DNA from: Methanoculleus oceani | GTDB lineage: Archaea; Halobacteriota; Methanomicrobia; Methanomicrobiales; Methanoculleaceae | Length of the DNA stretch: 64,000 nt | Direction of reading: 5' to 3' | Assembly: GCF_023702065.1 (NCBI RefSeq) | Contig: NZ_QFDM01000003.1 | Span: forward strand, 434,001 to 498,000 | Shown here: positions 1-64,000 of the stretch, in pieces | Layout of the letters: each line of letters starts with the position of its first letter | How positions within the stretch are numbered: the first letter of the stretch is position 1 | Program-made: the position numbers and the translations under genes | Notes under the pieces: model-generated | The model's input: the letters and a program-made list of their open reading frames with translations, nothing else | Told to the model about the DNA's origin: nothing | Databases searched by the model: none

Positions 1-678
1 GTGCCGCTCGTGGAGACTGAGTTCGGGCGCATCGCCCGGCACCCCGCCGGACTGCCAGAGGAGTGTCGTATAGTCCCCGTCGAAGGAGTCCCAGCAGGTG
101 ACGCAGATGATCGGGTCGCGTTCGGGCTCAGGGAACCCCTGCTCGTCCACGCACTCGATATCCATGATACAGGTCCTGGCGGGAGCCTTGATATCGGCCG
201 GCACGAGGTCGTGATACTCGACCTCGAAGGTTCCGTCGGGCAGTTCGACGGTACCGGCCGGCAGTTCAACACCGGCGGTAAGACCGCAGTCGATCATGAA
301 CCGGGTGGTAAACGGGATATCGGCCTCATAGTGCTGCATAAAGTCATCACGGACGGTACGGACGTCGCCGGGGCGCCGGGTGTAGAGCCGCCGGAGCGGG
401 TCGCCGCGAATGGAGCGGTAGGTCGTCCCGGGCTCCGGGTCGACCCCCTGCGGGAGGGATCGGCCGTCCGCCTGGTCGGCGGGTGCGTAGAAGTAAGGCC
501 GAAAACCGGTCACATTGACCCTGACAGCCTTCCCGGAGGCGTCCCGGCCGAAGACGTGGATGACCGGGATATCGACACCGACGCTGTACTCCACCTGGTG
601 GATGCCGATCCGGACCTTCCCGAAGTCTTCCAGGGTGGCCGGTATGCTCATGCGGGACCCCAGCACCTGATCAGACAT
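1..678 (-). CDS. polB: DNA polymerase, family B (N-terminal part, cut by window edge)
   Basis: Replicative or repair DNA polymerase of family B; 226 N-terminal residues are visible and the frame runs off the left edge. The visible part fits the family's N-terminal domain followed by the start of the 3'-5' exonuclease domain: an MDIEC segment near residue 177 matches exonuclease motif I (DxE), and an ITCVTC-like strand follows as in archaeal PolB. The ATG at 678 overlaps the stop of the malate dehydrogenase gene by 8 bases (ATGTCTGA), so the two genes are translationally coupled and share the divergent promoter near 1560. The polymerase domain lies outside the window, so activity cannot be judged. 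Confidence 0.88.
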   Translation of the reverse strand, partial: MSDQVLGSRMSIPATLEDFGKVRIGIHQVEYSVGVDIPVIHVFGRDASGKAVRVNVTGFRPYFYAPADQADGRSLPQGVDPEPGTTYRSIRGDPLRRLYTRRPGDVRTVRDDFMQHYEADIPFTTRFMIDCGLTAGVELPAGTVELPDGTFEVEYHDLVPADIKAPARTCIMDIECVDEQGFPEPERDPIICVTCWDSFDGDYTTLLWQSGGVPGDAPELSLHERH

Positions 679-1537
679 CGAATCTCCTGCAGAGGCCCTG
701 CACGAACGCTCCCGCCTCTGCCATCTTCTTCTCCTCCCAGGCATCGAGATCCCACTCTTCGATGCCGAGGACTCCCTCGCGGCCGATCCGGGCGGGAACG
801 CCGAGCGAGCAGCCGGAGAGTCCGTATTCGCCGTCAAGCACGCACGAACAGGCGAGCATCTCCCGCCGGTCGTCGAGGACCGCGCGTATCAGCATGGCGA
901 TGTGGTATGCAGGGCCAAAGACCGTGCCGCCCTTGCCGCGGATCACCTCCATGCTCGCCCCCTGCATCCGGGAGAGGATTGCTTCCCGCTTCTCGGTGCC
1001 GAGATCAGCGCCGGTCTTCGAGAAGAGCGGCACCTGGTGTTCGCCGTGTTCGCCGAGCACCCAGGCGGGCCCCGAAACCCCCGCTTCGCCGAGGTAGCGG
1101 GCAAAGCGGGCGCTGTCGAGCTGGCCGCCGAACCCGATGCACCGCTGCCGGTCGATACCCATCATCTTCCAGAGGCCGTAGTTGTTCGCGTCCATGGGGT
1201 TCGTGACGGTGATGACAACCCCCGAAAATCCCTGCAGGTGTTCGCTGCAGCGCCTCGCCACCGGGATATTGGCCTCGAGGAGATCGGCCCGGGTCTTGAT
1301 CTCGGGCGTCCTCGGGGTACCCGCCGCGAAGACGAAGATGTCGGCATCGCGCATCGCCGCCGCATCGGTGGATATAGTGACATCGATCCCCGTGTGCTGC
1401 AGGTCGAGCACCTGTGCCCGGAGGATGGGCTCGTATGAGTCGTAGAGGACGATCTCGTCGACGAGACCGAGCGCGGCGGAGAGAAATGCCGTCTCGCCAC
1501 CCACCTTCCCTACACCTAAGATTGCGAGCGAGGTCAT
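671..1537 (-). CDS. mdh: Malate dehydrogenase (lactate/malate dehydrogenase family)
   Basis: Cytosolic NAD(P)-dependent 2-hydroxyacid dehydrogenase, probably interconverting oxaloacetate and malate in the incomplete reductive TCA pathway of methanogens. The 288 residues show the nucleotide-binding GxGxxG at 8-13, substrate arginines R76 and R83 in the mobile loop, the D141-x-x-R144 pair in LDSARF, and the catalytic histidine H164 in LGEHGEH. Length is slightly below the 300-330 usual for the family. Malate rather than lactate is inferred from the organism type; the sequence does not prove it. A TATA-like box lies about 23 bases before the ATG, so the transcript is probably leaderless. It is the first gene of a two-gene unit with polB. 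Confidence 0.85.
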   Translation of the reverse strand: MTSLAILGVGKVGGETAFLSAALGLVDEIVLYDSYEPILRAQVLDLQHTGIDVTISTDAAAMRDADIFVFAAGTPRTPEIKTRADLLEANIPVARRCSEHLQGFSGVVITVTNPMDANNYGLWKMMGIDRQRCIGFGGQLDSARFARYLGEAGVSGPAWVLGEHGEHQVPLFSKTGADLGTEKREAILSRMQGASMEVIRGKGGTVFGPAYHIAMLIRAVLDDRREMLACSCVLDGEYGLSGCSLGVPARIGREGVLGIEEWDLDAWEEKKMAEAGAFVQGLCRRFDV

Positions 1538-1550
1538 GGTTATCGGTCCT

Positions 1551-1567
1551 GATATGAATATAACGCG
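1551..1567 (-). promoter_or_regulatory. Promoter of mdh-polB
   Basis: On the minus strand the sequence reads GCGTTATATTCATAT, an archaeal TATA-like box centred about 23 bases before the ATG at 1537. That distance predicts transcription starting at or next to the start codon, i.e. a leaderless mRNA; no Shine-Dalgarno sequence is present. Confidence 0.5.
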
Positions 1568-1711
1568 GTAAAGATTGTGCGCGTGAAGAGGCCCTTGCTT
1601 GCACGGAGAATAACGATCCGGCAGGGAGAACGGCCACCTTACCGCCTTCCGTACCGATATCCGGGCTCCGGAGAGCGGAGCTCATATTTCTTCACCAGTA
1701 TACTTGGCGCG

Positions 1712-1729
1712 AGGGTATAATAATACCCT
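1712..1729 (+). promoter_or_regulatory. Promoter of pyrDK inside a palindrome
   Basis: AGGGTATAATAATACCCT combines a TATA box with an inverted repeat (arms AGGGTAT / ATACCCT). It lies about 27 bases before the pyrD ATG, which predicts a leaderless transcript. A protein bound to the palindrome would occlude TBP, so this is a plausible repressor site for pyrimidine control; that is inference. Confidence 0.5.
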
Positions 1730-1746
1730 ACTCCCACCTTTTTTCA

Positions 1747-2634
1747 ATGGTTGCGCTTTATCCAGGCCCTATCGAGGTCGGGGGCATCCGGTTGAAGAAC
1801 CACCTCCTGCTGGCGGCCGGCATCCTCGGAACCACCGGGGCGTCGCTCGCCCGTCTCCTGCACAACGGTGCAGGCGGCGTGGTCACGAAATCCATCGGCC
1901 CGAGCCCGAAAGAGGGCCACCCGGGACCCTGCCTGATCGTCGTCGACGGCGGTATCATCAACGCCATGGGCCTGCCGAACCCTTCTGCCGCGTTCAAGGA
2001 CGAACTGGCCGCCCTCCAGGGTGAGCCGGTGATCGTCAGCATCTTCGGGGGGACGCCGGAAGAGTTCCGGACAGTCGCCGGATGGTTCGCCGGCACGGCG
2101 TCCGGGCTCGAGCTGAACCTCTCCTGCCCCCACGCGGAGGGCTACGGGGCGGCCATCGGGAGCGACCCGGCTCTCGTGGAGGAATGCACGAGGGCGGTGG
2201 CCTCTCTCGGGGTCCCGACCTGGGTGAAACTCACCCCGAACGTCGCCGATATCGGTGAGATCGGGGCGGCCGCGGAGCGCGGCGGGGCGGATGCAATCGT
2301 TGCGGTCAACACCCTGAAGGCGATGCGGATCTCGACGGCGCTCCGCCGGCCGGTGCTCGGGAATAGGTTCGGCGGGCTCTCCGGGAAGGCCATCTTCCCC
2401 GTCGCCGTCCGGTGCGTCTACGACCTCTACGAGGCGTGCTCCATCCCGATCATCGGGTGCGGCGGAGTCTCCACCGCCGACAACGTCGTCGAGATGATGA
2501 TGGCGGGAGCAAGCGCCGTCGAGATCGGGAGCGCCGTCATCGATGATATCGACATCTTTGCGGCGATCGCAAAAGACCTCTACAGCCGCGACGGCATCGA
2601 CGCGGGCGAGATCGTGGGGTGCGCCCATGCATGA
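1747..2634 (+). CDS. pyrD: Dihydroorotate dehydrogenase, type 1B catalytic subunit
   Basis: Oxidises dihydroorotate to orotate in pyrimidine synthesis, using FMN; 295 residues, typical for the class. Visible features are the FMN-phosphate lysine region (TKSIG, about 46-50), the NLSCPH motif with catalytic base Cys127 (cysteine marks class 1), and the C-terminal GCGGVS and EIGSA phosphate-binding loops. The partner gene pyrK follows with an 8-base overlap, as expected for the heterodimeric 1B enzyme, which passes electrons through PyrK to NAD or another acceptor. The start is the first ATG after a strong TATA box and there is no Shine-Dalgarno, consistent with leaderless initiation. Confidence 0.93.
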   Translation: MVALYPGPIEVGGIRLKNHLLLAAGILGTTGASLARLLHNGAGGVVTKSIGPSPKEGHPGPCLIVVDGGIINAMGLPNPSAAFKDELAALQGEPVIVSIFGGTPEEFRTVAGWFAGTASGLELNLSCPHAEGYGAAIGSDPALVEECTRAVASLGVPTWVKLTPNVADIGEIGAAAERGGADAIVAVNTLKAMRISTALRRPVLGNRFGGLSGKAIFPVAVRCVYDLYEACSIPIIGCGGVSTADNVVEMMMAGASAVEIGSAVIDDIDIFAAIAKDLYSRDGIDAGEIVGCAHA

Positions 2635-3391
2635 ACAGATGCCCGCCGGGGTTACGATAACCAGGATAGTCGAGGAGACGCCGTCGATCAGGACGTTCGT
2701 CTTCGACCGCGATATCGCCGCCCGGCCGGGCCAGTTCGTGATGGTCTGGGTTCCGGGCGTGGACGAGATCCCGATGGCCCTCTCCTCCCCGTCATCGATC
2801 ACCATCCTCGAGGTCGGGGACGCGACCGCCGCCCTCTTTGCGATGCACGAGGGCGACCGGATCGGGATCCGGGGCCCCTACGGGAACGGGTTTACGGTTG
2901 CCGGACGGACGCTTGCCGTCGCCGGCGGCGTCGGCGCCTCCCCGCTGCTGCCGCTCGCGGCGGCCGGGCAGGTGGACACCTTCCTCCTCGGCGCCCGGAC
3001 GGCCTCCGAGCTCCTCTTTGCAGACCGGATACGCGACGCGGCAACACTGATGGTCGCGACCGACGACGGCACCGCCGGTCACCACGGGTTCGTGACGGAG
3101 CTCATATCGAGGGTGGACCTCGTCGACTTCGACCACATCTGCGTCTGCGGCCCCGAGGTCATGATGGCGGCGGTGCTCGCCGTCCTCGACCGGGAAGGGT
3201 GTGCGGAGCGGGGGCAGTTCTCCCTGCACCGTTACATGAAATGCGGGGTCGGCCTCTGCGGGTCGTGCTGCACCGATCCGCACGGCCTGCGGGTCTGCAG
3301 GGACGGACCGGTCTTCACCGGCGACGTCCTGCTCGGGAGCGAGTTCGGCCGCTACGCGCGCGACGCAAGCGGGAGCAGGCACAGGGTCTAA
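2627..3391 (+). CDS. pyrK: Dihydroorotate dehydrogenase electron-transfer subunit
   Basis: FAD- and [2Fe-2S]-containing partner of PyrD; 254 residues from the ATG at 2627. The order is a ferredoxin-reductase-like FAD domain (about 1-95, with RPGQFVMVW), an NAD-binding domain (AGGVGASPLLPLA), and a C-terminal cysteine cluster (MKCGVGLCGSCC ... VC) that ligates the 2Fe-2S centre. The chosen ATG overlaps the end of pyrD by 8 bases; the frame is open further upstream, but that would extend it deep into pyrD without any family similarity. Confidence 0.92.
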   Translation: MHEQMPAGVTITRIVEETPSIRTFVFDRDIAARPGQFVMVWVPGVDEIPMALSSPSSITILEVGDATAALFAMHEGDRIGIRGPYGNGFTVAGRTLAVAGGVGASPLLPLAAAGQVDTFLLGARTASELLFADRIRDAATLMVATDDGTAGHHGFVTELISRVDLVDFDHICVCGPEVMMAAVLAVLDREGCAERGQFSLHRYMKCGVGLCGSCCTDPHGLRVCRDGPVFTGDVLLGSEFGRYARDASGSRHRV

Positions 3392-3414
3392 GTGCCCCGC
3401 CGCAAAAAGAGGGG

Positions 3415-4677
3415 TCAGGCGAGGAAGTCTTCCTGGGGTTCAAAGAGGAGAGCCAGGATGTTCTCCACCCACCCGAGCACCCGCGAGGCGATCGGGACTT
3501 CCTCGGCCCGGGCCCGGGCGTTCGTTGCCGCCACAGGATCCGTGCCGCCGTCCACGGGGGTCGGGGAGACGGTCACGCCGGCCGTCGTGTCGTCCAGCAG
3601 TCCGGTCTCGTCTATCTCGACTTCAGTCGGATTCCTGCTCTCGATCAGGCTCGCATCATCCGTGTAGAGACGGATGGACTGATCCCCCTCACCGCCCCCG
3701 ACGACGAGGAACGAACCGTCGGGGGTCGCGGCAAGGGACTCCACACGACAGCCGAGAGCGATCTTCTGGAGCACGGCTCCCGTACGGCCGAGGACATAGA
3801 TCGTCCTGCCGGATGCAGCGAAGACCTCGTTCGCCTCGTTTGAGAGAGCTGTCGCGAGGACGGCGTCTTCGGTGGGATACTTCCAGAGATGTTCGCCCTC
3901 CCCCGTGGAGAGGTAGACACACCGGTCGTACGACCCGGCCGCCACGAACCGTCCGTCGGGGGTAAGGGCAATGCCCTTCACGAGCTTGCCGGTCCCATAA
4001 CTCCAGGACTCTCCCTCTCTGCTGTTGAGATAGTAAACCCCCTGGTTGTCGCAGCCGATCGCAATCTTACGGCCGTTCTCCGATATTGCGATGCCGTAAC
4101 TATCGGTCCCCATATCGTAGTCCCAGAGCTGCTTCTTGTCCCGGTCGAAGATAAAGACCGCACCGTTGTCGCATCCTGCGGCAACGTACATGCCGTTTGA
4201 CGAGAGCGCCACACTCCGGTAGACAAAGGTCGTCTTCTCGGCCCAGAGCAGATCTCCTTCCCGGTCAAAGAGATAGAGTTTGTCTGCGGCGACGCCGATG
4301 CGAGACCCTTCGGGCGATATCCCGACACCCTGCACCCGGGAGCCGACAACAGTCCTCCAGAGGACATTCCCCTGCTGGTCCAGGAGGTATACCGTCGAGC
4401 CCGCACCGGCAACGATCGTAGAGCCGTCATGTGTGACCGCCACGGAACCGACGGCATCGTTGGCTCCCAGACCCCAGAGGGGAGTATACCCATCCTCGCC
4501 CGCGGATGCGAACCCGCACAGGAGAGCGCTAAAGCAGCAGAACAGAAGAAGCGGCGTCCTGATGCGGCCGGCTCGGGATCTTCGTATCTCATTATCGCGA
4601 CGTGTTGCGTGCACAAGCGCGGGATCCGCCCGGCGCCTTGCGGTAGAACTGGATGAAGTCACTTCCCCCGATGACAT
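3415..4677 (-). CDS. Exported beta-propeller (WD40/PQQ-like) repeat protein
   Basis: A 420-residue protein with a hydrophobic export segment (about 42-58, ending ASAGEDG) preceded by an unusually long basic leader. The rest is a beta-propeller built of repeats of about 40 residues with the pattern G-x-A-L/I-S/T-x-D/E-G-x-x-(I/V)-A-(A/V)-G ... L-(F/Y)-D-R-x-G-x-L-W, resembling WD40/PQQ blades. A Thr/Pro linker and a short tail rich in hydrophobic and acidic residues follow. Likely anchored outside the membrane; the ligand is unknown. A TATA-like ATATATAT at about 4701-4710 places the transcription start near 4680, so the ATG at 4677 may be leaderless. A later start would give a more normal signal peptide, so the N-terminus is uncertain. 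Confidence 0.75.
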   Translation of the reverse strand: MSSGEVTSSSSTARRRADPALVHATRRDNEIRRSRAGRIRTPLLLFCCFSALLCGFASAGEDGYTPLWGLGANDAVGSVAVTHDGSTIVAGAGSTVYLLDQQGNVLWRTVVGSRVQGVGISPEGSRIGVAADKLYLFDREGDLLWAEKTTFVYRSVALSSNGMYVAAGCDNGAVFIFDRDKKQLWDYDMGTDSYGIAISENGRKIAIGCDNQGVYYLNSREGESWSYGTGKLVKGIALTPDGRFVAAGSYDRCVYLSTGEGEHLWKYPTEDAVLATALSNEANEVFAASGRTIYVLGRTGAVLQKIALGCRVESLAATPDGSFLVVGGGEGDQSIRLYTDDASLIESRNPTEVEIDETGLLDDTTAGVTVSPTPVDGGTDPVAATNARARAEEVPIASRVLGWVENILALLFEPQEDFLA

Positions 4678-4699
4678 CAGGCCCTGACTTCACGGAGAT

Positions 4700-4711
4700 C
4701 CTATATATATG
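4700..4711 (-). promoter_or_regulatory. TATA box of the beta-propeller gene
   Basis: CATATATATAGG on the minus strand lies about 25-30 bases before the ATG at 4677. The core is self-complementary, so on sequence alone it could also work in the other direction, but no gene starts nearby on the plus strand. Confidence 0.45.
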
Positions 4712-4847
4712 TTATGGAGGGTGTACCGGCCCCGTTCTCCGGGACGGTTCGCCGGCTCCTGCTCAACCCCGATCAGGGGCGGCACGGGGCTGCCGGGTTT
4801 TCGGGATACGTTGTAAGGCATTTAGAGGACTCGGGGCAGGCCGGGTC

Positions 4848-5483
4848 TCAGGAACCCATCTGCCCGGGCCCGCGCACGTCGTCCCGGGCCCGCCCTGCCG
4901 ACGGGTCGATCGACTCCAGGTCTTCTAAGTTGTTGATGTTCGTAAACGTCAGCAGGTCCGGATCGATCGTGCGGATCTCCTCCACGCACACGTACCGGGA
5001 ATCCAGGCTCCTCACCATCGAGCGGAGCGAGAGCGACTCGTGCTCCTCCAGGTAACCGAGCAGTGCGCTCGTCCGGTAGACCGCGTGGAGCGGTTCGAGC
5101 ATGTCGGCGTTCCAGCTGGGAATGGCGGCATCGTACTCGGCAGCGGCGTCGAAGAGCAGCCGGACCACCCCGGGATGAATGCAGGGCATATCGCAGGCGG
5201 CAACGAAGACGTACTCGCCGTGCACCGCGAGCGCCCCTGCATGCAGGCCTCCGATGGGGCCGAGATCTCTCCTGACATCCGGTATGCACCTGACGTCCCC
5301 GAGGTGGCCGAACCGTTCGCACTGGCCGGGGTCCCGGGCAACCACCACGATCTCGTCCGCCACCTCTCTCAGGGTATCGATGAGACGGTCGATGAAGGTC
5401 TTGCCCCGGAACGTAAAGAAATACTTCTCCCGCCCGCCGGCACGCCGTGCCGCTCCGCCAACGAGGACGATCGCAGACCGCAT
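4848..5483 (-). CDS. mobA: Molybdenum cofactor guanylyltransferase (MobA-like)
   Basis: Transfers GMP from GTP to molybdopterin to make the bis-MGD type cofactor used by Mo/W enzymes. The 211 residues start with the nucleotidyltransferase signature in a variant form (LVGGAARRAGGREKYFF), followed by a conserved lysine, the RRDLGPIGGLHAG segment and the metal-binding Asp in AACDMPCI. Last gene of a minus-strand operon after the ketopantoate-reductase-like gene (17-base gap). The last 20 or so residues, rich in Arg, Asp and Gly, look unstructured. A MobB-MoaE fusion gene lies at 38.9 kb in the same window. Confidence 0.85.
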   Translation of the reverse strand: MRSAIVLVGGAARRAGGREKYFFTFRGKTFIDRLIDTLREVADEIVVVARDPGQCERFGHLGDVRCIPDVRRDLGPIGGLHAGALAVHGEYVFVAACDMPCIHPGVVRLLFDAAAEYDAAIPSWNADMLEPLHAVYRTSALLGYLEEHESLSLRSMVRSLDSRYVCVEEIRTIDPDLLTFTNINNLEDLESIDPSAGRARDDVRGPGQMGS

Positions 5484-5500
5484 ACTCCTCTCTCCAGCCG

Positions 5501-6412
5501 TCAGAGCCGCTCCCTCAAGCGGATCATCTCGGCGATGCAGGTATTGTAAGGCGCATCGAGGCCGTGTTTCCGGGCGAGCGCCGCCACCGCACCGTTCATG
5601 AAGTCGATCTCGGTCTTCCGCCCCCGGGAAAGGTCCTGGAGCATCGACGAGTGGTGGGCGGCCGTCGCCGGGAGCTGAGTGGTCCGGAGGTGCTCAAGGT
5701 ACGCCTCCGGCGTCTCCCAGGGGAGGGCGACGCCCTCGGCTTCCGCCACCCGGTAGGCCTCCCGGACGATCGCGGTGACGATCGTCCAGGCATGCGGATC
5801 GGCGAGCGCGCCGTAAGGGACGTTCATGAGAGCGCCGAGCGGGTTCAACGCGCAGTTGTAGAGGGTCTTTCCCCAGAGATCGGTCCTGATCTCGGTGGTC
5901 GCTTCCGCCCGGATGCCGGATTTCCGGATGAGGTCCGTGAGAAGCCCGACCGCGTCGTCCATGCCGGAGGGGAACCGTCCCAGTTTCATGGGCGCCGCCT
6001 CCACGGAGACGTGGACCGACGCATCGCCCCGCCACTCGAACCCGGTGATGATCATGCCGCCGATGACCCGGTCGGTGAACCGCGCGATGATCTCCTCGTT
6101 TCCAATACCGTTCTGGAGGCTCGCCACCTCGCGCCCCCGGATGGCGTCGGCGAACTGGCGGCAGATCGCCTCCGTGTCGGTGGATTTTGCGGTTACGATG
6201 TAGTAGTCGGCGTTTTGCCACGCGCGAGGGAGGTCCTCTGAGCAGCTGAACCGGTATGCACCTTCTCCCCAGATTCCGGTCATCTGGAGACCGCGTTCCC
6301 GCACCGCGTCCGCGTGCCGCTTCCGGGCAACTGCATGAACGTCCGCGACGCGGGACAACTTTGCGGCGACGGTCAGGCCGACCGCTCCGGCACCCAGAAC
6401 CACGATCTTCAT
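5501..6412 (-). CDS. 2-dehydropantoate 2-reductase family protein
   Basis: A 303-residue NADPH-dependent reductase of the PanE/ApbA family. It shows the N-terminal GAGAVG loop (7-12), TAKSTDTEA with the conserved lysine, the LQNGIGNEE segment, a C-terminal helix with the second conserved lysine (LWGKTLYNCALNPLGAL), and a serine/glutamate region (HHSSMLQDL ... TEIDFMNGAV). All residues expected for ketopantoate reduction in CoA synthesis appear present, but archaeal genomes carry paralogues and some have other 2-oxoacid substrates, so no gene symbol is given. The ATG at 6412 starts the Rossmann fold exactly. It lies in an operon, 25 bases after ogt and 17 before mobA. Confidence 0.8.
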   Translation of the reverse strand: MKIVVLGAGAVGLTVAAKLSRVADVHAVARKRHADAVRERGLQMTGIWGEGAYRFSCSEDLPRAWQNADYYIVTAKSTDTEAICRQFADAIRGREVASLQNGIGNEEIIARFTDRVIGGMIITGFEWRGDASVHVSVEAAPMKLGRFPSGMDDAVGLLTDLIRKSGIRAEATTEIRTDLWGKTLYNCALNPLGALMNVPYGALADPHAWTIVTAIVREAYRVAEAEGVALPWETPEAYLEHLRTTQLPATAAHHSSMLQDLSRGRKTEIDFMNGAVAALARKHGLDAPYNTCIAEMIRLRERL

Positions 6413-6437
6413 GTCAACTACTATAACTATGGCGGAG

Positions 6438-6905
6438 TTACCTGTTAACCCCTCGCTTTTCCGGCGTGCAGACATTCCCCCGGCGTTCCATGGCAAGCAG
6501 GGCCTCCTTGATCGCCACGTCCGGGGAGAATCCGCCCATGCCGGTCTTCGCGACGACCCGGTGGCAGGGCACCACGATCGGGGTCGGGTTCCGGGCCATC
6601 GCCGCCCCGACCGCCCGTGGCGCGGTCCCGACCACCCGGGCAACCTCGCCGTAGGTGACGGTTCCCCCGCAGGGAACCGCACGGACCGTGCGGTAGATCC
6701 GGGCATTGGTCGATTCCCCCTCGGTTGCGATACTCCGGAGGGAGGCGAGGTCCGCCGGCCGCCCGGCACAGTAGCGCAGGATCTCCTCCGGGACCGGACC
6801 ATCGATGCCGTCACGCGCGAACCGCACCCGGTAGACGAGATCGTCCTGCCACGTCACGTGGACGTGCCAGAGGCCGAACCGGCACGACCCGGTCACGATC
6901 GCCAT
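6438..6905 (-). CDS. ogt: Methylated-DNA-protein cysteine methyltransferase
   Basis: Suicide DNA-repair protein that removes alkyl groups from O6-alkylguanine. The 155 residues contain the helix-turn-helix recognition region (TVTYGEVARVVG), the arginine finger region (APRAVGAAMARNPTPI) and the active-site PCHRV with acceptor Cys114. The ATG at 6905 lies inside the end of the upstream helicase gene (13-base overlap), so the two repair genes are coupled. Confidence 0.92.
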   Translation of the reverse strand: MAIVTGSCRFGLWHVHVTWQDDLVYRVRFARDGIDGPVPEEILRYCAGRPADLASLRSIATEGESTNARIYRTVRAVPCGGTVTYGEVARVVGTAPRAVGAAMARNPTPIVVPCHRVVAKTGMGGFSPDVAIKEALLAMERRGNVCTPEKRGVNR

Positions 6906-8902
6906 CGGCCGGCCTCCTTTTTGAAGAGGTCGACGGTGCATGTCGCCATCTCCTTCTGCATCCACGGCGGCAGCCCGCCATGGACCCGGGGCTCCAGAAA
7001 CCGCCGGTCCCCGAGGACGAGCATCCCCCGGTCCTCGGGAGTCCGGAGCACCCTTCCTAACGCCTGCAGGGCGCGGTTGATAGCCGGAAGGGTGTAGCTG
7101 ATGAACTCGCCCTCCTCGCCGAACTTCATCCGGAAGTAGTCGATCACCATCCGGCGGACGCGGTTGAACGGTGCGAGCGGGAGGCCGATGACGAGCGCCC
7201 CCGAAAGCATCTCGCCCCGGTAATCCAGGCCTTCGCTCCACTTGCCGCCGCAGACCGCAAAGAGGATGCCCGAGCGGCCTGTCCCGGGGAGGGCCATGAA
7301 CTCCCGGAGCATCGCGGCTGAGGCCCCGGTATCTTTGGACTCGACGTAGATCTGCTTTTTTCTGATGCGGGGGGCGCACCGCTCCGCAAAGGTGTTGAGC
7401 AGATCGTAGGAGGGGAAGTAGACCGCAAGGTTCCCCGGTAGGGCGGCAAACGTGGTGATGTAGTCCTCGGTTCGCGCGAGGTTCTCTCTGTCCCGGCGCA
7501 TCGAGTAGGCGGTGGTGATATCGCTCGCACAGAAGATGCGGCGGTTCTCCGGGGGGAAGGAGTTCGGGAGCGATGTCGTGGTGACGTCAAGATCGCCGAA
7601 GTAGTAGCGGCGGTAACTCTCGATGGGGGAGAGCGTCCCGGATATCAGGACGCAACAGGCATGTGCCCGGGCGATATCCTGGAGTTTGGTGCTCGGATCG
7701 ATGTTCCTCACCTCGAGCGCCACCGTGCCGTCGTCCTCTTTGCGGTAGACGGTCAGGTAGGCCGGGTCGGCTGCAGACCGGAAGATCCGGTAGAAGAACT
7801 CGGTCAGCCGCTCGATCGCGCTCTCCCGGAACTCGCCCGCCTGCATGTTCTTCTCGCGCAGCCCTTCGCTGATCTTGAGGAGGTCGTCCACGATCTCCTC
7901 CATGCTCCGGTAGAGCGTGCCGGAAAGGATCATCCGCTGGAAGATGGCGGGGTCGAACCAGTCCTCGACCTCGTGCGAGCCCTTGAGCGCTTCCATGAAC
8001 CGGGTTATCTGCGGCAGGATCTGGACGATGGCGTCCGCCTGCTGCGACCGCCGGCGCCCGGAGAGTTCGTGCCCGGCCTGCACGATATCGCGCTCCTCGA
8101 TCGTCACGCTCTCGATGCTCTGGACGACGTCGCCGCAGTTATGGGCCTCGTCGATGAGCAGCAGGGCGTCGTGCCCCTCGATCCCGAGCGACTGGTAGAG
8201 CTGCTCCCGGATCATGTCGTCGAAGAGGTGGTAGAAGTTCACGAGCACCACGTCGGCGTCCCGGGCGGCGTGCATCATCGTATCGTAGGGGCAGATGTCG
8301 CCGCAGAACCCGGCAAGCTGGTCGGGCCAGATCAGTTCGGTGCTCACCCGCTCGGCCCGGACGCGGAGGGCCGCCGACGGGATCATCTTCAGCCCTGCGT
8401 CCTCGGGCTCCACGAAGGATTTGCCGTGGATGAAGTAGGGGCAGATGAGCGGGTGCTCCGGGTCCATCTTCCGGATCTGCTGCTTGATCTGGCGATCGTT
8501 TGCCGGGACGAGCGATCCCTTCTGTGCCCGCTCCCGCATCAGCGCCGTCGAAAAGGCCTTGACGCCCTCGCACCGCCGGTAGACGTCTCCTTCGCCGCCG
8601 AGCGGGCACATGCTGGACTTGCCGATGAGGTAGGCGAACTTGAGATCGCCGCGCTTTTTCCGGACGAGCTCGAGCTCGCGCATGAACGTGGCGAGCTGGC
8701 TGATGGTCCGGACGGCGACGAGCACTTTTCGTCCCCGGCTCTCTGCGAGGAGCGCGGAGACCACGCTCGACTTGCCGCTCCCGGTCGGCGCATCGATCAT
8801 GGCGATGCCGCCGTCGCGTGCGACGGATGCGGCCAGATCAAGCATCTCCCGCTGGTTGGGCCGGTACTCCCGGTATGGGAACCAGTCGTCGAGGGTATCC
8901 AT
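6893..8902 (-). CDS. XPD/Rad3-family iron-sulfur DNA helicase
   Basis: ATP-dependent 5'-3' DNA helicase of superfamily 2, the archaeal counterpart of XPD/DinG. In 669 residues: Q-motif-like start (YRPNQREM), Walker A APTGSGKSS (38-46), the iron-sulfur insert with Cys99, Cys111, Cys154 and Cys204, and Walker B DEAH (251-254). The C-terminal RecA domain ends with an arginine-finger motif QALGRVLRT. All four cysteines of the 4Fe-4S cluster are present, so helicase activity is expected. Role: nucleotide excision repair or removal of replication obstacles. First gene of the operon helicase-ogt-reductase-mobA. Confidence 0.92.
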   Translation of the reverse strand: MDTLDDWFPYREYRPNQREMLDLAASVARDGGIAMIDAPTGSGKSSVVSALLAESRGRKVLVAVRTISQLATFMRELELVRKKRGDLKFAYLIGKSSMCPLGGEGDVYRRCEGVKAFSTALMRERAQKGSLVPANDRQIKQQIRKMDPEHPLICPYFIHGKSFVEPEDAGLKMIPSAALRVRAERVSTELIWPDQLAGFCGDICPYDTMMHAARDADVVLVNFYHLFDDMIREQLYQSLGIEGHDALLLIDEAHNCGDVVQSIESVTIEERDIVQAGHELSGRRRSQQADAIVQILPQITRFMEALKGSHEVEDWFDPAIFQRMILSGTLYRSMEEIVDDLLKISEGLREKNMQAGEFRESAIERLTEFFYRIFRSAADPAYLTVYRKEDDGTVALEVRNIDPSTKLQDIARAHACCVLISGTLSPIESYRRYYFGDLDVTTTSLPNSFPPENRRIFCASDITTAYSMRRDRENLARTEDYITTFAALPGNLAVYFPSYDLLNTFAERCAPRIRKKQIYVESKDTGASAAMLREFMALPGTGRSGILFAVCGGKWSEGLDYRGEMLSGALVIGLPLAPFNRVRRMVIDYFRMKFGEEGEFISYTLPAINRALQALGRVLRTPEDRGMLVLGDRRFLEPRVHGGLPPWMQKEMATCTVDLFKKEAGRWRS

Positions 8903-9204
8903 TGTTTATAGGTCGACGGCTGACGTCAATGTAGTTTGGGTGTCCGGGGCGAAAGTGAACGAGACCGGGAACGGGTCGGGCGCCGGTGGAAGCGAGGCCC
9001 CGGGGACCGGGGATCCCCTGACCATTGCCCGGGTGCTGCCTATGGCGCTTGCAGCGTTCATCCCCCACCGGGAGCCCCCATAGCGCGCATATGCTCCCGT
9101 CTCTCAGGAAAAAGACGGACTGAAAGTATCCAGTACGGCCTCGCCGGAGACGCGAACCAAAAGTTTTATATAACAACCCGCTCACCGCTCACCGGTGAGA
9201 TTGT
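8903..9204. other. Intergenic region between the helicase and DUF5654 genes
   Basis: Spacer of 302 bases between divergent genes. I see a TATA box for the right-hand gene at 9164-9173 and a small palindrome CTCACCGGTGAG at about 9187-9198. A CCTATAAAC at 8905-8913 (minus) is too close to the helicase ATG to be a normal promoter. No gene is recognisable on either strand. Confidence 0.5.
9164..9173 (+). promoter_or_regulatory. Strong TATA box of the DUF5654 gene
   Basis: TTTTATATAA preceded by an A-rich BRE-like ACCAAAAG. Its distance to the ATG at 9205 predicts a leader of about 5-10 bases. One of the best matches to the archaeal consensus in the window, suggesting high expression of a very small gene. 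Confidence 0.55.
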
Positions 9205-9456
9205 ATGTCACTCAAGGCTGAGGTCATCGACAAGATATCGGCTCTTATCACGGCCGCATTCGGCCTGATCGCCGCTCTTGCATGGAACGGCGCCATTCAG
9301 GAACTTTTTGCACTTATTTTCGGAGATCAGAGTACGCTCGCTGCAATGTTCGTGTATGCTATCGTCGTGACGATCATCGCGGTGATCGCGGTCATCCTGA
9401 TCGGCCGCGCCGCAGGGAGGGCGAAGGCAGAGGATGAGGCGGCGGCAAGACAGTGA
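9205..9456 (+). CDS. Small two-helix membrane protein (DUF5654-like)
   Basis: An 83-residue protein with two hydrophobic segments (about 12-38 and 45-68) joined by a short polar loop and ending in a charged tail (GRAKAEDEAAARQ). It resembles the DUF5654 family common in archaea, often found near transport genes. Function unknown. It precedes corA by about 60 bases and might be co-transcribed with it. The strong promoter and clear start support a real gene. Confidence 0.75.
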   Translation: MSLKAEVIDKISALITAAFGLIAALAWNGAIQELFALIFGDQSTLAAMFVYAIVVTIIAVIAVILIGRAAGRAKAEDEAAARQ

Positions 9457-9515
9457 GGGGCCAGAAAACCCCCTTTTCGGCAAATTTGCCCAGACAGGAA
9501 CCTACCTGATCTCTA

Positions 9516-10565
9516 ATGAGCCGGCATGACGACCAGCCAGAGGCCAGGGCAGGTGTGGACGAGTCGCCCGGCCCTGCCCGCGGGCGACCGGTCACCGTCA
9601 CTGTCATCGAGTACGACGGGTCCCGCTTCAATGAGCAGACCTGCACCCGGCCCGGGGACCTTCGGGCACTCATCCTCCGCCCGACGGTCACCTGGATCAA
9701 TGCCGACGGCGTCCACGATATCGGGATGGTCCAGGCGATCGGGGACGCCGTCGGGATCCACCCGCTGACCCTGGAGGACATCGCGAACACCCGCCAGCGG
9801 CCGAAGATCGAAGACTACCGCGACTACCTCTACGTTGCAGTCCGGATGCTCGCTCCCGACGGCGACGGTGAGTTCCGGAGCGAGCAGGTCAGCCTTGTGC
9901 TCGGGAGAGGTTACGTCGTATCCTTCCAGGAACAGCCGGGCGACGCCTTCGAGCACATCCGGGAGCGCCTGCGTGCAGGAGCCGGGCGGCTCCGGAGCGA
10001 GGGGGCGGATTACCTCTTCTACGCCCTGCTCGACGCGATTGTCGACGGTTACTTCTCCGTGATCGAGGTCTTCGGGGAGCGTATCGAAGCGGTCGAGGAG
10101 GAGGTGGTGGCAGAACCCGACCGCGAGACCCTGCAGGCGATCTACGCCTTAAAACGGTCCCTGGTTGCGCTCCGGCGGTCGGTCTGGCCGCTCCGCGACG
10201 TGGTGGCGGAACTCGAGCGGGGCGACTCGCCCCTGATCCGGGAACCGACACTCTTCTACCTCCGGGACGTCTACGACCACACCATAGAGGTTGCCGAGAC
10301 GGTGGAGACCTACCGGGATACGATGTCCGGGATCCTCGACGTCTACCTCTCGAGCCAGAGCAGCCGGATGAACGAGATCATCAAGGTCCTCACCATCATC
10401 GCCACCATCTTCATCCCGCTCACCTTCATCGCCGGGGTCTACGGCATGAACTTTGCCTACATGCCGGAGATCAGACACCCCTGGGGTTACCCCGCGGCCC
10501 TCGCTTCGATGGCGGTCGTCGCGGCGATGATGCTTCTCTACTTCAGAAAGAAGGGGTGGATCTGA
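9516..10565 (+). CDS. corA: CorA-family divalent cation channel (first copy)
   Basis: Mg2+/Co2+ (possibly Zn2+) channel; 349 residues. A large acidic cytoplasmic domain (residues 1-285) contains the conserved HPLTLEDI and RPKIEDY segments; two transmembrane helices at the C-terminus flank the selectivity motif YGMN (in GVYGMNF), and the protein ends with the basic FRKKGWI. Family proteins act as homopentamers in the cell membrane. The first 25 residues (rich in Asp, Glu and Pro) are poorly conserved, so a start further in is possible. A second copy lies two genes downstream. Confidence 0.93.
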   Translation: MSRHDDQPEARAGVDESPGPARGRPVTVTVIEYDGSRFNEQTCTRPGDLRALILRPTVTWINADGVHDIGMVQAIGDAVGIHPLTLEDIANTRQRPKIEDYRDYLYVAVRMLAPDGDGEFRSEQVSLVLGRGYVVSFQEQPGDAFEHIRERLRAGAGRLRSEGADYLFYALLDAIVDGYFSVIEVFGERIEAVEEEVVAEPDRETLQAIYALKRSLVALRRSVWPLRDVVAELERGDSPLIREPTLFYLRDVYDHTIEVAETVETYRDTMSGILDVYLSSQSSRMNEIIKVLTIIATIFIPLTFIAGVYGMNFAYMPEIRHPWGYPAALASMAVVAAMMLLYFRKKGWI

Positions 10566-10604
10566 TCCGCGGCCGGCACCCCCTCCCGCCGTAACCGGAA
10601 TACC

Positions 10605-10611
10605 ATTATAT
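10605..10611 (+). promoter_or_regulatory. Probable TATA box of mscS
   Basis: ATTATAT in the short gap after corA, about 80 bases before the likely mscS ATG, which would give a leader of about 50 bases. Confidence 0.35.
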
Positions 10612-10689
10612 CCCGCTACGTCGAAGCCCGCGCCAACCTGCCGCGAGGAGAAGCGGGCCGTGTGCACCGCGGGCGGCAGGACGTGGAGC

Positions 10690-11673
10690 ATGCAGGCGAA
10701 CCGACGGCACCCGGAGGAGCAGGAAGAGAAGCGCGCAACGCGGAGGACCGTCGCCGTCATCGTGATCTCCGCCACCGCCACGGTCATATTCTTGCTCATG
10801 GCGCTCGCCTACCCGGACATCTACCTCGAGCGCGTCTTCTATACGTCCCTTACGATCAGCCTCGTCTACCTCTTCTTCTTCATCGTCGAATCCCTCACCA
10901 TCCGGCGCATCAGGGACGAGCGGGAGCGTTACTCGTTTCGGAGAACGGTATCCATCCTGAAGCTCGTCGTTATCGCCGTCATTCTCCTCCGGGTCTGGAT
11001 CGATACCAACTACATCTTCGTCGCCTACGGGATCGTCGGCGCCGGGATCGCCGTCGCGCTCCAGGACCTCTTCAAGAACTTCGTCGGCGGCATCCTGATC
11101 ATCATCTCCCGCACCTACCAGATCGGTGACCGTATCGAGATCAGCGAGACGATGGGCGACGTGATCGACATCGGGATCCTCGAGACGAAGCTCCTGGAGA
11201 TTCACGCCCGCGACGTGAAGGGCGACCAGGCGACGGGCAGGATCGCCGTCGTCCCGAACGGTGCCGTCCTCTCATCAAGGGTCTTCAACTACACGATGGA
11301 CCACACCTTCGTCTGGGACGAGATCTCCATCCCCATCACCTACGGATCGGACTGGCGGCGGGCCGTCTCCCTCTTCCTCGATATCGTTCGCCAGGAGACC
11401 GCAGCGACGGCCGGACAGGCCGAGCAGGAGATCGAGAGGATCGGCGAGCGTTACTACCTGCCGAAGAGGGATGTGGAGCCGTCCGTCTACCTGACCCTCA
11501 CCGACAACTGGATCACCTTCGATATCAGGTATGTGACCGATGTCCGGAGGAAACGGGCCACCAAGGATGACCTCTCCCGCAAACTCCTGGATGCGATCGA
11601 AGCGACCGACGGTATCGCCATCGCGACCGAAAACATCATCGTCTACGACGGCGGGCCGTTCAAAGACGCATGA
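10690..11673 (+). CDS. mscS: Mechanosensitive channel of small conductance (MscS family)
   Basis: Osmotic-release channel; 327 residues from the ATG at 10690, which has GGAG just upstream. Three N-terminal membrane helices (about 17-38, 45-67, 85-105) lead into the pore-lining helix with the family pattern of small residues (GAGIAVALQDLFKNFVGG), then the beta domain (YQIGDRIEI) and a mixed alpha-beta C-terminal domain. The region before the first helix is short and basic. It sits between two corA genes, an arrangement suggesting coordinated ion and turgor control. Confidence 0.9.
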   Translation: MQANRRHPEEQEEKRATRRTVAVIVISATATVIFLLMALAYPDIYLERVFYTSLTISLVYLFFFIVESLTIRRIRDERERYSFRRTVSILKLVVIAVILLRVWIDTNYIFVAYGIVGAGIAVALQDLFKNFVGGILIIISRTYQIGDRIEISETMGDVIDIGILETKLLEIHARDVKGDQATGRIAVVPNGAVLSSRVFNYTMDHTFVWDEISIPITYGSDWRRAVSLFLDIVRQETAATAGQAEQEIERIGERYYLPKRDVEPSVYLTLTDNWITFDIRYVTDVRRKRATKDDLSRKLLDAIEATDGIAIATENIIVYDGGPFKDA

Positions 11674-11690
11674 TTTGCCCGACAGCGATG

Positions 11691-11704
11691 CTTTAATACC
11701 ATAT
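11691..11704 (+). promoter_or_regulatory. Possible promoter and leader of the second corA gene
   Basis: CTTTAATACCATAT is TATA-like and lies about 150 bases before the next ATG, implying an unusually long leader of about 130 bases (about 11720-11851). I see no riboswitch consensus I can name in it. Confidence 0.3.
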
Positions 11705-11851
11705 GATGGCCCTTTGGGAGAAGATGGCTGCAGACCCATCAGGCGGACGTTCGAACGCGGCGGCGCCTGCCTGAACGCGGGATGCGGACCCTTGCCGGGT
11801 GCCTCGCCGGGAGGAGGCTGACATTCCGGCGCCGGCACCCAGGAGGCGGAG

Positions 11852-12850
11852 ATGCGGCCGGAAAAGACCTGTGGGATACTCTCGATCCGGGTGATCGATT
11901 ACACGGAAGACCGCCTCGAGGAGCACGAATGCATCGAGCTCACCGAGGCCTGGTCGTGGATCGGCCGGGAGACAGTCACCTGGATCGACGTCGTCGGGGT
12001 GCCGGAACACGACGAACTCGTGGTCCTCGGCAAACAGGCGGGGATCCACCCGCTCACGATGGAGGATATCACGGCCCCGGACCAGCGGCCGAAGGTGGAG
12101 GAGTTCGGGAGCTACGTCGCCGTCATCGCGAGGATGCTCTCGGAGAGAGACGGCAGGGTCGCAAGCGAGCAGGTCAGCCTGATCTTCGGGGAGAACTACG
12201 TCATAACGTTCCGGGAGCAGCCTTTCCAGGTCTTCGGACAGGTCAGGGAGCGGCTCAGGAACGAACTGAGCGTCATCCGGGGATCGGGGCCGGATTTTCT
12301 CGCCTACACGCTCCTCGACGCCATCGTGGGCGTCTACCTCGCCATCCTCGACGCAGTCGACGACCGGGTGGAAGACCTCCAGGGCAGGGTTCTGGCCTCC
12401 GCTGACCCGCTTGCCTTAAAACAGATCTACGAACTCAAGGAAGACCTCCTGACCATTCGGAGAGCGGCCGTCCCGGCACGCGAGGTTCTCGGGTCGCTCG
12501 CGAGCCGGGAGTTGAGCCTTGTCCGGAAGGAAACGATCCCGTACTTTCGGGATATATACGATCGGTGCATCCAGGCGGCAGAGGTTGCGGAGTATACCAG
12601 GGATACGCTCTCCGGCGTGATGGATCTCCATACCTCGAACCAGAACAACAGGCTCGCCGAGATCACGACGATCCTCACCATCGTCGCGAGCATCTTCATC
12701 CCCTTGAGCTTCATCACCGGGTTCTACGGGATGAATCTCATGAACATACCGCTCGAAGACTCACCCTGGGGATATCCTCTCGTCCTCCTCCTCATGCTGG
12801 GCGTCGCGGCCGCGATGCTCCTCTACTTCAGGAAGAAAGAGTGGATATGA
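11852..12850 (+). CDS. corA: CorA-family divalent cation channel (second copy)
   Basis: 332-residue paralogue of the protein at 9516-10565, with the same layout: HPLTMEDI and RPKVEEF near the N-terminus, two C-terminal membrane helices around YGMN (GFYGMNLM), and the ending FRKKEWI. Similarity is strong in the membrane part and moderate in the cytoplasmic domain, so the duplication is not recent. The acidic loop after YGMN (NIPLEDSP) differs from the first copy (FAYMPEIR), which could change ion preference. ATG with GGAGG a few bases upstream. T6 at 12911 probably terminates it. Confidence 0.92.
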   Translation: MRPEKTCGILSIRVIDYTEDRLEEHECIELTEAWSWIGRETVTWIDVVGVPEHDELVVLGKQAGIHPLTMEDITAPDQRPKVEEFGSYVAVIARMLSERDGRVASEQVSLIFGENYVITFREQPFQVFGQVRERLRNELSVIRGSGPDFLAYTLLDAIVGVYLAILDAVDDRVEDLQGRVLASADPLALKQIYELKEDLLTIRRAAVPAREVLGSLASRELSLVRKETIPYFRDIYDRCIQAAEVAEYTRDTLSGVMDLHTSNQNNRLAEITTILTIVASIFIPLSFITGFYGMNLMNIPLEDSPWGYPLVLLLMLGVAAAMLLYFRKKEWI

Positions 12851-12910
12851 CGGCGAGCCCTGCGCTGCGAGGGAAGATCCCGGCCGAAGGGCGACCGTCC
12901 CGGCACCCCC

Positions 12911-12916
12911 TTTTTT
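12911..12916 (+). terminator. T-tract terminator after corA
   Basis: Run of six T directly after a C-rich stretch (GGCACCCCC) in the gap before purB; typical of archaeal termination. Confidence 0.4.
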
Positions 12917-12944
12917 GTAGCGAGAATGCCTACACTTCTCCATT

Positions 12945-14285
12945 ATGGCAATCCATCCCATCGACTACCGGTACGGCACTTCGGAGATGCGTGCCGTCTG
13001 GAATGAGGAGAACCGGTTCCGGGCGATCGTCACGGCCGAAGTGGCGCTGGCCCGTGCCGAGGCCGTGCACGGGATGATTCCCCGCGAGGATGCGGAGACG
13101 ATCGCAACCTGCGCGCCGGAGGCACGCCTCGAGCGGGCGAAGGAGATCGAGGCCGAGATCAACCACGATATGATGGCGGTCGTCAAGGCCGTCACCGAGG
13201 TCTGCGGGGATGCCGGGCGTTGGATTCACTACGGTGCGACCTCGAACGACATCCTGGATACCGCGACGGCCCTGCAGCTCCGCGACAGCCTCGCGCTCAT
13301 TGAGGAGAAACTGGGCAAACTCCTCTGCGTGCTCCTCACCCGGAGCGCCGAGACGAAGACTCTCGTCTGCGCCGGCCGCACCCACGGGCAGATCGGCGTC
13401 CCGACGACCTACGGCCTCAGGTTCGCCATCTGGGCGAGCGAGGTCGCCCGCCACATGGAAAGGCTCCGCCAGATGCGTCCACGGGTCGTCGTCGGGCAGC
13501 TCACCGGTGCCGTAGGCACCCAGGCGGCGCTCGGCGATGCCGGTATCGAGATCCAGGAGACGATGATGGAGTTCCTCGGGATCCGGCCGGTGGACGTCTC
13601 GAACCAGCTCGTCTCCCGGGACCGCTACGCGGAGTACTTCATGCTCCTCGCGAACGTCGCGACCACGCTCGACAAGATCGGCCTTGAACTCCGGCTGATG
13701 CAGCGCTCGGAGATCGGGGAGCTTGCGGAGGCGTTCGGGAAGAATCAGGTCGGCTCGAGCACGATGCCCCACAAGAGAAACCCGATCAAGAGCGAGCAGG
13801 TCTGCGGCCTTGCGCGGATCGTGCGCTCCGCGGTCGAGCCGGCCCTGCAAAACAACGTCCTCTGGGACGAGCGCGACCTGACGAACTCCTCCCCCGAGCG
13901 GGTGCTCTTCCCCGAGGCGTCGGTGCTGACCGATCACATTCTCAACGTGATGATCGGCGTGATGGAAGGCCTCGAGTTCAACAGGGCAAACATCCGGAAG
14001 AACCTGATGCTTCTCAGAGGGGTAAATCTCGCCGAGTCGGTGATGATCGATCTCACCAGGCGCGGCATGAACCGGCAGGATGCCCACGAGGCGATGCGGA
14101 CGGCGAGCATGCAGGCGCTCGCCGAAGACCGGGACCTCGCCGAGGTGCTCGGCGAGCGAGCCGGGGTCACGGCGTTCGTCACCCGCGAGGATCTCGACCG
14201 GCTCCTCGACCCGGACGCGTATGTCGGGACGGCCGTCAGGCAGGTGGAGCGCCTGGTCGAGAAACTCGCGCCGCTCTGCCGGTGA
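12945..14285 (+). CDS. purB: Adenylosuccinate lyase
   Basis: Catalyses two fumarate-releasing steps of purine synthesis (SAICAR to AICAR, adenylosuccinate to AMP). The 446 residues carry the fumarase/aspartase superfamily signature GSSTMPHKRNP (about 270-280) with the flexible catalytic loop, the conserved AGRTHGQ histidine segment and HYGATSNDILDTA. Length is normal. Starts at ATG; single gene between convergent neighbours. Confidence 0.95.
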   Translation: MAIHPIDYRYGTSEMRAVWNEENRFRAIVTAEVALARAEAVHGMIPREDAETIATCAPEARLERAKEIEAEINHDMMAVVKAVTEVCGDAGRWIHYGATSNDILDTATALQLRDSLALIEEKLGKLLCVLLTRSAETKTLVCAGRTHGQIGVPTTYGLRFAIWASEVARHMERLRQMRPRVVVGQLTGAVGTQAALGDAGIEIQETMMEFLGIRPVDVSNQLVSRDRYAEYFMLLANVATTLDKIGLELRLMQRSEIGELAEAFGKNQVGSSTMPHKRNPIKSEQVCGLARIVRSAVEPALQNNVLWDERDLTNSSPERVLFPEASVLTDHILNVMIGVMEGLEFNRANIRKNLMLLRGVNLAESVMIDLTRRGMNRQDAHEAMRTASMQALAEDRDLAEVLGERAGVTAFVTREDLDRLLDPDAYVGTAVRQVERLVEKLAPLCR

Positions 14286-14330
14286 AGGGATTTCGGGCGG
14301 GGTGCGCCGCCGCATCCCGACCGGCGGCCC

Positions 14331-14606
14331 TCATAATTTGAACCGGGGAGGGGTATCGAAGAGTTTGCGATACAGCGAGCTGAAGAGTGCGGTGTACTCC
14401 CCGGCCCTCTCGGTGGAGACATACCGGATCTTATCTCCCTCAGCCGCTTCAACGAGATACTCTTTTTCCACGAGAAACGTAAGATACTCCTGGCCGGTCT
14501 TTGAGTTCAGGTCGCACCGGTTGATGATGCCGGTAAACGACTGCGGCGTTCTGCAGAAGACCAGGATCTCCCAGTAGATCTCAAACGCCGTCCTGCGCCC
14601 GCTCAT
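14331..14606 (-). CDS. Winged-helix DNA-binding protein
   Basis: A 91-residue protein with the pattern of archaeal single-domain winged-helix regulators: N-terminal helix (TAFEIYWEILVFC), a helix-turn-helix (TGIINRCDLNSKTGQEYLTFLVEKEYL) and a wing strand (KIRYVSTERAGEYTALF). Probably a local transcription regulator. The ATG overlaps the upstream membrane-protein gene by 4 bases (ATGA), so it is the second gene of a two-gene operon and may respond to or control that protein. Confidence 0.7.
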   Translation of the reverse strand: MSGRRTAFEIYWEILVFCRTPQSFTGIINRCDLNSKTGQEYLTFLVEKEYLVEAAEGDKIRYVSTERAGEYTALFSSLYRKLFDTPPRFKL

Positions 14607-15250
14607 CGCCGATCCAACTCCAGCGTTTCTTTCAGGAGAGCCTCGGACTCCTCGATCTCGTCAAGCCGCTCGTCCCAGACCCTTGCGAACCGGGAGAAGT
14701 AGTACGAGGAGGTAAGGCTGATGAGGGCGACCCCGAGCGTGAGGAGCATGAAAGGGATGACCAGGTAGTTGTTGAGGGTGAAGACGATACCGTCTGTTGA
14801 GACGGACAGGTGTTCCAGGCTGCCGAGGACCCCGAGGACAAATGAACTGACGCCGCCGAGCGTGCAGACCAGGATCATGGTGCGGATGGTTGCGCGGTTG
14901 TCGCGGTAGTGGGAGAGCATCCGTACGATGAGACGGGTGAGAGCCTCGTCCGTGACCTCTCCTTTCTCATCCAGGTCGTCCTTGATCGTCTCGATCCCTT
15001 CAAAGATCCTGACGCTGGTGAGAAGCCAGTAAAATCCCGTAAGAGCGGCAACAAGTGCGACGAACAGGATGACCGGGGAATAGATCACGTACAGCGCGGT
15101 AGAGAAGGTCTCGTACATGGAGACCGCCTGCCCGATGAGCACGCTGATGCCGAACGCCATCACAAGTGCGGCAAAGACGATGTTCGCGATGATAATAACA
15201 TAGAAGTTCCGGATCTCACTTCTGAACCGGACGAGTGCTGATTCGTGCAT
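14603..15250 (-). CDS. Four-helix membrane protein of unknown function
   Basis: 215 residues from the ATG at 15250, preceded by GGTGA at a good distance; a GTG at 15262 is an alternative. Four hydrophobic segments (about 20-44, 54-80, 125-145 and 160-185) are separated by a charged cytoplasmic-type loop (IKDDLDEKGEVTDEALTRL), and the protein ends in a 30-residue acidic helix. I do not recognise the family. Coupled to a winged-helix gene by a 4-base overlap. A short CTAT-type repeat lies just upstream. Confidence 0.65.
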   Translation of the reverse strand: MHESALVRFRSEIRNFYVIIIANIVFAALVMAFGISVLIGQAVSMYETFSTALYVIYSPVILFVALVAALTGFYWLLTSVRIFEGIETIKDDLDEKGEVTDEALTRLIVRMLSHYRDNRATIRTMILVCTLGGVSSFVLGVLGSLEHLSVSTDGIVFTLNNYLVIPFMLLTLGVALISLTSSYYFSRFARVWDERLDEIEESEALLKETLELDRR

Positions 15251-15262
15251 GGAGGTATTCAC

Positions 15263-15607
15263 CGGTCTATCTATCTATTCGCGTTCTGCAAATAAAGGGC
15301 ATGAAACTAAGATACGTATTCTGCCCAGGTGCCGATACCGGCCTCCGCCACCCCCTGCTTGCAATGGTATGACCGATGAAGAGACGGAAACCCCGGATAG
15401 AGGAGAGCGTGATACCCCGGCAGCTGCCGCCTCCCGGTCGATTAGAGGGCGCAAACTCCGCTGAAATCGCCCGAATAGCCCGCATTTTGCGCCGGCAGGT
15501 GTACACACATTTATAGTTTAACAGTGCAAACACTTTCATTGATCCGCTTTTTGAGGGGGCCGGAGACCCCGGTCTCCTCATGGCAATAACCTGCCGGATT
15601 ACAAAAT
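15263..15607. other. Intergenic region with promoter for the asparagine-synthase-like gene
   Basis: 345 bases between divergent genes. A short tetranucleotide-type repeat (TCTATCTATCTATT, from about 15264) sits next to the membrane-protein start. TTTATAGTTT at 15510-15519 (plus strand) is TATA-like and would give a leader of about 65 bases for the gene at 15608. A GC-rich hairpin (GGCCGGAGACCCCGGTCTCC, about 15559) lies in that leader. No gene is recognisable. Confidence 0.45.
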
Positions 15608-16615
15608 ATGCCGACCATGAACCTGAAGGGCTGGATGGAACGTGACGGGGTACTGCTCTCCCCTGCCGACGTGGAGCGGATGCTGAAAGACGGGCCGGAA
15701 GCCATTGCCCCATGCGGCGGTGAGTTCCTGCTTGTCTGGGACGACTGCATCGCCCGCGACGCCTTCGGCGTCATGCCCGGCCCGGTCCCGCCCGGGACCG
15801 TCTGTTGCGGGGGGCGGGAGGTGGCCCGGATAGCCCCCGACCCTTCACCCTGCACCCTCGAAGAGGCGATCGTCACCGCGGTCGGTCTCCGAAGCGACGA
15901 AGGCGTGGTGGCGTTCTCCGGCGGCGTGGACTCGGGCCTCATCGCCGGGCTTGCTCACCTTCCCTGCGTGACGGTGGGACTCCACGGGTCGCACGACATC
16001 GCGTGGGCGGAAAAAGCTGCCCGGATGATGGGGCTCGACCTCACGATCGTCTCCCCGGCCGAAGACGAGGTCGCGGAGGCCATCCGCCGGGTGGTCCGGG
16101 TGATCCCCGATCCGACAAACCCTGTCGAGGCATCGATCGCAACGACCCTCTCCTTTGTCGCCGCCTGGGCGGAGGAACACGGGCATACCCGGATCCTCGC
16201 CGGGCAGGGGGCGGACGAGCTCTTCGGCGGCTACGCGCGTTACCTCACCTCCCCGGACCTCGCGGCGGAACTCGAGCGGGACTTTGCAGACCTCAAACGC
16301 CAGGGGACACGGGACCAGGCGGTGGCGGCGCTTCATGGGGCATACTTCTCGACACCTTACCTCGACGCCCGGGTGGTGCGCGCCGCGCAGGCGATCCCGG
16401 CGAGAGAGAGGGTGCGCGGGGGGGTGAGAAAGCACCCCCTGCGGGTGGTCGCAGAACGTCACATTCCCGCAGAAATCGCCCGGGCCGAGAAGAAAGCAAT
16501 GCAATACGGGAGCGGGATCTGGCGGACAATACAACGGCTTGCACGTCAAAACGGTTATAAAAAGTCGGTACAAGGGTACTTAACGGAGATCAGTAGGGCG
16601 GAACATGGTAACTGA
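15608..16615 (+). CDS. Asparagine-synthase-like ATP pyrophosphatase without an active glutaminase
   Basis: 335 residues. The C-terminal part (from about 85) is an asparagine synthetase synthase domain with the PP-loop motif SGGVDS (104-109), a GQGADELFGGY segment, and a KHPLRVVAERHIPAEIARAEKKAMQYGSG-like ending. The first 80 residues look like a shrunken class II glutaminase domain (CGGEFLLVWDDC, DAFGVMPGPVP); there is no Cys at position 2. The enzyme should therefore use free ammonia, or make another amide or adenylate. It overlaps gatC by 11 bases, placing it in front of the amidotransferase that makes Gln- and Asn-tRNA. Two possible ATGs (15608, 15617); neither has a clear Shine-Dalgarno. 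Confidence 0.8.
   Translation: MPTMNLKGWMERDGVLLSPADVERMLKDGPEAIAPCGGEFLLVWDDCIARDAFGVMPGPVPPGTVCCGGREVARIAPDPSPCTLEEAIVTAVGLRSDEGVVAFSGGVDSGLIAGLAHLPCVTVGLHGSHDIAWAEKAARMMGLDLTIVSPAEDEVAEAIRRVVRVIPDPTNPVEASIATTLSFVAAWAEEHGHTRILAGQGADELFGGYARYLTSPDLAAELERDFADLKRQGTRDQAVAALHGAYFSTPYLDARVVRAAQAIPARERVRGGVRKHPLRVVAERHIPAEIARAEKKAMQYGSGIWRTIQRLARQNGYKKSVQGYLTEISRAEHGN
16553..16564 (+). promoter_or_regulatory. Possible internal promoter for gatCAB operon
   Basis: GGTTATAAAAAG inside the 3' end of the preceding gene is a good TATA match at about 48 bases before the gatC ATG, so the gatCAB-topA operon may be transcribed independently of the asparagine-synthase-like gene. Confidence 0.4.
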
Positions 16616-16874
16616 GAGCGATATAGAGCATATAGCAGAACTTGCGGATATCGGCATATCGAAAGACGAGGTGCCGGAGTTCACCACCCAGTTCAACGCA
16701 ATCCTCGACTACTTTGAGGTTCTCGACACCGTACAGGGCGAAAGCGCCCCGGCCGTCGGGATCACGAATGTCTTTAGGGACGACGAGCCCCGGCCCTGCC
16801 TCCCGCAGGAGGCGGCCCTCGCCAACGCAGGGTCGACCGAGGACGGGTTTATCAAGGCACCGAGGGTGATGTGA
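16605..16874 (+). CDS. gatC: Asp/Glu-tRNA amidotransferase subunit C
   Basis: Small bridging subunit of GatCAB, which converts mischarged Asp-tRNA(Asn) and Glu-tRNA(Gln) to the amides. 89 residues with the family pattern: helical N-terminus (DIEHIAELADIGIS), FNAILDYFEVLDTV, and the C-terminal wrapping segment VFRDDEPRPCLPQEAALANA. Starts inside the preceding gene (11-base overlap); gatA begins immediately after its stop. Confidence 0.92.
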   Translation: MVTESDIEHIAELADIGISKDEVPEFTTQFNAILDYFEVLDTVQGESAPAVGITNVFRDDEPRPCLPQEAALANAGSTEDGFIKAPRVM

Positions 16875-18176
16875 GTGGCGGGAACCCTCCAATTCTCGCC
16901 GGACGACCGGTACAACGCCTTCATCACCACCTGCCGTGAAGCGCCGTTTGGTGACGGGGCGCTCGCCGGCACCGCCGTCGCGGTCAAGGATAACATCTCG
17001 ACGGCGGGTATCCGGACAACCTGCGCATCGAGGATCCTCGAGAGCTACGTCCCGCCGTACGACGCCCACGTCGTGGGACTCCTCCGAGAGAAGGGGGCCG
17101 CGATCGTCGGCAAGACCAATATGGACGAGTTCGGCATGGGCACCACCACCGAGACGAGCGCGTTCGGCCCCACCAGGAACCCGGCGGACCCGTCAAGGGT
17201 GCCCGGCGGATCGTCCGGCGGGAGCGCCGCCGCGGTTGCCGCGGGCCTCGTCCCGATGGCGCTCGGCACCGATACCGGCGGCTCGATCCGGTGCCCCGCG
17301 GCATTCTGCGGGATCGTGGGGCTCAAACCCACCTACGGCCGGGTCTCCCGCTACGGCCTCGTTGCCTACGCAAACTCCCTCGAGCAGATCGGGCCGATGG
17401 CACGGACGGTGGAGGATGTATCGAGGCTGATGTCGGTGATCGCGAGGTACGACCCCCACGACTCGACGATGCTCGATCGGCCGTACGACCACCAGCCCTC
17501 GGCAGAGATCAAAGGGCTCCGGGTAGGGATACCGGAGGAGTACTTCGGCGAAGGCGTGGACCCCCGTGTTGCCGGGACGGTCCGGGACGCCATCGGGGTC
17601 CTCGAGGAGCTCGGGGCCGAGACCGTCCCGGTGAGCATACCGGGGATGCGGCACGCGCTCGCGGCCTACTACGTCATCTGCACGAGCGAGGCCTCCTCGA
17701 ACCTCGCGCGGTTCGACGGCGTCCGTTACGGCCCGGCGGTCGACACCAGGAAGTCATGGCACGAGGCCTACCAGGACCTGCGGCTGGAGTTGTTCGGCAC
17801 CGAGGTCCGGCGCCGGATCATGCTCGGCACCTTCGCCCTCTCGGCGGGCTACGCCGGCAGGTACTACGCGAAGGCGCAGGTGGCACGCCGCAACATCAAG
17901 GAGGACTTCGAGCGGGCGTTTTGCGACGCAGACGTCATCGCCGGCCCGACGATGCCGACGGTGGCCTTCCGCCTCGGCGAGAAGACCGACCCGCTCTCGA
18001 TGTACCTCTCGGACATCCTCACGGTGCCCGCGAACCTCGCCGGAATCCCGGCGATATCGGTCCCGTGCGGCAGGGTGGACGGCCTCCCCGTGGGCCTCCA
18101 GTTGATGGGAAGACAGTTCGAGGACGAGCGCGTCGTCGACGCTGCCTTTGCCTACGAGCAGGAGGTGAGGGCATGA
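16875..18176 (+). CDS. gatA: Asp/Glu-tRNA amidotransferase subunit A
   Basis: Glutamine amidase subunit that supplies ammonia to GatB. 433 residues with the amidase-signature catalytic triad: Lys38 in AVKDNIS, the cis-serine in the glycine/serine loop at 111-117 (GGSSGGS), and the nucleophile serine in [10 protein letters not shown]. Starts at GTG directly after the gatC stop; the last bases overlap gatB (ATGA). Confidence 0.95.
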
Positions 18177-19588
18177 AGACGATCGTCGGGCTCGAGATCC
18201 ACGTCCAGCTCGCGACCAGAACGAAGCTCTTCTGCGGATGCTCGACGGACTACCGCGACGACGAGCCCAACACCCACTGCTGTCCGGTCTGTCTCGGCCT
18301 GCCCGGAGCGCTCCCGCGCCTGAACAGAAAGGCAGTCGAGTACGGCCTTAAGGTGGCAAAAGCCCTCGATATGAGGGTCCCGGAAGAGTCGGAGTTCGCC
18401 CGGAAGAACTACTTCTACCCCGACCTCCCGAAGGCCTACCAGATCACCCAGTACGACAAACCGCTCGCGGTCGAGGGGACGGTCGAGATCGAGGACGACG
18501 AAGGGCACGAAAAGATCGTCCGGATCACCCGGGTGCACCTCGAAGAGGACCCGGGAAGGCTCGTCCACGTCGCGGGCGCCTCGAAGTACTCGCTCGTCGA
18601 CTATAACCGGTCGGGGATACCCCTCCTTGAGATCGTCACCGAACCGGATATGCGGTCTCCGCAGGAGGCCCGCCGGTTCCTCAACAAGCTCCGGACGATC
18701 CTCGAGTACCTCGGGGTCTTCGACGGCGACCGGGAGGGCTCCCTCCGCGTGGACGCAAACATATCGCTCGAGGGCTCCGAGCGGGTCGAGGTCAAGAACA
18801 TCTCCTCCTACAAGGGCGTCGAGAAAGCCCTCACCTTCGAGGTGACCCGGCAGAAGAACCTGCTCCGGCGCGGGCAGACGGTGACGAGAGAGACCCGACA
18901 CTTCATGGAAGGACGGGGTATCACCACCTCCGCCCGGGGCAAGGAGGAGGAGCACGACTACCGCTACTTCCCGGAGCCCGATCTGCGGCCGCTCCGGGTC
19001 GCGGACCGGGTGGCGGAGATCGACCTCCCCGAACTGCCCGTCGCCCGGAAGAACCGGTTCATGGCGCAGTACGGTATATCGCTCAACCACGCCCGGACCC
19101 TGACCGGCGACCCGAAACTCGCCGACTTCTTTGAGGCGGTCGCCGGCGTCGACCCGGTTCTCGCCGCCACCTGGGTGGCCGATACCCTGCTCGGGGAACT
19201 CAACTACCGCGACATGAGCATCGCCGCCGTCCCGGCCGACCGCATCGCGGAACTCCTCGACCTCCTCAAGTCCGAGACCATCACCGACAAAGCCGGCGTC
19301 CAGGTGCTCAGAGAGATGCTCGATGCTTGCGCCGCCGGCAAGCCCTGCGAACCTCCCGCCGTGATCGTGGAACGCGAGGGGCTCGCCAGGGCCACGGGTG
19401 GCGAGTTCACCCCGATCGTGCAGGCGGTGATCGCCGCGAACCCGCAGGCGGTGGAGGATTACCGGACCGGTAAGAAAGGAGCCCTGAACTTCCTCGTGGG
19501 GCAGGTGATGAAGGAGACCCGCGGCAGGGCGGACCCGCGGGAGCTCGGGCGAATCGTATCCGAGTGTCTCGATACAGGGGGGGTGTAA
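18173..19588 (+). CDS. gatB: Asp/Glu-tRNA amidotransferase subunit B
   Basis: Kinase/transamidase subunit of GatCAB; 471 residues. The N-terminus [12 protein letters not shown] and the zinc-binding cysteines (LFCGCS ... [11 protein letters not shown]) mark the cradle domain; the C-terminal helical and tail domains ([35 protein letters not shown]) bind tRNA. ATG chosen at 18173, overlapping gatA by 4 bases. A long open frame upstream of it is only the gatA shadow. Confidence 0.95.
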
Positions 19589-19594
19589 CCCGCA

Positions 19595-22390
19595 GTGCAT
19601 CTGATCATCGCAGAGAAGAACATATCGGCAAACCGGATCGCGCAGCTCCTCGCCGGCAACGAGAAGGTGAGGGCGACAAAGGATGGGAGCGTGTCCACCT
19701 ACTCTTTCGATACGAAGACGGTGGTGGGCCTCAAGGGGCACGTGGTGGAGGTGGACTTCGAGCCCGGCTACACGAACTGGCGAAGCGAGGTCCACACCCC
19801 GAGAAGCCTCATCGATGCGGGGACCATCAAGAAGCCGACCGAGAAGAAGATTGTCAATATCATACAGAAACTTTCAAAAAAGGCGGACCTCGTCACCATC
19901 GCCACAGATTACGATACCGAAGGGGAGTTGATCGGGAAGGAGGCCTACGAACTCGTCCGTGCGGTGAATCCCGGGGTTAAGATCAACCGGGCCCGGTTCT
20001 CCGCGATAACCCCCGCGGAGATCCGGTCCGCGTTTGCAAACCTGACCGATCTCGACTTCGCGCTCGCGGCTGCCGGCGAGACCCGCCAAGCGGTCGACCT
20101 GATGTGGGGGGCGGCGCTGACCCGGTTCATCAGCCTCGCTGCCCGGCGGGGCGGCACGAACATCCTCTCCGTTGGCCGGGTCCAGAGTCCGACGCTTGCG
20201 ATGATCGTCGACCGTGAACGCGAGATCGAGAACTTCGTTCCCCAGACCTACTGGATGCTCTCGCTTGCGACCGAGAAGGACGGAGTGCCGGTGGAGGCGC
20301 GGCATACCGCCGGGCGGTTCACCGACCACGAAGCGGCCCTCGCCGCGGAAGCGGGGACCAGAGAGCCGCTCGTGGTCACGGACGTGAAAGAGGGGCAGAA
20401 GAACGACCGGGCGCCGGCGCCGTTCGACACCACGACCTTCATCGTCGCGGCGAGCCGCCTGGGCCTCTCGGCGGCGAACGCGATGCGGATAGCCGAAGAC
20501 CTCTACATGAACGGGTACATCTCCTACCCGAGGACAGACAACACGGTCTACCCGAAGTCGCTGAACCTGAACGGGATCCTCGAGACGCTCAAAGGAGGGG
20601 CGTTCGATAAGGACGTCGCCTGGGTGCAGCAGCACAGACGAGAGGTCCCGACCAGGGGCAAGAAGGAGAGCACCGATCACCCGCCGATCCACCCCGCGGG
20701 GGCAGCGAGTCGCGAGGCCCTCGGACAGGACCGGTGGAAGGTCTACGAGCTCATTGTCCGGCGATTCCTTGCGACCCTCTCCCCCGACGCGACGTGGGCG
20801 ACCACCAAGTGCATCTTCGACGCGTCCGGCGAACCCTATACGGCCACGGGCGGCAGGCTCCTCTCCACCGGATGGCGCCGGGTCTACCCCTACTCGGAGG
20901 CGAAGGAGAATATCCTCCCGGTCTTCGCCAAGGGCGACCGCCTGCCGATCAAGAACGTGAACCTCGAAGAGAAGCAGACGCAGCCCCCGGCACGCTACTC
21001 CCAGAGCCGGCTCATCCAGGTGATGGAGGAGCTCGGCCTCGGCACGAAGAGCACCCGGCACGAGGTGATAGGGAAGCTCGTCTCCCGCCGCTACGTGGAG
21101 GGGAACCCGCTCCGCCCGACGCTCGTCGGGAGAGCCGTCACGGACGCGCTCGACAACCACGCGGAGACGATCACCGAGCCCGAGATGACCCGGACGCTTG
21201 AGGAGCACATGGAGCTCATCAAGCAGAGCCGACGCTCCCGCGACGACGTCGTCACCGAGTCCCGCGAGATGCTTCATAGGGTCTTTGACAAACTCGAAGC
21301 GCACGAGAAGGAGATCGGCGAGGAGATCATGGAGCAGACCGCCGAGGAGCACACCGTCGGCCCCTGCCCCGTCTGCGGCCACGATCTCCGGATCCGGCAC
21401 ATCGGCGTCTCCCAGTTCATCGGGTGTACCGGGTACCCGGAGTGCCGGTTCAACATCAGCCTGCCCGGCAGCACCTGGGGACGGGCGATCCGGGTCGAGG
21501 AGACCTGCGAGAAGCACAACCTCTCCCACGTCCGCCTGATCCGGAAGGGCTCTCGCCCGTGGGACATAGGCTGCCCGCTCTGCAGCCACATCGCCTCGAA
21601 CGTCGAGGCGCTCCGGATGATGCCCTCGATGACCGACGACCTCATACAGCGCCTCCACGCGCACCATATCTACACGGTCTCCGAGATTGCAGGCATGCAG
21701 CCCGAGGAGCTCGCGAAGGCCGTCGGCGTCGACGCCGGGAAGGCCGGGCAGCTTGCCGGGGAGGCGGAGGATGCGCTCGAGGTCCTCCGCCGCCGTTCGG
21801 AACTCAGGAAGTTCGTCCGGAAGATCGTTCCCCCGAGGAAAGGCCGGAGTCACGCGAAGATCATCAGGAGTCTCCTCGAGCAGGGGATCGGGGATATCCA
21901 TGCGCTCTCGCTGGCCGAGCCTGCGGCGCTCAAGAAAGCGGGCATCCCGGAGGCTGCCGGAACGGAACTCCTTGGGGCAGCCCGCGGGCTCTGCAACGAG
22001 CGCGCCCTCCGGGAGGCCGGGGTTCCCGCGGTCAGCCTGAAGAAGTACCAGGCCGGAGGCGTCGCAACCCCCGACGACTTCTGTTACCTCCCCATCCCCT
22101 ACCTCTCAAGCAAAACCGGCATTAATCCGGAAACCGTACATAAACATGTGGACATGGTCTGCAGGCATCTCGGGCGCCCCACCCCGGCGAAAGTCTCCAG
22201 GGCGATGCTTGAGCGCGGGCAAAAGGAACTCCTGGAGATCCCCGGCATCGGCGAGGTGACCGTGGAGAGGCTCTACCTTGCAGGTATCTACGACGCTGCC
22301 ACGCTTCGTGAAGCCGATCCGGAAGAGGTCTCCTCCATCACCGGCATCCCGAAGGCCAGGCTCCACGACTACATCGGCCATCTGAAGTGA
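19595..22390 (+). CDS. topA: Archaeal DNA topoisomerase I (type IA)
   Basis: Relaxes negative supercoils by cutting one strand. 931 residues: N-terminal TOPRIM domain (HLIIAEKNISANRIAQLL; acidic triad region TDYDTEGE), the gated core with the catalytic tyrosine at about 311 in YISYPRTDNT, and a C-terminal extension with a zinc ribbon (GPCPVCGHDLR ... GCTGYPECRF). A second cysteine pair follows (GCPLCSH), then several helix-hairpin-helix segments (LLEIPGIGEVTVERL; ISSITGIPKARL-type). Longer than minimal archaeal TopA because of these repeats. GTG start 6 bases after gatB; same operon. Confidence 0.94.
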   Translation: MHLIIAEKNISANRIAQLLAGNEKVRATKDGSVSTYSFDTKTVVGLKGHVVEVDFEPGYTNWRSEVHTPRSLIDAGTIKKPTEKKIVNIIQKLSKKADLVTIATDYDTEGELIGKEAYELVRAVNPGVKINRARFSAITPAEIRSAFANLTDLDFALAAAGETRQAVDLMWGAALTRFISLAARRGGTNILSVGRVQSPTLAMIVDREREIENFVPQTYWMLSLATEKDGVPVEARHTAGRFTDHEAALAAEAGTREPLVVTDVKEGQKNDRAPAPFDTTTFIVAASRLGLSAANAMRIAEDLYMNGYISYPRTDNTVYPKSLNLNGILETLKGGAFDKDVAWVQQHRREVPTRGKKESTDHPPIHPAGAASREALGQDRWKVYELIVRRFLATLSPDATWATTKCIFDASGEPYTATGGRLLSTGWRRVYPYSEAKENILPVFAKGDRLPIKNVNLEEKQTQPPARYSQSRLIQVMEELGLGTKSTRHEVIGKLVSRRYVEGNPLRPTLVGRAVTDALDNHAETITEPEMTRTLEEHMELIKQSRRSRDDVVTESREMLHRVFDKLEAHEKEIGEEIMEQTAEEHTVGPCPVCGHDLRIRHIGVSQFIGCTGYPECRFNISLPGSTWGRAIRVEETCEKHNLSHVRLIRKGSRPWDIGCPLCSHIASNVEALRMMPSMTDDLIQRLHAHHIYTVSEIAGMQPEELAKAVGVDAGKAGQLAGEAEDALEVLRRRSELRKFVRKIVPPRKGRSHAKIIRSLLEQGIGDIHALSLAEPAALKKAGIPEAAGTELLGAARGLCNERALREAGVPAVSLKKYQAGGVATPDDFCYLPIPYLSSKTGINPETVHKHVDMVCRHLGRPTPAKVSRAMLERGQKELLEIPGIGEVTVERLYLAGIYDAATLREADPEEVSSITGIPKARLHDYIGHLK

Positions 22391-22394
22391 CACC

Positions 22395-23087
22395 ATGCAC
22401 GCGAACTGGAAGACCTGGGCACACGTAACGAAACTGGACCCCGATAAACACCTTCCGCAGGAAGCCGTCGAGGAGATCGTGACAAGCGGGACCGACGCCC
22501 TGATGCTCTCGGGCACCCTGAACGTGACGCGGGAGAACCTCCACGAACTCCTGGAGCTGGTCTCTGCCTACGGGCTGCCGCTGGTTGTGGAACCGGCGAG
22601 CCCCGACTGCGCCATATTCGACGGGGCGGTCGACCACCTCTTCGTGCCGAGCGTGATGAACACAAACGACGTCCGCTGGATTGTCGGGAAGCATTACGCC
22701 TGGCTCCGCCACGCGAGCAGCATCGACTGGGAGATGGTGGTACCCGAGGCCTACATCGTCCTCAACCCGAATTCGGCCGTTGGGCGGGTGACGGGCGCGG
22801 ACTGCACCCTCTCGGGAGAGGACGTGGCCGCGTTCGTGGAGGTGGCGGACCGTTACTTCCGGTTCCCGATCGTCTACATCGAGTATAGCGGGACTTACGG
22901 AGACCCCGGCATCGTGCAGGCGGCGTCCGAAGCGGTCGAGAACGCCACCCTCTATTACGGCGGCGGGATCCGCTCGGCGGAGCAGGCGGCGGAGATGGGC
23001 CGCATCGCCGACACGATCGTCGTAGGGAACGCGGTCTACGAGGAAGGGATCGATGTGCTCCGGGCGACGGTCCGGGCGGTACAGTGA
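22395..23087 (+). CDS. Geranylgeranylglyceryl phosphate synthase
   Basis: Makes the first ether bond of archaeal membrane lipids from glycerol-1-phosphate and geranylgeranyl diphosphate. A 230-residue TIM barrel with N-terminal WKTWAHVTKLDPDK, phosphate-binding IEYSGTYGDP and YYGGGIRS, and C-terminal TIVVGNAVYE, all typical of the PcrB/GGGPS family. Located 4 bases after topA in the same operon. A core archaeal lipid gene. Confidence 0.93.
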   Translation: MHANWKTWAHVTKLDPDKHLPQEAVEEIVTSGTDALMLSGTLNVTRENLHELLELVSAYGLPLVVEPASPDCAIFDGAVDHLFVPSVMNTNDVRWIVGKHYAWLRHASSIDWEMVVPEAYIVLNPNSAVGRVTGADCTLSGEDVAAFVEVADRYFRFPIVYIEYSGTYGDPGIVQAASEAVENATLYYGGGIRSAEQAAEMGRIADTIVVGNAVYEEGIDVLRATVRAVQ

Positions 23088-23090
23088 GGC

Positions 23091-23789
23091 ATGCCTGAGA
23101 TTTCAATCGTCCTGATCGAACCTCTCTACGAGGGGAACGTCGGGTTTACCGCCCGGGTGATGAAGAACTTCGGGTTCACCCGGCTCGTACTGGTCAATCC
23201 CTGCGCGCTCGGCGACGACGCCGTCATGCGCGCCTCCCACGCCCGCGACGTCCTCGATAACGCCCGCCGGATGACGGTCGAAGAGGTCTATCGGGAGTTC
23301 GACTTCGTCGTCGCGACGACCGGCGAGGTGAGCAAGTCGGTCTGCACCCCGATGCGGATGCCCTACTACGCACCGGCGGAGGTCCGGGAGACTGTCGGCG
23401 AGATCGACGGGACGGTCGCGGTCCTCTTCGGGCGGGAGAACTGGGGGCTCGCAAACACCGAACTTAAGCGGGCGAACCTCATCTGCACCATCCCGACCTC
23501 GGAGATCTACCCTATCCTGAACCTCTCCCACGCGGTGGGCATCCTCTGCTACGAACTTGCGAACCTGCCGCGCGGAACCTACCCGCTCGCGAGCCCCGTC
23601 GAGATGGATTCGCTCTACCGGCACATCGACGCGTTTCTGGATCGGATCGACCACCCGGACTTCAAGCGGGAGAACACGATGACCCTGATCCGCCGGGTGC
23701 TCGGCCGGACGAAACTGACCATCCGCGAGGCAAGTACGCTTCACGGGCTGATGCGCCGGACCGAGTGGCACCTCGAAAACAAAGAATAG
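23091..23789 (+). CDS. SPOUT-class RNA 2'-O-methyltransferase (TrmJ-like)
   Basis: Knotted (SPOUT) methyltransferase of the TrmH/TrmJ group; 232 residues. Motif I region: [20 protein letters not shown] with the asparagine and arginine of the family; motif [16 protein letters not shown]; motif [21 protein letters not shown]. The C-terminal helical part ([44 protein letters not shown]) matches archaeal TrmJ, which methylates C32 of tRNA. Three bases after the lipid synthase gene; same operon. Confidence 0.85.
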
Positions 23790-23811
23790 TTTGCAGGAGA
23801 GATATAGGAGA

Positions 23812-24369
23812 ATGATTCTTGTCGACTGGCAGATAGAAGACCGCATCAGACGCGGGCACATCAAGGTTGACCCCTTCGAGCCCGGCCTGATCCAGCCCAA
23901 CTCCCTGGATATCAGGCTCGGTTCCCACTTCGTCTGGTACGTTCCGGGAGATACCGTGATCGATCCTTTCGAGAAGGAGACCGTCTGCTTGAACACGGAG
24001 GAGACGGTGGCCGACTCGATCGTTCTTGCTCCCGGGCAGTTCCTCCTTGCCGAGACCCTGGAATCGATCGAGCTTCCCGACGACATCGTCGCAAGCATCG
24101 AGGGGAAGAGCAGCATCGCGCGTCTCGGGGTCGAACTCCACCAGACGGGAGGCTGGATCGATGCGGGATTCAGGGGGACGATCACGCTCGAGATGTGCAA
24201 CGTGAACTCCCGGCCGGTCCGGGTCTACGCGGGGATGCCGATCGGGCAGCTGGTCTTCTACCGCACGGATCGCGCCGCGCGCCCGTACAACATGAAGTGC
24301 GACGCAAAGTACATGGACCAGCGGCAGGCGACCCTCTCCCGCTACCCCGATAATGCGCGCCGCGCGTGA
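23812..24369 (+). CDS. dcd: dCTP deaminase (possibly dUMP-forming)
   Basis: Deaminates dCTP, giving dUTP or, in bifunctional archaeal types, dUMP for thymidylate synthesis. 185 residues of the trimeric dUTPase fold: [10 protein letters not shown], the nucleotide-binding [15 protein letters not shown] and the catalytic-strand [16 protein letters not shown], then a C-terminal lid with Y and R residues. The ATG at 23812 has AGGAG directly upstream; in-frame codons before it are not conserved. Last gene of the operon. Mono- or bifunctional cannot be decided from the sequence. Confidence 0.9.
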
Positions 24370-24400
24370 TGCGGGCCGCCGGCAATCCGGCAAATCTCGC

Positions 24401-24440
24401 GCACCCCACCGTCCGACGGTGAGGGAGGCGGGCGGGGTGC
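24401..24440 (+). terminator. Hairpin after dcd
   Basis: Inner stem CACCGTC/GACGGTG (24407-24421) is nested in an outer pairing GCACCCC (24401-24407) with GGGGTGC (24434-24440). Located 30 bases after the dcd stop and before the thrS promoter; a plausible transcription or mRNA-3'-end signal, although there is no T tract. Confidence 0.35.
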
Positions 24441-24470
24441 CATCTGCTCCCGCCCGTAGAGCGTTATGCA

Positions 24471-24477
24471 CTATATA
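24471..24477 (+). promoter_or_regulatory. TATA box of thrS
   Basis: CTATATA, about 47 bases before the thrS ATG, giving a leader of about 15-20 bases with GGGGA as ribosome binding site. Confidence 0.5.
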
Positions 24478-24517
24478 GCAGGAAAACAGATATTGAACGA
24501 TTCAACTGGGGATACCA

Positions 24518-26353
24518 ATGCGACTTCTTCTGATCCACTCTGATCATATCGAATACGAGACCCGGAAGAAGACGAAGGTCGCCGAAGAGGATGCCGTCCC
24601 AAAGGACGCCCTCGATGAGGCGCTCGCCGTCTTCTGCGCGGTTGAGTCCGTCGACGAGGAGAACATCGAGGACGCCGTCAGGCAGGCGGTGGACGAGATC
24701 GTCACCACCGCCCGGCAGCTCGGCACTACCAATATCATGATTTACCCCTACGCCCACCTCTCCTCCGACCTTGCATCGCCGGAAGCGGCTGTGAGCGCTC
24801 TTAAGGGCATCGAGGAGGGGCTCGTCGGGAAGGACGGCTTTGTCGTGAAACGGGCGCCGTTCGGCTGGTACAAGGCCTTCTCGCTCTCCTGCAAGGGTCA
24901 CCCGCTTTCGGAACTCTCCCGGACGATCGTCCCGGGCGAAGGAGCGGCCGCCGAAAAGAAGGAGATCCTGCACGAGTTCTTCGTCTTCACCCCCAACGGG
25001 GAGCGGAGAGACGCGGCCGACTACGCGAAGGAGAACACCCCCTTCGCTTCCCTGGTCCGGAAGGAACTCGGGTATCCGGGGCCTGACGGGGTCGAGCCGG
25101 TTCACGTCGACCTGATGCGTGCGAAGGAACTCGTGGAGTACGAGCCGCGCTCGGACGTCGGGCACCACCGCTGGATGCCCCGGGGCAAGCTGATCCGGGA
25201 CCTTCTTTCCGATTACGTCCTCGCACGGGTGCTCGATTACGGCGGGATGCCGGTGGAGACCCCGGTGATGTACGATCTCGGCGATAAGGCGATCGCGGAG
25301 CACGCCGCCAAGTTCGGGGAACGGCAGTACCGGTTCAAGAGCGGCAACCGCGACATGATGCTCCGGTTCGCGGCGTGTTTCGGGATGTTCTCGATCATGC
25401 ACGACATGCACATCTCTCCAAACACCCTTCCGATGAAACTCTACGAACTCTCGACCTACTCGTTCCGGCACGAGCAGAAGGGCGAGGTGATCGGGCTGAA
25501 GCGCCTCCGCGCCTTCACGATGCCCGATATGCACACCCTCTGCCGGGACGTGGACGGCGCGCTGAAGGCCTTTGAGGAGCAGCTCGTGATAGGCTGGAAG
25601 AGCGGCGAAGACCTCGAAACCCCGCTCGTGGGAGTCTTCCGGTGCACCCGGGACTTCTTCGACCAGTACGAACTCTGGGTGAAGGAGATCGTCGCGAAGT
25701 CGGGCGTGCCGATGCTGATCGAGGTCCTCTCGGAGCGGGTCCACTACTGGATCGCAAAGGTCGACCTCGCGGCGATCGACGCACAGGGCAGGCCGATCGA
25801 GAACCCGACGGTCCAGATCGACGTCGAGAGCGCGGACCGGTTCGATATCAAGTATTACGCCCCGGACGGGACGGAGGTTCACCCCCCGATCCTCCACTGC
25901 TCGCCGACGGGCTCGATCGAGCGGGTGATCTGCGCGATGCTCGAGAGCACCGCTGCACAGGAAGTCCCCTCGTTCCCGACCTGGCTCGCCCCGACCCAGG
26001 TCAGGCTGGTGCCGGTGGCGGAGCGGCACGTCTGCTTTGCCGAGGAGATCGGCACCCGGCTGAACGCAGCCGGCATCCGGGCAGACGTCGACGACCGGGA
26101 CGAGAGCGTGAACAAGAAGATCCGCGAGGCCGGGATGGACTGGGTGCCCTACGTCGCGGTGATCGGCGACCAGGAAGCCGAGACCGGCCGGCTCATGGTC
26201 ACCATCCGGAAGCTCTCGGAGAAGAAGAAGCCCTACAAGGAGACGATGAGCGAGACCGAGCTCATCCAGGCGGTCAAGCTCGAGACCGCCGGAAAGCCCT
26301 TCCGGCCGCTTTACACCCCGAAGGCCCTCTCCAGGAAGCCCCGGTTTATTTAA
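24518..26353 (+). CDS. thrS: Threonyl-tRNA synthetase, archaeal type
   Basis: Charges tRNA(Thr). 611 residues. The N-terminal 145 residues ([50 protein letters not shown]) form the archaeal editing domain, related to D-aminoacyl-tRNA deacylase, which removes mischarged serine. The class II catalytic core follows with motif 2 ([21 protein letters not shown]-like region, cysteine zinc ligand) and motif 3, then the anticodon-binding domain ([20 protein letters not shown] ... [23 protein letters not shown]). Single gene, followed by a T tract. Confidence 0.95.
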
Positions 26354-26357
26354 TCTC

Positions 26358-26364
26358 TTTTTTT
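26358..26364 (+). terminator. T-tract terminator of thrS
   Basis: TCTCTTTTTTTGC: seven T five bases after the thrS stop codon; typical archaeal intrinsic termination signal. Confidence 0.5.
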
Positions 26365-26559
26365 GCAAAGCACGAAGCTACGCTGCTGCAACTCGCACCA
26401 AATGGTTCGCACGCTCCTTTCAGTCGTGCCTCGCACCTGACGATGTCAAACAGGGGATATCCCACCTACCGTTCTTAGAAACGCCACAAACTCAATCTAC
26501 GGCTTTCCACCGGGTTGCGCACCTGCGGTGCTTGTGCTCCTGCCCTTCGGCCAGTCGCA

Positions 26560-26632
26560 TATCGCCACGCGGGGGAGGGGCTGACGGGGAGGGGGAGACC
26601 CCCCTCCCCTGTCCCCACCCCCCATGGCGATA
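26560..26632. repeat. Long imperfect inverted repeat
   Basis: Outer arms TATCGCCA (26560-26567) and TGGCGATA (26625-26632) are exact complements. The G-rich left interior (GGGGGAGGGG, CGGGGAGGGGGAG) pairs imperfectly with the C-rich right interior (CCCCTCCCC, GTCCCCACCCCCC), giving an almost continuous stem of about 35 pairs. It could be a strong RNA hairpin, a remnant of a small transposable element or a structured non-coding RNA. Confidence 0.55.
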
Positions 26633-26869
26633 CTCCCACGGTCCACTGCATCCGGATTTTCCCTCGATTCAGTCACTTTGTTTGTCGCAAATCGAAGATT
26701 CTCAGCCTCTTCGAACCCCCCCGATTTCCTCCCCAATCATCGCTGCCCTGACAGCCACACATGAAAACCTGCAGGCCTCTCACACACACCTTGTCCAACA
26801 CCATACCAAAGCCCGCCCCTAACAAGATTTAAGAGCCTCAGATGCTACTGTCCACCGGTGCATGAAACC

Positions 26870-27325
26870 ATGAATGCCGAAGAGTACCGCTCAATCATAT
26901 CGAACGCCATCGACCGGGAGGTCGAGGCTTACACCTTCTACCGGACAGTCAGGGAGAAGGTCACGGACGAGAACTTAAAAAATCTCTTCAACGAGCTTGC
27001 CGGGGAGGAGAGCAACCACAGAAAGACCCTCGAGGGCCTCCAGATGAAAGAGCCGGGGAAACTCGGTTTCGACACGAAGCGAGACTACAAGGTCGCCGAC
27101 GCCCTGGAGACCCCGCCGCTCTCCGCCGACTTAAAACCGCTCGACGGCCTCGTTATCGCGATCAGGAAGGAGCTCGACGCGATGCAGATGTACACCCAGC
27201 TTGCGAGCCTGAGCGTCGATCCCGATCAGATGGCGTTATTCGAGAGCCTGGCCTCGATGGAGCGGGGCCACAAGGCGCGTCTCGAGGACATCTACACCAA
27301 CATGGCGTTTCCGGAAGCCTGGTGA
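26870..27325 (+). CDS. Rubrerythrin-like (ferritin-like di-iron) protein
   Basis: 151 residues from the ATG at 26870 (GTG at 26858 is possible). Four-helix di-iron fold: first half AIDREVEAYTFYRTV ... ELAGEESNHRKTL gives ExxY and ExxH ligands, second half AIRKELDAMQMYTQLA ... SLASMERGHKARLE gives the matching pair. There is no rubredoxin domain, so this is the short (erythrin-type) form. Likely role: peroxide or oxygen defence, or iron handling, in the cytoplasm of an anaerobe. A TATA-like box about 40 bases upstream and a T7 tract downstream suggest a single-gene transcript. Confidence 0.85.
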   Translation: MNAEEYRSIISNAIDREVEAYTFYRTVREKVTDENLKNLFNELAGEESNHRKTLEGLQMKEPGKLGFDTKRDYKVADALETPPLSADLKPLDGLVIAIRKELDAMQMYTQLASLSVDPDQMALFESLASMERGHKARLEDIYTNMAFPEAW

Positions 27326-27348
27326 AGGCGGGCCTCGCGGTTCCGCCG

Positions 27349-27355
27349 TTTTTTT
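27349..27355 (+). terminator. T-tract between convergent genes
   Basis: CCGTTTTTTTCCCGC follows the rubrerythrin-like gene; on the other strand an A/G-rich stretch lies just after the antiporter gene. Confidence 0.4.
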
Positions 27356-27409
27356 CCCGCAAAAGAGGGGAGAGATTGTTGAGGAAAGTGTGCAGGCTCC
27401 CCTGCTGCA

Positions 27410-28594
27410 TCACTCTACGGCGCAGTACGCGCCCCTGAAGAACCAGTTCCGGTAGACGATCGGAGTGACGATAGTGGTCAGCAGACTCATCAACACGATC
27501 GCGACGAAGACCCCCTGGCCGATGAGCCCCGAGTCCAGCCCGATCAGGGCGACGATCATCGCCACCTCCCCCCGCGGCGCCATCCCGAACCCGATGATGA
27601 GGGAGTCCTCCCGGCACATTCCCATCGCCCGCGCGGGCAGGCCGCACCCGATGACCTTGGTGGCGATGGCGACCAGGGTCAGCGCCACCAGGAAGATGAT
27701 GATGTCGGGGGTGAGCGCCTGGAAGTCCGCAAGGATACCGAGCGATACGAAGAAGATCGAGGCGAAGATGATCTGGAGGTACTCGGCGCCTTCCCTGACG
27801 TCCTTGCTGTTCCGGAGCCCGACTCCCTCGAATGCGACCCCGGCGATGAACGCACCGACGATCCCCGATAAACCCATCAGATCGGCGAGCATCGCGTAGA
27901 GGAACGCGATCATCATGGCGAAGATGAAGACGAACTCCGGGTACTTCCGCGCCAGCTTTGATCTATCCATCCGCTCGATGAACCGGCTTACGCCGAAGAG
28001 CCCGACGGCACCGCCGATGACGATGAACCCGAGCGCCTTGGCAAGGACCAGGCCGATCGAGACCGCCGAGACGTCTCCGGCGACCAGATCGGTCGTGATG
28101 GAGAGTGCCACCAGGGAGAGAATATCGTCGATGACCGCGGTGCCGATGATCGCCTTCGCCGCGCCGGTCTGGAGCATGCCGATCTCCTTGAGGACATTTG
28201 CAGTGATGGCGATACTCGTCGCCGTCAGCGCCGTGCCGACGAAGACTGCGCTGGCGAAGTCGAACCCGAAGAGAACGGCGGTGGCGTAGCCGCCTATCCA
28301 TGGTATGATAACGCCGAGTATCCCGATGACGCCGTAACTTGCTTTCAGGATATCCCTGACGTTAAATTCGAAACCGATAACGAAGAGAAGGATGATTGCC
28401 CCGAGATGCGCCAGGCTCCGGACGAAGTCCGTGTAGGTGATCAGGCCGAGCATGCTCGGGCCTACGAGGAGCCCCACGAGAATGGCCCCGATCGTCGCCG
28501 ACTGGTTGATCCTGGATGCCAGGAGGTAGCCGGCGAGCGCGAGGAAGAGGAGAAGGCTCATCTGGAACTCGATAGATAGGGCGGCACTTTCCAT
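27410..28594 (-). CDS. Cation:proton antiporter (CPA2/KefB-like)
   Basis: About 394 residues with roughly 12 hydrophobic segments and the CPA2 pattern: ESAALSIEFQMSLLL start, SATIGAILVGLLVGPSMLG, GFEFNVRDILKASYGVIG, and the ion-binding region TALTATSIAITANVLKEIG ... GTAVIDDILSLVALSI with paired aspartates (IDD). Exchanges Na+ or K+ for H+ across the membrane. No regulatory TrkA domain is attached, unlike KefB/C, so it is closer to the short Na+/H+ type. ATG at 28594 is preferred from a TATA-like ATACATTT upstream; other in-frame starts exist at 28639 and 28561. Confidence 0.85.
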   Translation of the reverse strand: MESAALSIEFQMSLLLFLALAGYLLASRINQSATIGAILVGLLVGPSMLGLITYTDFVRSLAHLGAIILLFVIGFEFNVRDILKASYGVIGILGVIIPWIGGYATAVLFGFDFASAVFVGTALTATSIAITANVLKEIGMLQTGAAKAIIGTAVIDDILSLVALSITTDLVAGDVSAVSIGLVLAKALGFIVIGGAVGLFGVSRFIERMDRSKLARKYPEFVFIFAMMIAFLYAMLADLMGLSGIVGAFIAGVAFEGVGLRNSKDVREGAEYLQIIFASIFFVSLGILADFQALTPDIIIFLVALTLVAIATKVIGCGLPARAMGMCREDSLIIGFGMAPRGEVAMIVALIGLDSGLIGQGVFVAIVLMSLLTTIVTPIVYRNWFFRGAYCAVE

Positions 28595-28968
28595 TGTTGC
28601 CCATGATCTGGGGAGGGAGGCCTTAAGAAATGTATGCAACGTACGGGGGTTGCAGGGGGACTGCAGGAGAACAACGGCCGCATCTCGCCGGGTGCAGGGC
28701 AGGCGTAATCGGGTCGTTCACCCTCACCGCTTCAGGCAGGAAGAGAACGCTGCACGACGGGTTCTCCCCGGCCCACCCCCATAGGCAGGCATGCCGGCCA
28801 TGTCCGATGGTAGCCGGATGGAAACACTAACCGTTGGATGAGCGGGGCTCTCTCCGCCTCTCCAGCCGAAAAATGGAAATACACTCCCAAACGCAAAAAT
28901 AACCCGCTTTCAAGAGTCGTTATGGGTACACTACCTTCAAGACCTTCCACTGCAAATCTCCACTATAG
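28595..28968. other. Intergenic region between antiporter and ATPase-acetyltransferase genes
   Basis: 374 bases between divergent genes. An A/T-rich patch at about 28890-28905 (AACGCAAAAATAACC) could hold the promoter for the right-hand gene; a TATA-like ATACATTT near 28630 (minus) suits the antiporter. No gene is recognisable. Confidence 0.4.
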
Positions 28969-30369
28969 ATGGAACAGCAGGTACAGGTGACCATCCAGAG
29001 CGATCCGGCTTTCCTCGGTATTGTTCGGTCGGCGGTCTCCCGGATGGCATCCCTTGGCGGTCTTCCCGCCGGCACGATCAGGGAGCTCGCCCTTGGCGCC
29101 GAGGAGGCTGTGCTCTGGATCATCGACCACGCCTTCCCGCCGAACACGAAGGGCGAGATCACGCTCACCTGCTCGATCACCACCGACCGATTTGAGGTAC
29201 GGATCGTCGAACACGGGATCCCCTTCGACCCGGAGATGGCTCCCCCGACACTACCCCGGTGCCGGGCGGTCATGGATCGGATCGCCTTTACAAACAGGGG
29301 GTGGGCCGGGAAGGAGACCCTGCTGGCGAAGGACTGCAGAGTGCCCCCGCACTTCTCCCGCCCTCCGGTGCCGCCCGCATCCACCGGATCCGTGCTGATC
29401 CGCCCGACCCTGCCCGATGAGGCGGTGGAGATCTCACGATGCGCTTACTTCAGCTACGGCTACTCCTACGGTTACGAGAAGGTTTACCATCCGGACGTGC
29501 TCAAAGCCCTGATACGATCGGGTGACCTTATCTCGTTCGTCGCGGTCGATGGCGATACCGTGGTCGGCCATGCCGGGCTCCTCTTCTACGACGACCCGGG
29601 TGTAGCCGAGATCGCGCTCGGGTTCGTGAACCCGCCCTACCGGAGCCGACGGGTCTTCTCAGACCTGATGGCAACCGTCGTTGCGGAGGCCGAACGCCGG
29701 CACCTGACAGCACTCTCCGGGCAGGCGGTCTGCACCCATCTTTACTCGCAGCGGTCGGCCCGGGCCTTCGGGATGGGCGAGTGCGCACTCCTCCTCTCCC
29801 GTTACACCCCGCTCCGGTTCACCGGGATAGCCGATGAGAACCGGGTCAGGGAGAGTATCCTTGCGGTCTTCCGCTACCTCTCACCGCCGGAGCATCCGGT
29901 TCTCTACCCGCCGGAGCACCATGCCGGCATAATGAGAGAGATCTACGATCACCTCGGCGTGCACCCGCCCTTCGGTATCGGCGATGCGTCAGCCGGCCTT
30001 CCGGAGAAGAGCGAATGCTCTATCATCGTTGAAGAGATTTACCAGACGGCTCAGATCCGTATCCGGTCCATCGGCACCGATCTCATCCCCCGGCTCAGGC
30101 GCGAACTCGACCGCCTCCGTGCCGGACGTATCGAGGCCGTCTACATCCACCTCCCGCTCACCGCTCCGGCAACCGCTGCCGTAGTGGACGCAATCGAGAA
30201 CCTCGGCTTCTTCTTTGCCGGACTGCACCTCACCTCCACCGGCGAGGATCTCCTCACCCTCCAGTATCTGAATAACCAGATCCTGGACTACGACACGGTC
30301 ATGGTGGCATCGCCCAACGCCGGCCGGCTGAAGGAGTATATCAGAGAGCGGGACCCCTGGCAGGAGTGA
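28969..30369 (+). CDS. RsbW-like ATPase domain fused to a GNAT acetyltransferase
   Basis: 466 residues. Residues 1-125 resemble an HATPase_c/RsbW-type serine kinase domain: N-box region IRELALGAEEAVLWIIDHAF, a G1-like VRIVEHGIPFDP and GWAGKETLLAKD, but the usual DxG glycine motif is altered (EHG), so ATP binding may be weak. Residues 140-285 are GNAT-like (VLIRPTLPDEAVEISRCAY, DLISFVAVDGDTVVGHAGLL, FVNPPYRSRRVFSDLM for acetyl-CoA). Residues 330-460 are a second alpha-beta domain (IVEEIYQTAQIRIRSIG ... VVDAIENLGFFFAGLH), probably another acetyltransferase-like fold. Archaea lack sigma factors, so RsbW-type partner switching is not expected in the usual form. Confidence 0.75.
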   Translation: MEQQVQVTIQSDPAFLGIVRSAVSRMASLGGLPAGTIRELALGAEEAVLWIIDHAFPPNTKGEITLTCSITTDRFEVRIVEHGIPFDPEMAPPTLPRCRAVMDRIAFTNRGWAGKETLLAKDCRVPPHFSRPPVPPASTGSVLIRPTLPDEAVEISRCAYFSYGYSYGYEKVYHPDVLKALIRSGDLISFVAVDGDTVVGHAGLLFYDDPGVAEIALGFVNPPYRSRRVFSDLMATVVAEAERRHLTALSGQAVCTHLYSQRSARAFGMGECALLLSRYTPLRFTGIADENRVRESILAVFRYLSPPEHPVLYPPEHHAGIMREIYDHLGVHPPFGIGDASAGLPEKSECSIIVEEIYQTAQIRIRSIGTDLIPRLRRELDRLRAGRIEAVYIHLPLTAPATAAVVDAIENLGFFFAGLHLTSTGEDLLTLQYLNNQILDYDTVMVASPNAGRLKEYIRERDPWQE

Positions 30370-30424
30370 AGGATGCCTCCCCGGGTCTCCAGCATCTCAT
30401 GGTGCGCCTGAAAAAGAGTCCGGA

Positions 30425-30592
30425 TTACATTTGCAGGGAGTTCGAACATAACGTTGTGTACTCCCGGCACGTCCCCTGCCACCGGCAATAGCGGCAGCAG
30501 AGGACGGTCTCGGTACGAAGGCTCCCCTTCCCGAAGGCGGCGATTCGCTCGTAACCGGTCAGTTCCGCCCCGCAGCACGGACATGCGGCCAT
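30425..30592 (-). CDS. Small zinc-ribbon protein (55 residues)
   Basis: Open frame of 55 codons starting at ATG 30592, 8 bases after the enolase stop on the same strand. It reads with two cysteine pairs near the start (ACPCCGAEL) and a second cluster (VLCCRYCRWQGTC ... TLC), the arrangement of a zinc ribbon, with aromatic and basic residues between. Very short, so real status rests on the cysteine pattern, the position behind enolase and good codon use. No family recognised. Confidence 0.5.
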   Translation of the reverse strand: MAACPCCGAELTGYERIAAFGKGSLRTETVLCCRYCRWQGTCREYTTLCSNSLQM

Positions 30593-30600
30593 ACGTCGCC

Positions 30601-31893
30601 CTACCGGACAAAACCGCCCCGCCCGGCATACCGGGCCGTATCCCCGGCCGCCTCTTCGATCCTGATGAGCTGGTTGTACTTCTCCACCCGCTCGCCCCGT
30701 GCCGGTGCACCGGTCTTGAGGTGGCCGGTCTGCATGGCGACGGTGAAGTCGGCGATGAACGTATCGACGGTCTCGCCGCTCCGGTGGGAGATCATCGCAC
30801 CCCAGTTCTGCTGCTGCGCCAGACGTACCGCGGCGATCGTCTCGGTCACGGTCCCTATCTGGTTGGGCTTGATCAGGACGGCGTTGGCGACCCCCTTCCG
30901 GATACCCACCTCGATCCGCTCGACGTTCGTGACGAAGAGATCGTCACCGACGAGTTCCACCCGGTCGCCGATCGCTTTGTTCAGCAGCCGCCAGCCGTCC
31001 CAGTCGTCCTCGGCAAGGCCGTCTTCGATGACGATGACCGGGTATGCCGCCACAAGGTCGCGGTATCGGTCTACCATCTCGGCAGCGGTCAGGGTCAGCC
31101 CCTCGGTCCTGAGGTGGTAGGCGCCGTCCTCATAGAACGCGCTCGATGCCGGGTCGAGAGCGATGCCGATCTCCCCGCCGGGCGCATACCCGGCACGCTC
31201 GATCGCTTCCACGATCAGGTCGAGTGGCTCGGTGTTCGTGGAAACCGCGGGGGCAAACCCGCCTTCGTCGCCGACGCCGGTCGTGTAGCCCCGCGCCTTG
31301 AGGGTATCTTTGAGCGCATGGTAGGTCTCGGCACCCCACCGGACCGCTTCCGCGATGCTTGCAGCGCTGTACGGGGCGATCATGTACTCCTGGAAGTCGG
31401 GCCCCTGCCAGTTGGCGTGAACTCCGCCGTTGAGAATGTTCATCATGGGGACGGGAAGGAACGGCTTTAGCGGGTCTCCCAGGTACTCCCAGAGCCAGAG
31501 ACCCTCTGCGGCGGCGGCAGCCCGGGCGACGGCCATGGAGACCGCAAGCGTGGCGTTGGCGCCCAGGTTCCGCTTGTTCGGTGTACCGTCGAGTTCGATG
31601 AGCACCTCGTCAACCGCTGCCTGATCGCGGGCGTCCATGCCCTGCAGGGTGCCGGCAATCTTGCCGTTGATCTGGCTGACAGGTCTCTGCACCCCTTTTC
31701 CGCCGTAACGGTCTTTTACGCCGTCCCGGAGCTCGACGGCTTCGTGTTTGCCGGTCGATGCGCCGGACGGGGTCGCGGCACGCCCGGACGCCCCACCGGC
31801 AAGCGTGATATCCGCTTCGACGGTCGGGTTCCCCCGCGAGTCCAGTATCTCGCGGGCATGGACTGATCGTATCCTCGTGTCAATTTCGGTCAT
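30601..31893 (-). CDS. eno: Enolase
   Basis: Interconverts 2-phosphoglycerate and phosphoenolpyruvate (glycolysis/gluconeogenesis). 430 residues: N-terminal substrate loop ([31 protein letters not shown]), metal aspartate/glutamate ligands ([35 protein letters not shown]) and catalytic lysine region ([28 protein letters not shown]). ATG at 31893 begins the fold; codons upstream in the same frame are not conserved. Confidence 0.96.
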
Positions 31894-31992
31894 GCTCGAT
31901 CGCACCAGGAGGCGGGAGGGTATCGAGCGCAAAAAAGGTATCGACGGCACCGTGCTCGTCCGGGTGACGGCGGTGCGGGTGATACTCCCTCC

Positions 31993-32388
31993 TCACCACG
32001 TCCGGCCGCAGTGCAGGCAACGATCCCTGTGCATGCTGAGGGTATGTCCGCACTGCGGGCATCTCCAGCGGACCTTCTCCTGTTCGACGAACCCTGCGAC
32101 TCCCCGCTCCCGTATCTCGCGCAGGTTGTCGAGCACGCTCGTCCGGTATTTTGTGTAGCGCTTATCCAGGCGTTTCAGCCGCGTGCAGGGATATCCGGTG
32201 CATTCGTAGCAGTACTCCCCCGTACGGTCTTCGCACTGCCGGATCCTGCACCGTGCGCAATGCGCGTTCAGGCTGCCGGCATCCTCCGTCCGGCAGCCCG
32301 GGCATCTGTTCTTCTCCCGCAGGTAGCCGATACAGAGCCCGCAGTTTATACCGCAGGGGGCGATCAGGATAGGGGAGAGGTGGCTCAT
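31993..32388 (-). CDS. DUF3795 cysteine-rich protein
   Basis: 131 residues with the DUF3795 pattern: APCGINCGLCIGYLREKNRCPGC near the N-terminus, then CARCRIRQC and YCYECTGYPCTRLKRLDKRY. A C-terminal zinc ribbon (WRCPQCGHTLSMHRDRCLHCG) is added. Fourteen or more cysteines suggest metal binding. Function unknown. About 100 bases upstream of the enolase start, same direction. Confidence 0.75.
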   Translation of the reverse strand: MSHLSPILIAPCGINCGLCIGYLREKNRCPGCRTEDAGSLNAHCARCRIRQCEDRTGEYCYECTGYPCTRLKRLDKRYTKYRTSVLDNLREIRERGVAGFVEQEKVRWRCPQCGHTLSMHRDRCLHCGRTW

Positions 32389-32498
32389 TCTCGTATGCTC
32401 ATCGTACGCCGGGAAGTCTCTTTCGATTTCGCCGCCGATGGGATGAGGGTGACTGCGAAATATTCACGTGCGGCAATGTGAAGGCCAGATGAATGCAG

Positions 32499-32571
32499 TA
32501 CCCCCGGGCGGATTCGAACCGCCGTCGCCGGATCCAAAGTCCTGCATGATTGACCGCTACACTACGGGGGT
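32499..32571 (-). tRNA. tRNA-Gln (anticodon TTG)
   Basis: Reading the minus strand: acceptor arm ACCCCCG pairs with CGGGGGT plus discriminator A; D arm GTGTAGCGGTCAATCAT; anticodon loop CTTTGGA gives anticodon TTG; T arm GGCGGTTCGAATCCGCC is intact. The 3' CCA is not encoded (CTG follows). The anticodon stem is CAGGA/TCCGG, which leaves an A-G mismatch at pair 28-42. No intron. Confidence 0.9.
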
Positions 32572-32697
32572 GACAGAAATGAACCTACGGCTGATACCTG
32601 CGGTATCTGCTCTTATATTCTATGCATCGTGGGATTATATCGGTTTGGTCGCGGGCAGACGGGAGCTGGAGAGAGGCGGCGAACCGCCGGCCCGCAC

Positions 32698-34050
32698 TCA
32701 CGTCCGCTCGAAATCGTCCTCGAACCTGATGATGTCGTCCTCGCCGGTATACTCCCCGATCTGGACCTCGATCAGTTCGAGCGGCAGAAGGCCGGGGTTC
32801 GCGAGCCGGTGGACCGTTCCCGCCGGGACGAAGGTCGACTCGCCGTTCCGGAGGAGTGAGGTCTCGTTGCCGATCGTCACCTCGGCGCACCCGGTGACGA
32901 CCACCCAGTGCTCGGAGCGGTGGTGGTGCATCTGGAGGGAGAGGCGGCGGTTCGGGGGGACGGTGACCCGCTTGATCTTATACGACTGTCCCTCCTCGAG
33001 GTTCGTGTAGGAGCCCCAGGGCCGGTGGACCTGCGTGTGGAAGAGTGCACGAGAGTCCCCCTTCTCGCGGAGGACCTTTGCGATCTCGCCCACCCGCTGG
33101 GCCTCGTCCCGGGCAGCGACCAGGATCGCGTCCTTCGTCTCGACGATGGCAAGGTCGTGAATCCCGACGGTGGCAATCAACCGGTCGGCGATGATCAGGT
33201 TCTCGGAGGAGTCGATCCCGATATGCTCGCCCCTGACCGCGTTGCCGTTCCCGTTCTTCTGGAGGGCGGCGTAGAGGGCGTCGAAATTCCCCACGTCGCT
33301 CCAGTCGGTCTCAAGCGGCACGACCGCCGCCCGCCGGGTCTTCTCCATGATCCCGTAGTCGATGGAGAGGGCCGGAGTTGCACCGTATGCCTCCTCGAGG
33401 GGCTGCTCGAACGCCCTGGCCACCTCCGGTGCGCACGTTTCGCACTCGGAAAGGAAGAGAGCGGCATCGAAACAGAACATACCGGAGTTCCAGAGGTAGC
33501 CGTCGGCGACATACCTCCCGGCGGTCTCGAGATCGGGCTTCTCGACGAAGGCGTCCACGGTTGAGCCGTCCCCGAGAGTCTCTCCGGGCCGGATATAGCC
33601 GTATCCGGTGTGGGGCGAGGTCGGCCGCACCCCGAAGACCACCAGGTGGTCCTTCGCGAGCCGCTCCGCCCGGCGGAAGGCCTCGCGGAACGGCCCGGTC
33701 GCGGTGATCAGGTGGTCCGAGGGGAGCACCGCGACCGTATCGAGCCCGTCCTCCCGGGTGACCTCCCGGACGCCGTAGTAGATCGCCGGCAGGGTGTTCC
33801 TGCCCACCGGCTCCACGAGGACCCGGCAGTCGCACCCGATGGTCGCGAGCTGGTCCCGGACCAGGAACCGATGATCGGTGTTCGTGACGATGGCGATCTC
33901 CTGCGGGGAGGAGAAGAGGAGCGATCTCTTCACGGTCTTCTGGAAGAGAGACTCATCGTCGATCAGCGGGATGAACTGTTTCGGGTAGTGTTCCCTCGAG
34001 AGCGGGAAGAGGCGGGTGCCGCTCCCGCCTGCAAGAATGAGCGTCTTCAT
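32698..34050 (-). CDS. manC: Mannose-1-phosphate guanylyltransferase / mannose-6-phosphate isomerase
   Basis: Bifunctional sugar-nucleotide enzyme making GDP-mannose for glycosylation. 450 residues: N-terminal nucleotidyltransferase with GGSGTRLFPLSREHYPKQF, VEPVGRNTLPAI and DHLI; about residue 335 onward a cupin isomerase domain (VHRPWGSYTNLEEGQSYKIKR, LSLQMHHHRSEHWVVVTG, VPAGTVHRLANPG). Both active-site sets are present. GGAG about 8 bases before ATG; TATA-like AGTATACAAT about 34083-34092 (minus). Confidence 0.93.
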   Translation of the reverse strand: MKTLILAGGSGTRLFPLSREHYPKQFIPLIDDESLFQKTVKRSLLFSSPQEIAIVTNTDHRFLVRDQLATIGCDCRVLVEPVGRNTLPAIYYGVREVTREDGLDTVAVLPSDHLITATGPFREAFRRAERLAKDHLVVFGVRPTSPHTGYGYIRPGETLGDGSTVDAFVEKPDLETAGRYVADGYLWNSGMFCFDAALFLSECETCAPEVARAFEQPLEEAYGATPALSIDYGIMEKTRRAAVVPLETDWSDVGNFDALYAALQKNGNGNAVRGEHIGIDSSENLIIADRLIATVGIHDLAIVETKDAILVAARDEAQRVGEIAKVLREKGDSRALFHTQVHRPWGSYTNLEEGQSYKIKRVTVPPNRRLSLQMHHHRSEHWVVVTGCAEVTIGNETSLLRNGESTFVPAGTVHRLANPGLLPLELIEVQIGEYTGEDDIIRFEDDFERT

Positions 34051-34327
34051 GGGATCGACTCCGTGCCGCTGAGGGGCACTCGATTGTATACTCTATTGCG
34101 GTAAGGGGGATAAAAACGTAAGGTCTCCGCCGTGTTCCCCGGAACCCGCCGGTCCCGATGGGGGAACGATCCGGGGCCGGCCGGGCAGGGGTGCATGCGG
34201 GACCCAAACAGGAACGCAGGACCATCCATATCGCACCTGAGGGTGTATCGACTCTCGAATACAGCATCGCGGAGGTGTGGAAGGGCTGCCGGCCGCTTCA
34301 TCCGGTCTCCGAAAAAAGTGAGTGTCC
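34051..34327. other. Intergenic region before manC
   Basis: 277 bases between two minus-strand genes. Apart from the TATA-like element near 34087, I see no feature. Confidence 0.4.
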
Positions 34328-34771
34328 CTAAGCCCGGGTCATCGTCGAATTCCCGGGGTAGAGCGCACGGGCCTGCGGGTCGAGGTCTTCTGCCACCGCA
34401 AGGACGTGTTCGGCCTCCTGGTAATTCCCGAGCCTGCCGAGCACCATGCCGTAGGTAACCCAGGCGAAGATGCACGACCGGTCGATCGCGAGCGCCTGTC
34501 TGCACGCAAGCACCGCTTCCTGGGGGCGGTCGAGCCGGGTGAGGATCACTGCCCGGTTGTTCCAGGCGTAGACGTCATCGTTGTCGTAGAGAAGCGCCGC
34601 ACTGAATGCAGCGAGGGCCTCCTCGTAGCGACCCTGCCTCTCAAGCGCCACGCCCCTGTTGTTCAGGGCCGCCGGGTCCTGCAGGTTCTCTACAATGACG
34701 TCGGTGTACGCCCGGGACGCAGTTCTGTCATCACCCTTACCGGGTATCTCCGGTGTAACCAATCGGGGCAT
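34328..34771 (-). CDS. Tetratricopeptide repeat protein
   Basis: 147 residues forming about three TPR units (ALNNRGVALERQGRYEEALAAF, AWNNRAVILTRLDRPQEAVLAC, AWVTYGMVLGRLGNYQEAEHVL). No signal peptide; probably a cytosolic protein-protein adaptor. Its own promoter is likely: a good TATA box ACTTATATATCG lies about 40 bases upstream. Confidence 0.8.
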   Translation of the reverse strand: MPRLVTPEIPGKGDDRTASRAYTDVIVENLQDPAALNNRGVALERQGRYEEALAAFSAALLYDNDDVYAWNNRAVILTRLDRPQEAVLACRQALAIDRSCIFAWVTYGMVLGRLGNYQEAEHVLAVAEDLDPQARALYPGNSTMTRA

Positions 34772-34805
34772 ACGTTGGTACCTCGCACCCCTTAATGCAG
34801 GGTGA

Positions 34806-34817
34806 CGATATATAAGT
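34806..34817 (-). promoter_or_regulatory. TATA box of the TPR gene
   Basis: ACTTATATATCG on the minus strand, 35-46 bases before the ATG at 34771. Confidence 0.5.
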
Positions 34818-34901
34818 TCCTGAACCTATCACGCCCGGGAGCGGGACGAAGCGGGATCGGCCGGCAGGGTGACCGGACCCGGTCCCGGACCCGGGAAGTT
34901 G

Positions 34902-35837
34902 TTATCGACCGCCATCCCCAAACCAGGTCACCGTCTCGCGGAGCCCCGCTTCAAGCGTGCAACGGGGAGAAAAACCGAAGGCTTCATGGGCCCGGGATAT
35001 GTCGGCGAGCGAGTCACGCACATCTCCCGACCGCGGCGGTTCGTATACCGGCCGGCGGTGTATGCCGGTGATCTCCGAGAGAGTCGCGGCAAGTTCGTTG
35101 AGGCTGATCCGGCGGCCCCCGGCGATGTTGAAGACACCGGAGGCGTCGCCCCCCATCGCCTGAACGTTCGCCCGGACGACATCCTCAACGAAGATGAAGT
35201 CCCGGGTCTGCTCCCCGTCGCCGTAGACGATCGGCGGCTTCCCATCGAGCAGACGGGTGACGAACTTCGGGATCACCGCCGCATACTCGGAGTTCGGGTC
35301 CTGCCGGGGGCCGAAGACGTTGAAGTAGCGCAAGAATACCGTCCGGATGCCGTAGAGGTCGGAGAAGACCTTCCCGTAGTATTCACCCGCAAGTTTTGAG
35401 ACCGCATAGGGGGAGAGCGGTCTCGGCGCCATCGCCTCGCGTTTGGGGAAGACCGGGTCGTCGCCGTAGATCGCCGAGGAGGAAGCCGCCACGACCGCCG
35501 GAACGCCGCACTCCTTTGCGGCCGATAGAACGTTTAAGGTCCCGGTCACGTTCACCTCGTTCGTCTCCAGGGGGTTTGCCACGGAACGGGGAACAGAGGC
35601 GACGGCCGCCTGGTGGAAGATGCCGTCCGCCCCGGCACAGGCGTCGACGAGCAGGGCGAGGTCGGTGACGCTCCCCTCGATGAATGTCACCCGGTGATGG
35701 GCGGAAAGGTGCTCGATATTCTCGTGCCGCCCGGTGGAGACATCGTCGATGATCACGACTTCGTGGCCGTCGCGTGCCAGCCGCTCTGCGAGGTTGGAGC
35801 CGATGAACCCCGCCCCGCCCGTGACGATGTAACGCAT
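34902..35837 (-). CDS. NAD-dependent nucleotide-sugar epimerase (UDP-glucose 4-epimerase family)
   Basis: Extended short-chain dehydrogenase acting on a nucleotide sugar; 311 residues. The NAD loop GGAGFIGSNLAERL is at the N-terminus, followed by the catalytic SSSAIYG and YAVSK (Tyr and Lys). The C-terminal region has the family segments FNVFGPRQDPNSEYAAVIPKF, YGDGEQTRDFIFVEDVV and GDVRDSLADISRA. Exact substrate (Glc, GlcNAc or GalNAc) is not decided by the sequence. Supplies sugars for surface glycosylation together with manC and glmM nearby. Confidence 0.88.
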   Translation of the reverse strand: MRYIVTGGAGFIGSNLAERLARDGHEVVIIDDVSTGRHENIEHLSAHHRVTFIEGSVTDLALLVDACAGADGIFHQAAVASVPRSVANPLETNEVNVTGTLNVLSAAKECGVPAVVAASSSAIYGDDPVFPKREAMAPRPLSPYAVSKLAGEYYGKVFSDLYGIRTVFLRYFNVFGPRQDPNSEYAAVIPKFVTRLLDGKPPIVYGDGEQTRDFIFVEDVVRANVQAMGGDASGVFNIAGGRRISLNELAATLSEITGIHRRPVYEPPRSGDVRDSLADISRAHEAFGFSPRCTLEAGLRETVTWFGDGGR

Positions 35838-36099
35838 ATGGATTGATAGGCACTCCAGTGATTTGAGCGTTGCCGGAAGGGGCCCGGGACAGGCCAGGAT
35901 AGAGGTCCCGGGAATGCCACGCACGGCCGGTCAAACACCGTAGTATGGCCGGAGCAGGCCGCAGCATAGGATAACGCCCGGGCACTGGAAAAGTCCCGCC
36001 GCCGGTTCCTGAGCAAAGTCCGGCACCGCCCGGAGGACAGGGAGGGTGGGGCCCGGAAGTCCTCCGCCAGCCCACGCCGATATAGCGTCATGCAGTTTA

Positions 36100-37044
36100 T
36101 CAAGCATCGTCCGACCGGCCCGATCGCTCCCCCCCGTTCCCGTTTGAGAGCGGGAAATACTGCTGATAGACGCGTTTGCGCTCATCGATGTCGGTATGGA
36201 GGTAGATCTCGGTCGTCTTGATAGAGGAGTGCCCCAGGTTCTCCTGCACGACGCGGAGGTTCTTCGACCGGCGATAGAGCTCGCTCGCGTAAGAATGCCG
36301 GATTTTATGCGGCGTAATCCCGGCGGGAGCGTATTGCCTGAAGAGATGCTGGACGGTTCGCGGGGAGAGATGGTTGCCCTGCTGGCCCAAAAAGAGCGGA
36401 CCCTCGATAGTATTGCCGATGAACCGGTTAATCTCTTCGAGCGTCTCTTCGTCGACGAAAACCGTCCGGATCTTGTCCCCTTTTCCCTTCACCCGTATCG
36501 TCTGCTCCTCGAAATCGATATCTTCGACGTTCATCGCGCAGAGTTCCGAAACACGGACGCCCGTGGCGTAAATGAGGCGAACAATCAGCCGGTCCCGCTC
36601 GTTCTCGATGGTATTGATCAGGCGGGTCACCTGGCTGTGTTTGAGATATTTCAGTTCCTGATTCTTGATCCGGGGCCGCTCCACCCCGGGCATCGGGTCG
36701 GCGACCACGATCCCCTGCACGTAGAGATACCGGTAAAACGAGGAGAGCGTCGAGATCATCCGGTGGAGGGTCTTGGGCTTGTAGTCCTGCTTCTCCGCAA
36801 GACAGGAGAAGAAATCGGTGACGAGGGCCGCAGAGACATTCACGTCCGCATCCAGAGGAGCATTCTCGAGTGCGGCCTCGTCGAACGAAACCCCTCCGGG
36901 ATCCGAATGCTGCCGGAGCCAGGCGTACCGGGCGAAACGCCGGATGGTCTGCAGGTATTTTTCGATCGTCCGGGGCGAGTAGTTCCGCATCCGGAGGTAA
37001 CTGCTGAAGCGTTCCAGCCATTCCGAGAAGGAAGCGTTTTCCAT
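36100..37044 (-). CDS. xerA: Tyrosine recombinase (XerA-like)
   Basis: 314-residue site-specific recombinase. N-terminal core-binding (SAM-like) domain (SEWLERFSSYLRMRNYSPRTIEKY) and catalytic domain with the full set R164 (GVRVSEL), K186, H246-x-x-R249 (HKIRHSYAS), H272 (LGHSS) and nucleophile Y281 (IYLHT). Archaeal XerA resolves chromosome dimers at dif, but integrated elements use similar enzymes; no element borders are visible here, so a housekeeping role is more likely. An in-frame ATG lies at 37071 upstream. Confidence 0.85.
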   Translation of the reverse strand: MENASFSEWLERFSSYLRMRNYSPRTIEKYLQTIRRFARYAWLRQHSDPGGVSFDEAALENAPLDADVNVSAALVTDFFSCLAEKQDYKPKTLHRMISTLSSFYRYLYVQGIVVADPMPGVERPRIKNQELKYLKHSQVTRLINTIENERDRLIVRLIYATGVRVSELCAMNVEDIDFEEQTIRVKGKGDKIRTVFVDEETLEEINRFIGNTIEGPLFLGQQGNHLSPRTVQHLFRQYAPAGITPHKIRHSYASELYRRSKNLRVVQENLGHSSIKTTEIYLHTDIDERKRVYQQYFPLSNGNGGERSGRSDDA

Positions 37045-38293
37045 CGTATAAAGAATAGAATAACGGAGCATATCAAAATTGCGGTAAATGCCTATTCCCC
37101 GCAATGAGTTGCACCCCGGGGAAACCCGTGCCGGGCCCGGCCAGAGCCGCAGGCCACGGTCGGCATGCACCCGCATCGAAAGGCCCGCTGCGGAAGGGAG
37201 GCTTACCCCCGGCCCCGGGAGCCCGCCGGGGGCCCGATACCGCAGGTATGAGCCCGATCCCCCGAACAGAAACCGGAGATCGACCTTGCCGGAACCGTGC
37301 CGTGGCGGCAGGCGGCCCCGGTTCCCGGCGCACACCCCCGGCGCAGATATCGCCGGAAGTGTGCCCGGAAAACGTAGAAAGGCCGGTATAACCCCGGACT
37401 CCAAAAAAGGATATTGCGGTGATGCATGGAGTGTCGGAGTTAGGAGGTATGGGGCTGCCGTCCCGGGTGGACGGGAGGGGGGCAAACCCTGTCGAATACG
37501 TTCTCTTCCGGATATATGAACCCCTTACCGCGCGGGGGGAAAGTGAACGCTCCAGGGACAGCACCGGTGCCACGTGGCCTGCATCCCCCGCCCACATATA
37601 AATGACCCTCACAGAAGGGCACAGGCGCCCGATCGCCCCCGCCGGCAACCATCACCACAGACGGCGGCGCGATCCGGGCTCAAAACCGCGATATGAAGGC
37701 CCCAAATCTCGACCCACCCATTCGACAGAGCGTCACGCCCCAACGGATGCCGGAACCCGTACCCCCGTAGAAGTGCTTCACACAGGATTACGCGAGACAT
37801 TTCGACGATGCGTTCTCGCCCGCCAACACTCACGCGGACTTTGCGGCCCCCCCTCACGCTACCCCGCACTTCGCGCCTTCGCGTGAAACTGCGGCATTAT
37901 GAGCGGCTCTGGGAGATCCGGTGCTGTAAAACCTCTTCAGCCGCTTCAATCCAGCAACAGGGAGGGCGCCAGCCCATGGGGGAGGCCAGGCCGTGACGCC
38001 CGCTCCGCGTGCACCACCCGCGAAAGAGCGCCCCCACATGGCCAGATCCCTGCACAATACGCCCCGATCATGACATCGCCCGATCCGGGTGCCCGGATAA
38101 CCGCCCCGGACCCGGGACCAAAGAGGCAGGCATAAACCATATGCTGCTATATGTTCAGTGAGGGACGATCGTGACACCTGCGGGCAGTCGTTCTCCGGAG
38201 CGTCGTCCCCAAAATCGCCATCCAGGACGCCCGGGGCACCGTCGTTCGATCACCCCTATTGAAATATCAAAACCAACAAGAGGGATAGGTAAA
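37045..38293. other. 1.25-kb region without a recognisable gene
   Basis: Longest gene-free stretch of the window. Open frames exist on both strands, but their translations are rich in Arg/Pro/Gly and resemble no family. There are three TATA-like sites on the plus strand: CGGATATATGAA (about 37510), ACATATAAATGA (about 37593) and CCATATGCTGCTATATG (about 38138). These could drive non-coding RNAs or the DUF5806 gene. No CRISPR, tRNA or rRNA is visible. Confidence 0.5.
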
Positions 38294-38887
38294 ATGGAAG
38301 AGCCTGACAGCATCAAAGACCCGAACAAGTACCAGAAATTCAAGAAGGTGGATGGCGCCACCTACCAGCGGGTCAACCAGTTCCTGCGCAAGCACACCCA
38401 CATCACCGCCCGCGAGTGGGCGATCGCACGCCTCTGCGCAGACTTCAAGACCACCAGCGGCTCGGAGATGACGTTTATCGGTGAAAATCTCCCCGAACTC
38501 TGTCCGTTCATGGTCGATTCGTATACCCCGCAGGCGGTCAACCAGGCGAGGAGCTCCTTCAAGAAGAAGGTGAAGAAGGCAGGAGCCACGTTCTTCTACG
38601 GGGCCATGTGCGGATTTTTCACCGCAGAAGAACTCGACGAGATCCTCTTCGAGGCAAGCGAGGTTGCCCGGTTCCTGCTGGAGGTGGAAGGGACGAGCCT
38701 GAACCTCGACGAGGAGATCGACGTCGAGGACCGGATAACCGAGGTGATGCGGGGCGTCGCCGAGGCGGCGTCGGTCATCTTAAAGTCAAGGCCCGGCCAG
38801 GAAGAGGGAAGCCGGGGAGTACAGGATCAGGACGAAGGAAGCCAGCAAGTGCAGAGCCAGGAAGAAGGAGAGGACACGGAGATATGA
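38294..38887 (+). CDS. DUF5806-like archaeal protein
   Basis: 197 residues of a soluble, mainly helical protein resembling DUF5806, found in halophilic and methanogenic archaea; function unknown. It starts with a charged segment (DPNKYQKFKKVDGATYQRVNQFL) and has a helical core (ITAREWAIARLCADFKT). The last 40 residues (from about 158) are a Gln/Glu/Ser-rich disordered tail, where the DNA shows short GAAG-type repetition. ATG at 38294 with a purine-rich GGATAGG upstream. Coupled to the MobB-MoaE gene by ATGA overlap. Confidence 0.72.
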   Translation: MEEPDSIKDPNKYQKFKKVDGATYQRVNQFLRKHTHITAREWAIARLCADFKTTSGSEMTFIGENLPELCPFMVDSYTPQAVNQARSSFKKKVKKAGATFFYGAMCGFFTAEELDEILFEASEVARFLLEVEGTSLNLDEEIDVEDRITEVMRGVAEAASVILKSRPGQEEGSRGVQDQDEGSQQVQSQEEGEDTEI

Positions 38888-39639
38888 AGATCATACAGGT
38901 TGTCGGCCGCTCGAACACCGGAAAGACCACATTCATAAAGAGCCTGATCGGGGCGCTTTCCGCACACGGAACCGTCGGAGCGATCAAGCATGTGGGCCAC
39001 CATGGCTTTTCGCTCGAGCCCGGAAAAGACACCACCGTATACTATGAATCGCATGCTGCTATATCCGGCGGCGTCGATGCAGAGAAGTCGGTCATCATCA
39101 GGCGCGAGAACGACCTCGACTCCACCCTGGAGATCCTCTGCAACGCCGGGGTCGAATACGCCATACTCGAGGGGTTCAAGTCCCGGCCGTTCCCGAGGGT
39201 CGTGATAGGCGACCTTCCAAGCGAGAACGTCGTGCTCCGGAACCCCACCGTCGACGACGTGATCACCGCACTTCCGAAGTTCGAGGATTACTATACCGTC
39301 GAGGGACTGGTCAGGGAGCTCCGGCGCGAGTGCGATGTATCGCATGCCGGGGCCGTCCTCACGTTCAACGGGCTCGTCAGGGAGTGGACCGGCACCGAGC
39401 GGACAGAATACCTGGAGTTCGACGAGAGCGTCGATGCCGTGACGGAGAGTATCCTGCAGGAGGTGAAAGCAGTCCCGGGGATCATCGGCGCACGATTCCA
39501 CCACCGGAAAGGACGGCTCCATGCCGGAGAAGATATAACCTATCTTGCTATACTTGCAGAGCACAGACAGGAGGCGTTCGCCGCCGCCGGCAGTGCAATC
39601 GATAGGCTCAAACGGGAACTACACGACGCGGAGAAGTGA
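38884..39639 (+). CDS. MobB-MoaE fusion (molybdopterin biosynthesis)
   Basis: 251 residues. N-terminal domain about 1-125: P-loop GTPase-like MobB (VVGRSNTGKTT, GAIKHVGHHGF), an adaptor in guanine-dinucleotide attachment. C-terminal domain about 130-251: MoaE-like (HAGAVLTFNGLVREWTG, HHRKGRLHAGEDITYLAILAEHR, AFAAAGSAIDRLKRELHD), the catalytic subunit of molybdopterin synthase. The terminal MoaE segment is shortened: one catalytic lysine (RLK) is present but the usual PxWK lysine motif is not. The MoaE half may therefore be altered in activity. Operon with DUF5806 and glmM. Confidence 0.8.
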   Translation: MKIIQVVGRSNTGKTTFIKSLIGALSAHGTVGAIKHVGHHGFSLEPGKDTTVYYESHAAISGGVDAEKSVIIRRENDLDSTLEILCNAGVEYAILEGFKSRPFPRVVIGDLPSENVVLRNPTVDDVITALPKFEDYYTVEGLVRELRRECDVSHAGAVLTFNGLVREWTGTERTEYLEFDESVDAVTESILQEVKAVPGIIGARFHHRKGRLHAGEDITYLAILAEHRQEAFAAAGSAIDRLKRELHDAEK

Positions 39640-39645
39640 CATAAG

Positions 39646-41004
39646 ATGCGAAACGGAAAACAGATGTTCGGAACGAACGGCGTGCGGGGCGTGATCGGAG
39701 AGATGATGACGCCTGCCCTCGTCCTCAAGATCGGCGCCGCGCTCGGATCGATGAGGAAGGGCACCATCGCGGTCGGCAGGGACACACGGACGTCCGGCGA
39801 AGCCCTGGCCCACGCCCTCAAAGCCGGGCTCCTGATGACCGGGTGCGACGTGGTGGACATGGGCATCCTCCCCACGCCGGCCCTGCAGTATATCATAAAG
39901 ACCAACCGGTTCGACGGCGGCGCGATGATCACCGCGTCCCACAACCCGCCCGAGTACAACGGCGTGAAGATCATCGAGGCCGACGGCACCGAGATGTCCG
40001 ACGACGAGATCATCCGGCTCGAAGACCGGTTCTTTACGGAGGAATTCGACGTGGCTCCCTGGGACGGTGTCGGCACGGAGGCCGCCGCACCCGACCGGAT
40101 CGAGGAGTATATCCAGGCGGTCGTAGGGCACTTCCCGGCAGGCATCGGCGAGGGCATGACCGTCGTCGTCGACCCCGGTTCCGGCCCCGCGGCGCTCACC
40201 ACCCCGAGCATCCTCTCGAGGATGGGATGCCGGGTCCATACCATCAACGCCCGGCTCGACGGCACGTTCCCGGGCCGGATGCCCGAGCCGACCCCCGAAG
40301 GGCTGCAGCCCCTCTCGGAGATGGTCATCGCCACGGGCGCCGATTTCGGGGTGGCGCATGACGGCGATGCCGACCGGGCGGTCTTCGTCGATACCAAAGG
40401 ACGCTATATAGAAGAGAACTATGAGTTCGGTCTGGTCGAGGACTATGTCTGCGCTAGAAACAGCGACGGGCTCGTCGTCACCCCGGTCGCCACCTCCCGG
40501 CTGATCCGGGATATCGCGGAGAAGCACGGATGCACCGTCGACTATACCCCCGTAGGGAGCATCTATGTCGCAAGGAGAATGATCGAACTGATTGACGAGG
40601 GAGAGAAGGTCTCGTTCGGGGGCGAAGGGAACGGCGGCCTGATCTATCCCGACCACCAGTTCTGCCGGGACGGGGGCATGACGGCCGCCATGATGGTGGC
40701 GGTTCTCGCAAGTCATAACGGCAGAAAGCTCTCGGATATCCTCGACGAACTTCCTGCATACCACCTGGTCAAGGAGAAGCACCATACCGCCGACCCGGCC
40801 GCACTGGTCCGTGCCGTCGAAGAGGCGTTCGCGGGAGAGACGATCGAGAAGATCGACGGCATCAAGATCGTCAGGGACAATGCCTGGGCACTTGTGCGGG
40901 CATCGGGCACGGAACCGATGATCAGGATCATGATAGAGGCAGAGGACCCGGCCGTCGCTGATGCCATGTATCAGGAGATTATGCGGGTGGTCAGGCAGGT
41001 ATGA
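39646..41004 (+). CDS. glmM: Phosphoglucosamine mutase
   Basis: Alpha-D-phosphohexomutase; 452 residues. Active-site phosphoserine S98 in TASHNPPEYNG, metal loop DGDADR, sugar-binding GEGNGG, and phosphate-binding RASGTEPMIRIMIEAED. Substrate could be glucosamine-6-P or mannose-6-P; GlmM is preferred because of GTNGVRG at the start, but phosphomannomutase is possible and would fit manC. Start ATG 39646 (ATG 39664 also possible). Confidence 0.88.
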   Translation: MRNGKQMFGTNGVRGVIGEMMTPALVLKIGAALGSMRKGTIAVGRDTRTSGEALAHALKAGLLMTGCDVVDMGILPTPALQYIIKTNRFDGGAMITASHNPPEYNGVKIIEADGTEMSDDEIIRLEDRFFTEEFDVAPWDGVGTEAAAPDRIEEYIQAVVGHFPAGIGEGMTVVVDPGSGPAALTTPSILSRMGCRVHTINARLDGTFPGRMPEPTPEGLQPLSEMVIATGADFGVAHDGDADRAVFVDTKGRYIEENYEFGLVEDYVCARNSDGLVVTPVATSRLIRDIAEKHGCTVDYTPVGSIYVARRMIELIDEGEKVSFGGEGNGGLIYPDHQFCRDGGMTAAMMVAVLASHNGRKLSDILDELPAYHLVKEKHHTADPAALVRAVEEAFAGETIEKIDGIKIVRDNAWALVRASGTEPMIRIMIEAEDPAVADAMYQEIMRVVRQV

Positions 41005-41160
41005 GCACCTCACCTGCCTGATTCTCTAAGTGAGATCGACCCCCCATGAAGCATTCCATCCTGAGTGCTGCAAGAGACTCCTACCATCTACCATATCCTC
41101 AATATTTTCGAGGAACTCTCTGAATCCCACTGAAAAACATTCTTGTAAGAGGGGGGCAAT

Positions 41161-41169
41161 CTATATATC
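41161..41169 (+). promoter_or_regulatory. TATA box of the 1188-residue protein gene
   Basis: CTATATATC, 50 bases before the ATG at 41219; GGGAGGG about 11 bases before the ATG is the likely ribosome binding site. Confidence 0.55.
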
Positions 41170-41218
41170 TGATAATGGATATGCATGATGCAGTACCCAC
41201 GGGAGGGCGCTGATCAAA

Positions 41219-44200
41219 ATGGATGGAAAACTACAGATGAAACAGAAGATTAACTCCGCTATCTCTTCTGGCGATCTGCGTGAGCTTGAAAAGGTAGTTT
41301 CGGACATATCGGAGACGCAGACAAGGAAGGAGAAGAAATCACTCTACGAGCAGATGAATGCCGCCCTGGTCGAAGCGGCGTTCGAAGAAGGCCAGCCCGA
41401 ACTCTTAAGCCAGCTCGTCGAACCGACCAGAGAAGAGATATTCGCCCTCTCCAGGCGTGCCGCCGCGCTCTATAGCGAGAGCAAGGACGAAACATGGTTC
41501 TCCGCAATATTTTCCCTGGTGGACAAACTCGACCGTAAGAGCCACCAGTCCGATATCCTTGCCGGGATCTCCCGCGATCTGGTCCAGGCAGGGGTCGATA
41601 CCGGGGACATCCACTATATCGAGAGAGGAGGAGAAGCCTTCGATAAGATCAGCATCCGTAAATACCGCTCAGCAATCCTCTCCGAGATCATCCCGCTCTT
41701 CATCCTGTACGGGCAGAAACACCACAACGTCGATATCATGCAGTATGCTCTCCAGATGCTCCCCGAGATCGGCGACATATCAAGACAGTCCCAACTCCAT
41801 GCCGACGTGGCCCGGGCGATCGCCGGTTCCGGCATCGAATCCGGCGACATCAATCTTGTGATCAGCGGGCTTTCGAGTGCTACCGAGATCAACCAGAAGA
41901 TCCGGCGCACCAACTCGATCGCCGATATTGTGGATGCCGCCTGGAAATCCTCGTTGAAGAAGGAGATTTCCGACGTCGAACATATCATAGACTCTCTCCC
42001 GGATATTCCCGAAGAACGGCTCACCGAAGTCCTCGCGATCCTGACCGAGCAACTCCTCGACCGCCAGCGGGACAAGAAACAGATATACACCAAACTGCTC
42101 CGGATCGATGACGAAAAGGCATGGGCGGGCCAGACCATCGTCCTTGAACTCCTGAAGAAGGCAGAACGGAGCGGCGAACGCTGGTTCCTCGAGAAGGCGT
42201 TCGAGTTCAATGCTCGGGGCACAGGCGAGACCCAGCTCCCGATGGAGGAGATCGTCCTCTCCGGGATTGCGGTCGTCGAGAAGAGCGGCAACCCGACCAT
42301 CCTCCTCGACATTACGCCGCTGATCGACGAGTCCTGCGACGCCGCGAAGGCGGCCCAGCTCTACCGGCAGATCACCGACGCACTCTCCCGGATGGGCGAC
42401 TTCTACCACGCGATCGAGGTCATGAAGAAAGCCAGCTCCAGCACACAGAGGATCAACGCCCAATTTTTCGACACCAGTGTCCGCCTGATCAAGGAGGGTG
42501 TCCGGCGCGACGAGATCAGGCTCGTCCGCGAGAACATCCTCGCCACACTGGATATCGATATTGCCGACTCGCTGGTACACCAGGCGGTGACCGACTTCTG
42601 CAAGGAGTACGACTTTGACGAAGTCATCAGGCACATACCGGCCATAAAGGAACTCGCGGGATCGCACCGCGCACAGGACCACCTGCTCCTTGAGTGCAAC
42701 ACCATCCTGATCGAGCGGGGGTTCGTCCTTCAGAAAGACCCGTCGGCCCTCGTAGACCTGGTGGGCCAGATCGGAGAACAGGCCCTGCGCGAGCAGGCAA
42801 TCTCGACCATCGCCGTCGAGATGGCACGGATCGGCGTCGCCCGAAAAGACCGGGATCTCCTCCGGCATGCGACCGGGCTCACCTGCGAGATCATGGATCA
42901 GCAGGCACGAGCCGAGGCCATGGGCGGCATCGTGGATCAGGCGGCCGTGCTCGCCGTCGAGGACGGCGACCTCGACCTGCTCCACGGGATGCGGGTCCTC
43001 TCCACGTCCCTGCTGGAGCGGGACTACTGCCTCTTTGCGATGGGGAAGGTCATCCATGGCCTGATCATGTACGGGATCGAGCAGCTCTCGCTCCAGGCGC
43101 TGGATGAAGCAGCCCAGATCCTCTCCCAGATCAGCGACCCGTCCCTGCAGCGGCAGCTGGCCGACCCCCTCATCGAGGGGTACGTCCGCGTCGGGAGCCT
43201 GCAGGCGGCAGACCAGCTCTCGCGGGGGATGGGGCGGATCTTCGACGGTATGATGGAGCCGTTCGAGATCGCGCTGACCCTCCTCCATACCAGCACCCCG
43301 CGCGAAGAGATCTCGATCAAGATAGCAAGCTACGTCGACATCATGCTCGAGTACACGCAGGTCTACAGGAGCCCTATCTTTGCAGTCCCCATGACGCTCT
43401 TCTCCCTGGAGATCGAAGGGGATTACGAACGGACCGCCATGATCCAGAGGATCCTCACCTTCTTCACCAGCTACACGAAGGAGTTCGACTCGGCCGATCC
43501 CTATGAGGTGACGGCTTACCTGCTCGAGGGGATCGAAGGAGGAGCAGCAGCACCGCCGGTCCTCGAGTTGATGTACCGCCTCTTCGAGCACACGGGCGAC
43601 GTCTATGCGCGGTACTCCGGGATGTACCGGATCGTGAGCGCCTACTCGGTCCTCGGCAACGAAGAGCGGGCCGAGACGATCATCCGGAGGCTCCATGAGA
43701 CCATCGGCACCATCTCCGAACCGTCCATCCGTGCAATCATGCTCTCCGACCTCGCCGGACTCATGGCCGGGATCGACCACAACGCAGCCAGAGGCTACCT
43801 TTCCGAGGCGCAGGGGACGCTTGAGTTCGTGGGGCAGGAACGTGAAGCATTCGTCAGGAAGAACCTGATCTACGCCGCAAGAAGCCTCAGCGCCGTAAAC
43901 AGGCAGGACAAAGACGTCGACTGGGCGATGGAGCAGGTCGGCAGGATCGAGGATCCGGTCGAGTACGTGGATGCCCTGGCAGCGGTCTTCGACATGGTCA
44001 ACGAGCCTGCACAGAGAAAGGAGATCCTCTCGGCAATGTGCCATACCGTGGTGAGCATTCCTTCCCCCTACGTCCGGCTCTCGATGCTCTTTGACGTGGC
44101 GCAGTTCGCTGAGACCTACGGCGACGAAGAGGAGATCAACGAACTGCTGGACGGCATGGAGAGAACCGCCGGCTACATTCAGATCCCGTTCATCACCGCC

Positions 44201-44785
44201 ATGACCCAGCAGCGGATGGCCCGGATGCTCTTCTCGTTCTACCGGGCGAGCGGGAGACCGACCGCCCGGGAGCGCGCTGCCGATATCGTCTCGACCATCG
44301 ACGACGACAGGATCCGGTACAGCCTGACGGTCCAGCTCGAGCAGGCCATGCCCCAGTCATGGAAGAGCACGGTCTACGGCAGGATCCTCGACTGCCGGGA
44401 CAAGATCCGGAGCGGCGATTACACCACAAAGGACATGGTCACGCTTGACCGGGCGATACGGGCGGCACCCGACCGGGCAAAGCGGGCGACCTACTACACC
44501 GAACTCTACCTCATCTCCAGGAACGCAGGACAGTATGAAGTTGCGGACAGGATGCTGCTCTGTGCGCTCGAAGAAGCACGGATCATCAGGCCGCTCTCGC
44601 GGCGGGCTTTCGTGCTCGGCGATATGGCGTGCCGGATCTACGCAGAGCGCTACGAAGACCGCTCAAGGGAGATCCTCGACATGGCCGTGAGCGAAGCCCT
44701 CAACATCCGCGACGCGACGATCCGGGACGAAGTATACGACGAACTGGATATGTCCATGCGGATCATCCAGGAGCACTGGCTGTGA
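41219..44785 (+). CDS. Very large alpha-helical repeat (solenoid) protein, unknown function
   Basis: 1188 residues, soluble, almost entirely helical, without signal peptide or membrane segments. The sequence repeats loosely every 30-45 residues with hydrophobic helix pairs (for example SDILAGISRDLVQAGVDTGD, ATYYTELYLISRNAGQYEVADRML), like TPR/HEAT-type superhelices, but I do not recognise a named family. Acidic and glutamate-rich. No enzyme motif is visible. A second gene (acylphosphatase) overlaps it by 4 bases, so both are co-transcribed; an acyl-phosphate link is speculation. Codon use is normal. Candidate scaffold protein or repeat sensor. Confidence 0.8.
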   Translation: MDGKLQMKQKINSAISSGDLRELEKVVSDISETQTRKEKKSLYEQMNAALVEAAFEEGQPELLSQLVEPTREEIFALSRRAAALYSESKDETWFSAIFSLVDKLDRKSHQSDILAGISRDLVQAGVDTGDIHYIERGGEAFDKISIRKYRSAILSEIIPLFILYGQKHHNVDIMQYALQMLPEIGDISRQSQLHADVARAIAGSGIESGDINLVISGLSSATEINQKIRRTNSIADIVDAAWKSSLKKEISDVEHIIDSLPDIPEERLTEVLAILTEQLLDRQRDKKQIYTKLLRIDDEKAWAGQTIVLELLKKAERSGERWFLEKAFEFNARGTGETQLPMEEIVLSGIAVVEKSGNPTILLDITPLIDESCDAAKAAQLYRQITDALSRMGDFYHAIEVMKKASSSTQRINAQFFDTSVRLIKEGVRRDEIRLVRENILATLDIDIADSLVHQAVTDFCKEYDFDEVIRHIPAIKELAGSHRAQDHLLLECNTILIERGFVLQKDPSALVDLVGQIGEQALREQAISTIAVEMARIGVARKDRDLLRHATGLTCEIMDQQARAEAMGGIVDQAAVLAVEDGDLDLLHGMRVLSTSLLERDYCLFAMGKVIHGLIMYGIEQLSLQALDEAAQILSQISDPSLQRQLADPLIEGYVRVGSLQAADQLSRGMGRIFDGMMEPFEIALTLLHTSTPREEISIKIASYVDIMLEYTQVYRSPIFAVPMTLFSLEIEGDYERTAMIQRILTFFTSYTKEFDSADPYEVTAYLLEGIEGGAAAPPVLELMYRLFEHTGDVYARYSGMYRIVSAYSVLGNEERAETIIRRLHETIGTISEPSIRAIMLSDLAGLMAGIDHNAARGYLSEAQGTLEFVGQEREAFVRKNLIYAARSLSAVNRQDKDVDWAMEQVGRIEDPVEYVDALAAVFDMVNEPAQRKEILSAMCHTVVSIPSPYVRLSMLFDVAQFAETYGDEEEINELLDGMERTAGYIQIPFITAMTQQRMARMLFSFYRASGRPTARERAADIVSTIDDDRIRYSLTVQLEQAMPQSWKSTVYGRILDCRDKIRSGDYTTKDMVTLDRAIRAAPDRAKRATYYTELYLISRNAGQYEVADRMLLCALEEARIIRPLSRRAFVLGDMACRIYAERYEDRSREILDMAVSEALNIRDATIRDEVYDELDMSMRIIQEHWL

Positions 44786-45069
44786 AGACGATCGAGATCA
44801 GGATCTCGGGAAGGGTGCAGGGCGTCGGGTTTCGTGCGTGTATCAAAAGGATCGCCACCAACCTCGGCGTCGGCGGCGAGGCGATGAACCTCCCCGACGG
44901 GAGGGTGTTCATTACCGCAACCGCCGAACCCGTCATCCTCGACAAGTTCGTCTCCATGCTGTATGGGTGCCCGCGGGTCGTCATCAGGGACATCACCCAG
45001 CAGGAGATCCCCCATGCCGCCTACCCCGAGTTCACCATCCAGCGGGGCAGTTACCAGTACAGCACGTGA
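44782..45069 (+). CDS. Acylphosphatase
   Basis: Hydrolyses acyl-phosphates such as acetyl-phosphate or carbamoyl-phosphate. 95 residues with the family signature SGRVQGVGFRACIKR (catalytic Arg), the catalytic Asn in AMNLPDGRVFI and the ferredoxin-like fold. GTG start overlaps the preceding gene by 4 bases; the last 19 bases overlap the convergent cas1 gene on the other strand. Confidence 0.9.
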   Translation: MKTIEIRISGRVQGVGFRACIKRIATNLGVGGEAMNLPDGRVFITATAEPVILDKFVSMLYGCPRVVIRDITQQEIPHAAYPEFTIQRGSYQYST

Positions 45070-45986
45070 AATTCGGCGTTCGTGAGGAGCGCATCCCGCA
45101 GGATGCGCACCTGGGCATCGATACGGGACTGGTCTATGGAGTCGCGGAGCGCCGCGACAAGCCGGGCCGAGAGGTTCCCGTCAAGATAGCATCTCTTTTC
45201 ACCGCATTCGTAATCCCCGTCCAGGATTTCCTCCCGGGCAAACCGGATGACGGCACGGTCCACCATCGCCGCTTTCTGCGGTTCGATGAGGTCGTGGACG
45301 AAACTCCCGGCCCCCTCGTGAAGCATGCCAAGGTCGGGGTCGAGATGGGCGCCGACCAGTGAGACGCAACAGTTGCCATATAGCATCGCGTATCCGAGCG
45401 AGAACATGGCGTTGACGGGGTCGAGGTAAGGGCGGCTCGTCCTGCGCCGGAACCCGAGTTCCGGCGGGAGTGTGCGGGAGAGGATCTCGTAGTACATATC
45501 GGCGGTCAGGCGGGAGAGCCTCCGCAGATCCTCCATGGTGACCGAGATCGCGAGTTCCTCTCTGGCCTCGTGGAGGAAGTCGAGTTCTCCGGCGTAGAAG
45601 ATGTCGTGCCCGGCGCGGTCGTAGAGTTCCTCGAGGAGGAGGAGCCTCGACTGGAGGCCGGCTCGCGCAAGCGGCTGTGCGAACCGGTGAGGGGCCGCCT
45701 GTTCCTGGGCGAGGCGCACCGCCTCGTCCGGCCGGTAGCCGTAGGGGTAGAGATGTCCGACGGGCGTGCCGTCGATATCGAAGAAGGTGATGGCAGCACC
45801 GGCTTTGAGAAGGTTTGTCACCGCCGAGGTGTGCAGGGTATGGCCGCCGACGACCAGGAGGTGTTTCACTGCCTGGAGGGGGTAACGCCGGGTATCGCTC
45901 CCGTGCGCGATGACCAGTTCCTGTGTCGTCGCCTTGATGTGACCCCCGTAGCCGAAGACGGGAAGCCAGGGTTCGGTCGCTGTCAT
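45051..45986 (-). CDS. Stand-alone Cas1 homologue (catalytic Glu apparently replaced)
   Basis: 311 residues with the whole Cas1 layout: N-terminal beta domain (LVIAHGSDTRRYPLQAVKHLLV, FFDIDGTPVGHLYPYGY) and C-terminal helical integrase domain (LDPVNAMFSLGYAMLYG, LDPDLGMLHEGAG, HDLIEP). Metal-ligand positions: H223 (MLHE) and D232 (HDLIEP) are kept. The gapless alignment LRRLSRLTADMYYEIL with the canonical LRGIEGAAARRYFEAL pattern puts Ser158 where the metal-binding Glu belongs. There is no Cas2, no effector gene and no CRISPR array in the window, so this is a Cas1-solo type. Related to, but not evidently part of, a casposon. Confidence 0.85.
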   Translation of the reverse strand: MTATEPWLPVFGYGGHIKATTQELVIAHGSDTRRYPLQAVKHLLVVGGHTLHTSAVTNLLKAGAAITFFDIDGTPVGHLYPYGYRPDEAVRLAQEQAAPHRFAQPLARAGLQSRLLLLEELYDRAGHDIFYAGELDFLHEAREELAISVTMEDLRRLSRLTADMYYEILSRTLPPELGFRRRTSRPYLDPVNAMFSLGYAMLYGNCCVSLVGAHLDPDLGMLHEGAGSFVHDLIEPQKAAMVDRAVIRFAREEILDGDYECGEKRCYLDGNLSARLVAALRDSIDQSRIDAQVRILRDALLTNAEFHVLYW

Positions 45987-46239
45987 CCAATCACTCTGGA
46001 AATGAATATTGGGCGGTTTTTGGTGATTAATGCATCGATTAGCCGGATCCGGTGTGATCTTCCGGATACCGGGCAGTCAGGAGAGTACGGGGAAAGGACC
46101 TGATGCAGATAAATCAACTTATGTTAACTTAACCGGGTTAATTAACTGTAACGTTTTTACATACCCATAACCTAGTCTAAAACATTACTTTTCCAGACAG
46201 GGTTCTGGGAAAGAGTATGAACAGAAATAGGGTGATATC
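45987..46239. other. Divergent intergenic region between cas1 and surface cluster
   Basis: 253 bases, A/T-rich compared with the surroundings. It contains an imperfect palindrome at 46123-46146 and A/T-rich segments (for example GTTTTTACATAC at 46153) that may hold the promoter of the surface cluster. No gene seen. Confidence 0.5.
46123..46146. promoter_or_regulatory. Near-palindromic operator-like site upstream of the surface cluster
   Basis: Arms GTTAACTTAACC and GGGTTAATTAAC: the reverse complement of the second is GTTAATTAACCC, which matches the first with one inserted base. About 95 bases before the ATG of the first surface gene, within an A/T-rich stretch; consistent with a regulator binding site. 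Confidence 0.45.
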
Positions 46240-49200
46240 ATGGGCATTTTGGGAAAAAGAATCCATTACATTCCGATTGTACTGATAGCCTGCCTGCTGC
46301 TGGCATCACCGGCAGAGGCACTCGACGACCCCGTGCTGCTCTTTAACGGGACGGTTGCACTGACGAACGGCACGTTCGAATGTACGGCCTACAACTCCGA
46401 TAGTTCCTACACAATTCAGAACCGGACCCCGCTCGGGGCACTCCAGGCGGTAGCGGAGCTCGAGAGCTTCACCTACGATGTAACCGACAAGAGGTGGGGC
46501 ACGGATGGAGTCCTCCTGCTCGATAATATCGGCGAATACCAGTTCGTAAAGGGCGGGGCCGAATGGGCCTGCTACGTCAACGACGTCTTCAAGGACGGGT
46601 ACGGCAACCACGACGACGGCCTCAACGTTGTAGCGCTTGCCGAAGGCGATGAGGTCCTCTTCTGCTACGGCAACGACACGACGCAGGAGAACGCAACGGT
46701 GCTGATCCAGATCGAAGTGACTCTGGACGAGTCGCCGGTGACACCGACTCCCACCCCGACCCCGTCGGGCTGGAGCATCACGCTCACGGGCGCGTCGACC
46801 GAGACCGTCGACCAGGACTACTTCGAGGACGGGATCGCCTGCGGGCATGTCGCCACCTACACCGACGAGAACGGTGGTGAGTGGAGCGGCATGCCGCTCT
46901 GGTATCTCATCGGCCTTGTAGACGACGACCAGGACCACGGGTCCGGTGCGTTCAACGACGCTCTCGCCGAGCAGGGTTACTCGATAAAGATCACCTCAGG
47001 CGACGGCTACGAGATCAATTTCCAGAGTGCAAGCGTCGCAAGGAACGACGAGATCATCGTCGCAAACACCCTCAACGGCACCGAACTCCCCGAGACCATC
47101 GGCGAGAGCGAGAAACCCTGCTGGCCGCTCCAGCTCATCGGTCCCGACGTGAGCGCCGGCCAGAAGATCGGCAGCATTGCCTCGATCGAGCTCGTCGGAC
47201 TTCCCGAGCCCTCCGGCGACTGGGAAATCACGCTCGCGGGCGCGTTCAACCGGACGCTCACGCAGGCGGAGTTTGAGGACGGGCTCTCATGCCACGACGA
47301 GAGTTATACCGACGACAGCGATCGGGTCTGGACCGGCATACCTCTCTGGTATCTGGTGGCCGTCGTCGACGATATGGAGGCCGATGACCACTGGACGCTG
47401 AACGATACGCGGGCGGCCGCCGGCTACACCGTGCGGGTGACCGCGAGCGACGGGTTTAGCGCTACGTTCAATAGCGCCGATATCGCCCGGAGCGATGCGT
47501 ACCTTGTCGCGGACAAAATGAACGCAACACCGCTTTCCGCAGATAACGGTGCGCCGTTGAAGCTCGTCGGCTCCGCCCTGACGTCCGGCAGCCAGAGAAT
47601 CGGCAGCATCGCGTCGATCACCCTGGAGGGGCTGCCTGACGAGAGCACCGATTCCGAGTGGACGCTTGCTCTCGAAGGGCCGAAGGTTACGGACCTTCTC
47701 ACGAAGGAAGAGTTCGAAGCGTGCGGCTACCACACAAAGACCTACAACGACGGGGTCAGCACCTGGACCGGCGTCCCGTTAAAGGTCCTCTGCGGCTGGG
47801 TTGACGACGACGTCATGCACGGCTCCGGAGCGTTCAACACCGCTCTCGCCCAGGCAGGCTACACGGTGATCGTCTCCTCCGGCGGGGAGAACCCCTACAG
47901 CAAGGAGTTCACCAGCCAGGAGATCATGGCGAGCCCGCTCGACTATATCGTCGCGAGCAAGGTCAACGGCACCGCGATCACCGGAGGCGCCTACCCGCTC
48001 CGCCTCGTCGGCGAGGGGGCAACCGGGAGCAAGAGTGTCGGGAACGTCCAGAAGATCCAGCTCGTCGACTTCCAGGAGCCGACGGAACCCCCGTCCATCC
48101 GCATCGTTCTGTACGCCTCCGATGGCGTGACCGTCGTCGAAGAGACGACGAAGACCATCACGTGGATGGAAGGGAACCTGGATATCTACGGAGCTCCGGA
48201 CGGCGTCTGGCTCAGGTTCCAGGGCCCCACCTTCGATCCGGATGACCTCTGGAATCCGGAGGAGGACAAAAACCCCGGCAAGGTCGACGAAGTCGTGAAA
48301 GGGACCTCGATCCGTGACCTCTGCGACCTCGTAGGCGGGGTTCAGGAGGGAGGCGAGGTAAAACTCGTCGCATCCGACGGTTACGAGGCCAAACTGAACT
48401 ACACCAATCTCTATACCCCGCTCGACCGGCAGGGGGAGGCTATCGTCGCCTGGTGGACGGAGCGGCAGGGTTACGCACCCGCATACAGTGACGGACCGCG
48501 CCTCTTCTTCAACGCACCCGACGGCATCTTCGGCGCCGACGACATGCGGGTATGCCTCGCCCAACCGTACTGGCACTACTTCGATTCCGGTGGCGTCCAT
48601 TATCCCTCGGCGGGAGGCGTCTCCAACAGGAACATCGCGACCATCAAGATCTATCAGGCGCCGCGGGAGGACTGGAACCTCGTCCTGACGGGCGCCATCA
48701 CCCAGACCATCACCCGGTCATACTTCGAGTCGGGCAAAGCCTGCGCTATGGCCGGGCACGGCGCGACGTGGACCGACGACCAGGACCAGGTCTGGTCGGG
48801 GATGCCGCTCTGGCTCCTCTGTGGTTATGTCGACGACACCAACAGCCACGATTACGGAACGGATCCCTTCAATGATGACCTCGCGGACGCAGGCTACAAC
48901 GTGACCGTCATCGACTACGGTCCGGACGGCACCAGGGGTACCGACGATGACTTCTCCGCCACCTTCAACAGTTCGTTTGTTGCGCGGAACAACAACATCA
49001 TCGTCGCCGACGAGATCGACGGCGCACCGCTGCCGGCCGACGGCGATAAACCGTCCTGGCCGCTGAAACTCGTCGGCTCCGCCCTGACGTCCAACAAGCA
49101 GAAGGTCGGGAGCATCGATGAGATCGTGCTGACCGGGGTGCCGGTAGTATCCGACGCGACGATCTCCCTTGAGACGGGCTGGAACTTTGTCTCGACCCCG

Positions 49201-49668
49201 AAGCGGCTTGCCGACGGCAGCAACACCTTCGCGATCTTTGACGCGGTCGATACCGCCGATCACTCAATCCTGCTCTATGACGGGCTGGAGTCCGAATGGA
49301 AGGCGGTGGGTTCAACCGACTCCTTCCAGCCGCTCGACGCGGTCTGGGTCTACACGAACGCGGCCTGCACCGTCTCCCTGACTTACGCCCCCGGTGAGCC
49401 CGAACTCCCGCCCGCGAAGAGCCTCGGCAAGGGCTGGAACGCGATCGGCTTCACGGACACCGAAGCCGAATCTGCCGCAAACACCCTGCTCTCCCTCGGA
49501 GACCACTGGACCACCCTGATCGGATTCGACGCAGAGGGGCAGGAGTACGGGGTATCGATCATCCGCGGCGCCAGCGGCAGCCACGGCGAAGAAAACACGA
49601 TGCAGCCCACGCAGGGTTACTGGATCTACATGACCGAAGCAGACACGCTCGCTGCCATCAGCGCCTGA
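46240..49668 (+). CDS. Large exported protein: DUF4430-like domain plus five molybdopterin-binding-fold repeats
   Basis: 1142 residues. Signal peptide to about 28 (LLASPAEA). Residues 30-165 look like DUF4430 (TPLGALQAVAE, GGAEWACYVNDVF, ALAEGDEVLFCYGND). A Thr/Pro linker follows, then five repeats beginning near 176, 326, 471, 616 and 810. Each resembles the sulfite-oxidase molybdopterin-binding fold: W-x-I-T-L-x-G start, WSGMPLWYL/WTGIPLWYL, F-N-D/T-x-L-A, DGY, ARND-x-I-V-A, WPL-x-LVG, IGSI. The fourth repeat is the long form also seen in the proteins at 50359 and 54137. The C-terminus (974-1142) has two Trp/Gly-rich repeats (TGWNFVS, KGWNAIGF). No cysteine at the catalytic SUOX position, so binding rather than catalysis is expected. 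Confidence 0.8.
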   Translation: MGILGKRIHYIPIVLIACLLLASPAEALDDPVLLFNGTVALTNGTFECTAYNSDSSYTIQNRTPLGALQAVAELESFTYDVTDKRWGTDGVLLLDNIGEYQFVKGGAEWACYVNDVFKDGYGNHDDGLNVVALAEGDEVLFCYGNDTTQENATVLIQIEVTLDESPVTPTPTPTPSGWSITLTGASTETVDQDYFEDGIACGHVATYTDENGGEWSGMPLWYLIGLVDDDQDHGSGAFNDALAEQGYSIKITSGDGYEINFQSASVARNDEIIVANTLNGTELPETIGESEKPCWPLQLIGPDVSAGQKIGSIASIELVGLPEPSGDWEITLAGAFNRTLTQAEFEDGLSCHDESYTDDSDRVWTGIPLWYLVAVVDDMEADDHWTLNDTRAAAGYTVRVTASDGFSATFNSADIARSDAYLVADKMNATPLSADNGAPLKLVGSALTSGSQRIGSIASITLEGLPDESTDSEWTLALEGPKVTDLLTKEEFEACGYHTKTYNDGVSTWTGVPLKVLCGWVDDDVMHGSGAFNTALAQAGYTVIVSSGGENPYSKEFTSQEIMASPLDYIVASKVNGTAITGGAYPLRLVGEGATGSKSVGNVQKIQLVDFQEPTEPPSIRIVLYASDGVTVVEETTKTITWMEGNLDIYGAPDGVWLRFQGPTFDPDDLWNPEEDKNPGKVDEVVKGTSIRDLCDLVGGVQEGGEVKLVASDGYEAKLNYTNLYTPLDRQGEAIVAWWTERQGYAPAYSDGPRLFFNAPDGIFGADDMRVCLAQPYWHYFDSGGVHYPSAGGVSNRNIATIKIYQAPREDWNLVLTGAITQTITRSYFESGKACAMAGHGATWTDDQDQVWSGMPLWLLCGYVDDTNSHDYGTDPFNDDLADAGYNVTVIDYGPDGTRGTDDDFSATFNSSFVARNNNIIVADEIDGAPLPADGDKPSWPLKLVGSALTSNKQKVGSIDEIVLTGVPVVSDATISLETGWNFVSTPKRLADGSNTFAIFDAVDTADHSILLYDGLESEWKAVGSTDSFQPLDAVWVYTNAACTVSLTYAPGEPELPPAKSLGKGWNAIGFTDTEAESAANTLLSLGDHWTTLIGFDAEGQEYGVSIIRGASGSHGEENTMQPTQGYWIYMTEADTLAAISA

Positions 49669-49678
49669 AGGTGATAGA

Positions 49679-50323
49679 GTGAAGATGCAACATGGTATCG
49701 TACTGATCCTTCTCCTCGGGCTCGTCGCCGGTGCGGCGGCTGCCGGGGACACCCCCCCCGTCTTCCCTCAGGAGTTCTACGGGGGCGTGACGATCGGCGG
49801 ATCGCCTGCGCCAGCCGGGACCGTGATCACGGCGACGATAGGGGAGACGGAGTGCGGCTCTATCCAGACAGTGGAGTCAGGAAAATACGGCGATCCTGAC
49901 CGGCGCCTCGGGGGCCGCCTTATCGTGACGGGGACCGCAGACCAGGTGGGAGAGACGATCACCTTTTCCGTCAACGGAGTGGCTGCACCGCAAACCTCAG
50001 TCTTTACATCAGAAGCGATAACGGCCCTCGATCTGAGCGTTCCCGGGAGCGGCGGATCCGGCGGCGGTGGATCCGGCGGCGGATCCGGCGGTTCCTCCAA
50101 AGACCCCGGCTCGCAGCTCACCTATGACCCCGACGCAGAGGCAACAACCCCGCCTGCGACGACCGCCGCCACGGCTACCCCGGACGTGAAGCCGACAGCG
50201 ATAGCGGAGGCACAGGAGACCGCAACCCAGGGGCCTGCCACTGCACTCCCCACGTGGGCGCTGGCCCTCATCGTCGTGCTGGCCGTCGCACTTGCGGCAT
50301 CCCTCCTCATGAGGAGGAAGTAA
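49679..50323 (+). CDS. Membrane-anchored surface protein with Gly/Ser and Thr-rich stalk
   Basis: 214 residues: signal peptide (LLLGLVAGAAAAG), a small beta domain (EFYGGVTIGGSPAPAGTVI ... ITFSVNGVAA) common in exported methanogen proteins, a Gly/Ser linker (about 120-140), a Thr/Pro/Ala-rich stalk, and one C-terminal membrane helix followed by RRK (LPTWALALIVVLAVALAASL). So the domain sits outside and is held by the C-terminus. Start: GTG 49679 or ATG 49685; the latter has the better distance to GGTGA. Ten bases after the 1142-residue gene. Confidence 0.75.
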   Translation: MKMQHGIVLILLLGLVAGAAAAGDTPPVFPQEFYGGVTIGGSPAPAGTVITATIGETECGSIQTVESGKYGDPDRRLGGRLIVTGTADQVGETITFSVNGVAAPQTSVFTSEAITALDLSVPGSGGSGGGGSGGGSGGSSKDPGSQLTYDPDAEATTPPATTAATATPDVKPTAIAEAQETATQGPATALPTWALALIVVLAVALAASLLMRRK

Positions 50324-50358
50324 CCTCCCCCTTTTTCACTAATGTCAGGGAGCAACGC

Positions 50359-52923
50359 ATGGCCTTTACGCACCAGCGGGGTACGGCCTCGCACCCAATC
50401 ATCCTCGTGCTCTGCATACTCCTGGTACTGGCAGTCCCGGTAGCCGCAGCCCCGACGACGGAACTGCATGTCGTAAAACTTGCAGCCGACGGCGTTACCG
50501 TCCTCGACGAGACGACGGTCGACTACACATGGCTTGAGGGGAACCTCCCGGTCCGGGGAGACGGCGAGACCCACTACTACCTCCAGGGGCCGGTCTTTGA
50601 GTTGGAGTGGGAGAGGGTCCATCCCGGGGAACCCTACGATCCCTGGAACCCCGGGGAGGATGTCAATGTCAAAGAGAAGGATATGGGCGCGGTGAAGGGG
50701 ACGGACCTCAAGGAGATCTGCAACCTTGTCGGCGGGATGGCCGAGGAGGAGACCGTCAGGGTCCGGGCGGCGGACGGGATGTCGAGGCTGTTCCCGTACA
50801 GGAACGTCTACGAACCGGAACCGCGGCAGGGGCCGATTGTCATCACCTGGTACAGGGCCGACGAGGGGTATGTCCCCGATTACTACAGCGGGATGCGCCT
50901 TGTCTTCTTCGCGGATACATCGACCAACCCCGATGGGCTCCACGCATTCGGCGTCTCGGATATGCGTGAGTGCTTCGATCCCGACTACTGGTACTTCTTC
51001 CAGCCGGGCCTTCCCACCACCACAGGCCTCTCCGTGCAGTACGTGAGTGAGATCGTCATTTACAGCGACGAAGAGCCGACCGGGAGCATTCACATCACAT
51101 CAACACCTTCCGGGGCCGCTGTCTACGTCGACGACGAAGAGACCGGTGACGTGACCCCCTGCACCCTCTCCGGCATCGAGACCGGGAGCCATGCTGTCCG
51201 GGTCGAGACGGAGGGGTTCGCCCCACCGGATGAGGAATGGGTCAATGTTGTGGCGAACGCCGTTCTTGAGGTCGAGTTCAACCTGAGCCCCGAGACCGGG
51301 ACCATCGCCGTCTCCTCGGTCCCGACCAACGCGAGTATCGTCCTCGACGGGAATGTGACGGGGCTTTTCACCGACACAACCCTGGATGCGGTCCCGGTCG
51401 GGGAGCATACCATCGAACTCGAGATGCCGGGCTACCGGAACGCCACCCGCACCGTCGTCGTTGAGAAGGAGGAGTGTAGTATCCTCGATGTGGTGCTCTT
51501 TTCTGACAAGATCACCCCCGCTGAACCCGCATCCGGGATCGGGAGCGTCGCCATCTCTTCGGTTCCGACGAACGCGAGCATCTTCCTTGACGGGAACGCT
51601 ACGGGACTTCGAACAGACGCAACTCTTGACCTGGTTCCCGTCGGCGAACATACGATCGAACTCAGGATACCGGGCTACCGGAACGCCACCCGCACCGTCG
51701 TCGTTGAGAAGGAGGAGTGCAGCATTCTCGATGTGGTGCTCTCTCAGGCAGGCGGTGAAACCGGGGCGAACGCCTCCACAGGCCATAACGGGACCCCGGC
51801 CGGGCACCGGGCACCCGTGCCGAAAAATCCCCTGGAGACGTTCATCGCGGCAGTTCTCAATTTTTTGAGCGTGATGTTTCCATTCTTCGGGACAGAGGGA
51901 GACCTGCCGGGCACGCCCGGGCAGAAGAGCACCCCGGCCCCCGGCGGAGATACCGCACCCCCCGTGCCGACCGGCACCCCCCTGCTCCCTGCACCGACGC
52001 CGGACGACACCTGGATTACGAAAAACCACTCCGGCGGGATCTACGTCGAGTCGTACCCTCCGGGTATGACGATCGTCGTCGACAACAGGAGGCTGGTATG
52101 GCAGACCCCTCATATCGTCTACGGCCTCCGTGAAGGTCTGCACAGCATCAGAGTCGAGGAGAGCGATCCTGATCGCAGCGGCGAAGACTCGGGCTACCGG
52201 TTTGAGACCGTTCAGACCTGGGTCTATCCGGATTCGATTGCCACGGTCATGCTCGACGGGGTGACGCCCTCGTACAAAAAGACGATCCAGGTCGATTCAG
52301 AGGCCTACCTGGGTGAGAAATTCACGGTGAACGGGCTTTTCCCTGCCGGCACCATCCCGGATGATGCTGAGATAGAAGGGGCAACGTCCTGGATTACAGT
52401 CTTCCGGAACGGGACCTACCTGTCGTACAGGACGCCCCACTCCATTGAGGCCGGCAAGACGTTTACGGTTGAGCCCTGGAGCGCCGATACCGTCTCGATC
52501 GGGATCTGCTCAAGTCCCGAAGGTGCTGCGGCCTTCATCGACGGATTCCCTACCGGGGAGTTTACCCCGTGCCGGATAGAAGGCCTCTCCCCCGGGCAGC
52601 ACCGGATCCAGGTATCGAAGCCCGGATACCTTCCTGCCGGAGACGTCATCACGATACCGGAGGGCTGCAGTACCGGCGGCGTCATCACCTGTACACTCCG
52701 GGAGTATACCCACGGGGACCTCCTTGTCGAGAGCACAATCCCGGACGCGAGGATCTACCTCTATGGCCGGTACACCGGGGAGAAGACACCCCACACCTTC
52801 TCCGGGATGAGCATCGGCACCCACGAGGTCCGGGTCGTCTCTGAGAACGACTCCACGACGGTTGAGGACGTGCTGGTGAATCCAGGAGAGACAACCCGGT
52901 GCCTGGTGACCCTGAAGGAGTGA
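50359..52923 (+). CDS. Large exported protein: molybdopterin-fold domain plus PEGA repeats
   Basis: 854 residues from the ATG at 50359 (GGGAG upstream). Signal peptide about 10-33. Residues about 34-235 are the long molybdopterin-binding-fold domain (TTELHVVKLAADGVTVLDETTVDYTWLEGN-like; GAVKGTDLKEICNLVGG; GYVPDYYSGMRLVFFAD), paralogous to 54137-54976. Then at least five PEGA-type carbohydrate- or surface-binding repeats (GSIHITSTPSGAAVYVDDEETG, SVPTNASIVLDGNVTG, SVPTNASIFLDGNATG, CSSPEGAAAFIDGFPTG, STIPDARIYLYGRYTG). Repeats two and three share nearly identical DNA, so that duplication is recent. No C-terminal membrane anchor visible. Confidence 0.8.
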   Translation: MAFTHQRGTASHPIILVLCILLVLAVPVAAAPTTELHVVKLAADGVTVLDETTVDYTWLEGNLPVRGDGETHYYLQGPVFELEWERVHPGEPYDPWNPGEDVNVKEKDMGAVKGTDLKEICNLVGGMAEEETVRVRAADGMSRLFPYRNVYEPEPRQGPIVITWYRADEGYVPDYYSGMRLVFFADTSTNPDGLHAFGVSDMRECFDPDYWYFFQPGLPTTTGLSVQYVSEIVIYSDEEPTGSIHITSTPSGAAVYVDDEETGDVTPCTLSGIETGSHAVRVETEGFAPPDEEWVNVVANAVLEVEFNLSPETGTIAVSSVPTNASIVLDGNVTGLFTDTTLDAVPVGEHTIELEMPGYRNATRTVVVEKEECSILDVVLFSDKITPAEPASGIGSVAISSVPTNASIFLDGNATGLRTDATLDLVPVGEHTIELRIPGYRNATRTVVVEKEECSILDVVLSQAGGETGANASTGHNGTPAGHRAPVPKNPLETFIAAVLNFLSVMFPFFGTEGDLPGTPGQKSTPAPGGDTAPPVPTGTPLLPAPTPDDTWITKNHSGGIYVESYPPGMTIVVDNRRLVWQTPHIVYGLREGLHSIRVEESDPDRSGEDSGYRFETVQTWVYPDSIATVMLDGVTPSYKKTIQVDSEAYLGEKFTVNGLFPAGTIPDDAEIEGATSWITVFRNGTYLSYRTPHSIEAGKTFTVEPWSADTVSIGICSSPEGAAAFIDGFPTGEFTPCRIEGLSPGQHRIQVSKPGYLPAGDVITIPEGCSTGGVITCTLREYTHGDLLVESTIPDARIYLYGRYTGEKTPHTFSGMSIGTHEVRVVSENDSTTVEDVLVNPGETTRCLVTLKE
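51427..51742 (+). repeat. Duplicated PEGA-repeat segment
   Basis: A block of about 50 bases beginning CCGGGCTACCGGAACGCC occurs at 51427 and again at 51670, identical except at the very end. Period 243 bases = 81 codons. Flanking sequence of the two units is similar but diverged, so this part was homogenised or recently duplicated. Confidence 0.8.
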
Positions 52924-52928
52924 GTGAC

Positions 52929-54140
52929 GTGAAGTATCACCCGGAACTCCCTGTCATGGCGGCGGTTGCCGTGCTGCTCGCCCTCCTCCTCCCGGTTGCC
53001 GATGCCGCCGTCGTATGGGGTCCGTACGTCACGAACACTACCGGGAACTCGACGGTAGTCACCTGGAAGTCGATTGAAGAAGCGGAGTGGTGGGTCGATT
53101 ACGCTCCCGAGGGCGGCGAGACGTACCGCATACCCTCTTCCGGGGCGGGGCCCATCCACCACGTGCTGCTCACGGGGCTTACCCCGGCGACCACCTACCG
53201 CTACCGGGTCGGCACCGGGAACGAGACGACAGGGGACTGCAGGTTCCGGACGTTCGGGGACGGGGCGTTTACCTGCATCGTATACGGCGACACCCGGGCG
53301 CAGAAGCCTTTCTTCACCCAGACTGAGCGACACGGTCTGGTGGCGGAGAGGATAGCGGCAGAGGCGGATATCCTCTTCGTGGTCCACACCGGCGATTTCG
53401 TCTGCGAGGAGGAGGAGTGGGACGAGTTCTTCGCGGTCGCAGGACCGGTGCTCCGGAACACGACCCTGGTGCCGGTGGCAGGCAACCATGACGGGTCAAC
53501 GGAGACGTTCTCCGCCGTCTTCGACCTTCCCCCGTACTACTCTTTCGATGCCGGCAGCCTCCACGTGACCGTTCTCGACAGCAACGACCGGGCATGGGCG
53601 GACATGGTCACCCAGACCGCATGGCTCGAGAGCGACCTCGCATCCCCCCTGCCCCGGAAGATCGTGGCGTTCCACCACCCCCCGTTCAGCTCCGACCGTA
53701 AGCATCCCGGAGGAGACCGGGCGATCCGGGCCGAGTGGTGCGATATCCTCTCGCGCAGCGGCGTGGACGCAGTCTTCAGTGCGCACACCCATGCCTACGA
53801 GCGCTACCGGGCAGGCGGGACGGAGTACCTTGTCGTCGGGTGCGGCGGGGCGCCGTTCTATGCGCTCGCGGAGGAGAAGCCTGAAGGATACCTTGCGGGC
53901 CACAGGCAGACCCTCGGTTACGTTCGGGTCATCGTCAGCCCGGAATCGATCGATCTTGAGATGGTAGCGGTTGCAGAGGTCACAGAGGACGGCGAGGTGA
54001 CGATGTGTCCGGCAGGGACCGTCATCGACGCCGTCCGCCTCCCGGCAGATGCCGCACCGCCGCCGGAAGCGCCTGTCGGGCGGTGGGTTGTGCCGGCAGC
54101 CCTCCTCGGCGGTGCGGCGCTATCCAGATTACGGAGATGA
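52929..54140 (+). CDS. Exported purple-acid-phosphatase-like metallophosphoesterase
   Basis: 403 residues from GTG 52929, with AAGGAG upstream. Signal peptide (MAAVAVLLALLLPVADA), a fibronectin-like domain with the purple acid phosphatase pattern (WGPYVTNTTGNSTVVTWKS, TTYRYRVGTG), then a metallophosphatase domain with all metal-ligand motifs: YGDTR, HTGDFV, GNHD, FHHPPF and SAHTHAYERY. The C-terminus has a weak membrane segment ending SRLRR. Predicted outside activity on phosphomonoesters. Within the surface cluster, overlapping the next gene by 4 bases (ATGA). Confidence 0.85.
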   Translation: MKYHPELPVMAAVAVLLALLLPVADAAVVWGPYVTNTTGNSTVVTWKSIEEAEWWVDYAPEGGETYRIPSSGAGPIHHVLLTGLTPATTYRYRVGTGNETTGDCRFRTFGDGAFTCIVYGDTRAQKPFFTQTERHGLVAERIAAEADILFVVHTGDFVCEEEEWDEFFAVAGPVLRNTTLVPVAGNHDGSTETFSAVFDLPPYYSFDAGSLHVTVLDSNDRAWADMVTQTAWLESDLASPLPRKIVAFHHPPFSSDRKHPGGDRAIRAEWCDILSRSGVDAVFSAHTHAYERYRAGGTEYLVVGCGGAPFYALAEEKPEGYLAGHRQTLGYVRVIVSPESIDLEMVAVAEVTEDGEVTMCPAGTVIDAVRLPADAAPPPEAPVGRWVVPAALLGGAALSRLRR

Positions 54141-54976
54141 AGATTATGCGTACACGATTACCATGGGTGCTGCTCGCGCTCCTCTGCGTGAGCATGCTGG
54201 CGGTTGCCGCCGCGGCGGCACCGACAACCGAACTGCACGTCGTAAAGATTGCACCGGATGGGCAGACGATCCTCGAGGAGACGACGGTCGACTACCGCTG
54301 GATGGAGGCGAACCTCCCGGTCCTCGGGGACGGCGTGACCCACTACTACCACCAGGGCCCGGTCTTCGAGGGGGACAAGTGGGACCCTGAGGAGACGACG
54401 AACTTCAAGGACAGGGGAGCCGTGAAGGGAACGGATGTCCGCGACCTCGCCGAACTGGTCGGCGGCGTCGAACCCGGGGACGAGATCATGGTCCGGGCGG
54501 CCGACGGCTACCATGTCGAGTTTGCCTACCAGAACGTTTACACGCCCGATCCCCGCCAGGGACCCATAGGGATCTGCTGGTACAACGGCGCCGAGACAGG
54601 GGCAGGCGAGCGGCAGGGGTGCGGCTATGTCCCCGACTACTACACCGGGATGCGCCTCGTCTTCTTTGCCGACAACTCGACAAACGCAGATGGCCTCCAC
54701 ATCTACGGGAACTGGGACATGCATGAGACGCTCCCGGAGTCCGCCCAGCACTTCTACGACCTCTACCCCTCAACCGGCGGTCTCACGGTGAAGTGGATCG
54801 ATGAGGTCCGTGTCTACACCGGCGGGTTCCACGGCGAGCGGGGGGCCCTTGCGGGATCTCTCGACGACCCGGCAGCAGAGGCGACGACGGACCCGGCGAA
54901 AGCCCCGCTCTCTCTCGTAGCGACGCTCGCTGCGGCACTCGGGGCAGCGACGCTCCGTGCCCGGAGAGGAGCATGA
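54137..54976 (+). CDS. Exported molybdopterin-fold domain protein (paralogue)
   Basis: 279 residues: signal peptide (about 8-28), then the long molybdopterin-binding-fold domain (TTELHVVKIAPDG, GAVKGTDVRDLAELVGG, GYVPDYYTGMRLVFFADNS), then a short hydrophobic C-terminus followed by RARRGA. Clearly related to residues 34-235 of the protein at 50359-52923 and to the fourth repeat of the 1142-residue protein. Starts at ATG 54137, overlapping the phosphatase gene by 4 bases, and overlaps the next gene by 4 bases. Confidence 0.78.
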   Translation: MKIMRTRLPWVLLALLCVSMLAVAAAAAPTTELHVVKIAPDGQTILEETTVDYRWMEANLPVLGDGVTHYYHQGPVFEGDKWDPEETTNFKDRGAVKGTDVRDLAELVGGVEPGDEIMVRAADGYHVEFAYQNVYTPDPRQGPIGICWYNGAETGAGERQGCGYVPDYYTGMRLVFFADNSTNADGLHIYGNWDMHETLPESAQHFYDLYPSTGGLTVKWIDEVRVYTGGFHGERGALAGSLDDPAAEATTDPAKAPLSLVATLAAALGAATLRARRGA

Positions 54977-55542
54977 TCCCGGTGCACCGGACCTACCCGA
55001 TCCTTCTTGCCGTGGTACTGATCGGGGCCGCGACATTCGTGTCCGGATGTCTCGGCCCGACTGCCGCCGCCGACGAGGTGGCATGGAACCTGACGCTTGC
55101 CGGGAACCCGGAGACGGTGCTCACGCTCGCCGAGATCAGGGCGCTGCCTGCCGTCGAGGGCTACGGTTACTCGGTTTCGACGGTCGGGATAAAGTATGGC
55201 CCGAACCGCTACCGAGGCGTTCTTCTCTCCGATCTCGTCGAGACAGCGGGCGGAGCCGGCGCGGACGACCTGATCTACGTCTCCGCAGAGGACGGCTACC
55301 TCTGGGTCTTCGATACGGCTCAGTTGAGAGGGGAAGAGTTCTTCACCTTCGACGAGAACCTCCGGGAGATTCCCGCACCGCCGCTCAATGTGATTCTGGC
55401 TTACGACCGGGATGGAGAACCCCTGGCATACGAAGAGGGCGGGCCGCTCCGCCTCGTCGTCATCACCGAGAGCCCCGACGTCATCACCGAAGGTAGCCCC
55501 TGGGTGAAATGGGTCGACCGGATAGAGGTCCGTGGAAAATGA
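54973..55542 (+). CDS. Lipoprotein with a minimal molybdopterin-binding-fold domain
   Basis: 189 residues. Signal with lipobox (FVSGC), so lipid-anchored outside the membrane. The remainder is one compact sulfite-oxidase-like domain: WNLTLAGNPETVLTLAEIRALP, YRGVLLSDLVETAGG, DGYLWVFDTAQL, EGGPLRLVVITE, WVKWVDRIEV. The catalytic cysteine of the true enzymes is absent. It overlaps both neighbours by 4 bases (ATGA). Confidence 0.78.
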   Translation: MIPVHRTYPILLAVVLIGAATFVSGCLGPTAAADEVAWNLTLAGNPETVLTLAEIRALPAVEGYGYSVSTVGIKYGPNRYRGVLLSDLVETAGGAGADDLIYVSAEDGYLWVFDTAQLRGEEFFTFDENLREIPAPPLNVILAYDRDGEPLAYEEGGPLRLVVITESPDVITEGSPWVKWVDRIEVRGK

Positions 55543-56576
55543 CCCGGCAGGCAGTGATCCTCGCAATGTTCGCCCTCGTTGTTCTGGCGACGGCCGCAGG
55601 CTGTACCGATACGGAGCCGGAGCGCACCGTCCTCACGGTGGTTCCGGCCGGGAGCCTTCTTCACCCGCTCGAGGAGATAGAGGCCGCCTTCGAGAGCCGG
55701 CACCCGGATATCGATGTCCGGCTCGAAGGGCACGGGAGCATTCAGGCTGTTCGGCAGGTGACGGACCTCGGGAGGGAGATCGATGTCGTCGCGGTTGCGG
55801 ACGCCTCGCTGATTCCGGATATGATGTACGTCCCGATGACCGAGGGGGGCGAGAATTATACCGACTGGTATGTCCCCTTCGCCGGAAACGAGATCGTGAT
55901 CGCTTACACCGACCGGAGCGTCGGGGCGAAAGAAATAACGGCGGAGAACTGGTACCGGGTCCTGGCCCGCCCGGACGTGCGAGTCGGGTTCTCAAACCCC
56001 ATGCTCGACGCCTGCGGCTACCGCGCACTCATGGTGACGGCGCTTGGCGAGGAGTATTACGGTGAGCCAGACCTTTTTGAAGCCATCATCGGGAGCTCCT
56101 TCGATCCGCCGCTCGCACCTGTCCGCGCGGGCGGGGTAACGATGATCGCCCTGCCGGAATTGATGAGACCTGCTGACGAGAAGGTCGCCATCCGGGACGG
56201 GAGTATCTACCTCCTCTCGCTCCTGGATGCCGGGGGGATCGACTACGCCTTCGAATACCGGAGTGTCGCCGAAGAGCATGGGCTCCGGTGGATCGACCTC
56301 CCACCCGGGATAGACCTCAGCTCCGCAGAGCGAACCGATGATTACCGGAAGGTGCGCGTGACCCTCGGATTCCAGCGATTCGGGTCAATCGGAAGCGAAC
56401 GGATCGGCCAGCCGATCGTCTACGCCGTCACCGTGCCTCGCAATGCACCCCACCCGGAAGAAGCGCGGATGTTTGTGGACTTTGTTCTGGCCGCGTTCTA
56501 TGAAGAGCGGCCAGGATGGCCCACTCCTATGGGACAGGAACCCGGGGCTGCCACGGTGTACCATGCTACGGACTGA
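55539..56576 (+). CDS. Tungstate/molybdate-binding lipoprotein (WtpA/ModA-like)
   Basis: 345 residues from ATG 55539. Lipobox ATAAGC, then a periplasmic-binding-protein fold very like archaeal WtpA: LTVVPAGSLLHPLEEIEAAF, GHGSIQAVRQVTDLGREIDVVAVAD, YTDWYVPFAGNEIVIAYTD, WYRVLARPDVRVGFSNPMLDACGYRALMV, YAFEYRSVAEEHGL. Residues corresponding to the octahedral oxyanion ligands (Asp in LDACG, Glu in AFEYRS) are present. No permease or ATPase gene follows, so it may use transporters encoded elsewhere or act as sensor. Last gene of the surface cluster; a T tract follows. Confidence 0.85.
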   Translation: MTRQAVILAMFALVVLATAAGCTDTEPERTVLTVVPAGSLLHPLEEIEAAFESRHPDIDVRLEGHGSIQAVRQVTDLGREIDVVAVADASLIPDMMYVPMTEGGENYTDWYVPFAGNEIVIAYTDRSVGAKEITAENWYRVLARPDVRVGFSNPMLDACGYRALMVTALGEEYYGEPDLFEAIIGSSFDPPLAPVRAGGVTMIALPELMRPADEKVAIRDGSIYLLSLLDAGGIDYAFEYRSVAEEHGLRWIDLPPGIDLSSAERTDDYRKVRVTLGFQRFGSIGSERIGQPIVYAVTVPRNAPHPEEARMFVDFVLAAFYEERPGWPTPMGQEPGAATVYHATD

Positions 56577-56582
56577 CAAACC

Positions 56583-56588
56583 TTTTTT
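56583..56588 (+). terminator. T-tract terminator after the surface cluster
   Basis: AAACCTTTTTTGG directly after the stop of the tungstate-binding lipoprotein gene. Confidence 0.5.
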
Positions 56589-56751
56589 GGCACCGCCACC
56601 CATGTAGAGGTAGCGTATGCCCGGCGGTGCGGCTCCAGGCATGTCATCGGACGGCCGCCGGGAGTACCGAAACCGGATAACCGATGCCGGGCAATATGCG
56701 GCCGGGAACGGAGGATACTCTCTCCGGCCGGCGAAACACCGATGGGATACT

Positions 56752-58041
56752 ATGTTCTGGAACAGAGCGATGGAGACGATCCGGCCTGATGAACTCGCGG
56801 ATCTTCAACTGAAGCGGCTGAAATGGTCGCTGCATCAGGCGCAGAAAGTTGGACTATACCAGAGAAAACTGAAGGAAGCGGGCGTCTCGCCGGATGATAT
56901 CAAGACGCTCGACGACGTGCAGAAACTTCCCTTCACCTACAAAAAAGAACTCCAGGCCGGATACCCGTTCGGCCTCTTTGCTGTCCCCTTGAAGGAAATT
57001 GTCCGGATTCACACCACCTCCGGCACGACGGGCAAGCCGACCGTCGTCGGCTACACCCGGCAGGACCTGGAGAACTGGTCGGAACTGATCGCGCGGAACA
57101 TGTCGATGGTCGGCCTTGGAGAGGATGATATCTTTCAGAACGCGGTCAACTACGGCCTCTTCACCGGAGGGCTCGGGTTCCACTACGGCGCCGAGAAGAT
57201 CGGGATGACCGTGATCCCGAGCGCGACCGGAAACACCCGCCGCCAGATCGAGATGATCGAGGACTTCGGGGTGACCGCCATCCACTGCACGCCAAGCTAC
57301 GCCCTCCACCTCGCCGAGGTGGCCGAGTCGATGGGAAAGACGCTGGACACCCTCAAGACCGGGATATTCGGGGCGGAACCCTGGTCGGAGAGCATGCGGA
57401 CGGAGCTCGAACGGCGTCTCGGCGTGACGGCCTACGACAGTTACGGGCTCTCGGAGATGTACGGCCCGGGGGTGGCGTTCGAGTGCCCGGAGAGGAACGG
57501 GCTCCACATCTGGCACGACTGTTACCTCACGGAGATCATCGATCCCGAGACGGGGGAGAGGCTCGCTCCCGGGGAGCGGGGCGAACTCGTCATCACGCCG
57601 CTCGTCAAGGAGGCCCTGCCGCTCGTCCGCTACCGCACCGGCGACGTGACCCGGCTGATGGACGACGAATGCGCCTGCGGGCGCGGGGTGAAGATCGAGC
57701 GGATCACGGGCCGGAGCGACGACATGCTGGTCATCCGCGGGATCAACGTCTTCCCGTCGCAGATCGAACACGTGCTGCGCGCCCTCCCGGAGGTCGGGGA
57801 GCAGTTCATCGTATATATCGATCGCGTCAAACATCTTGATGAGATGACGATTGAAGTGGAGATGAACAGAGCGGGGTTCTCCGGAGAACTTCAGGATCTC
57901 GCCCGTATGCAGAAGAAGATTACCAACGAGCTCCACAATACGCTCGGCCTCAGGACCGCGGTGAAACTGGTGGAGCCGGGGTCGCTGCCCCGGTTCGAGG
58001 GGAAGGCAAAGCGGGTCATCGACCGGCGGGGGGCGATCTGA
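56752..58041 (+). CDS. paaK: Phenylacetate-CoA ligase family protein (first copy)
   Basis: AMP-forming acyl-CoA ligase for aryl acids such as phenylacetate, indoleacetate or related 2-oxoacid products. 429 residues from ATG 56752: ATP-binding TTSGTTGKPTVVGYT (about 88-102), YDSYGLSEMYGPGVAFECPE, ITGRSDDMLVIRGINVFPSQIEHVL and the C-terminal lysine region LPRFEGKAKRVIDRR. It overlaps the second ligase gene by 1 base. A start further upstream is possible but not conserved. Confidence 0.9.
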   Translation: MFWNRAMETIRPDELADLQLKRLKWSLHQAQKVGLYQRKLKEAGVSPDDIKTLDDVQKLPFTYKKELQAGYPFGLFAVPLKEIVRIHTTSGTTGKPTVVGYTRQDLENWSELIARNMSMVGLGEDDIFQNAVNYGLFTGGLGFHYGAEKIGMTVIPSATGNTRRQIEMIEDFGVTAIHCTPSYALHLAEVAESMGKTLDTLKTGIFGAEPWSESMRTELERRLGVTAYDSYGLSEMYGPGVAFECPERNGLHIWHDCYLTEIIDPETGERLAPGERGELVITPLVKEALPLVRYRTGDVTRLMDDECACGRGVKIERITGRSDDMLVIRGINVFPSQIEHVLRALPEVGEQFIVYIDRVKHLDEMTIEVEMNRAGFSGELQDLARMQKKITNELHNTLGLRTAVKLVEPGSLPRFEGKAKRVIDRRGAI

Positions 58042-59342
58042 TGGCGCCCTGGAACCCGCGGATGGAGGAGATGCCGCCCGAGGAGTTGCGGCGGCTCCAG
58101 TTCAAACTCGTAAAATCCCTGGTATACCGGCTCTACAGCTTCAACGACTTCTACCGGCGCCGGATGAAGGAGCAGGAGGTTCACCCCGACGACATCAGGA
58201 CGCTTGAGGATGTCGCGAAACTCCCGTTCATGTACAAGGCGGACCTGCGGGACGGCTACCCGGACAGGATCTTCTCCGCCGAACAGAACGAACTGGTCCG
58301 GTACCATGTCTCCTCCGGAACGACGGGGAAGCCGACGGTCGTCGGGTATACGGAGCGCGATATCGAGAACTGGAGCGAGTCCCTGGCGCGGGGGTTCTCT
58401 TCCTGCGGTCTCGGACGGGGGGACGTCATACAGGTGAGTTACGGCTACGGCCTCTTCACCGGCGGCCTCGGCGCCCACTACGGTGCAGAACGCGTCGGAG
58501 CAACCGTCCTTCCCACAAGCGTCGGGAACACGGAGCGGCAGATCGAGCTCATGCAGGACCTCCACGTCACCGCCATCGCCTGCACCCCCTCCTACCTCCT
58601 CCATATGGGCGAGGTGGCGGAGAAGATGGGCGTCTCGATCAGGAACGATACCGACCTTCGCATGGGCTTCCTCGGTGCCGAACCCTGGTCTGAGCAGATG
58701 CGGACCCGGATAGAGGACTGGCTCGGGATCCGCGCCTACGACATCTACGGAACGAGCGAACTCTCCGGCCCGATGTTCACCGAGTGCACCGAGCAGCAGG
58801 GGATCCACGTCTGGGGAGACCTCGCGCTCGTGGAGATCGTTGACCCCGCGACCGGCGAGGTGCTAGAGGCCGGTGAACAGGGCGAGCTGACCATCACCAT
58901 GCTGCAGAAAGAAGCCCTCCCCATGATACGTTACCGGATCGGCGACCTCACCGCCGTCGAGGAGGGGGCCTGCGCCTGCGGCCGGACCCATCCGCGCATC
59001 GGCCGGATCCGGGGACGGGTGGACGACATGCTGATCATCCGGGGCATCAACGTCTTCCCGTCGCAGGTAGAGCATGTGCTGCTTGAGATCCCGCAGGTCG
59101 GCAGGCATTTCCAGATAGTCGTCGACCGGAAAGGTGCACTCGATTCGATGCTCGTGCGGGTGGAGGTGAGCGAGGAGGCGTTCTCCGACAAGATCACCGA
59201 ACTCATGGTGATCAAGAGGGCGGTGGAGCACCGCCTGCGGAGTTCGCTGAACGTGAGCGTGGATGTCGAACTGGTCGAACCGGGCTCCCTGCCGCGGTTT
59301 GAAGGCAAGTCGAAGAAGGTTGTTGACAGGAGGTCATTGTAA
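58041..59342 (+). CDS. paaK: Phenylacetate-CoA ligase family protein (second copy)
   Basis: 433-residue paralogue of the gene before it, with the same motifs (HVSSGTTGKPTVVGYT, YDIYGTSELSGPMFTECTE, RGRVDDMLIIRGINVFPSQVEHVL, LPRFEGKSKKVVDRR). It keeps all catalytic segments, so both enzymes should be active; differing substrate specificity is likely but not shown. TGATG overlaps on both sides couple it to its neighbours. Confidence 0.9.
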   Translation: MAPWNPRMEEMPPEELRRLQFKLVKSLVYRLYSFNDFYRRRMKEQEVHPDDIRTLEDVAKLPFMYKADLRDGYPDRIFSAEQNELVRYHVSSGTTGKPTVVGYTERDIENWSESLARGFSSCGLGRGDVIQVSYGYGLFTGGLGAHYGAERVGATVLPTSVGNTERQIELMQDLHVTAIACTPSYLLHMGEVAEKMGVSIRNDTDLRMGFLGAEPWSEQMRTRIEDWLGIRAYDIYGTSELSGPMFTECTEQQGIHVWGDLALVEIVDPATGEVLEAGEQGELTITMLQKEALPMIRYRIGDLTAVEEGACACGRTHPRIGRIRGRVDDMLIIRGINVFPSQVEHVLLEIPQVGRHFQIVVDRKGALDSMLVRVEVSEEAFSDKITELMVIKRAVEHRLRSSLNVSVDVELVEPGSLPRFEGKSKKVVDRRSL

Positions 59343-59773
59343 TGGAGAAGTCGTATATCGTCAAACAGATCTCGATCTTTTCGGAGAACCGCCCGGGGCG
59401 CCTCGCGGCGGTCGCATGTGCGTTGCGGGATGCCGGGATCAACATATTTGCGTTCAGTATCGCCGAGGCGGACGGGTTCGGGGTGGTCCGCGCGCTCGTC
59501 GACCGGCCGGACGACGCCCACCGAACGCTGACCGATCTCGGGTTCCGCGTCTCGTTCACCGACGTCATCGGCGTGAAGATGCGCGACGAGCCCGGCGGCC
59601 TCTCGGATATCGCATCGATCCTCGGGGATGCCGGGATCAACATCGAGTATGCCTACGCCTACTCGGGGAAGGATGGGGCGGTCCTGATCCTGCGCGTGGA
59701 TCAGGTCGAGGACGCCATCAGGCAGATCCTTGGTCGCGGCGGAGAACTCCTTAAAGCGTCTCTCTCGCGGTAA
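59342..59773 (+). CDS. ACT-domain protein (two ACT domains)
   Basis: 143 residues with two tandem ACT domains (1-70: VKQISIFSENRPGRLAAVACALRDAGINIFAF; 72-140: FTDVIGVKMRDEPGGLSDIASILGDAGINIEYAY). ACT domains bind amino acids; this arrangement next to PaaK genes is common in methanogens and may sense an aromatic amino acid controlling the ligases. It overlaps the second ligase by 1 base. Confidence 0.9.
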   Translation: MEKSYIVKQISIFSENRPGRLAAVACALRDAGINIFAFSIAEADGFGVVRALVDRPDDAHRTLTDLGFRVSFTDVIGVKMRDEPGGLSDIASILGDAGINIEYAYAYSGKDGAVLILRVDQVEDAIRQILGRGGELLKASLSR

Positions 59774-59782
59774 TCCCGGGGC

Positions 59783-60043
59783 TCAGACCGGGCTCCGGGG
59801 CACTCCCGGGCCCTCAAGCTCTTCTGCCTCATCTTTGATGAACATGTGAACCCTTCCTGCGACGCGCCGGATCGGAATGACGAATGCGAGACCCATCCCC
59901 GGCCGGTCCAGTTCGGCGGCGGCGACGACGAGGGTGATGGAGAGGACTGCACGGAGAACCTCGAAGACTGTTTCTCTGAGACCCTGCACCACAGGATACA
60001 TCCCTCTCGCGATTTCGGGTGTCAGGTACCCTGCCGCAAGCAC
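59783..60043 (-). CDS. Small hydrophobic protein, unknown
   Basis: 86 residues from GTG 60043 with one hydrophobic helix (AVLSITLVVAAAEL) and a mixed C-terminus (HMFIKDEAEELEGPG). Third codon positions are strongly G/C, as in real genes here. No family recognised. It lies in a region of gene fragments, so it may be the end of a broken membrane-protein gene. Confidence 0.45.
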   Translation of the reverse strand: MLAAGYLTPEIARGMYPVVQGLRETVFEVLRAVLSITLVVAAAELDRPGMGLAFVIPIRRVAGRVHMFIKDEAEELEGPGVPRSPV

Positions 60044-60068
60044 AGATAAAAGCGGTGCTCGACGCCGA

Positions 60069-60142
60069 TCAGCGCCGCTTCTCCCATTTCAGGAGTTCGG
60101 AGACCCCCAAGAGCGTCCGCCCGCGCCGGATCTCCTCGCCGA
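60069..60142 (-). pseudogene. Duplicated fragment of the hps-rraA 3' end
   Basis: The minus strand reads a 20-plus-residue tail ending [11 protein letters not shown] plus stop, matching the C-terminus of the hexulose-phosphate-synthase/RraA gene at 62687-63976. DNA is about 85% identical by eye over some 73 bases, then similarity stops abruptly at about 60142 where the kinase remnant begins. No start codon or rest of the gene is present, so it is a non-functional remnant. Confidence 0.75.
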
Positions 60143-60149
60143 ACCCATT

Positions 60150-60915
60150 ATCCTGACGGTGATGCGGGATATTACGGAGCGAAAGCAAGCCGCAGCGGAA
60201 CGAACAGACTGTACCGGGAGCTTGAGTCCCTCATCGTGAAGCGAACCTGTGTCTGGATATCATCACTCACGACACCAGGAACGCCAACAACGTCGCCCTC
60301 ATGTATGCCAGCCTTCTCATCGAGACGCTTTCCGGGGAAGGACAGCCTTATGCGAGAAACCTCAAGAACGGAATCGATAAAAACACTGAGATCTTAAGGA
60401 GTGTCGCCACCATCAGAAAGATCCATGAAGAACTAATTCCGCTCAAACTGGTGAGGCTGGATCAGGTCGTTCGATCGGAGCTGGAGGCCTACCCCGATAC
60501 GGAGATCCGGTATTCGGGAGCATCCGCCCATGTCAGGGCAGACGAGCTGCTCCCCGAGGTCTTTGCCAACGTGTTGAGCAACGCGGTCAAATTCGGCGGG
60601 TCGGAAGTGCAGGTCACCGTGACTGTGGAATAGCACGGTCGTGAAGTATGGGTGACGGTTGCAGGATCCGGCCCGGGTGTCCCGGACGAGAACAGGGAGT
60701 TGATCTTGTGCCGCTTTGAGCGGAGACAGGAGGAAGGAAGTGGTAAAGGACCCGGCCTGTATATCACGAAAACGCTTATCGAGCGGTATGGTGGGCGGAT
60801 CCGGGCCGAAGATCGGGTTTCCAGTCGTCCAGAAGAGGGTGCGACATTCAGGCTCACGCTGCAAAAGAGCGACTGCACAGACGGAGGAACACAAGAATCC
60901 AGGAGGGCTGACCGT
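60150..60915 (+). pseudogene. Broken PAS-type sensor histidine kinase
   Basis: Three frames together encode a methanogen-type sensor kinase: RDITERKQAAAER (PAS/linker), LYRELESLIVKR (shifted frame), then DIITHDTRNANNVALMYASLLIETL (H box region) and a HATPase domain (RADELLPEVFANVLSNAVKFGG ... GKGPGLYITKTLIERYGGRI). There are two frameshifts near 60205 and 60240, an in-frame TAG at 60631-60633 in the ATPase domain, and a changed ATP-binding motif (AGSGPG instead of xDxGPG). After the TAG the frame stays open into the following PAS gene. Most probably decaying. Confidence 0.75.
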
Positions 60916-62502
60916 ATGATCGACACGACGCTGGACTATCGCATCGAGCAGATCCATCGCGATCTGCGCAACCTCTTCCTGAGTACGGATACCGCAGCCC
61001 GGCATGAAGTCCTCTCCCGTCTCACTGCCGGCATCGACGAACTCGCACTCATGAACCGTAAACAGGCTAAAGAAAACCGTGAACTCCGGATGAAGGGGGA
61101 GCGGATCGAGAGGGAGCGCGACGCTGTTCTTGAGGCAGTCATACAGCGGGTGCTCATCTACGATAACGAAGGGAGAATTATCCAGGCGAATTGGGCTGCA
61201 ATCGAGGGTTTTGAGCAAAATCCCATCGGCATGACAGGGGAAGAACTGATCCGGCGTACAGGGCTCCGGACAGGCGACGGGAGGGCGGCATCCGTCGAGG
61301 ATCTGCCGAGTACCCGGGCATTGCAGGGAGAGAAGGTGGTTGCCGAGAGGATGGACGCCGTGGACAGAGCAGGGGAACGCCACAATATCCTGGCGTCGGC
61401 CTCCCCCCTCACCCATGACGGGCAGACCTCTGGTGCGGTCGTCGTCTGGCAGGAGATCACCGGGCAGGTCCGGACCATCAGAATGCTTGAGGAGGAGAAG
61501 GCGCGGCTACGGGTGATCATAGACAGCGCACCCGAGGCGATCCTTGTCGTCGATGCGCAGGCCCGCATTCGGCTGGCAAATCGGGCTGCAGAGGAGATCC
61601 ATGCCCGACCCATCCCTGAGGGAGAGGATTACGCCGCCTATTGCGCTATGATGGTCTGTGATACGGACGGCAACCCGTGCAAGCCCGACGATCTTCCTCT
61701 GGCACGGGCGGTAAAACACGGCGAGGCCGTCACCGCCCGTGAACGGACGATCATCCTGCCGGGAGGACGAAGGCGGGAGATCCTGATGAATGCGGCTCCG
61801 ATCATGAACGACAGCGGGGAGATACTCGGTGCGGTCGGGGTCTTCCAGGATATCACCGGTCGAGAAGAGGCAGAGCGAGCGCTCAGGGACAGCGAGGAGC
61901 GGTTCCGTGGAGTCTTTGAGCGAGCGGGGATCGGTATTGCTCTTGTAGACACAACAGGCAAGTTCCTGCGTGTGAACCCGGCGTTCCAGAGATTTCTCGG
62001 GTACCCGGCCCATGAGATGCAGGGCCAGAACATCGGCGATTTTGTCCATCCGGAGGATCTGGATTCAGCCAGTCTGCACTTTCAGGAGACGCTTGCAGGA
62101 AAACATGACGAAGACCATCTGGAGAAGCGCTATATCGGAAAGGACGGGCGGACGGTATGGGGCCGCCTGGCCACCACCCTCCTTCGCGACTCGCAAGGCA
62201 GGATTCGGTTTGTTATTGGCATGATCGAGGATATCACCGGGCGCAAAGAGAACGAGGCCCTCCGAAAGAGGGCGTTTGAGCAGATCGAGCACAACATGGA
62301 GCAGTTTGCAATCCTCGGAGACCATGTCCGCCATCCCCTGCAGGTTCTGCTCGCCCGGGCCGATCTGATGGAGGACAAAGAGACCGCGGAGAAGATCAGG
62401 GAGCAGGTCCTGCGGATAAATGCGCGCGTCAGGCAACTTGACCGGGGATGGATAGAATCGCGGGAGATCCGGGAGTTTTTGCGGAGAAATGAGCTTGTCT
62501 GA
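60916..62502 (+). CDS. Multi-PAS signalling protein without kinase ATPase domain
   Basis: 528 residues from ATG 60916, preceded by AGGAGGG. An N-terminal helix is followed by three PAS domains (about 65-180 DAVLEAVIQRVLIYDNEGRIIQ; 200-315 VIIDSAPEAILVVDAQARIRLAN; 325-445 FRGVFERAGIGIALVDTTGKF), each with an ITG PAC-like ending. The C-terminus (450-528) is a helical domain (EHNMEQFAILGDHVRHPLQVLLARADL ... DRGWIESREIREFLRR) typical of Methanomicrobiales signalling proteins and similar to a phosphoacceptor region, but no HATPase domain follows. Likely a sensor that partners with another kinase. The frame is continuous with the broken kinase upstream. Confidence 0.75.
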   Translation: MIDTTLDYRIEQIHRDLRNLFLSTDTAARHEVLSRLTAGIDELALMNRKQAKENRELRMKGERIERERDAVLEAVIQRVLIYDNEGRIIQANWAAIEGFEQNPIGMTGEELIRRTGLRTGDGRAASVEDLPSTRALQGEKVVAERMDAVDRAGERHNILASASPLTHDGQTSGAVVVWQEITGQVRTIRMLEEEKARLRVIIDSAPEAILVVDAQARIRLANRAAEEIHARPIPEGEDYAAYCAMMVCDTDGNPCKPDDLPLARAVKHGEAVTARERTIILPGGRRREILMNAAPIMNDSGEILGAVGVFQDITGREEAERALRDSEERFRGVFERAGIGIALVDTTGKFLRVNPAFQRFLGYPAHEMQGQNIGDFVHPEDLDSASLHFQETLAGKHDEDHLEKRYIGKDGRTVWGRLATTLLRDSQGRIRFVIGMIEDITGRKENEALRKRAFEQIEHNMEQFAILGDHVRHPLQVLLARADLMEDKETAEKIREQVLRINARVRQLDRGWIESREIREFLRRNELV

Positions 62503-62686
62503 GAGACTCTATCTCATCCGGCGTAGAAGCGGGCTTTCAGACGAGCCCTCGGTATTCAGGCCGCTCTTCACCCTACAAAGTCCGAAAGGAGCCGCGGCCC
62601 CGACTCCTTCCTGTCCGAAAGAGACGGGGCTCATGTAACGTGTGTCATACGTCCGGGTATGGGCAACGCCCGCCCGGGGGTCATGG

Positions 62687-63976
62687 TCAGCGCCGTTTCT
62701 CCCATTTCAGGAGTTCAGAGACCTCTGAAAGCGTCTTTCCGCGCCGGATCTCCTCGCGGATCCGCTCCTCGGTCTTCTTCACTTCCATCGCCCGGCGTGC
62801 CACCTCATAAGCCCGCTCCCGGGGGACCACCACGACACCGCTCTCGTCGGCGACGATCCAGTCGCCCGGCCGTACCTCCTGCCCGCAACAGGCGATCTCT
62901 GTGTTGATCTCCCCAAGACCCTTGGGGTCCCCGGCGTTCGGGACGGTCGCCGTGGCGAAGAGCGGAAACCCCATTTCCCTGATATCGTCGATGTCCCGGG
63001 CCGCCCCGTCGATCACGACACCTGCGACTCCCCGGTTCTTCGCGGAGTGGGTGGCAAGTTCTCCCCAGGGCGCGACGTCCTTCCTTCCGTCGTTGCTGAT
63101 GACGAGGACGTCTCCCGGTCCGGCGACGTCGATCGCCTCGACGGGTTTTGCCCAGTCTCCGGCGACGGTACGAACCGTCACCGCCGGGCCGACCGCCTTC
63201 TTCCGGCCGCAGAGGGAGACGACCCCCGCCATAGCCCCCTTCCGGTGCATGGCATCGGTGACGTTCGGTGCGGAGACGGCTTCGAAGAGGCGGCGGATGA
63301 CGGCATCACGACTCTCCTCTTCCCGTGGCCTGATCTCGGGCCGGTCAATAGCATTCCGAACCCGTTGCGCCGCCCCGGTCACGTCGGCAGCCTTGATGAT
63401 GTTGCCCCCAACAATGACGATCGAAGCCCCGGCAGCAACCGCCTCTGATGCAGTCTCTGCATCGAGCCCTCCTGCGACGGCGACGGGCGTGCCCACTTCC
63501 CCGGCAAGGCGGCGGAGGAGGTCGAGCGACGATTTGCCGATCATCTGCTGGTCGATGCCTACGTGGGCGTTGATGTAATCGACGCCGAGCGCCGCAAGTT
63601 CCCGCGACCGGGAGACGGGGTCGGCGACGTTGATGAGGTCGGCCATGATCCGGACGCCGTATTTGCGGGCCGAGCGGACCGCCTCGGCGATCACGGTATC
63701 GTCTGCATCGGCAAGGATGCAGACGATGCCGGCGCCGGATTTCGCCGCCATCTCCACCTCGACGGCCCCGGTATCGGCGATCTTCATGTCCGCGACGATC
63801 TCGTGCCCGGGGAAGCGCTCCCGGAGCGCCCGCACGGCCTGCATCCCCTCGCTCTTGATCAGGGGCGTCCCGGCCTCGATCCAGTCCGCACCGCCACGGA
63901 CCGCCTCATCCGCGATCTCTACCGCACGATCGAGCTCGAGGAGATCGAGCGCCACCTGGAGAGTAGGCGTTGCCAT
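62687..63976 (-). CDS. 3-hexulose-6-phosphate synthase / RraA-like fusion
   Basis: 429 residues. Residues 1-207 form 3-hexulose-6-phosphate synthase ([71 protein letters not shown]), which in methanogens runs backwards to make ribulose-5-phosphate and formaldehyde. Residues 225-429 form an RraA/demethylmenaquinone-methyltransferase-like domain ([64 protein letters not shown]); its role in the fusion is unclear. A 3'-end copy lies at 60069. Confidence 0.9.
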
Positions 63977-64000
63977 GCAGTACAGTATGACAAGGGTTGT

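Follow-up and report, generated by a model that had tools for sequence, protein, structure and literature searches.

The window, as the whole analysed stretch of 64,000 nucleotides is called here, belongs to a 2.46-Mb, three-contig genome of Methanoculleus oceani, and it carries at positions 28969-30369, which correspond exactly to an open reading frame on the forward strand, a gene for a protein of 466 amino acids whose ATG lies right behind an in-frame TAG. Upstream of this gene are found a CPA2-type antiporter and a rubrerythrin, and downstream an enolase. The encoded protein joins an RsbW-like domain, a GNAT domain and a C-terminal alpha-beta domain in a single chain (Table 1).

Table 1. 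Features of the fusion gene, with positions counted along the window and residues along the encoded protein.
Feature	Residues	Positions	Strand	Basis
Whole gene: RsbW-like domain, GNAT domain, C-terminal alpha-beta domain		28969..30369	+	ORF, Pfam, AlphaFold2 model
RsbW/SpoIIAB-like HATPase_c_2 domain	3-124	28975..29340	+	Pfam; Z 17.0 to 6m37_C
N-box EEAVLWIIDH; the Asn conserved in RsbW proteins is Trp50	45-54	29101..29130	+	Alignment
G1 box EHGIPFDP; the conserved Asp is Glu81	81-88	29209..29232	+	Alignment
Site where the ATP lid and G2, the second glycine box (GLGxxLI in RsbW relatives), are deleted	88-100	29230..29268	+	Alignment
GNAT domain 1, slowest-evolving part	140-309	29386..29895	+	Pfam; Z 14.5 to 2ge3_A
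Acyl-CoA loop PPYRSRRVF; Arg225 kept, glycines of R-x-x-G-x-G replaced	222-230	29632..29658	+	Alignment
Family signature HLYSQ	257-261	29737..29751	+	H257 and Q261 each in 71 of 73 rows
C-terminal alpha-beta domain; tentative half GNAT-like fold in 341-437	310-466	29896..30366	+	Separate fold and structure searches

This domain content, which a preliminary description had read from the sequence, was confirmed. In Pfam, two profiles exceeded their curated cut-offs: HATPase_c_2, covering residues 10-94, with 44.8 bits (cut-off 27.4; E 1.5e-11), and Acetyltransf_1, covering residues 175-250, with 33.3 bits (cut-off 20.7; E 6.3e-8). The RsbW structure 6m36 was found in the PDB by sequence alone (E 4.4e-8). 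With the NCBIfam RsbW model the protein scored 40.8 bits, far below the equivalog cut-off of 145. Structure prediction agreed with these assignments. In the AlphaFold2 model (mean pLDDT 86, pTM 0.66), residues 3-124 were superimposed on Bacillus subtilis RsbW 6m37_C over 115 residues at 2.1 A, and on SpoIIAB with a Z of 16.7, while residues ~140-309 matched GNAT proteins, the stretch 140-305 being superimposed on the best of them, 2ge3_A, over 156 residues at 2.1 A. Since the 14-row alignment behind the model included relatives with an intact ATP site, the kept RsbW fold is to be taken as a prediction.

For the third domain, a separate model from residue 300 onwards (the last 167 residues) was built and searched, because the fold lists of the full model were filled by the RsbW-like and first GNAT domains. 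The separate model had a pLDDT of 91.5, and its residues 341-437 weakly resembled GNAT-like half domains (NUDT7, Z 9.7; NUDT6, 9.2; SpeG, 8.5; antizyme, 8.4), with SpeG also being the best Foldseek match (E 4.8e-4). The N-terminal domain of NUDT6 and NUDT7 and the antizyme, which we take to be GNAT-like non-enzymes, are otherwise different proteins. The C-terminal domain may thus tentatively be modelled as half a GNAT-like fold, the assignment being tentative because a best Z of 9.7 barely exceeds what unmatched models reach. Two GNAT-type folds per chain are also known from tandem GNAT enzymes such as Eis and mycothiol synthase, with an idle second domain. This comparison is one of fold and not of sequence (Eis1 6yca_D appeared in the fold list of the full model with a Z of 13.6 over 130 residues), and these enzymes, unlike the window protein, have no RsbW domain.

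Many bacteria possess fusions of the same family, of which the window protein is a variant and whose order of RsbW, GNAT and GNAT domains it follows over its whole chain. From 84,980 species genomes, scanned with an alignment of archaeal proteins, 22 loci were obtained, including Ignavibacteria, Desulfococcaceae, Dependentiae, Azorhizobium, Selenomonadales, Desulfomonile, Desulfovibrionaceae, Aequorivita and Bosea, and full-length relatives were found in at least five bacterial phyla, so that the statement of the preliminary description that such fusions occur in bacteria and some methanogens holds. The fusions from named bacterial records (such as Ignavibacteria L048, Azorhizobium L051, Desulfovibrionaceae L055, Aequorivita L059) shared with the window protein the domain order and the signature of R225, H257 and Q261, at 27-33% identity in the best segment. 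An archaeal invention of the fusion was rejected in view of its spread across bacterial phyla, among which the archaeal branch groups in a quick, unrooted tree of the GNAT part. In this tree the eight Methanoculleus/Methanofollis rows formed a fully supported group, nested in a 14-row group (SH-aLRT 96) whose other members came from Ignavibacteria, Dependentiae, Selenomonadales and, in two cases, the phylum to which the Desulfomonile locus belongs. That phylum had a match at E<=1e-30 in 47 of 297 sampled genomes, mostly GNAT tandems devoid of the RsbW part and often several per genome; a whole-length match was present in 23 genomes, and in one more it was cut by a contig end. In the archaeal class of the window, E<=1e-20 was reached in 41 of 232 genomes, often by stand-alone RsbW proteins, and the fusion itself was found in 12 of the 232, two of the copies being cut by contig ends; in one further genome (G025) it was broken, a decaying copy interrupted by stop codons across several frames (L188, on G025:C65). 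No family name was found for these fusions, and no treatment of them appeared among the matches listed in the open-licence literature, subscription journals lying outside that body of text. In PMC8256260, which reviews STAS-only proteins, neither the word archaea nor the word acetyltransferase occurs in the available text.

Within the genus, the fusion was present in four of 35 genomes and had no match in the other 31, some of these genomes being incomplete. The antiporter was found at E<=1e-80 in 21 of the 35. It stood directly beside the enolase, the fusion being absent, in ten of these 21, and beside the fusion in two (the genome of the window and G164); in G123 a second antiporter-like gene came next and then the fusion, and in the remaining eight the neighbour was another gene or lay beyond the flank. 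In G147, which is outside the 21, the fusion was placed between an antiporter piece and the enolase. The junction between antiporter and enolase (window 27410-30600, with the congeneric loci L193, L194 and L196) is therefore a variable slot, occupied by the fusion, by a second antiporter-like gene or by nothing, and the window fusion looks like an accessory gene in it, its gain being a simpler reading than repeated loss. Foreign base composition was considered and rejected: GC was ordinary (0.637), and GC3 (0.796), the lowest among the nine window genes compared (0.802-0.893 in the others), was close to that of its neighbours and hence gave no clear foreign signal. In three Methanofollis-type genomes, a conserved gene of 493-495 codons was observed behind the fusion (L066, L067, L068), the copy in L066 being a MatE transporter, and in L067 (6439-8829) the fusion frame was open for ~320 residues ahead of the RsbW-like domain.

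The RsbW-like domain of the window protein resembles the RsbW/SpoIIAB anti-sigma serine kinases (6m37; Bacillus SpoIIAB 1th8) in predicted fold and in its HATPase_c_2 (GHKL) match; unlike them, it has neither the N-box Asn, which in RsbW proteins is part of the ATP-metal site, nor the G1 Asp, the ATP lid and G2, and it is fused to GNAT. The altered glycine motif mentioned in the preliminary description is real, and the alteration goes further than was claimed. In an alignment of the relatives with stand-alone RsbW proteins from the same archaeal class, the G1 consensus D-x-G-x-[PG] was replaced by Glu81-H-G-I-P, and the segment holding the ATP lid and the G2 consensus GxGxxL[IM] was deleted. 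The window protein shared the Trp in the N-box, the Glu in G1 and the deletion of lid and G2 with three Methanoculleus-type relatives, and four Methanofollis-type relatives presented a His in the N-box, the same Glu and an identical deletion. Judged by these residues, the ATP site is gone in the Methanoculleus/Methanofollis branch, and its RsbW-like domain would neither bind ATP nor phosphorylate STAS proteins by the known mechanism. In contrast to this branch, in which all three are lost, N, D and G-x-G were all kept, as counted by eye, in 16 of 48 fused rows. A looser pattern gave 18 of 48 for N, D and G2 and 25 of 48 for N and G2, and it also passed a chance GLG in L066, which was left out of the kept-site count because its N-box is lost, a GLS in L172 and a shifted match in L160. 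On the quick tree of the GNAT part, the states of the site changed at least nine and at least ten times, figures that depend on the looser pattern and not on the count by eye and that do not distinguish gain from loss. Differences at the ATP site thus recur in the fusion family, and the window branch unites substitutions with a deletion.

The three parts of the fusion differed in the selection acting upon them. In six pairs inside the Methanoculleus/Methanofollis branch, the ratio of dN in the RsbW-like domain to dN in GNAT domain 1 was 2.6-6.3, against 0.75-1.69 in eight pairs keeping N, D and G2. Other pairs gave ratios of 1.50 (L049/L156, site lost), 1.93 (L052/L054, N-box lost), 3.81 (L162/L169, N and D kept and G2 altered), 2.16, 1.34 and 0.95 (three pairs with Asp changed to Glu) and 0.85 (L062/L065). 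Since the pairs share branches and dS is saturated in some of them, this contrast is a trend to which no p-value is attached. In the same six pairs of the window branch, dN/dS was 0.23-0.43 for the RsbW-like domain against 0.07-0.20 for GNAT domain 1, and a nine-pair version gave 0.29-0.57, 0.07-0.20 and 0.22-0.41 for the RsbW-like, first GNAT and C-terminal domains, respectively. GNAT domain 1 was accordingly under the strongest purifying selection of the three, and the pattern in the window branch fits an RsbW-like domain whose catalytic role has been lost and which still has to fold.

Genes of the partner-switching type were found near several relatives. A STAS gene lay within 2 kb of the unfused GNAT tandem in nine of 21 loci, against 0.11 expected, and within 2 kb of fused members in three of 49, against 0.25 expected, the expected values being calculated for 1.35 STAS genes per Mb, the density in 50 genomes. 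Of the 21 unfused loci, seven were archaeal, and the other 14 were drawn from the 58 unfused matches in the Desulfomonile phylum; since six of the nine STAS-adjacent loci belong to one archaeal clade and three to one bacterial clade, they amount to about two events. In 43 of the 49 fused loci, no STAS gene was seen in the fetched flanks, some of which were short. The gene orders STAS-RsbW-SpoIIE-fusion-LuxC-LuxE (L059), SpoIIE-STAS-RsbW-LuxE-LuxC-PaaK-fusion (L069, from an archaeon), LuxE-LuxC-PaaK-fusion-STAS-RsbW-SpoIIE (L158, in which the LuxE, LuxC and PaaK labels come from home-made profiles) and STAS-RsbW-fusion (L154) were observed. The tandems lacking RsbW that have STAS adjacent or near (archaeal L072-L076 and L187; L181-L183 from the Desulfomonile phylum; a Thiodictyon plasmid) presented homologous GNAT 1 and C-terminal domains, the kinase being a separate gene or none being seen nearby. 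On the plasmid, a 348-aa hypothetical protein matched the tandem weakly (E 2e-6), and genes for an ATP-binding protein, SpoIIE and STAS lay within ~4 kb of it on the opposite strand. The presence of STAS, RsbW and SpoIIE beside both fused and unfused tandems makes a link with partner switching likely in some relatives, and in part of the wider family a switch of this kind probably feeds into the acyltransferase, as the neighbourhoods and the fusion itself suggest.

Other genes recurred in these neighbourhoods. LuxE and LuxC, with an AMP-ligase-like part, clustered with the fusion in six of the 49 fused loci (L059, L069, L158, L051, L161, L163), from Bacteroidota, Alphaproteobacteria, the Desulfomonile-locus phylum and one archaeon, and five of the six had a separate PaaK-like gene. 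Together with the fusion they possibly constitute a pathway of fatty-acyl activation and reduction with an acyltransferase. A link to these acyl-activation genes as the general function was rejected, since LuxC had no match at E<=1e-5 in the genome of the window and therefore cannot explain the window gene. In five archaeal loci (L072, L073, L074, L075, L187), STAS was followed by the GNAT tandem and an ATP-grasp ligase, with MFS-like genes next in most of them, an arrangement that looks like a small regulated biosynthetic operon; upstream of the cluster in L072-L075 was a divergent gene of 545-547 codons, with a sub-threshold TPR match in L072. A defence system was also considered and rejected, PADLOC having given no match at E<=0.001 for five proteins, namely the window protein and four from the clusters of relatives.

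Around the window gene itself, home-made profiles detected no STAS, RsbW or SpoIIE gene between positions 20001 and 40000, so the STAS partners that the preliminary description had proposed to look for exist beside GNAT tandems in some relatives and not beside this gene. The same description held that archaea lack sigma factors and that the usual partner of an RsbW-type kinase does not exist. The former agrees with the failure of Sigma70_r2 to match at E<=0.01 in this genome, estimated to be 99% complete, when 10 of 14 control genomes did match; the latter is half true, because a STAS-SpoIIE-RsbW operon, its SpoIIE bearing a membrane part of five transmembrane segments, is encoded on another contig (G000:C1:356425-358656; L071:12426-14657). 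At E<=1e-5 the genome yielded three STAS proteins. The operon, for which no Sigma70_r2 protein was found as a target, gives substance to an explanation in which the ATP-dead RsbW-like domain still binds its STAS protein, while the stand-alone RsbW and SpoIIE set the phosphorylation state and thereby decide a docking that inhibits or activates the acyltransferase. Several bacteria and archaea carry STAS, RsbW and SpoIIE genes beside their GNAT tandems, and the domain retains some constraint, both of which are in line with this explanation. However, the operon is unlinked to the fusion gene, the lost ATP lid lies near the STAS-binding face in known RsbW-type complexes, the constraint is weaker than in relatives with a kept site, and the absence of a match in most genomes of the genus means that the window gene is not a general output of such operons. 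Altogether, this explanation is considered unlikely.

The possibility that both halves are dead enzymes, with the GNAT and GHKL folds serving as scaffolds of a structural or binding protein, draws on the acyl-CoA loop in addition to the lost ATP motifs. The loop motif of GNAT enzymes is [QR]-x-x-G-x-[GA], and the window protein reads R225-S-R-R-V-F230 at this place, with both glycines replaced; inspection by eye of the corresponding stretch in the C-terminal domain showed no acyl-CoA loop. Catalysis is therefore not assured, and the unusual loop leaves room for a non-enzymatic role. At position 228 the window protein has an Arg where 32 of 48 fused rows have Gly. The last glycine gives way to F, M or L in 42 of the 48, so that its loss is not peculiar to this branch. 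Against dead enzymes also stand the strong purifying selection on GNAT domain 1 and the near-invariance, across many phyla, of the residues R225 (73 of 73 fused and unfused rows), H257 and Q261, the last two within an H-x-x-[ST]-Q signature that the window protein retains. The explanation is accordingly regarded as quite improbable. Least of all can be said for the reading of the preliminary description, a kinase domain sensing ATP or another ligand and directly controlling protein acetylation, for which the predicted RsbW fold and the existence of bacterial protein lysine acetyltransferases with fused sensor domains speak, but which is not supported for the window protein, all three of its ATP motifs being lost, and is thus very improbable.

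The reading that we favour, with moderate confidence, takes the product of the window gene for an accessory N-acyltransferase that depends on acyl-CoA and carries its RsbW-like domain as an ATP-dead remnant or a docking module. GNAT domain 1 would be the working part, as its fold, conservation and constraint suggest, and the C-terminal domain a non-catalytic partner that may shape the substrate site or a dimer. The N-terminal domain would descend from an RsbW-type kinase of STAS proteins, which in some relatives probably ties the acyltransferase to a STAS/SpoIIE partner switch, the neighbourhood being observed and the mechanism deduced from it. In the window branch, selection on this domain would be weaker than on the enzyme, and what persists would be either a folded remnant or a module that serves docking or dimerisation independently of ATP.

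The best-known role of partner switching is the control of sigma factors, and in archaea that have a STAS-SpoIIE-RsbW operon while lacking a sigma-70 protein, the question arises what such a switch acts on. An acyltransferase with a fused kinase domain, placed beside STAS and SpoIIE in several lineages, is a concrete candidate for such an output. It may tentatively be proposed, with low confidence, that the fusion family represents sigma-free partner switching, in which an RsbW kinase is fused to a GNAT output and STAS and SpoIIE control acylation instead of transcription, with the kinase converted, in one archaeal branch, into a pseudokinase dock that needs no ATP. The window protein would illustrate the opposite fate, in which a fusion partner sheds its switch function and the enzyme part is kept.

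Follow-up and report, generated by a model that had tools for sequence, protein, structure and literature searches.

A gene cluster joining cysteine-less sulfite oxidase-like surface proteins to a WtpA-type lipoprotein in Methanoculleus oceani and other archaea

A cluster of seven genes of Methanoculleus oceani (g1 to g7), located in a stretch of 64,000 nucleotides of contig NZ_QFDM01000003.1 (hereafter, the window), combined proteins with a predicted sulfite oxidase (SUOX)-like fold, a purple-acid-phosphatase-like enzyme, and a WtpA-type lipoprotein. On balance, the cluster appears to be an extracytoplasmic capture-and-relay stage for tungstate/molybdate that feeds the WtpBC transporter. This reading is supported by the conservation of the gene triplet formed by a long-form SUOX-like protein, g6, and g7, by the linkage of the cluster to WtpBC-type genes, by the loss of canonical wtpA in some carriers, by the retention of the selectivity aspartate D157 in g7, by the fusions of the g4-type phosphoesterase with long-form domains, and by a locus on a contig named Peptococcaceae. 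Tungsten and molybdenum are required by methanogens and anaerobic alkane oxidisers, and we know of no account of how these archaea gather such metals outside the ABC transporter. A widespread gene set coupling a cysteine-less metallopterin fold to WtpA opens the question of metal collection to tests on single purified proteins; it would also account for the loss of wtpA with retention of wtpBC in some methanogens. No description of such a system was found in the open-licence literature; as far as that literature goes, the transporter part is known and a link between it and surface proteins of the cysteine-less SUOX fold is new.

According to the list of open reading frames, the seven genes were co-directional and occupied positions 46240–56576 (Table 1). 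The junctions from g1 to g7 were, in order, 16, 35, and 5 bases, followed by three 4-base ATGA overlaps. Signal or lipoprotein peptides were recognized by eye at all seven N-termini, and eight SUOX-fold domains were distributed among four proteins (g1, g3, g5, and g6). These results agreed with a preliminary description of the same DNA, which had listed seven co-directional genes with exported or lipoprotein N-termini, four junctions made of ATGA overlaps or a few bases, and at least eight SUOX-type domains across four proteins. Its long form in two further proteins was found in g3 and g5, its minimal form in a lipoprotein was found in g6, its embedded purple-acid-phosphatase-like enzyme was g4 (with Metallophos and Pur_ac_phosph_N domains), and its WtpA-like binder as the last gene was g7. 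The five repeats that it had counted in the 1142-residue g1 were obtained if the long form was included; the actual composition was four minimal domains and one long domain. The number of g1 domains was variable, and g2 had no Pfam match. Two features had been overlooked in the preliminary description, namely a transcobalamin-beta/DUF4430-like domain at the g1 N-terminus and six PEGA stretches in g3.

Table 1. Features of the g1–g7 cluster (positions in the window)
Feature	Position	Strand	Evidence
g1, 1142-aa exported protein: DUF4430/transcobalamin-beta-like domain, three minimal SUOX-like repeats, long-form SUOX-like domain, fourth minimal repeat, C-terminal region	46240..49668	+	PF00174 63.9 bits, AlphaFold2 model, VIA
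g1 aa 31-146, transcobalamin beta-domain-like (DUF4430)	46330..46677	+	VIA Z 9.2 to human transcobalamin; PF14478 in orthologues
g1 repeat R1, aa 178-319, minimal SUOX-like	46771..47196	+	Alignment
g1 repeat R2, aa 326-466, minimal SUOX-like	47215..47637	+	VIA
g1 repeat R3, aa 474-610, minimal SUOX-like	47659..48069	+	Pfam, alignment
g1 long-form SUOX-like domain, aa 618-807	48091..48660	+	Alignment with g3 N-terminal domain and g5
g1 repeat R5, aa 812-966, minimal SUOX-like	48673..49137	+	Alignment
g2, exported, Gly/Ser-rich linker, C-terminal anchor	49685..50323	+	Orthologues in most same-genus clusters
g3, long-form SUOX-like domain followed by PEGA domains	50359..52923	+	PEGA 249.9 bits, 6 stretches
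g3 long-form SUOX-like domain, about aa 21-232	50419..51054	+	Alignment
g4, purple-acid-phosphatase-like metallophosphoesterase, site residues kept	52929..54140	+	PF00149 54 bits, PF16656 38.9 bits
g5, single long-form SUOX-like domain, C-terminal anchor	54137..54976	+	AlphaFold2 model, VIA
g6, SUOX-like lipoprotein, cysteine-less, one minimal domain	54973..55542	+	PF00174 50.8 bits, hhalign
g7, WtpA-type tungstate/molybdate-binding lipoprotein (by profile), separate subfamily	55539..56576	+	TIGR03730, tree

A search for the same seven-gene order in Methanomicrobiales had been suggested as a check in the preliminary description. The order was the same in the other cluster-carrying genomes of the genus, where the cluster was flanked by Cas1 and acylphosphatase genes upstream and by two phenylacetate-CoA-ligase-like genes downstream. 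Outside the genus, the flanks differed and the cluster was rearranged, but the triplet of long form, g6, and g7 was kept. For stand-alone g6 genes in genome contigs (gene calls in relatives being six-frame open reading frames), a long-form protein was encoded directly upstream in all 68 loci and g7 directly downstream in 64 of them, one of the four exceptions lying at a contig end. Thus, with the triplet contiguous in 64 of the 68 loci, the set is conserved and not a product of chance. The g6 gene was present in 78 of the 232 genomes of the order and in 44 of 393 genomes drawn from the phylum. Many methanogens and methane- or alkane-oxidising archaea had the cluster; its carriers included Methanomicrobiales, Methanosarcinales MAGs, Candidatus Argoarchaeum, Methanophagales, an ANME-2c bin, and the contig named Peptococcaceae. 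The latter had a G+C content of 44%, bacterial-looking flanks, and a SUOX-like protein with SLH domains, a bacterial surface anchor, followed by g7, WtpB, and WtpC. The flanks together with the SLH domain suggest that the genes were likely transferred to bacteria.

The assignment of g7 to WtpA in the preliminary description stood up in the comparison with the TIGR03730 profile (330.5 bits; cut-off 242.75), while the score against the narrower profile NF003196/PRK04168 (306.3 bits) was below its cut-off of 355. The aspartate responsible for the tungstate selectivity of WtpA (Pf Asp160/Af Asp153; PMC10221389) corresponded in the alignment to D157 of g7 and was present in all 72 cluster WtpAs. 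The second carboxylate ligand (Af Glu218) was replaced by Ser in g7. We dropped the idea of a cluster-specific ligand loss, since the canonical WtpAs of the same methanogens also had Ser or Ala at this position. A new nearby Glu, within the motif (W/F)EYRSVA, was common to these canonical WtpAs and the g7 of the window; Gln or Gly occupied its place in the ANME-type g7s. On the phylogenetic tree, canonical WtpA, including that of A. fulgidus, was split from all cluster WtpAs by a branch with support of 100/99. In comparison with the WtpABC system, g7 is a WtpA by profile that keeps the selectivity Asp, and the permeases and ATPases encoded nearby in relatives have WtpB and WtpC as their best matches. 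However, g7 belongs to a subfamily apart from canonical WtpA, has no adjacent permease in the window, and invariably comes with SUOX-like surface proteins, of which canonical WtpABC has none.

WtpBC-type genes directly followed g7 in 16 loci and lay in divergent, convergent, or upstream positions in six others. Every permease tested had WtpB as its best NCBIfam match, with 221–309 bits, which is below the equivalog cut-off of 340; the window genome's own WtpB scored 234 bits, and thus this cut-off is strict for the group. Loci of the Methanocalculus type had a canonical wtpA operon adjoining g1 in divergent orientation. In the window genome, tupABC and wtpABC were arranged in tandem away from the cluster (C2:745-751 kb). 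TupABC is a second tungsten system of this genome beside wtpABC; its substrate-binding family is unrelated to g7 and it showed no link to the cluster. The statement that no ABC permease is present therefore held within the cluster and the window but not beyond them, as the genome has WtpBC elsewhere and relatives carry WtpBC-type genes beside the cluster.

The genus sample comprised 25 genomes with a strong WtpB match, 14 with and 11 without g6. Canonical wtpA was absent from six of the 14 g6-carrying genomes; g7 was their only WtpA-family gene, whereas wtpB and wtpC were retained, sharing 78–85% identity with the copies in the window genome. Four of these six had tupABC or its remains immediately upstream of wtpBC, with no wtpA between them, and in the other two wtpBC stood alone. 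Relics of wtpA were detected in G021 (27 aa, 78%, E 1.5e-7) and G006 (39 aa, 56%, E 3.9e-6). In two further g6 carriers, wtpA had a broken frame (G008) or was cut by a contig end (G024). Among the genomes without g6, wtpA was kept in 10 of 11 and lost in G440, which was 82% complete and had no detected cluster. The association of wtpA loss with the cluster was modest (one-sided Fisher test, p = 0.038, changing to 0.059 when G008 was left out and to 0.029 when only genomes with a completeness of at least 94% were counted; all uncorrected for descent). The genomes that had lost wtpA did not form one group on the g7 tree, and thus several losses are likely. The simplest reading of this pattern is that g7 serves WtpBC, so that canonical wtpA can be lost. 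Indeed, g7 quite probably feeds WtpBC as its substrate-binding protein. Counting against the capture stage are the retention of wtpA in half of the cluster-carrying genomes of the genus with WtpB, its loss in G440 without the cluster, and the absence of the Glu218 ligand from g7, although this ligand is equally missing from the canonical WtpAs of these methanogens.

The domains of g1, g3, g5, and g6 are predicted to share the fold of the sulfite oxidase Moco domain, a prediction supported by Pfam, profile comparisons, and AlphaFold2 models. PF00174 exceeded its cut-off (24 bits) in g1 and g6 (Table 1). The long form had no Pfam match, and its search against PDB sequences was empty. In hhalign comparisons, g6 and the g1 repeats aligned with canonical SUOX-like proteins from the same taxonomic order with probabilities of 98.1 and 96.1%, respectively; the long form aligned with g6 at 98.1% and directly with SUOX at only 51.6%. 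The AlphaFold2 model of g5 (mean pLDDT 83.8, 52 sequences) gave a VIA Z of 11.8 to PruR and 11.3 to chicken sulfite oxidase, with unrelated chains from 5.3, and Foldseek E-values of 0.0025 and weaker. The long form was assigned to the SUOX fold because of the profile comparison and this model taken together. The model of g1 was poorer overall (pLDDT 68, pTM 0.34, 16 sequences); its repeat R2 (aa 326–466) gave a VIA Z of 16.0 to chicken sulfite oxidase 3hbg (2.5 Å over 128 residues) and of 14.3 to PruR 7kom. A phmmer search with one repeat returned only weak sulfite oxidase matches. The SUOX-like fold claimed in the preliminary description was thus borne out, including in the structure predictions that it had proposed: the repeat and the long form gave this fold in the models, and the g6 lipoprotein did so through hhalign. 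The fold is common to the cluster and the sulfite oxidase family (SUOX, SorA/SorT, MsrP/YedY); however, the cluster domains form tandem repeats on the surface, lack the Mo-ligating cysteine, and have no Pfam match beyond PF00174, with no match to the C-terminal dimerisation domain of sulfite oxidase in g1, g3, g5, or g6.

The Mo-binding cysteine was absent from every SUOX-like domain of the cluster, and the earlier remark that the catalytic cysteine is not seen stood up in the alignments and profile comparison. Its column was occupied by I, M, V, F, or S in g6 (37 sequences), and the equivalent strand of the long form read THYYHQGP. In the repeats, a Cys conserved in 128 of 151 cases preceded the strand and was followed by conserved His and Asp. 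This residue was set aside as a catalytic candidate because it precedes the strand at whose end the catalytic cysteine sits, a placement that rests partly on predicted secondary structure, as the hhalign alignment of the repeats is gapped there. The repeats also have conserved C-H-D and DD positions, which could form a metal site. With the catalytic position devoid of Cys in all domain types, the SUOX-like family appears to be non-catalytic in the SUOX sense. Pocket-type residues were conserved in all SUOX-like domains. The DGY and VKW motifs were kept by g6 and the long form in the same columns as in canonical SUOX (hhalign); their tyrosine and tryptophan, possible counterparts of the pterin-binding Tyr104/Trp160 of PruR, were placed by alignment to SUOX. 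The repeats kept DG(Y/F) without the VKW tryptophan.

An alignment of 51 sequences showed conservation of at least 90% for the g4 residues D121, D156, N186, H187, H249, H250, H286, and H288, and all five motifs of the purple acid phosphatase/calcineurin-like metal site were kept. Fusions of the phosphoesterase with long-form domains were found at nine loci. The conserved site and the fusions invite the speculation that a phosphate ester is captured or that phosphate is taken away from the site.

The preliminary description had proposed Mo/W handling for the cluster. This proposal gained from the WtpBC linkage in relatives and from the loss of wtpA with retention of wtpBC in six genomes, and a function of the cluster as a whole in Mo/W acquisition is reasonably likely. 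Binding of Mo/W species by the SUOX-like domains themselves is a tentative suggestion, somewhat short of probable; candidate ligands of these domains are an oxyanion, a thio-anion, a metallopterin, and a pterin. In the proposed capture and relay, the anchored proteins g1, g3, and g5 might act at the cell surface by binding a Mo or W species, and the g6 lipoprotein might relay the ligand beside the membrane to g7; g7 would then take the metal anion for import by WtpBC, the role of g7 as binding protein being the best-founded step. In the genus of the window, g7 would work in trans on the wtpBC locus, and in Methanoregulaceae and in some ANME-type and bacterial genomes it would have a dedicated adjacent BC pair. 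Speculatively, g4 could free or process the captured compound, either by acting on a phosphate ester or by removing phosphate from the site. A bolder version, which we consider rather unlikely, is that the surface domains are receptors for W/Mo forms closed to ordinary oxyanion binders, such as thiotungstate/thiomolybdate or tungstopterin after its release, and that a dedicated WtpA receives the metal from them, in a two-stage system without a described counterpart. In sulfidic water, molybdate is converted to thiomolybdate, which is poorly available (PMC10390477). If the SUOX-like domains proved to be receptors for a metal or metallopterin, the novelty would extend beyond a variant of WtpABC.

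Several other explanations were weighed. The cluster might scavenge cofactors, with the SUOX-like domains binding released tungsto- or molybdopterin, the phosphoesterase cleaving the phosphate, and the freed metal passing to g7. A metallopterin is the usual occupant of the SUOX fold, g6 and the long form have their DGY and VKW motifs in canonical columns, the phosphoesterase keeps its site and occurs fused to long-form domains, and the N-terminal domain of g1 resembles a cobalamin binder. However, no metal-binding cysteine is left, the VKW tryptophan is missing from the minimal repeats, and the genome carries a MoaA-type gene (PF06463), so that it has no need of imported pterin to make the cofactor. 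Among the literature matches listed for cofactor scavenging, none was relevant. Cofactor scavenging is unlikely. We regard it as improbable that the SUOX fold has been reused in a structural or adhesive array on the surface, in which g7 would be a mere neighbour or a recruited structural lipoprotein. Surface proteins typically have features such as the repeats, PEGA and SLH domains, C-terminal anchors, and Ser/Gly linkers seen here, and the domain number of g1 is variable; yet the adjacency of g6 and g7 is near universal, g7 keeps the ligand Asp, wtpA was lost while wtpBC was kept, and the pocket-type residues are conserved in all domains. This array had been offered as the alternative in the preliminary description, and we consider it less likely than the Mo/W branch.

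The periplasmic pterin-binding protein PruR shares the SUOX fold, export, and the missing cysteine with the cluster proteins, and is a precedent in that it binds tetrahydropterin without this cysteine (PMC13259868). However, PruR is linked to DcpA or kinase receptors and c-di-GMP, whereas the cluster domains are linked to WtpA and the SUOX-like proteins are multi-domain and anchored. A metal-independent role in the sensing or handling of pterins, like that of bacterial PruR, is quite improbable: PruR was the best or near-best structural match of g5 and the repeat and likewise lacks the cysteine, but the neighbours of g6 in 64 of the 68 loci encode a long-form protein and WtpA, not a DcpA-/DTB-type protein or a kinase receptor.

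Apart from the capture-and-relay function, a further structural likeness was observed in g1. Its N-terminal region resembles a transcobalamin beta domain, although g1 differs from transcobalamin in having the beta-type domain alone, with no cobalamin-binding alpha domain seen. The match to the human beta domain (Table 1) extended over 88 residues at 2.3 Å, and DUF4430 was found by Pfam in two of the 16 g1 orthologues.

The bacterial version of the system, found on a Peptococcaceae contig, comprises a SUOX-like protein with an SLH anchor, long forms of the SUOX-like domain, g6 (the SUOX-like lipoprotein), g7 (the WtpA-type lipoprotein), WtpB, and WtpC. Elsewhere in the window genome, tupABC adjoins wtpABC, giving two complete tungstate/molybdate transporters. 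The genomes G381, G273, and G441, which belong to the same genus, contained no WtpA match and no strong WtpB match.

Location of the features
Feature	Location	Strand	Remark
Repeat-rich protein, 1188 aa	window 41219-44785		Pfam search
Cas1 gene	window 45051-45986	-	PF01867, 172 bits
g1 C-terminal region, aa 975-1142	window about 49162-49665		no assigned fold
Two phenylacetate-CoA-ligase-like genes and ACT-type gene	window 56617-59773		after g7, co-directional with it
Bacterial version of the system	L139 (Peptococcaceae bacterium SCADC1_2_3) 4012-14278
tupABC and wtpABC	L145, window genome C2:745000-753000		tandem

The C-terminal region of g1, the SUOX-like repeat protein, was poorly modeled, with pLDDT mostly below 50. 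The Pfam search returned no significant match for the repeat-rich protein encoded upstream. Comparison of the loci demonstrated that the phenylacetate-CoA-ligase-like pair and the ACT-type gene kept their position downstream of g7 within the genus only. On the upstream side, the Cas1 gene is divergent from g1, and its stop end overlaps an acylphosphatase-like ORF; inspection of the window ORF list revealed no Cas2 adjoining it. The same-genus genomes keep the Cas1 gene at the equivalent position.
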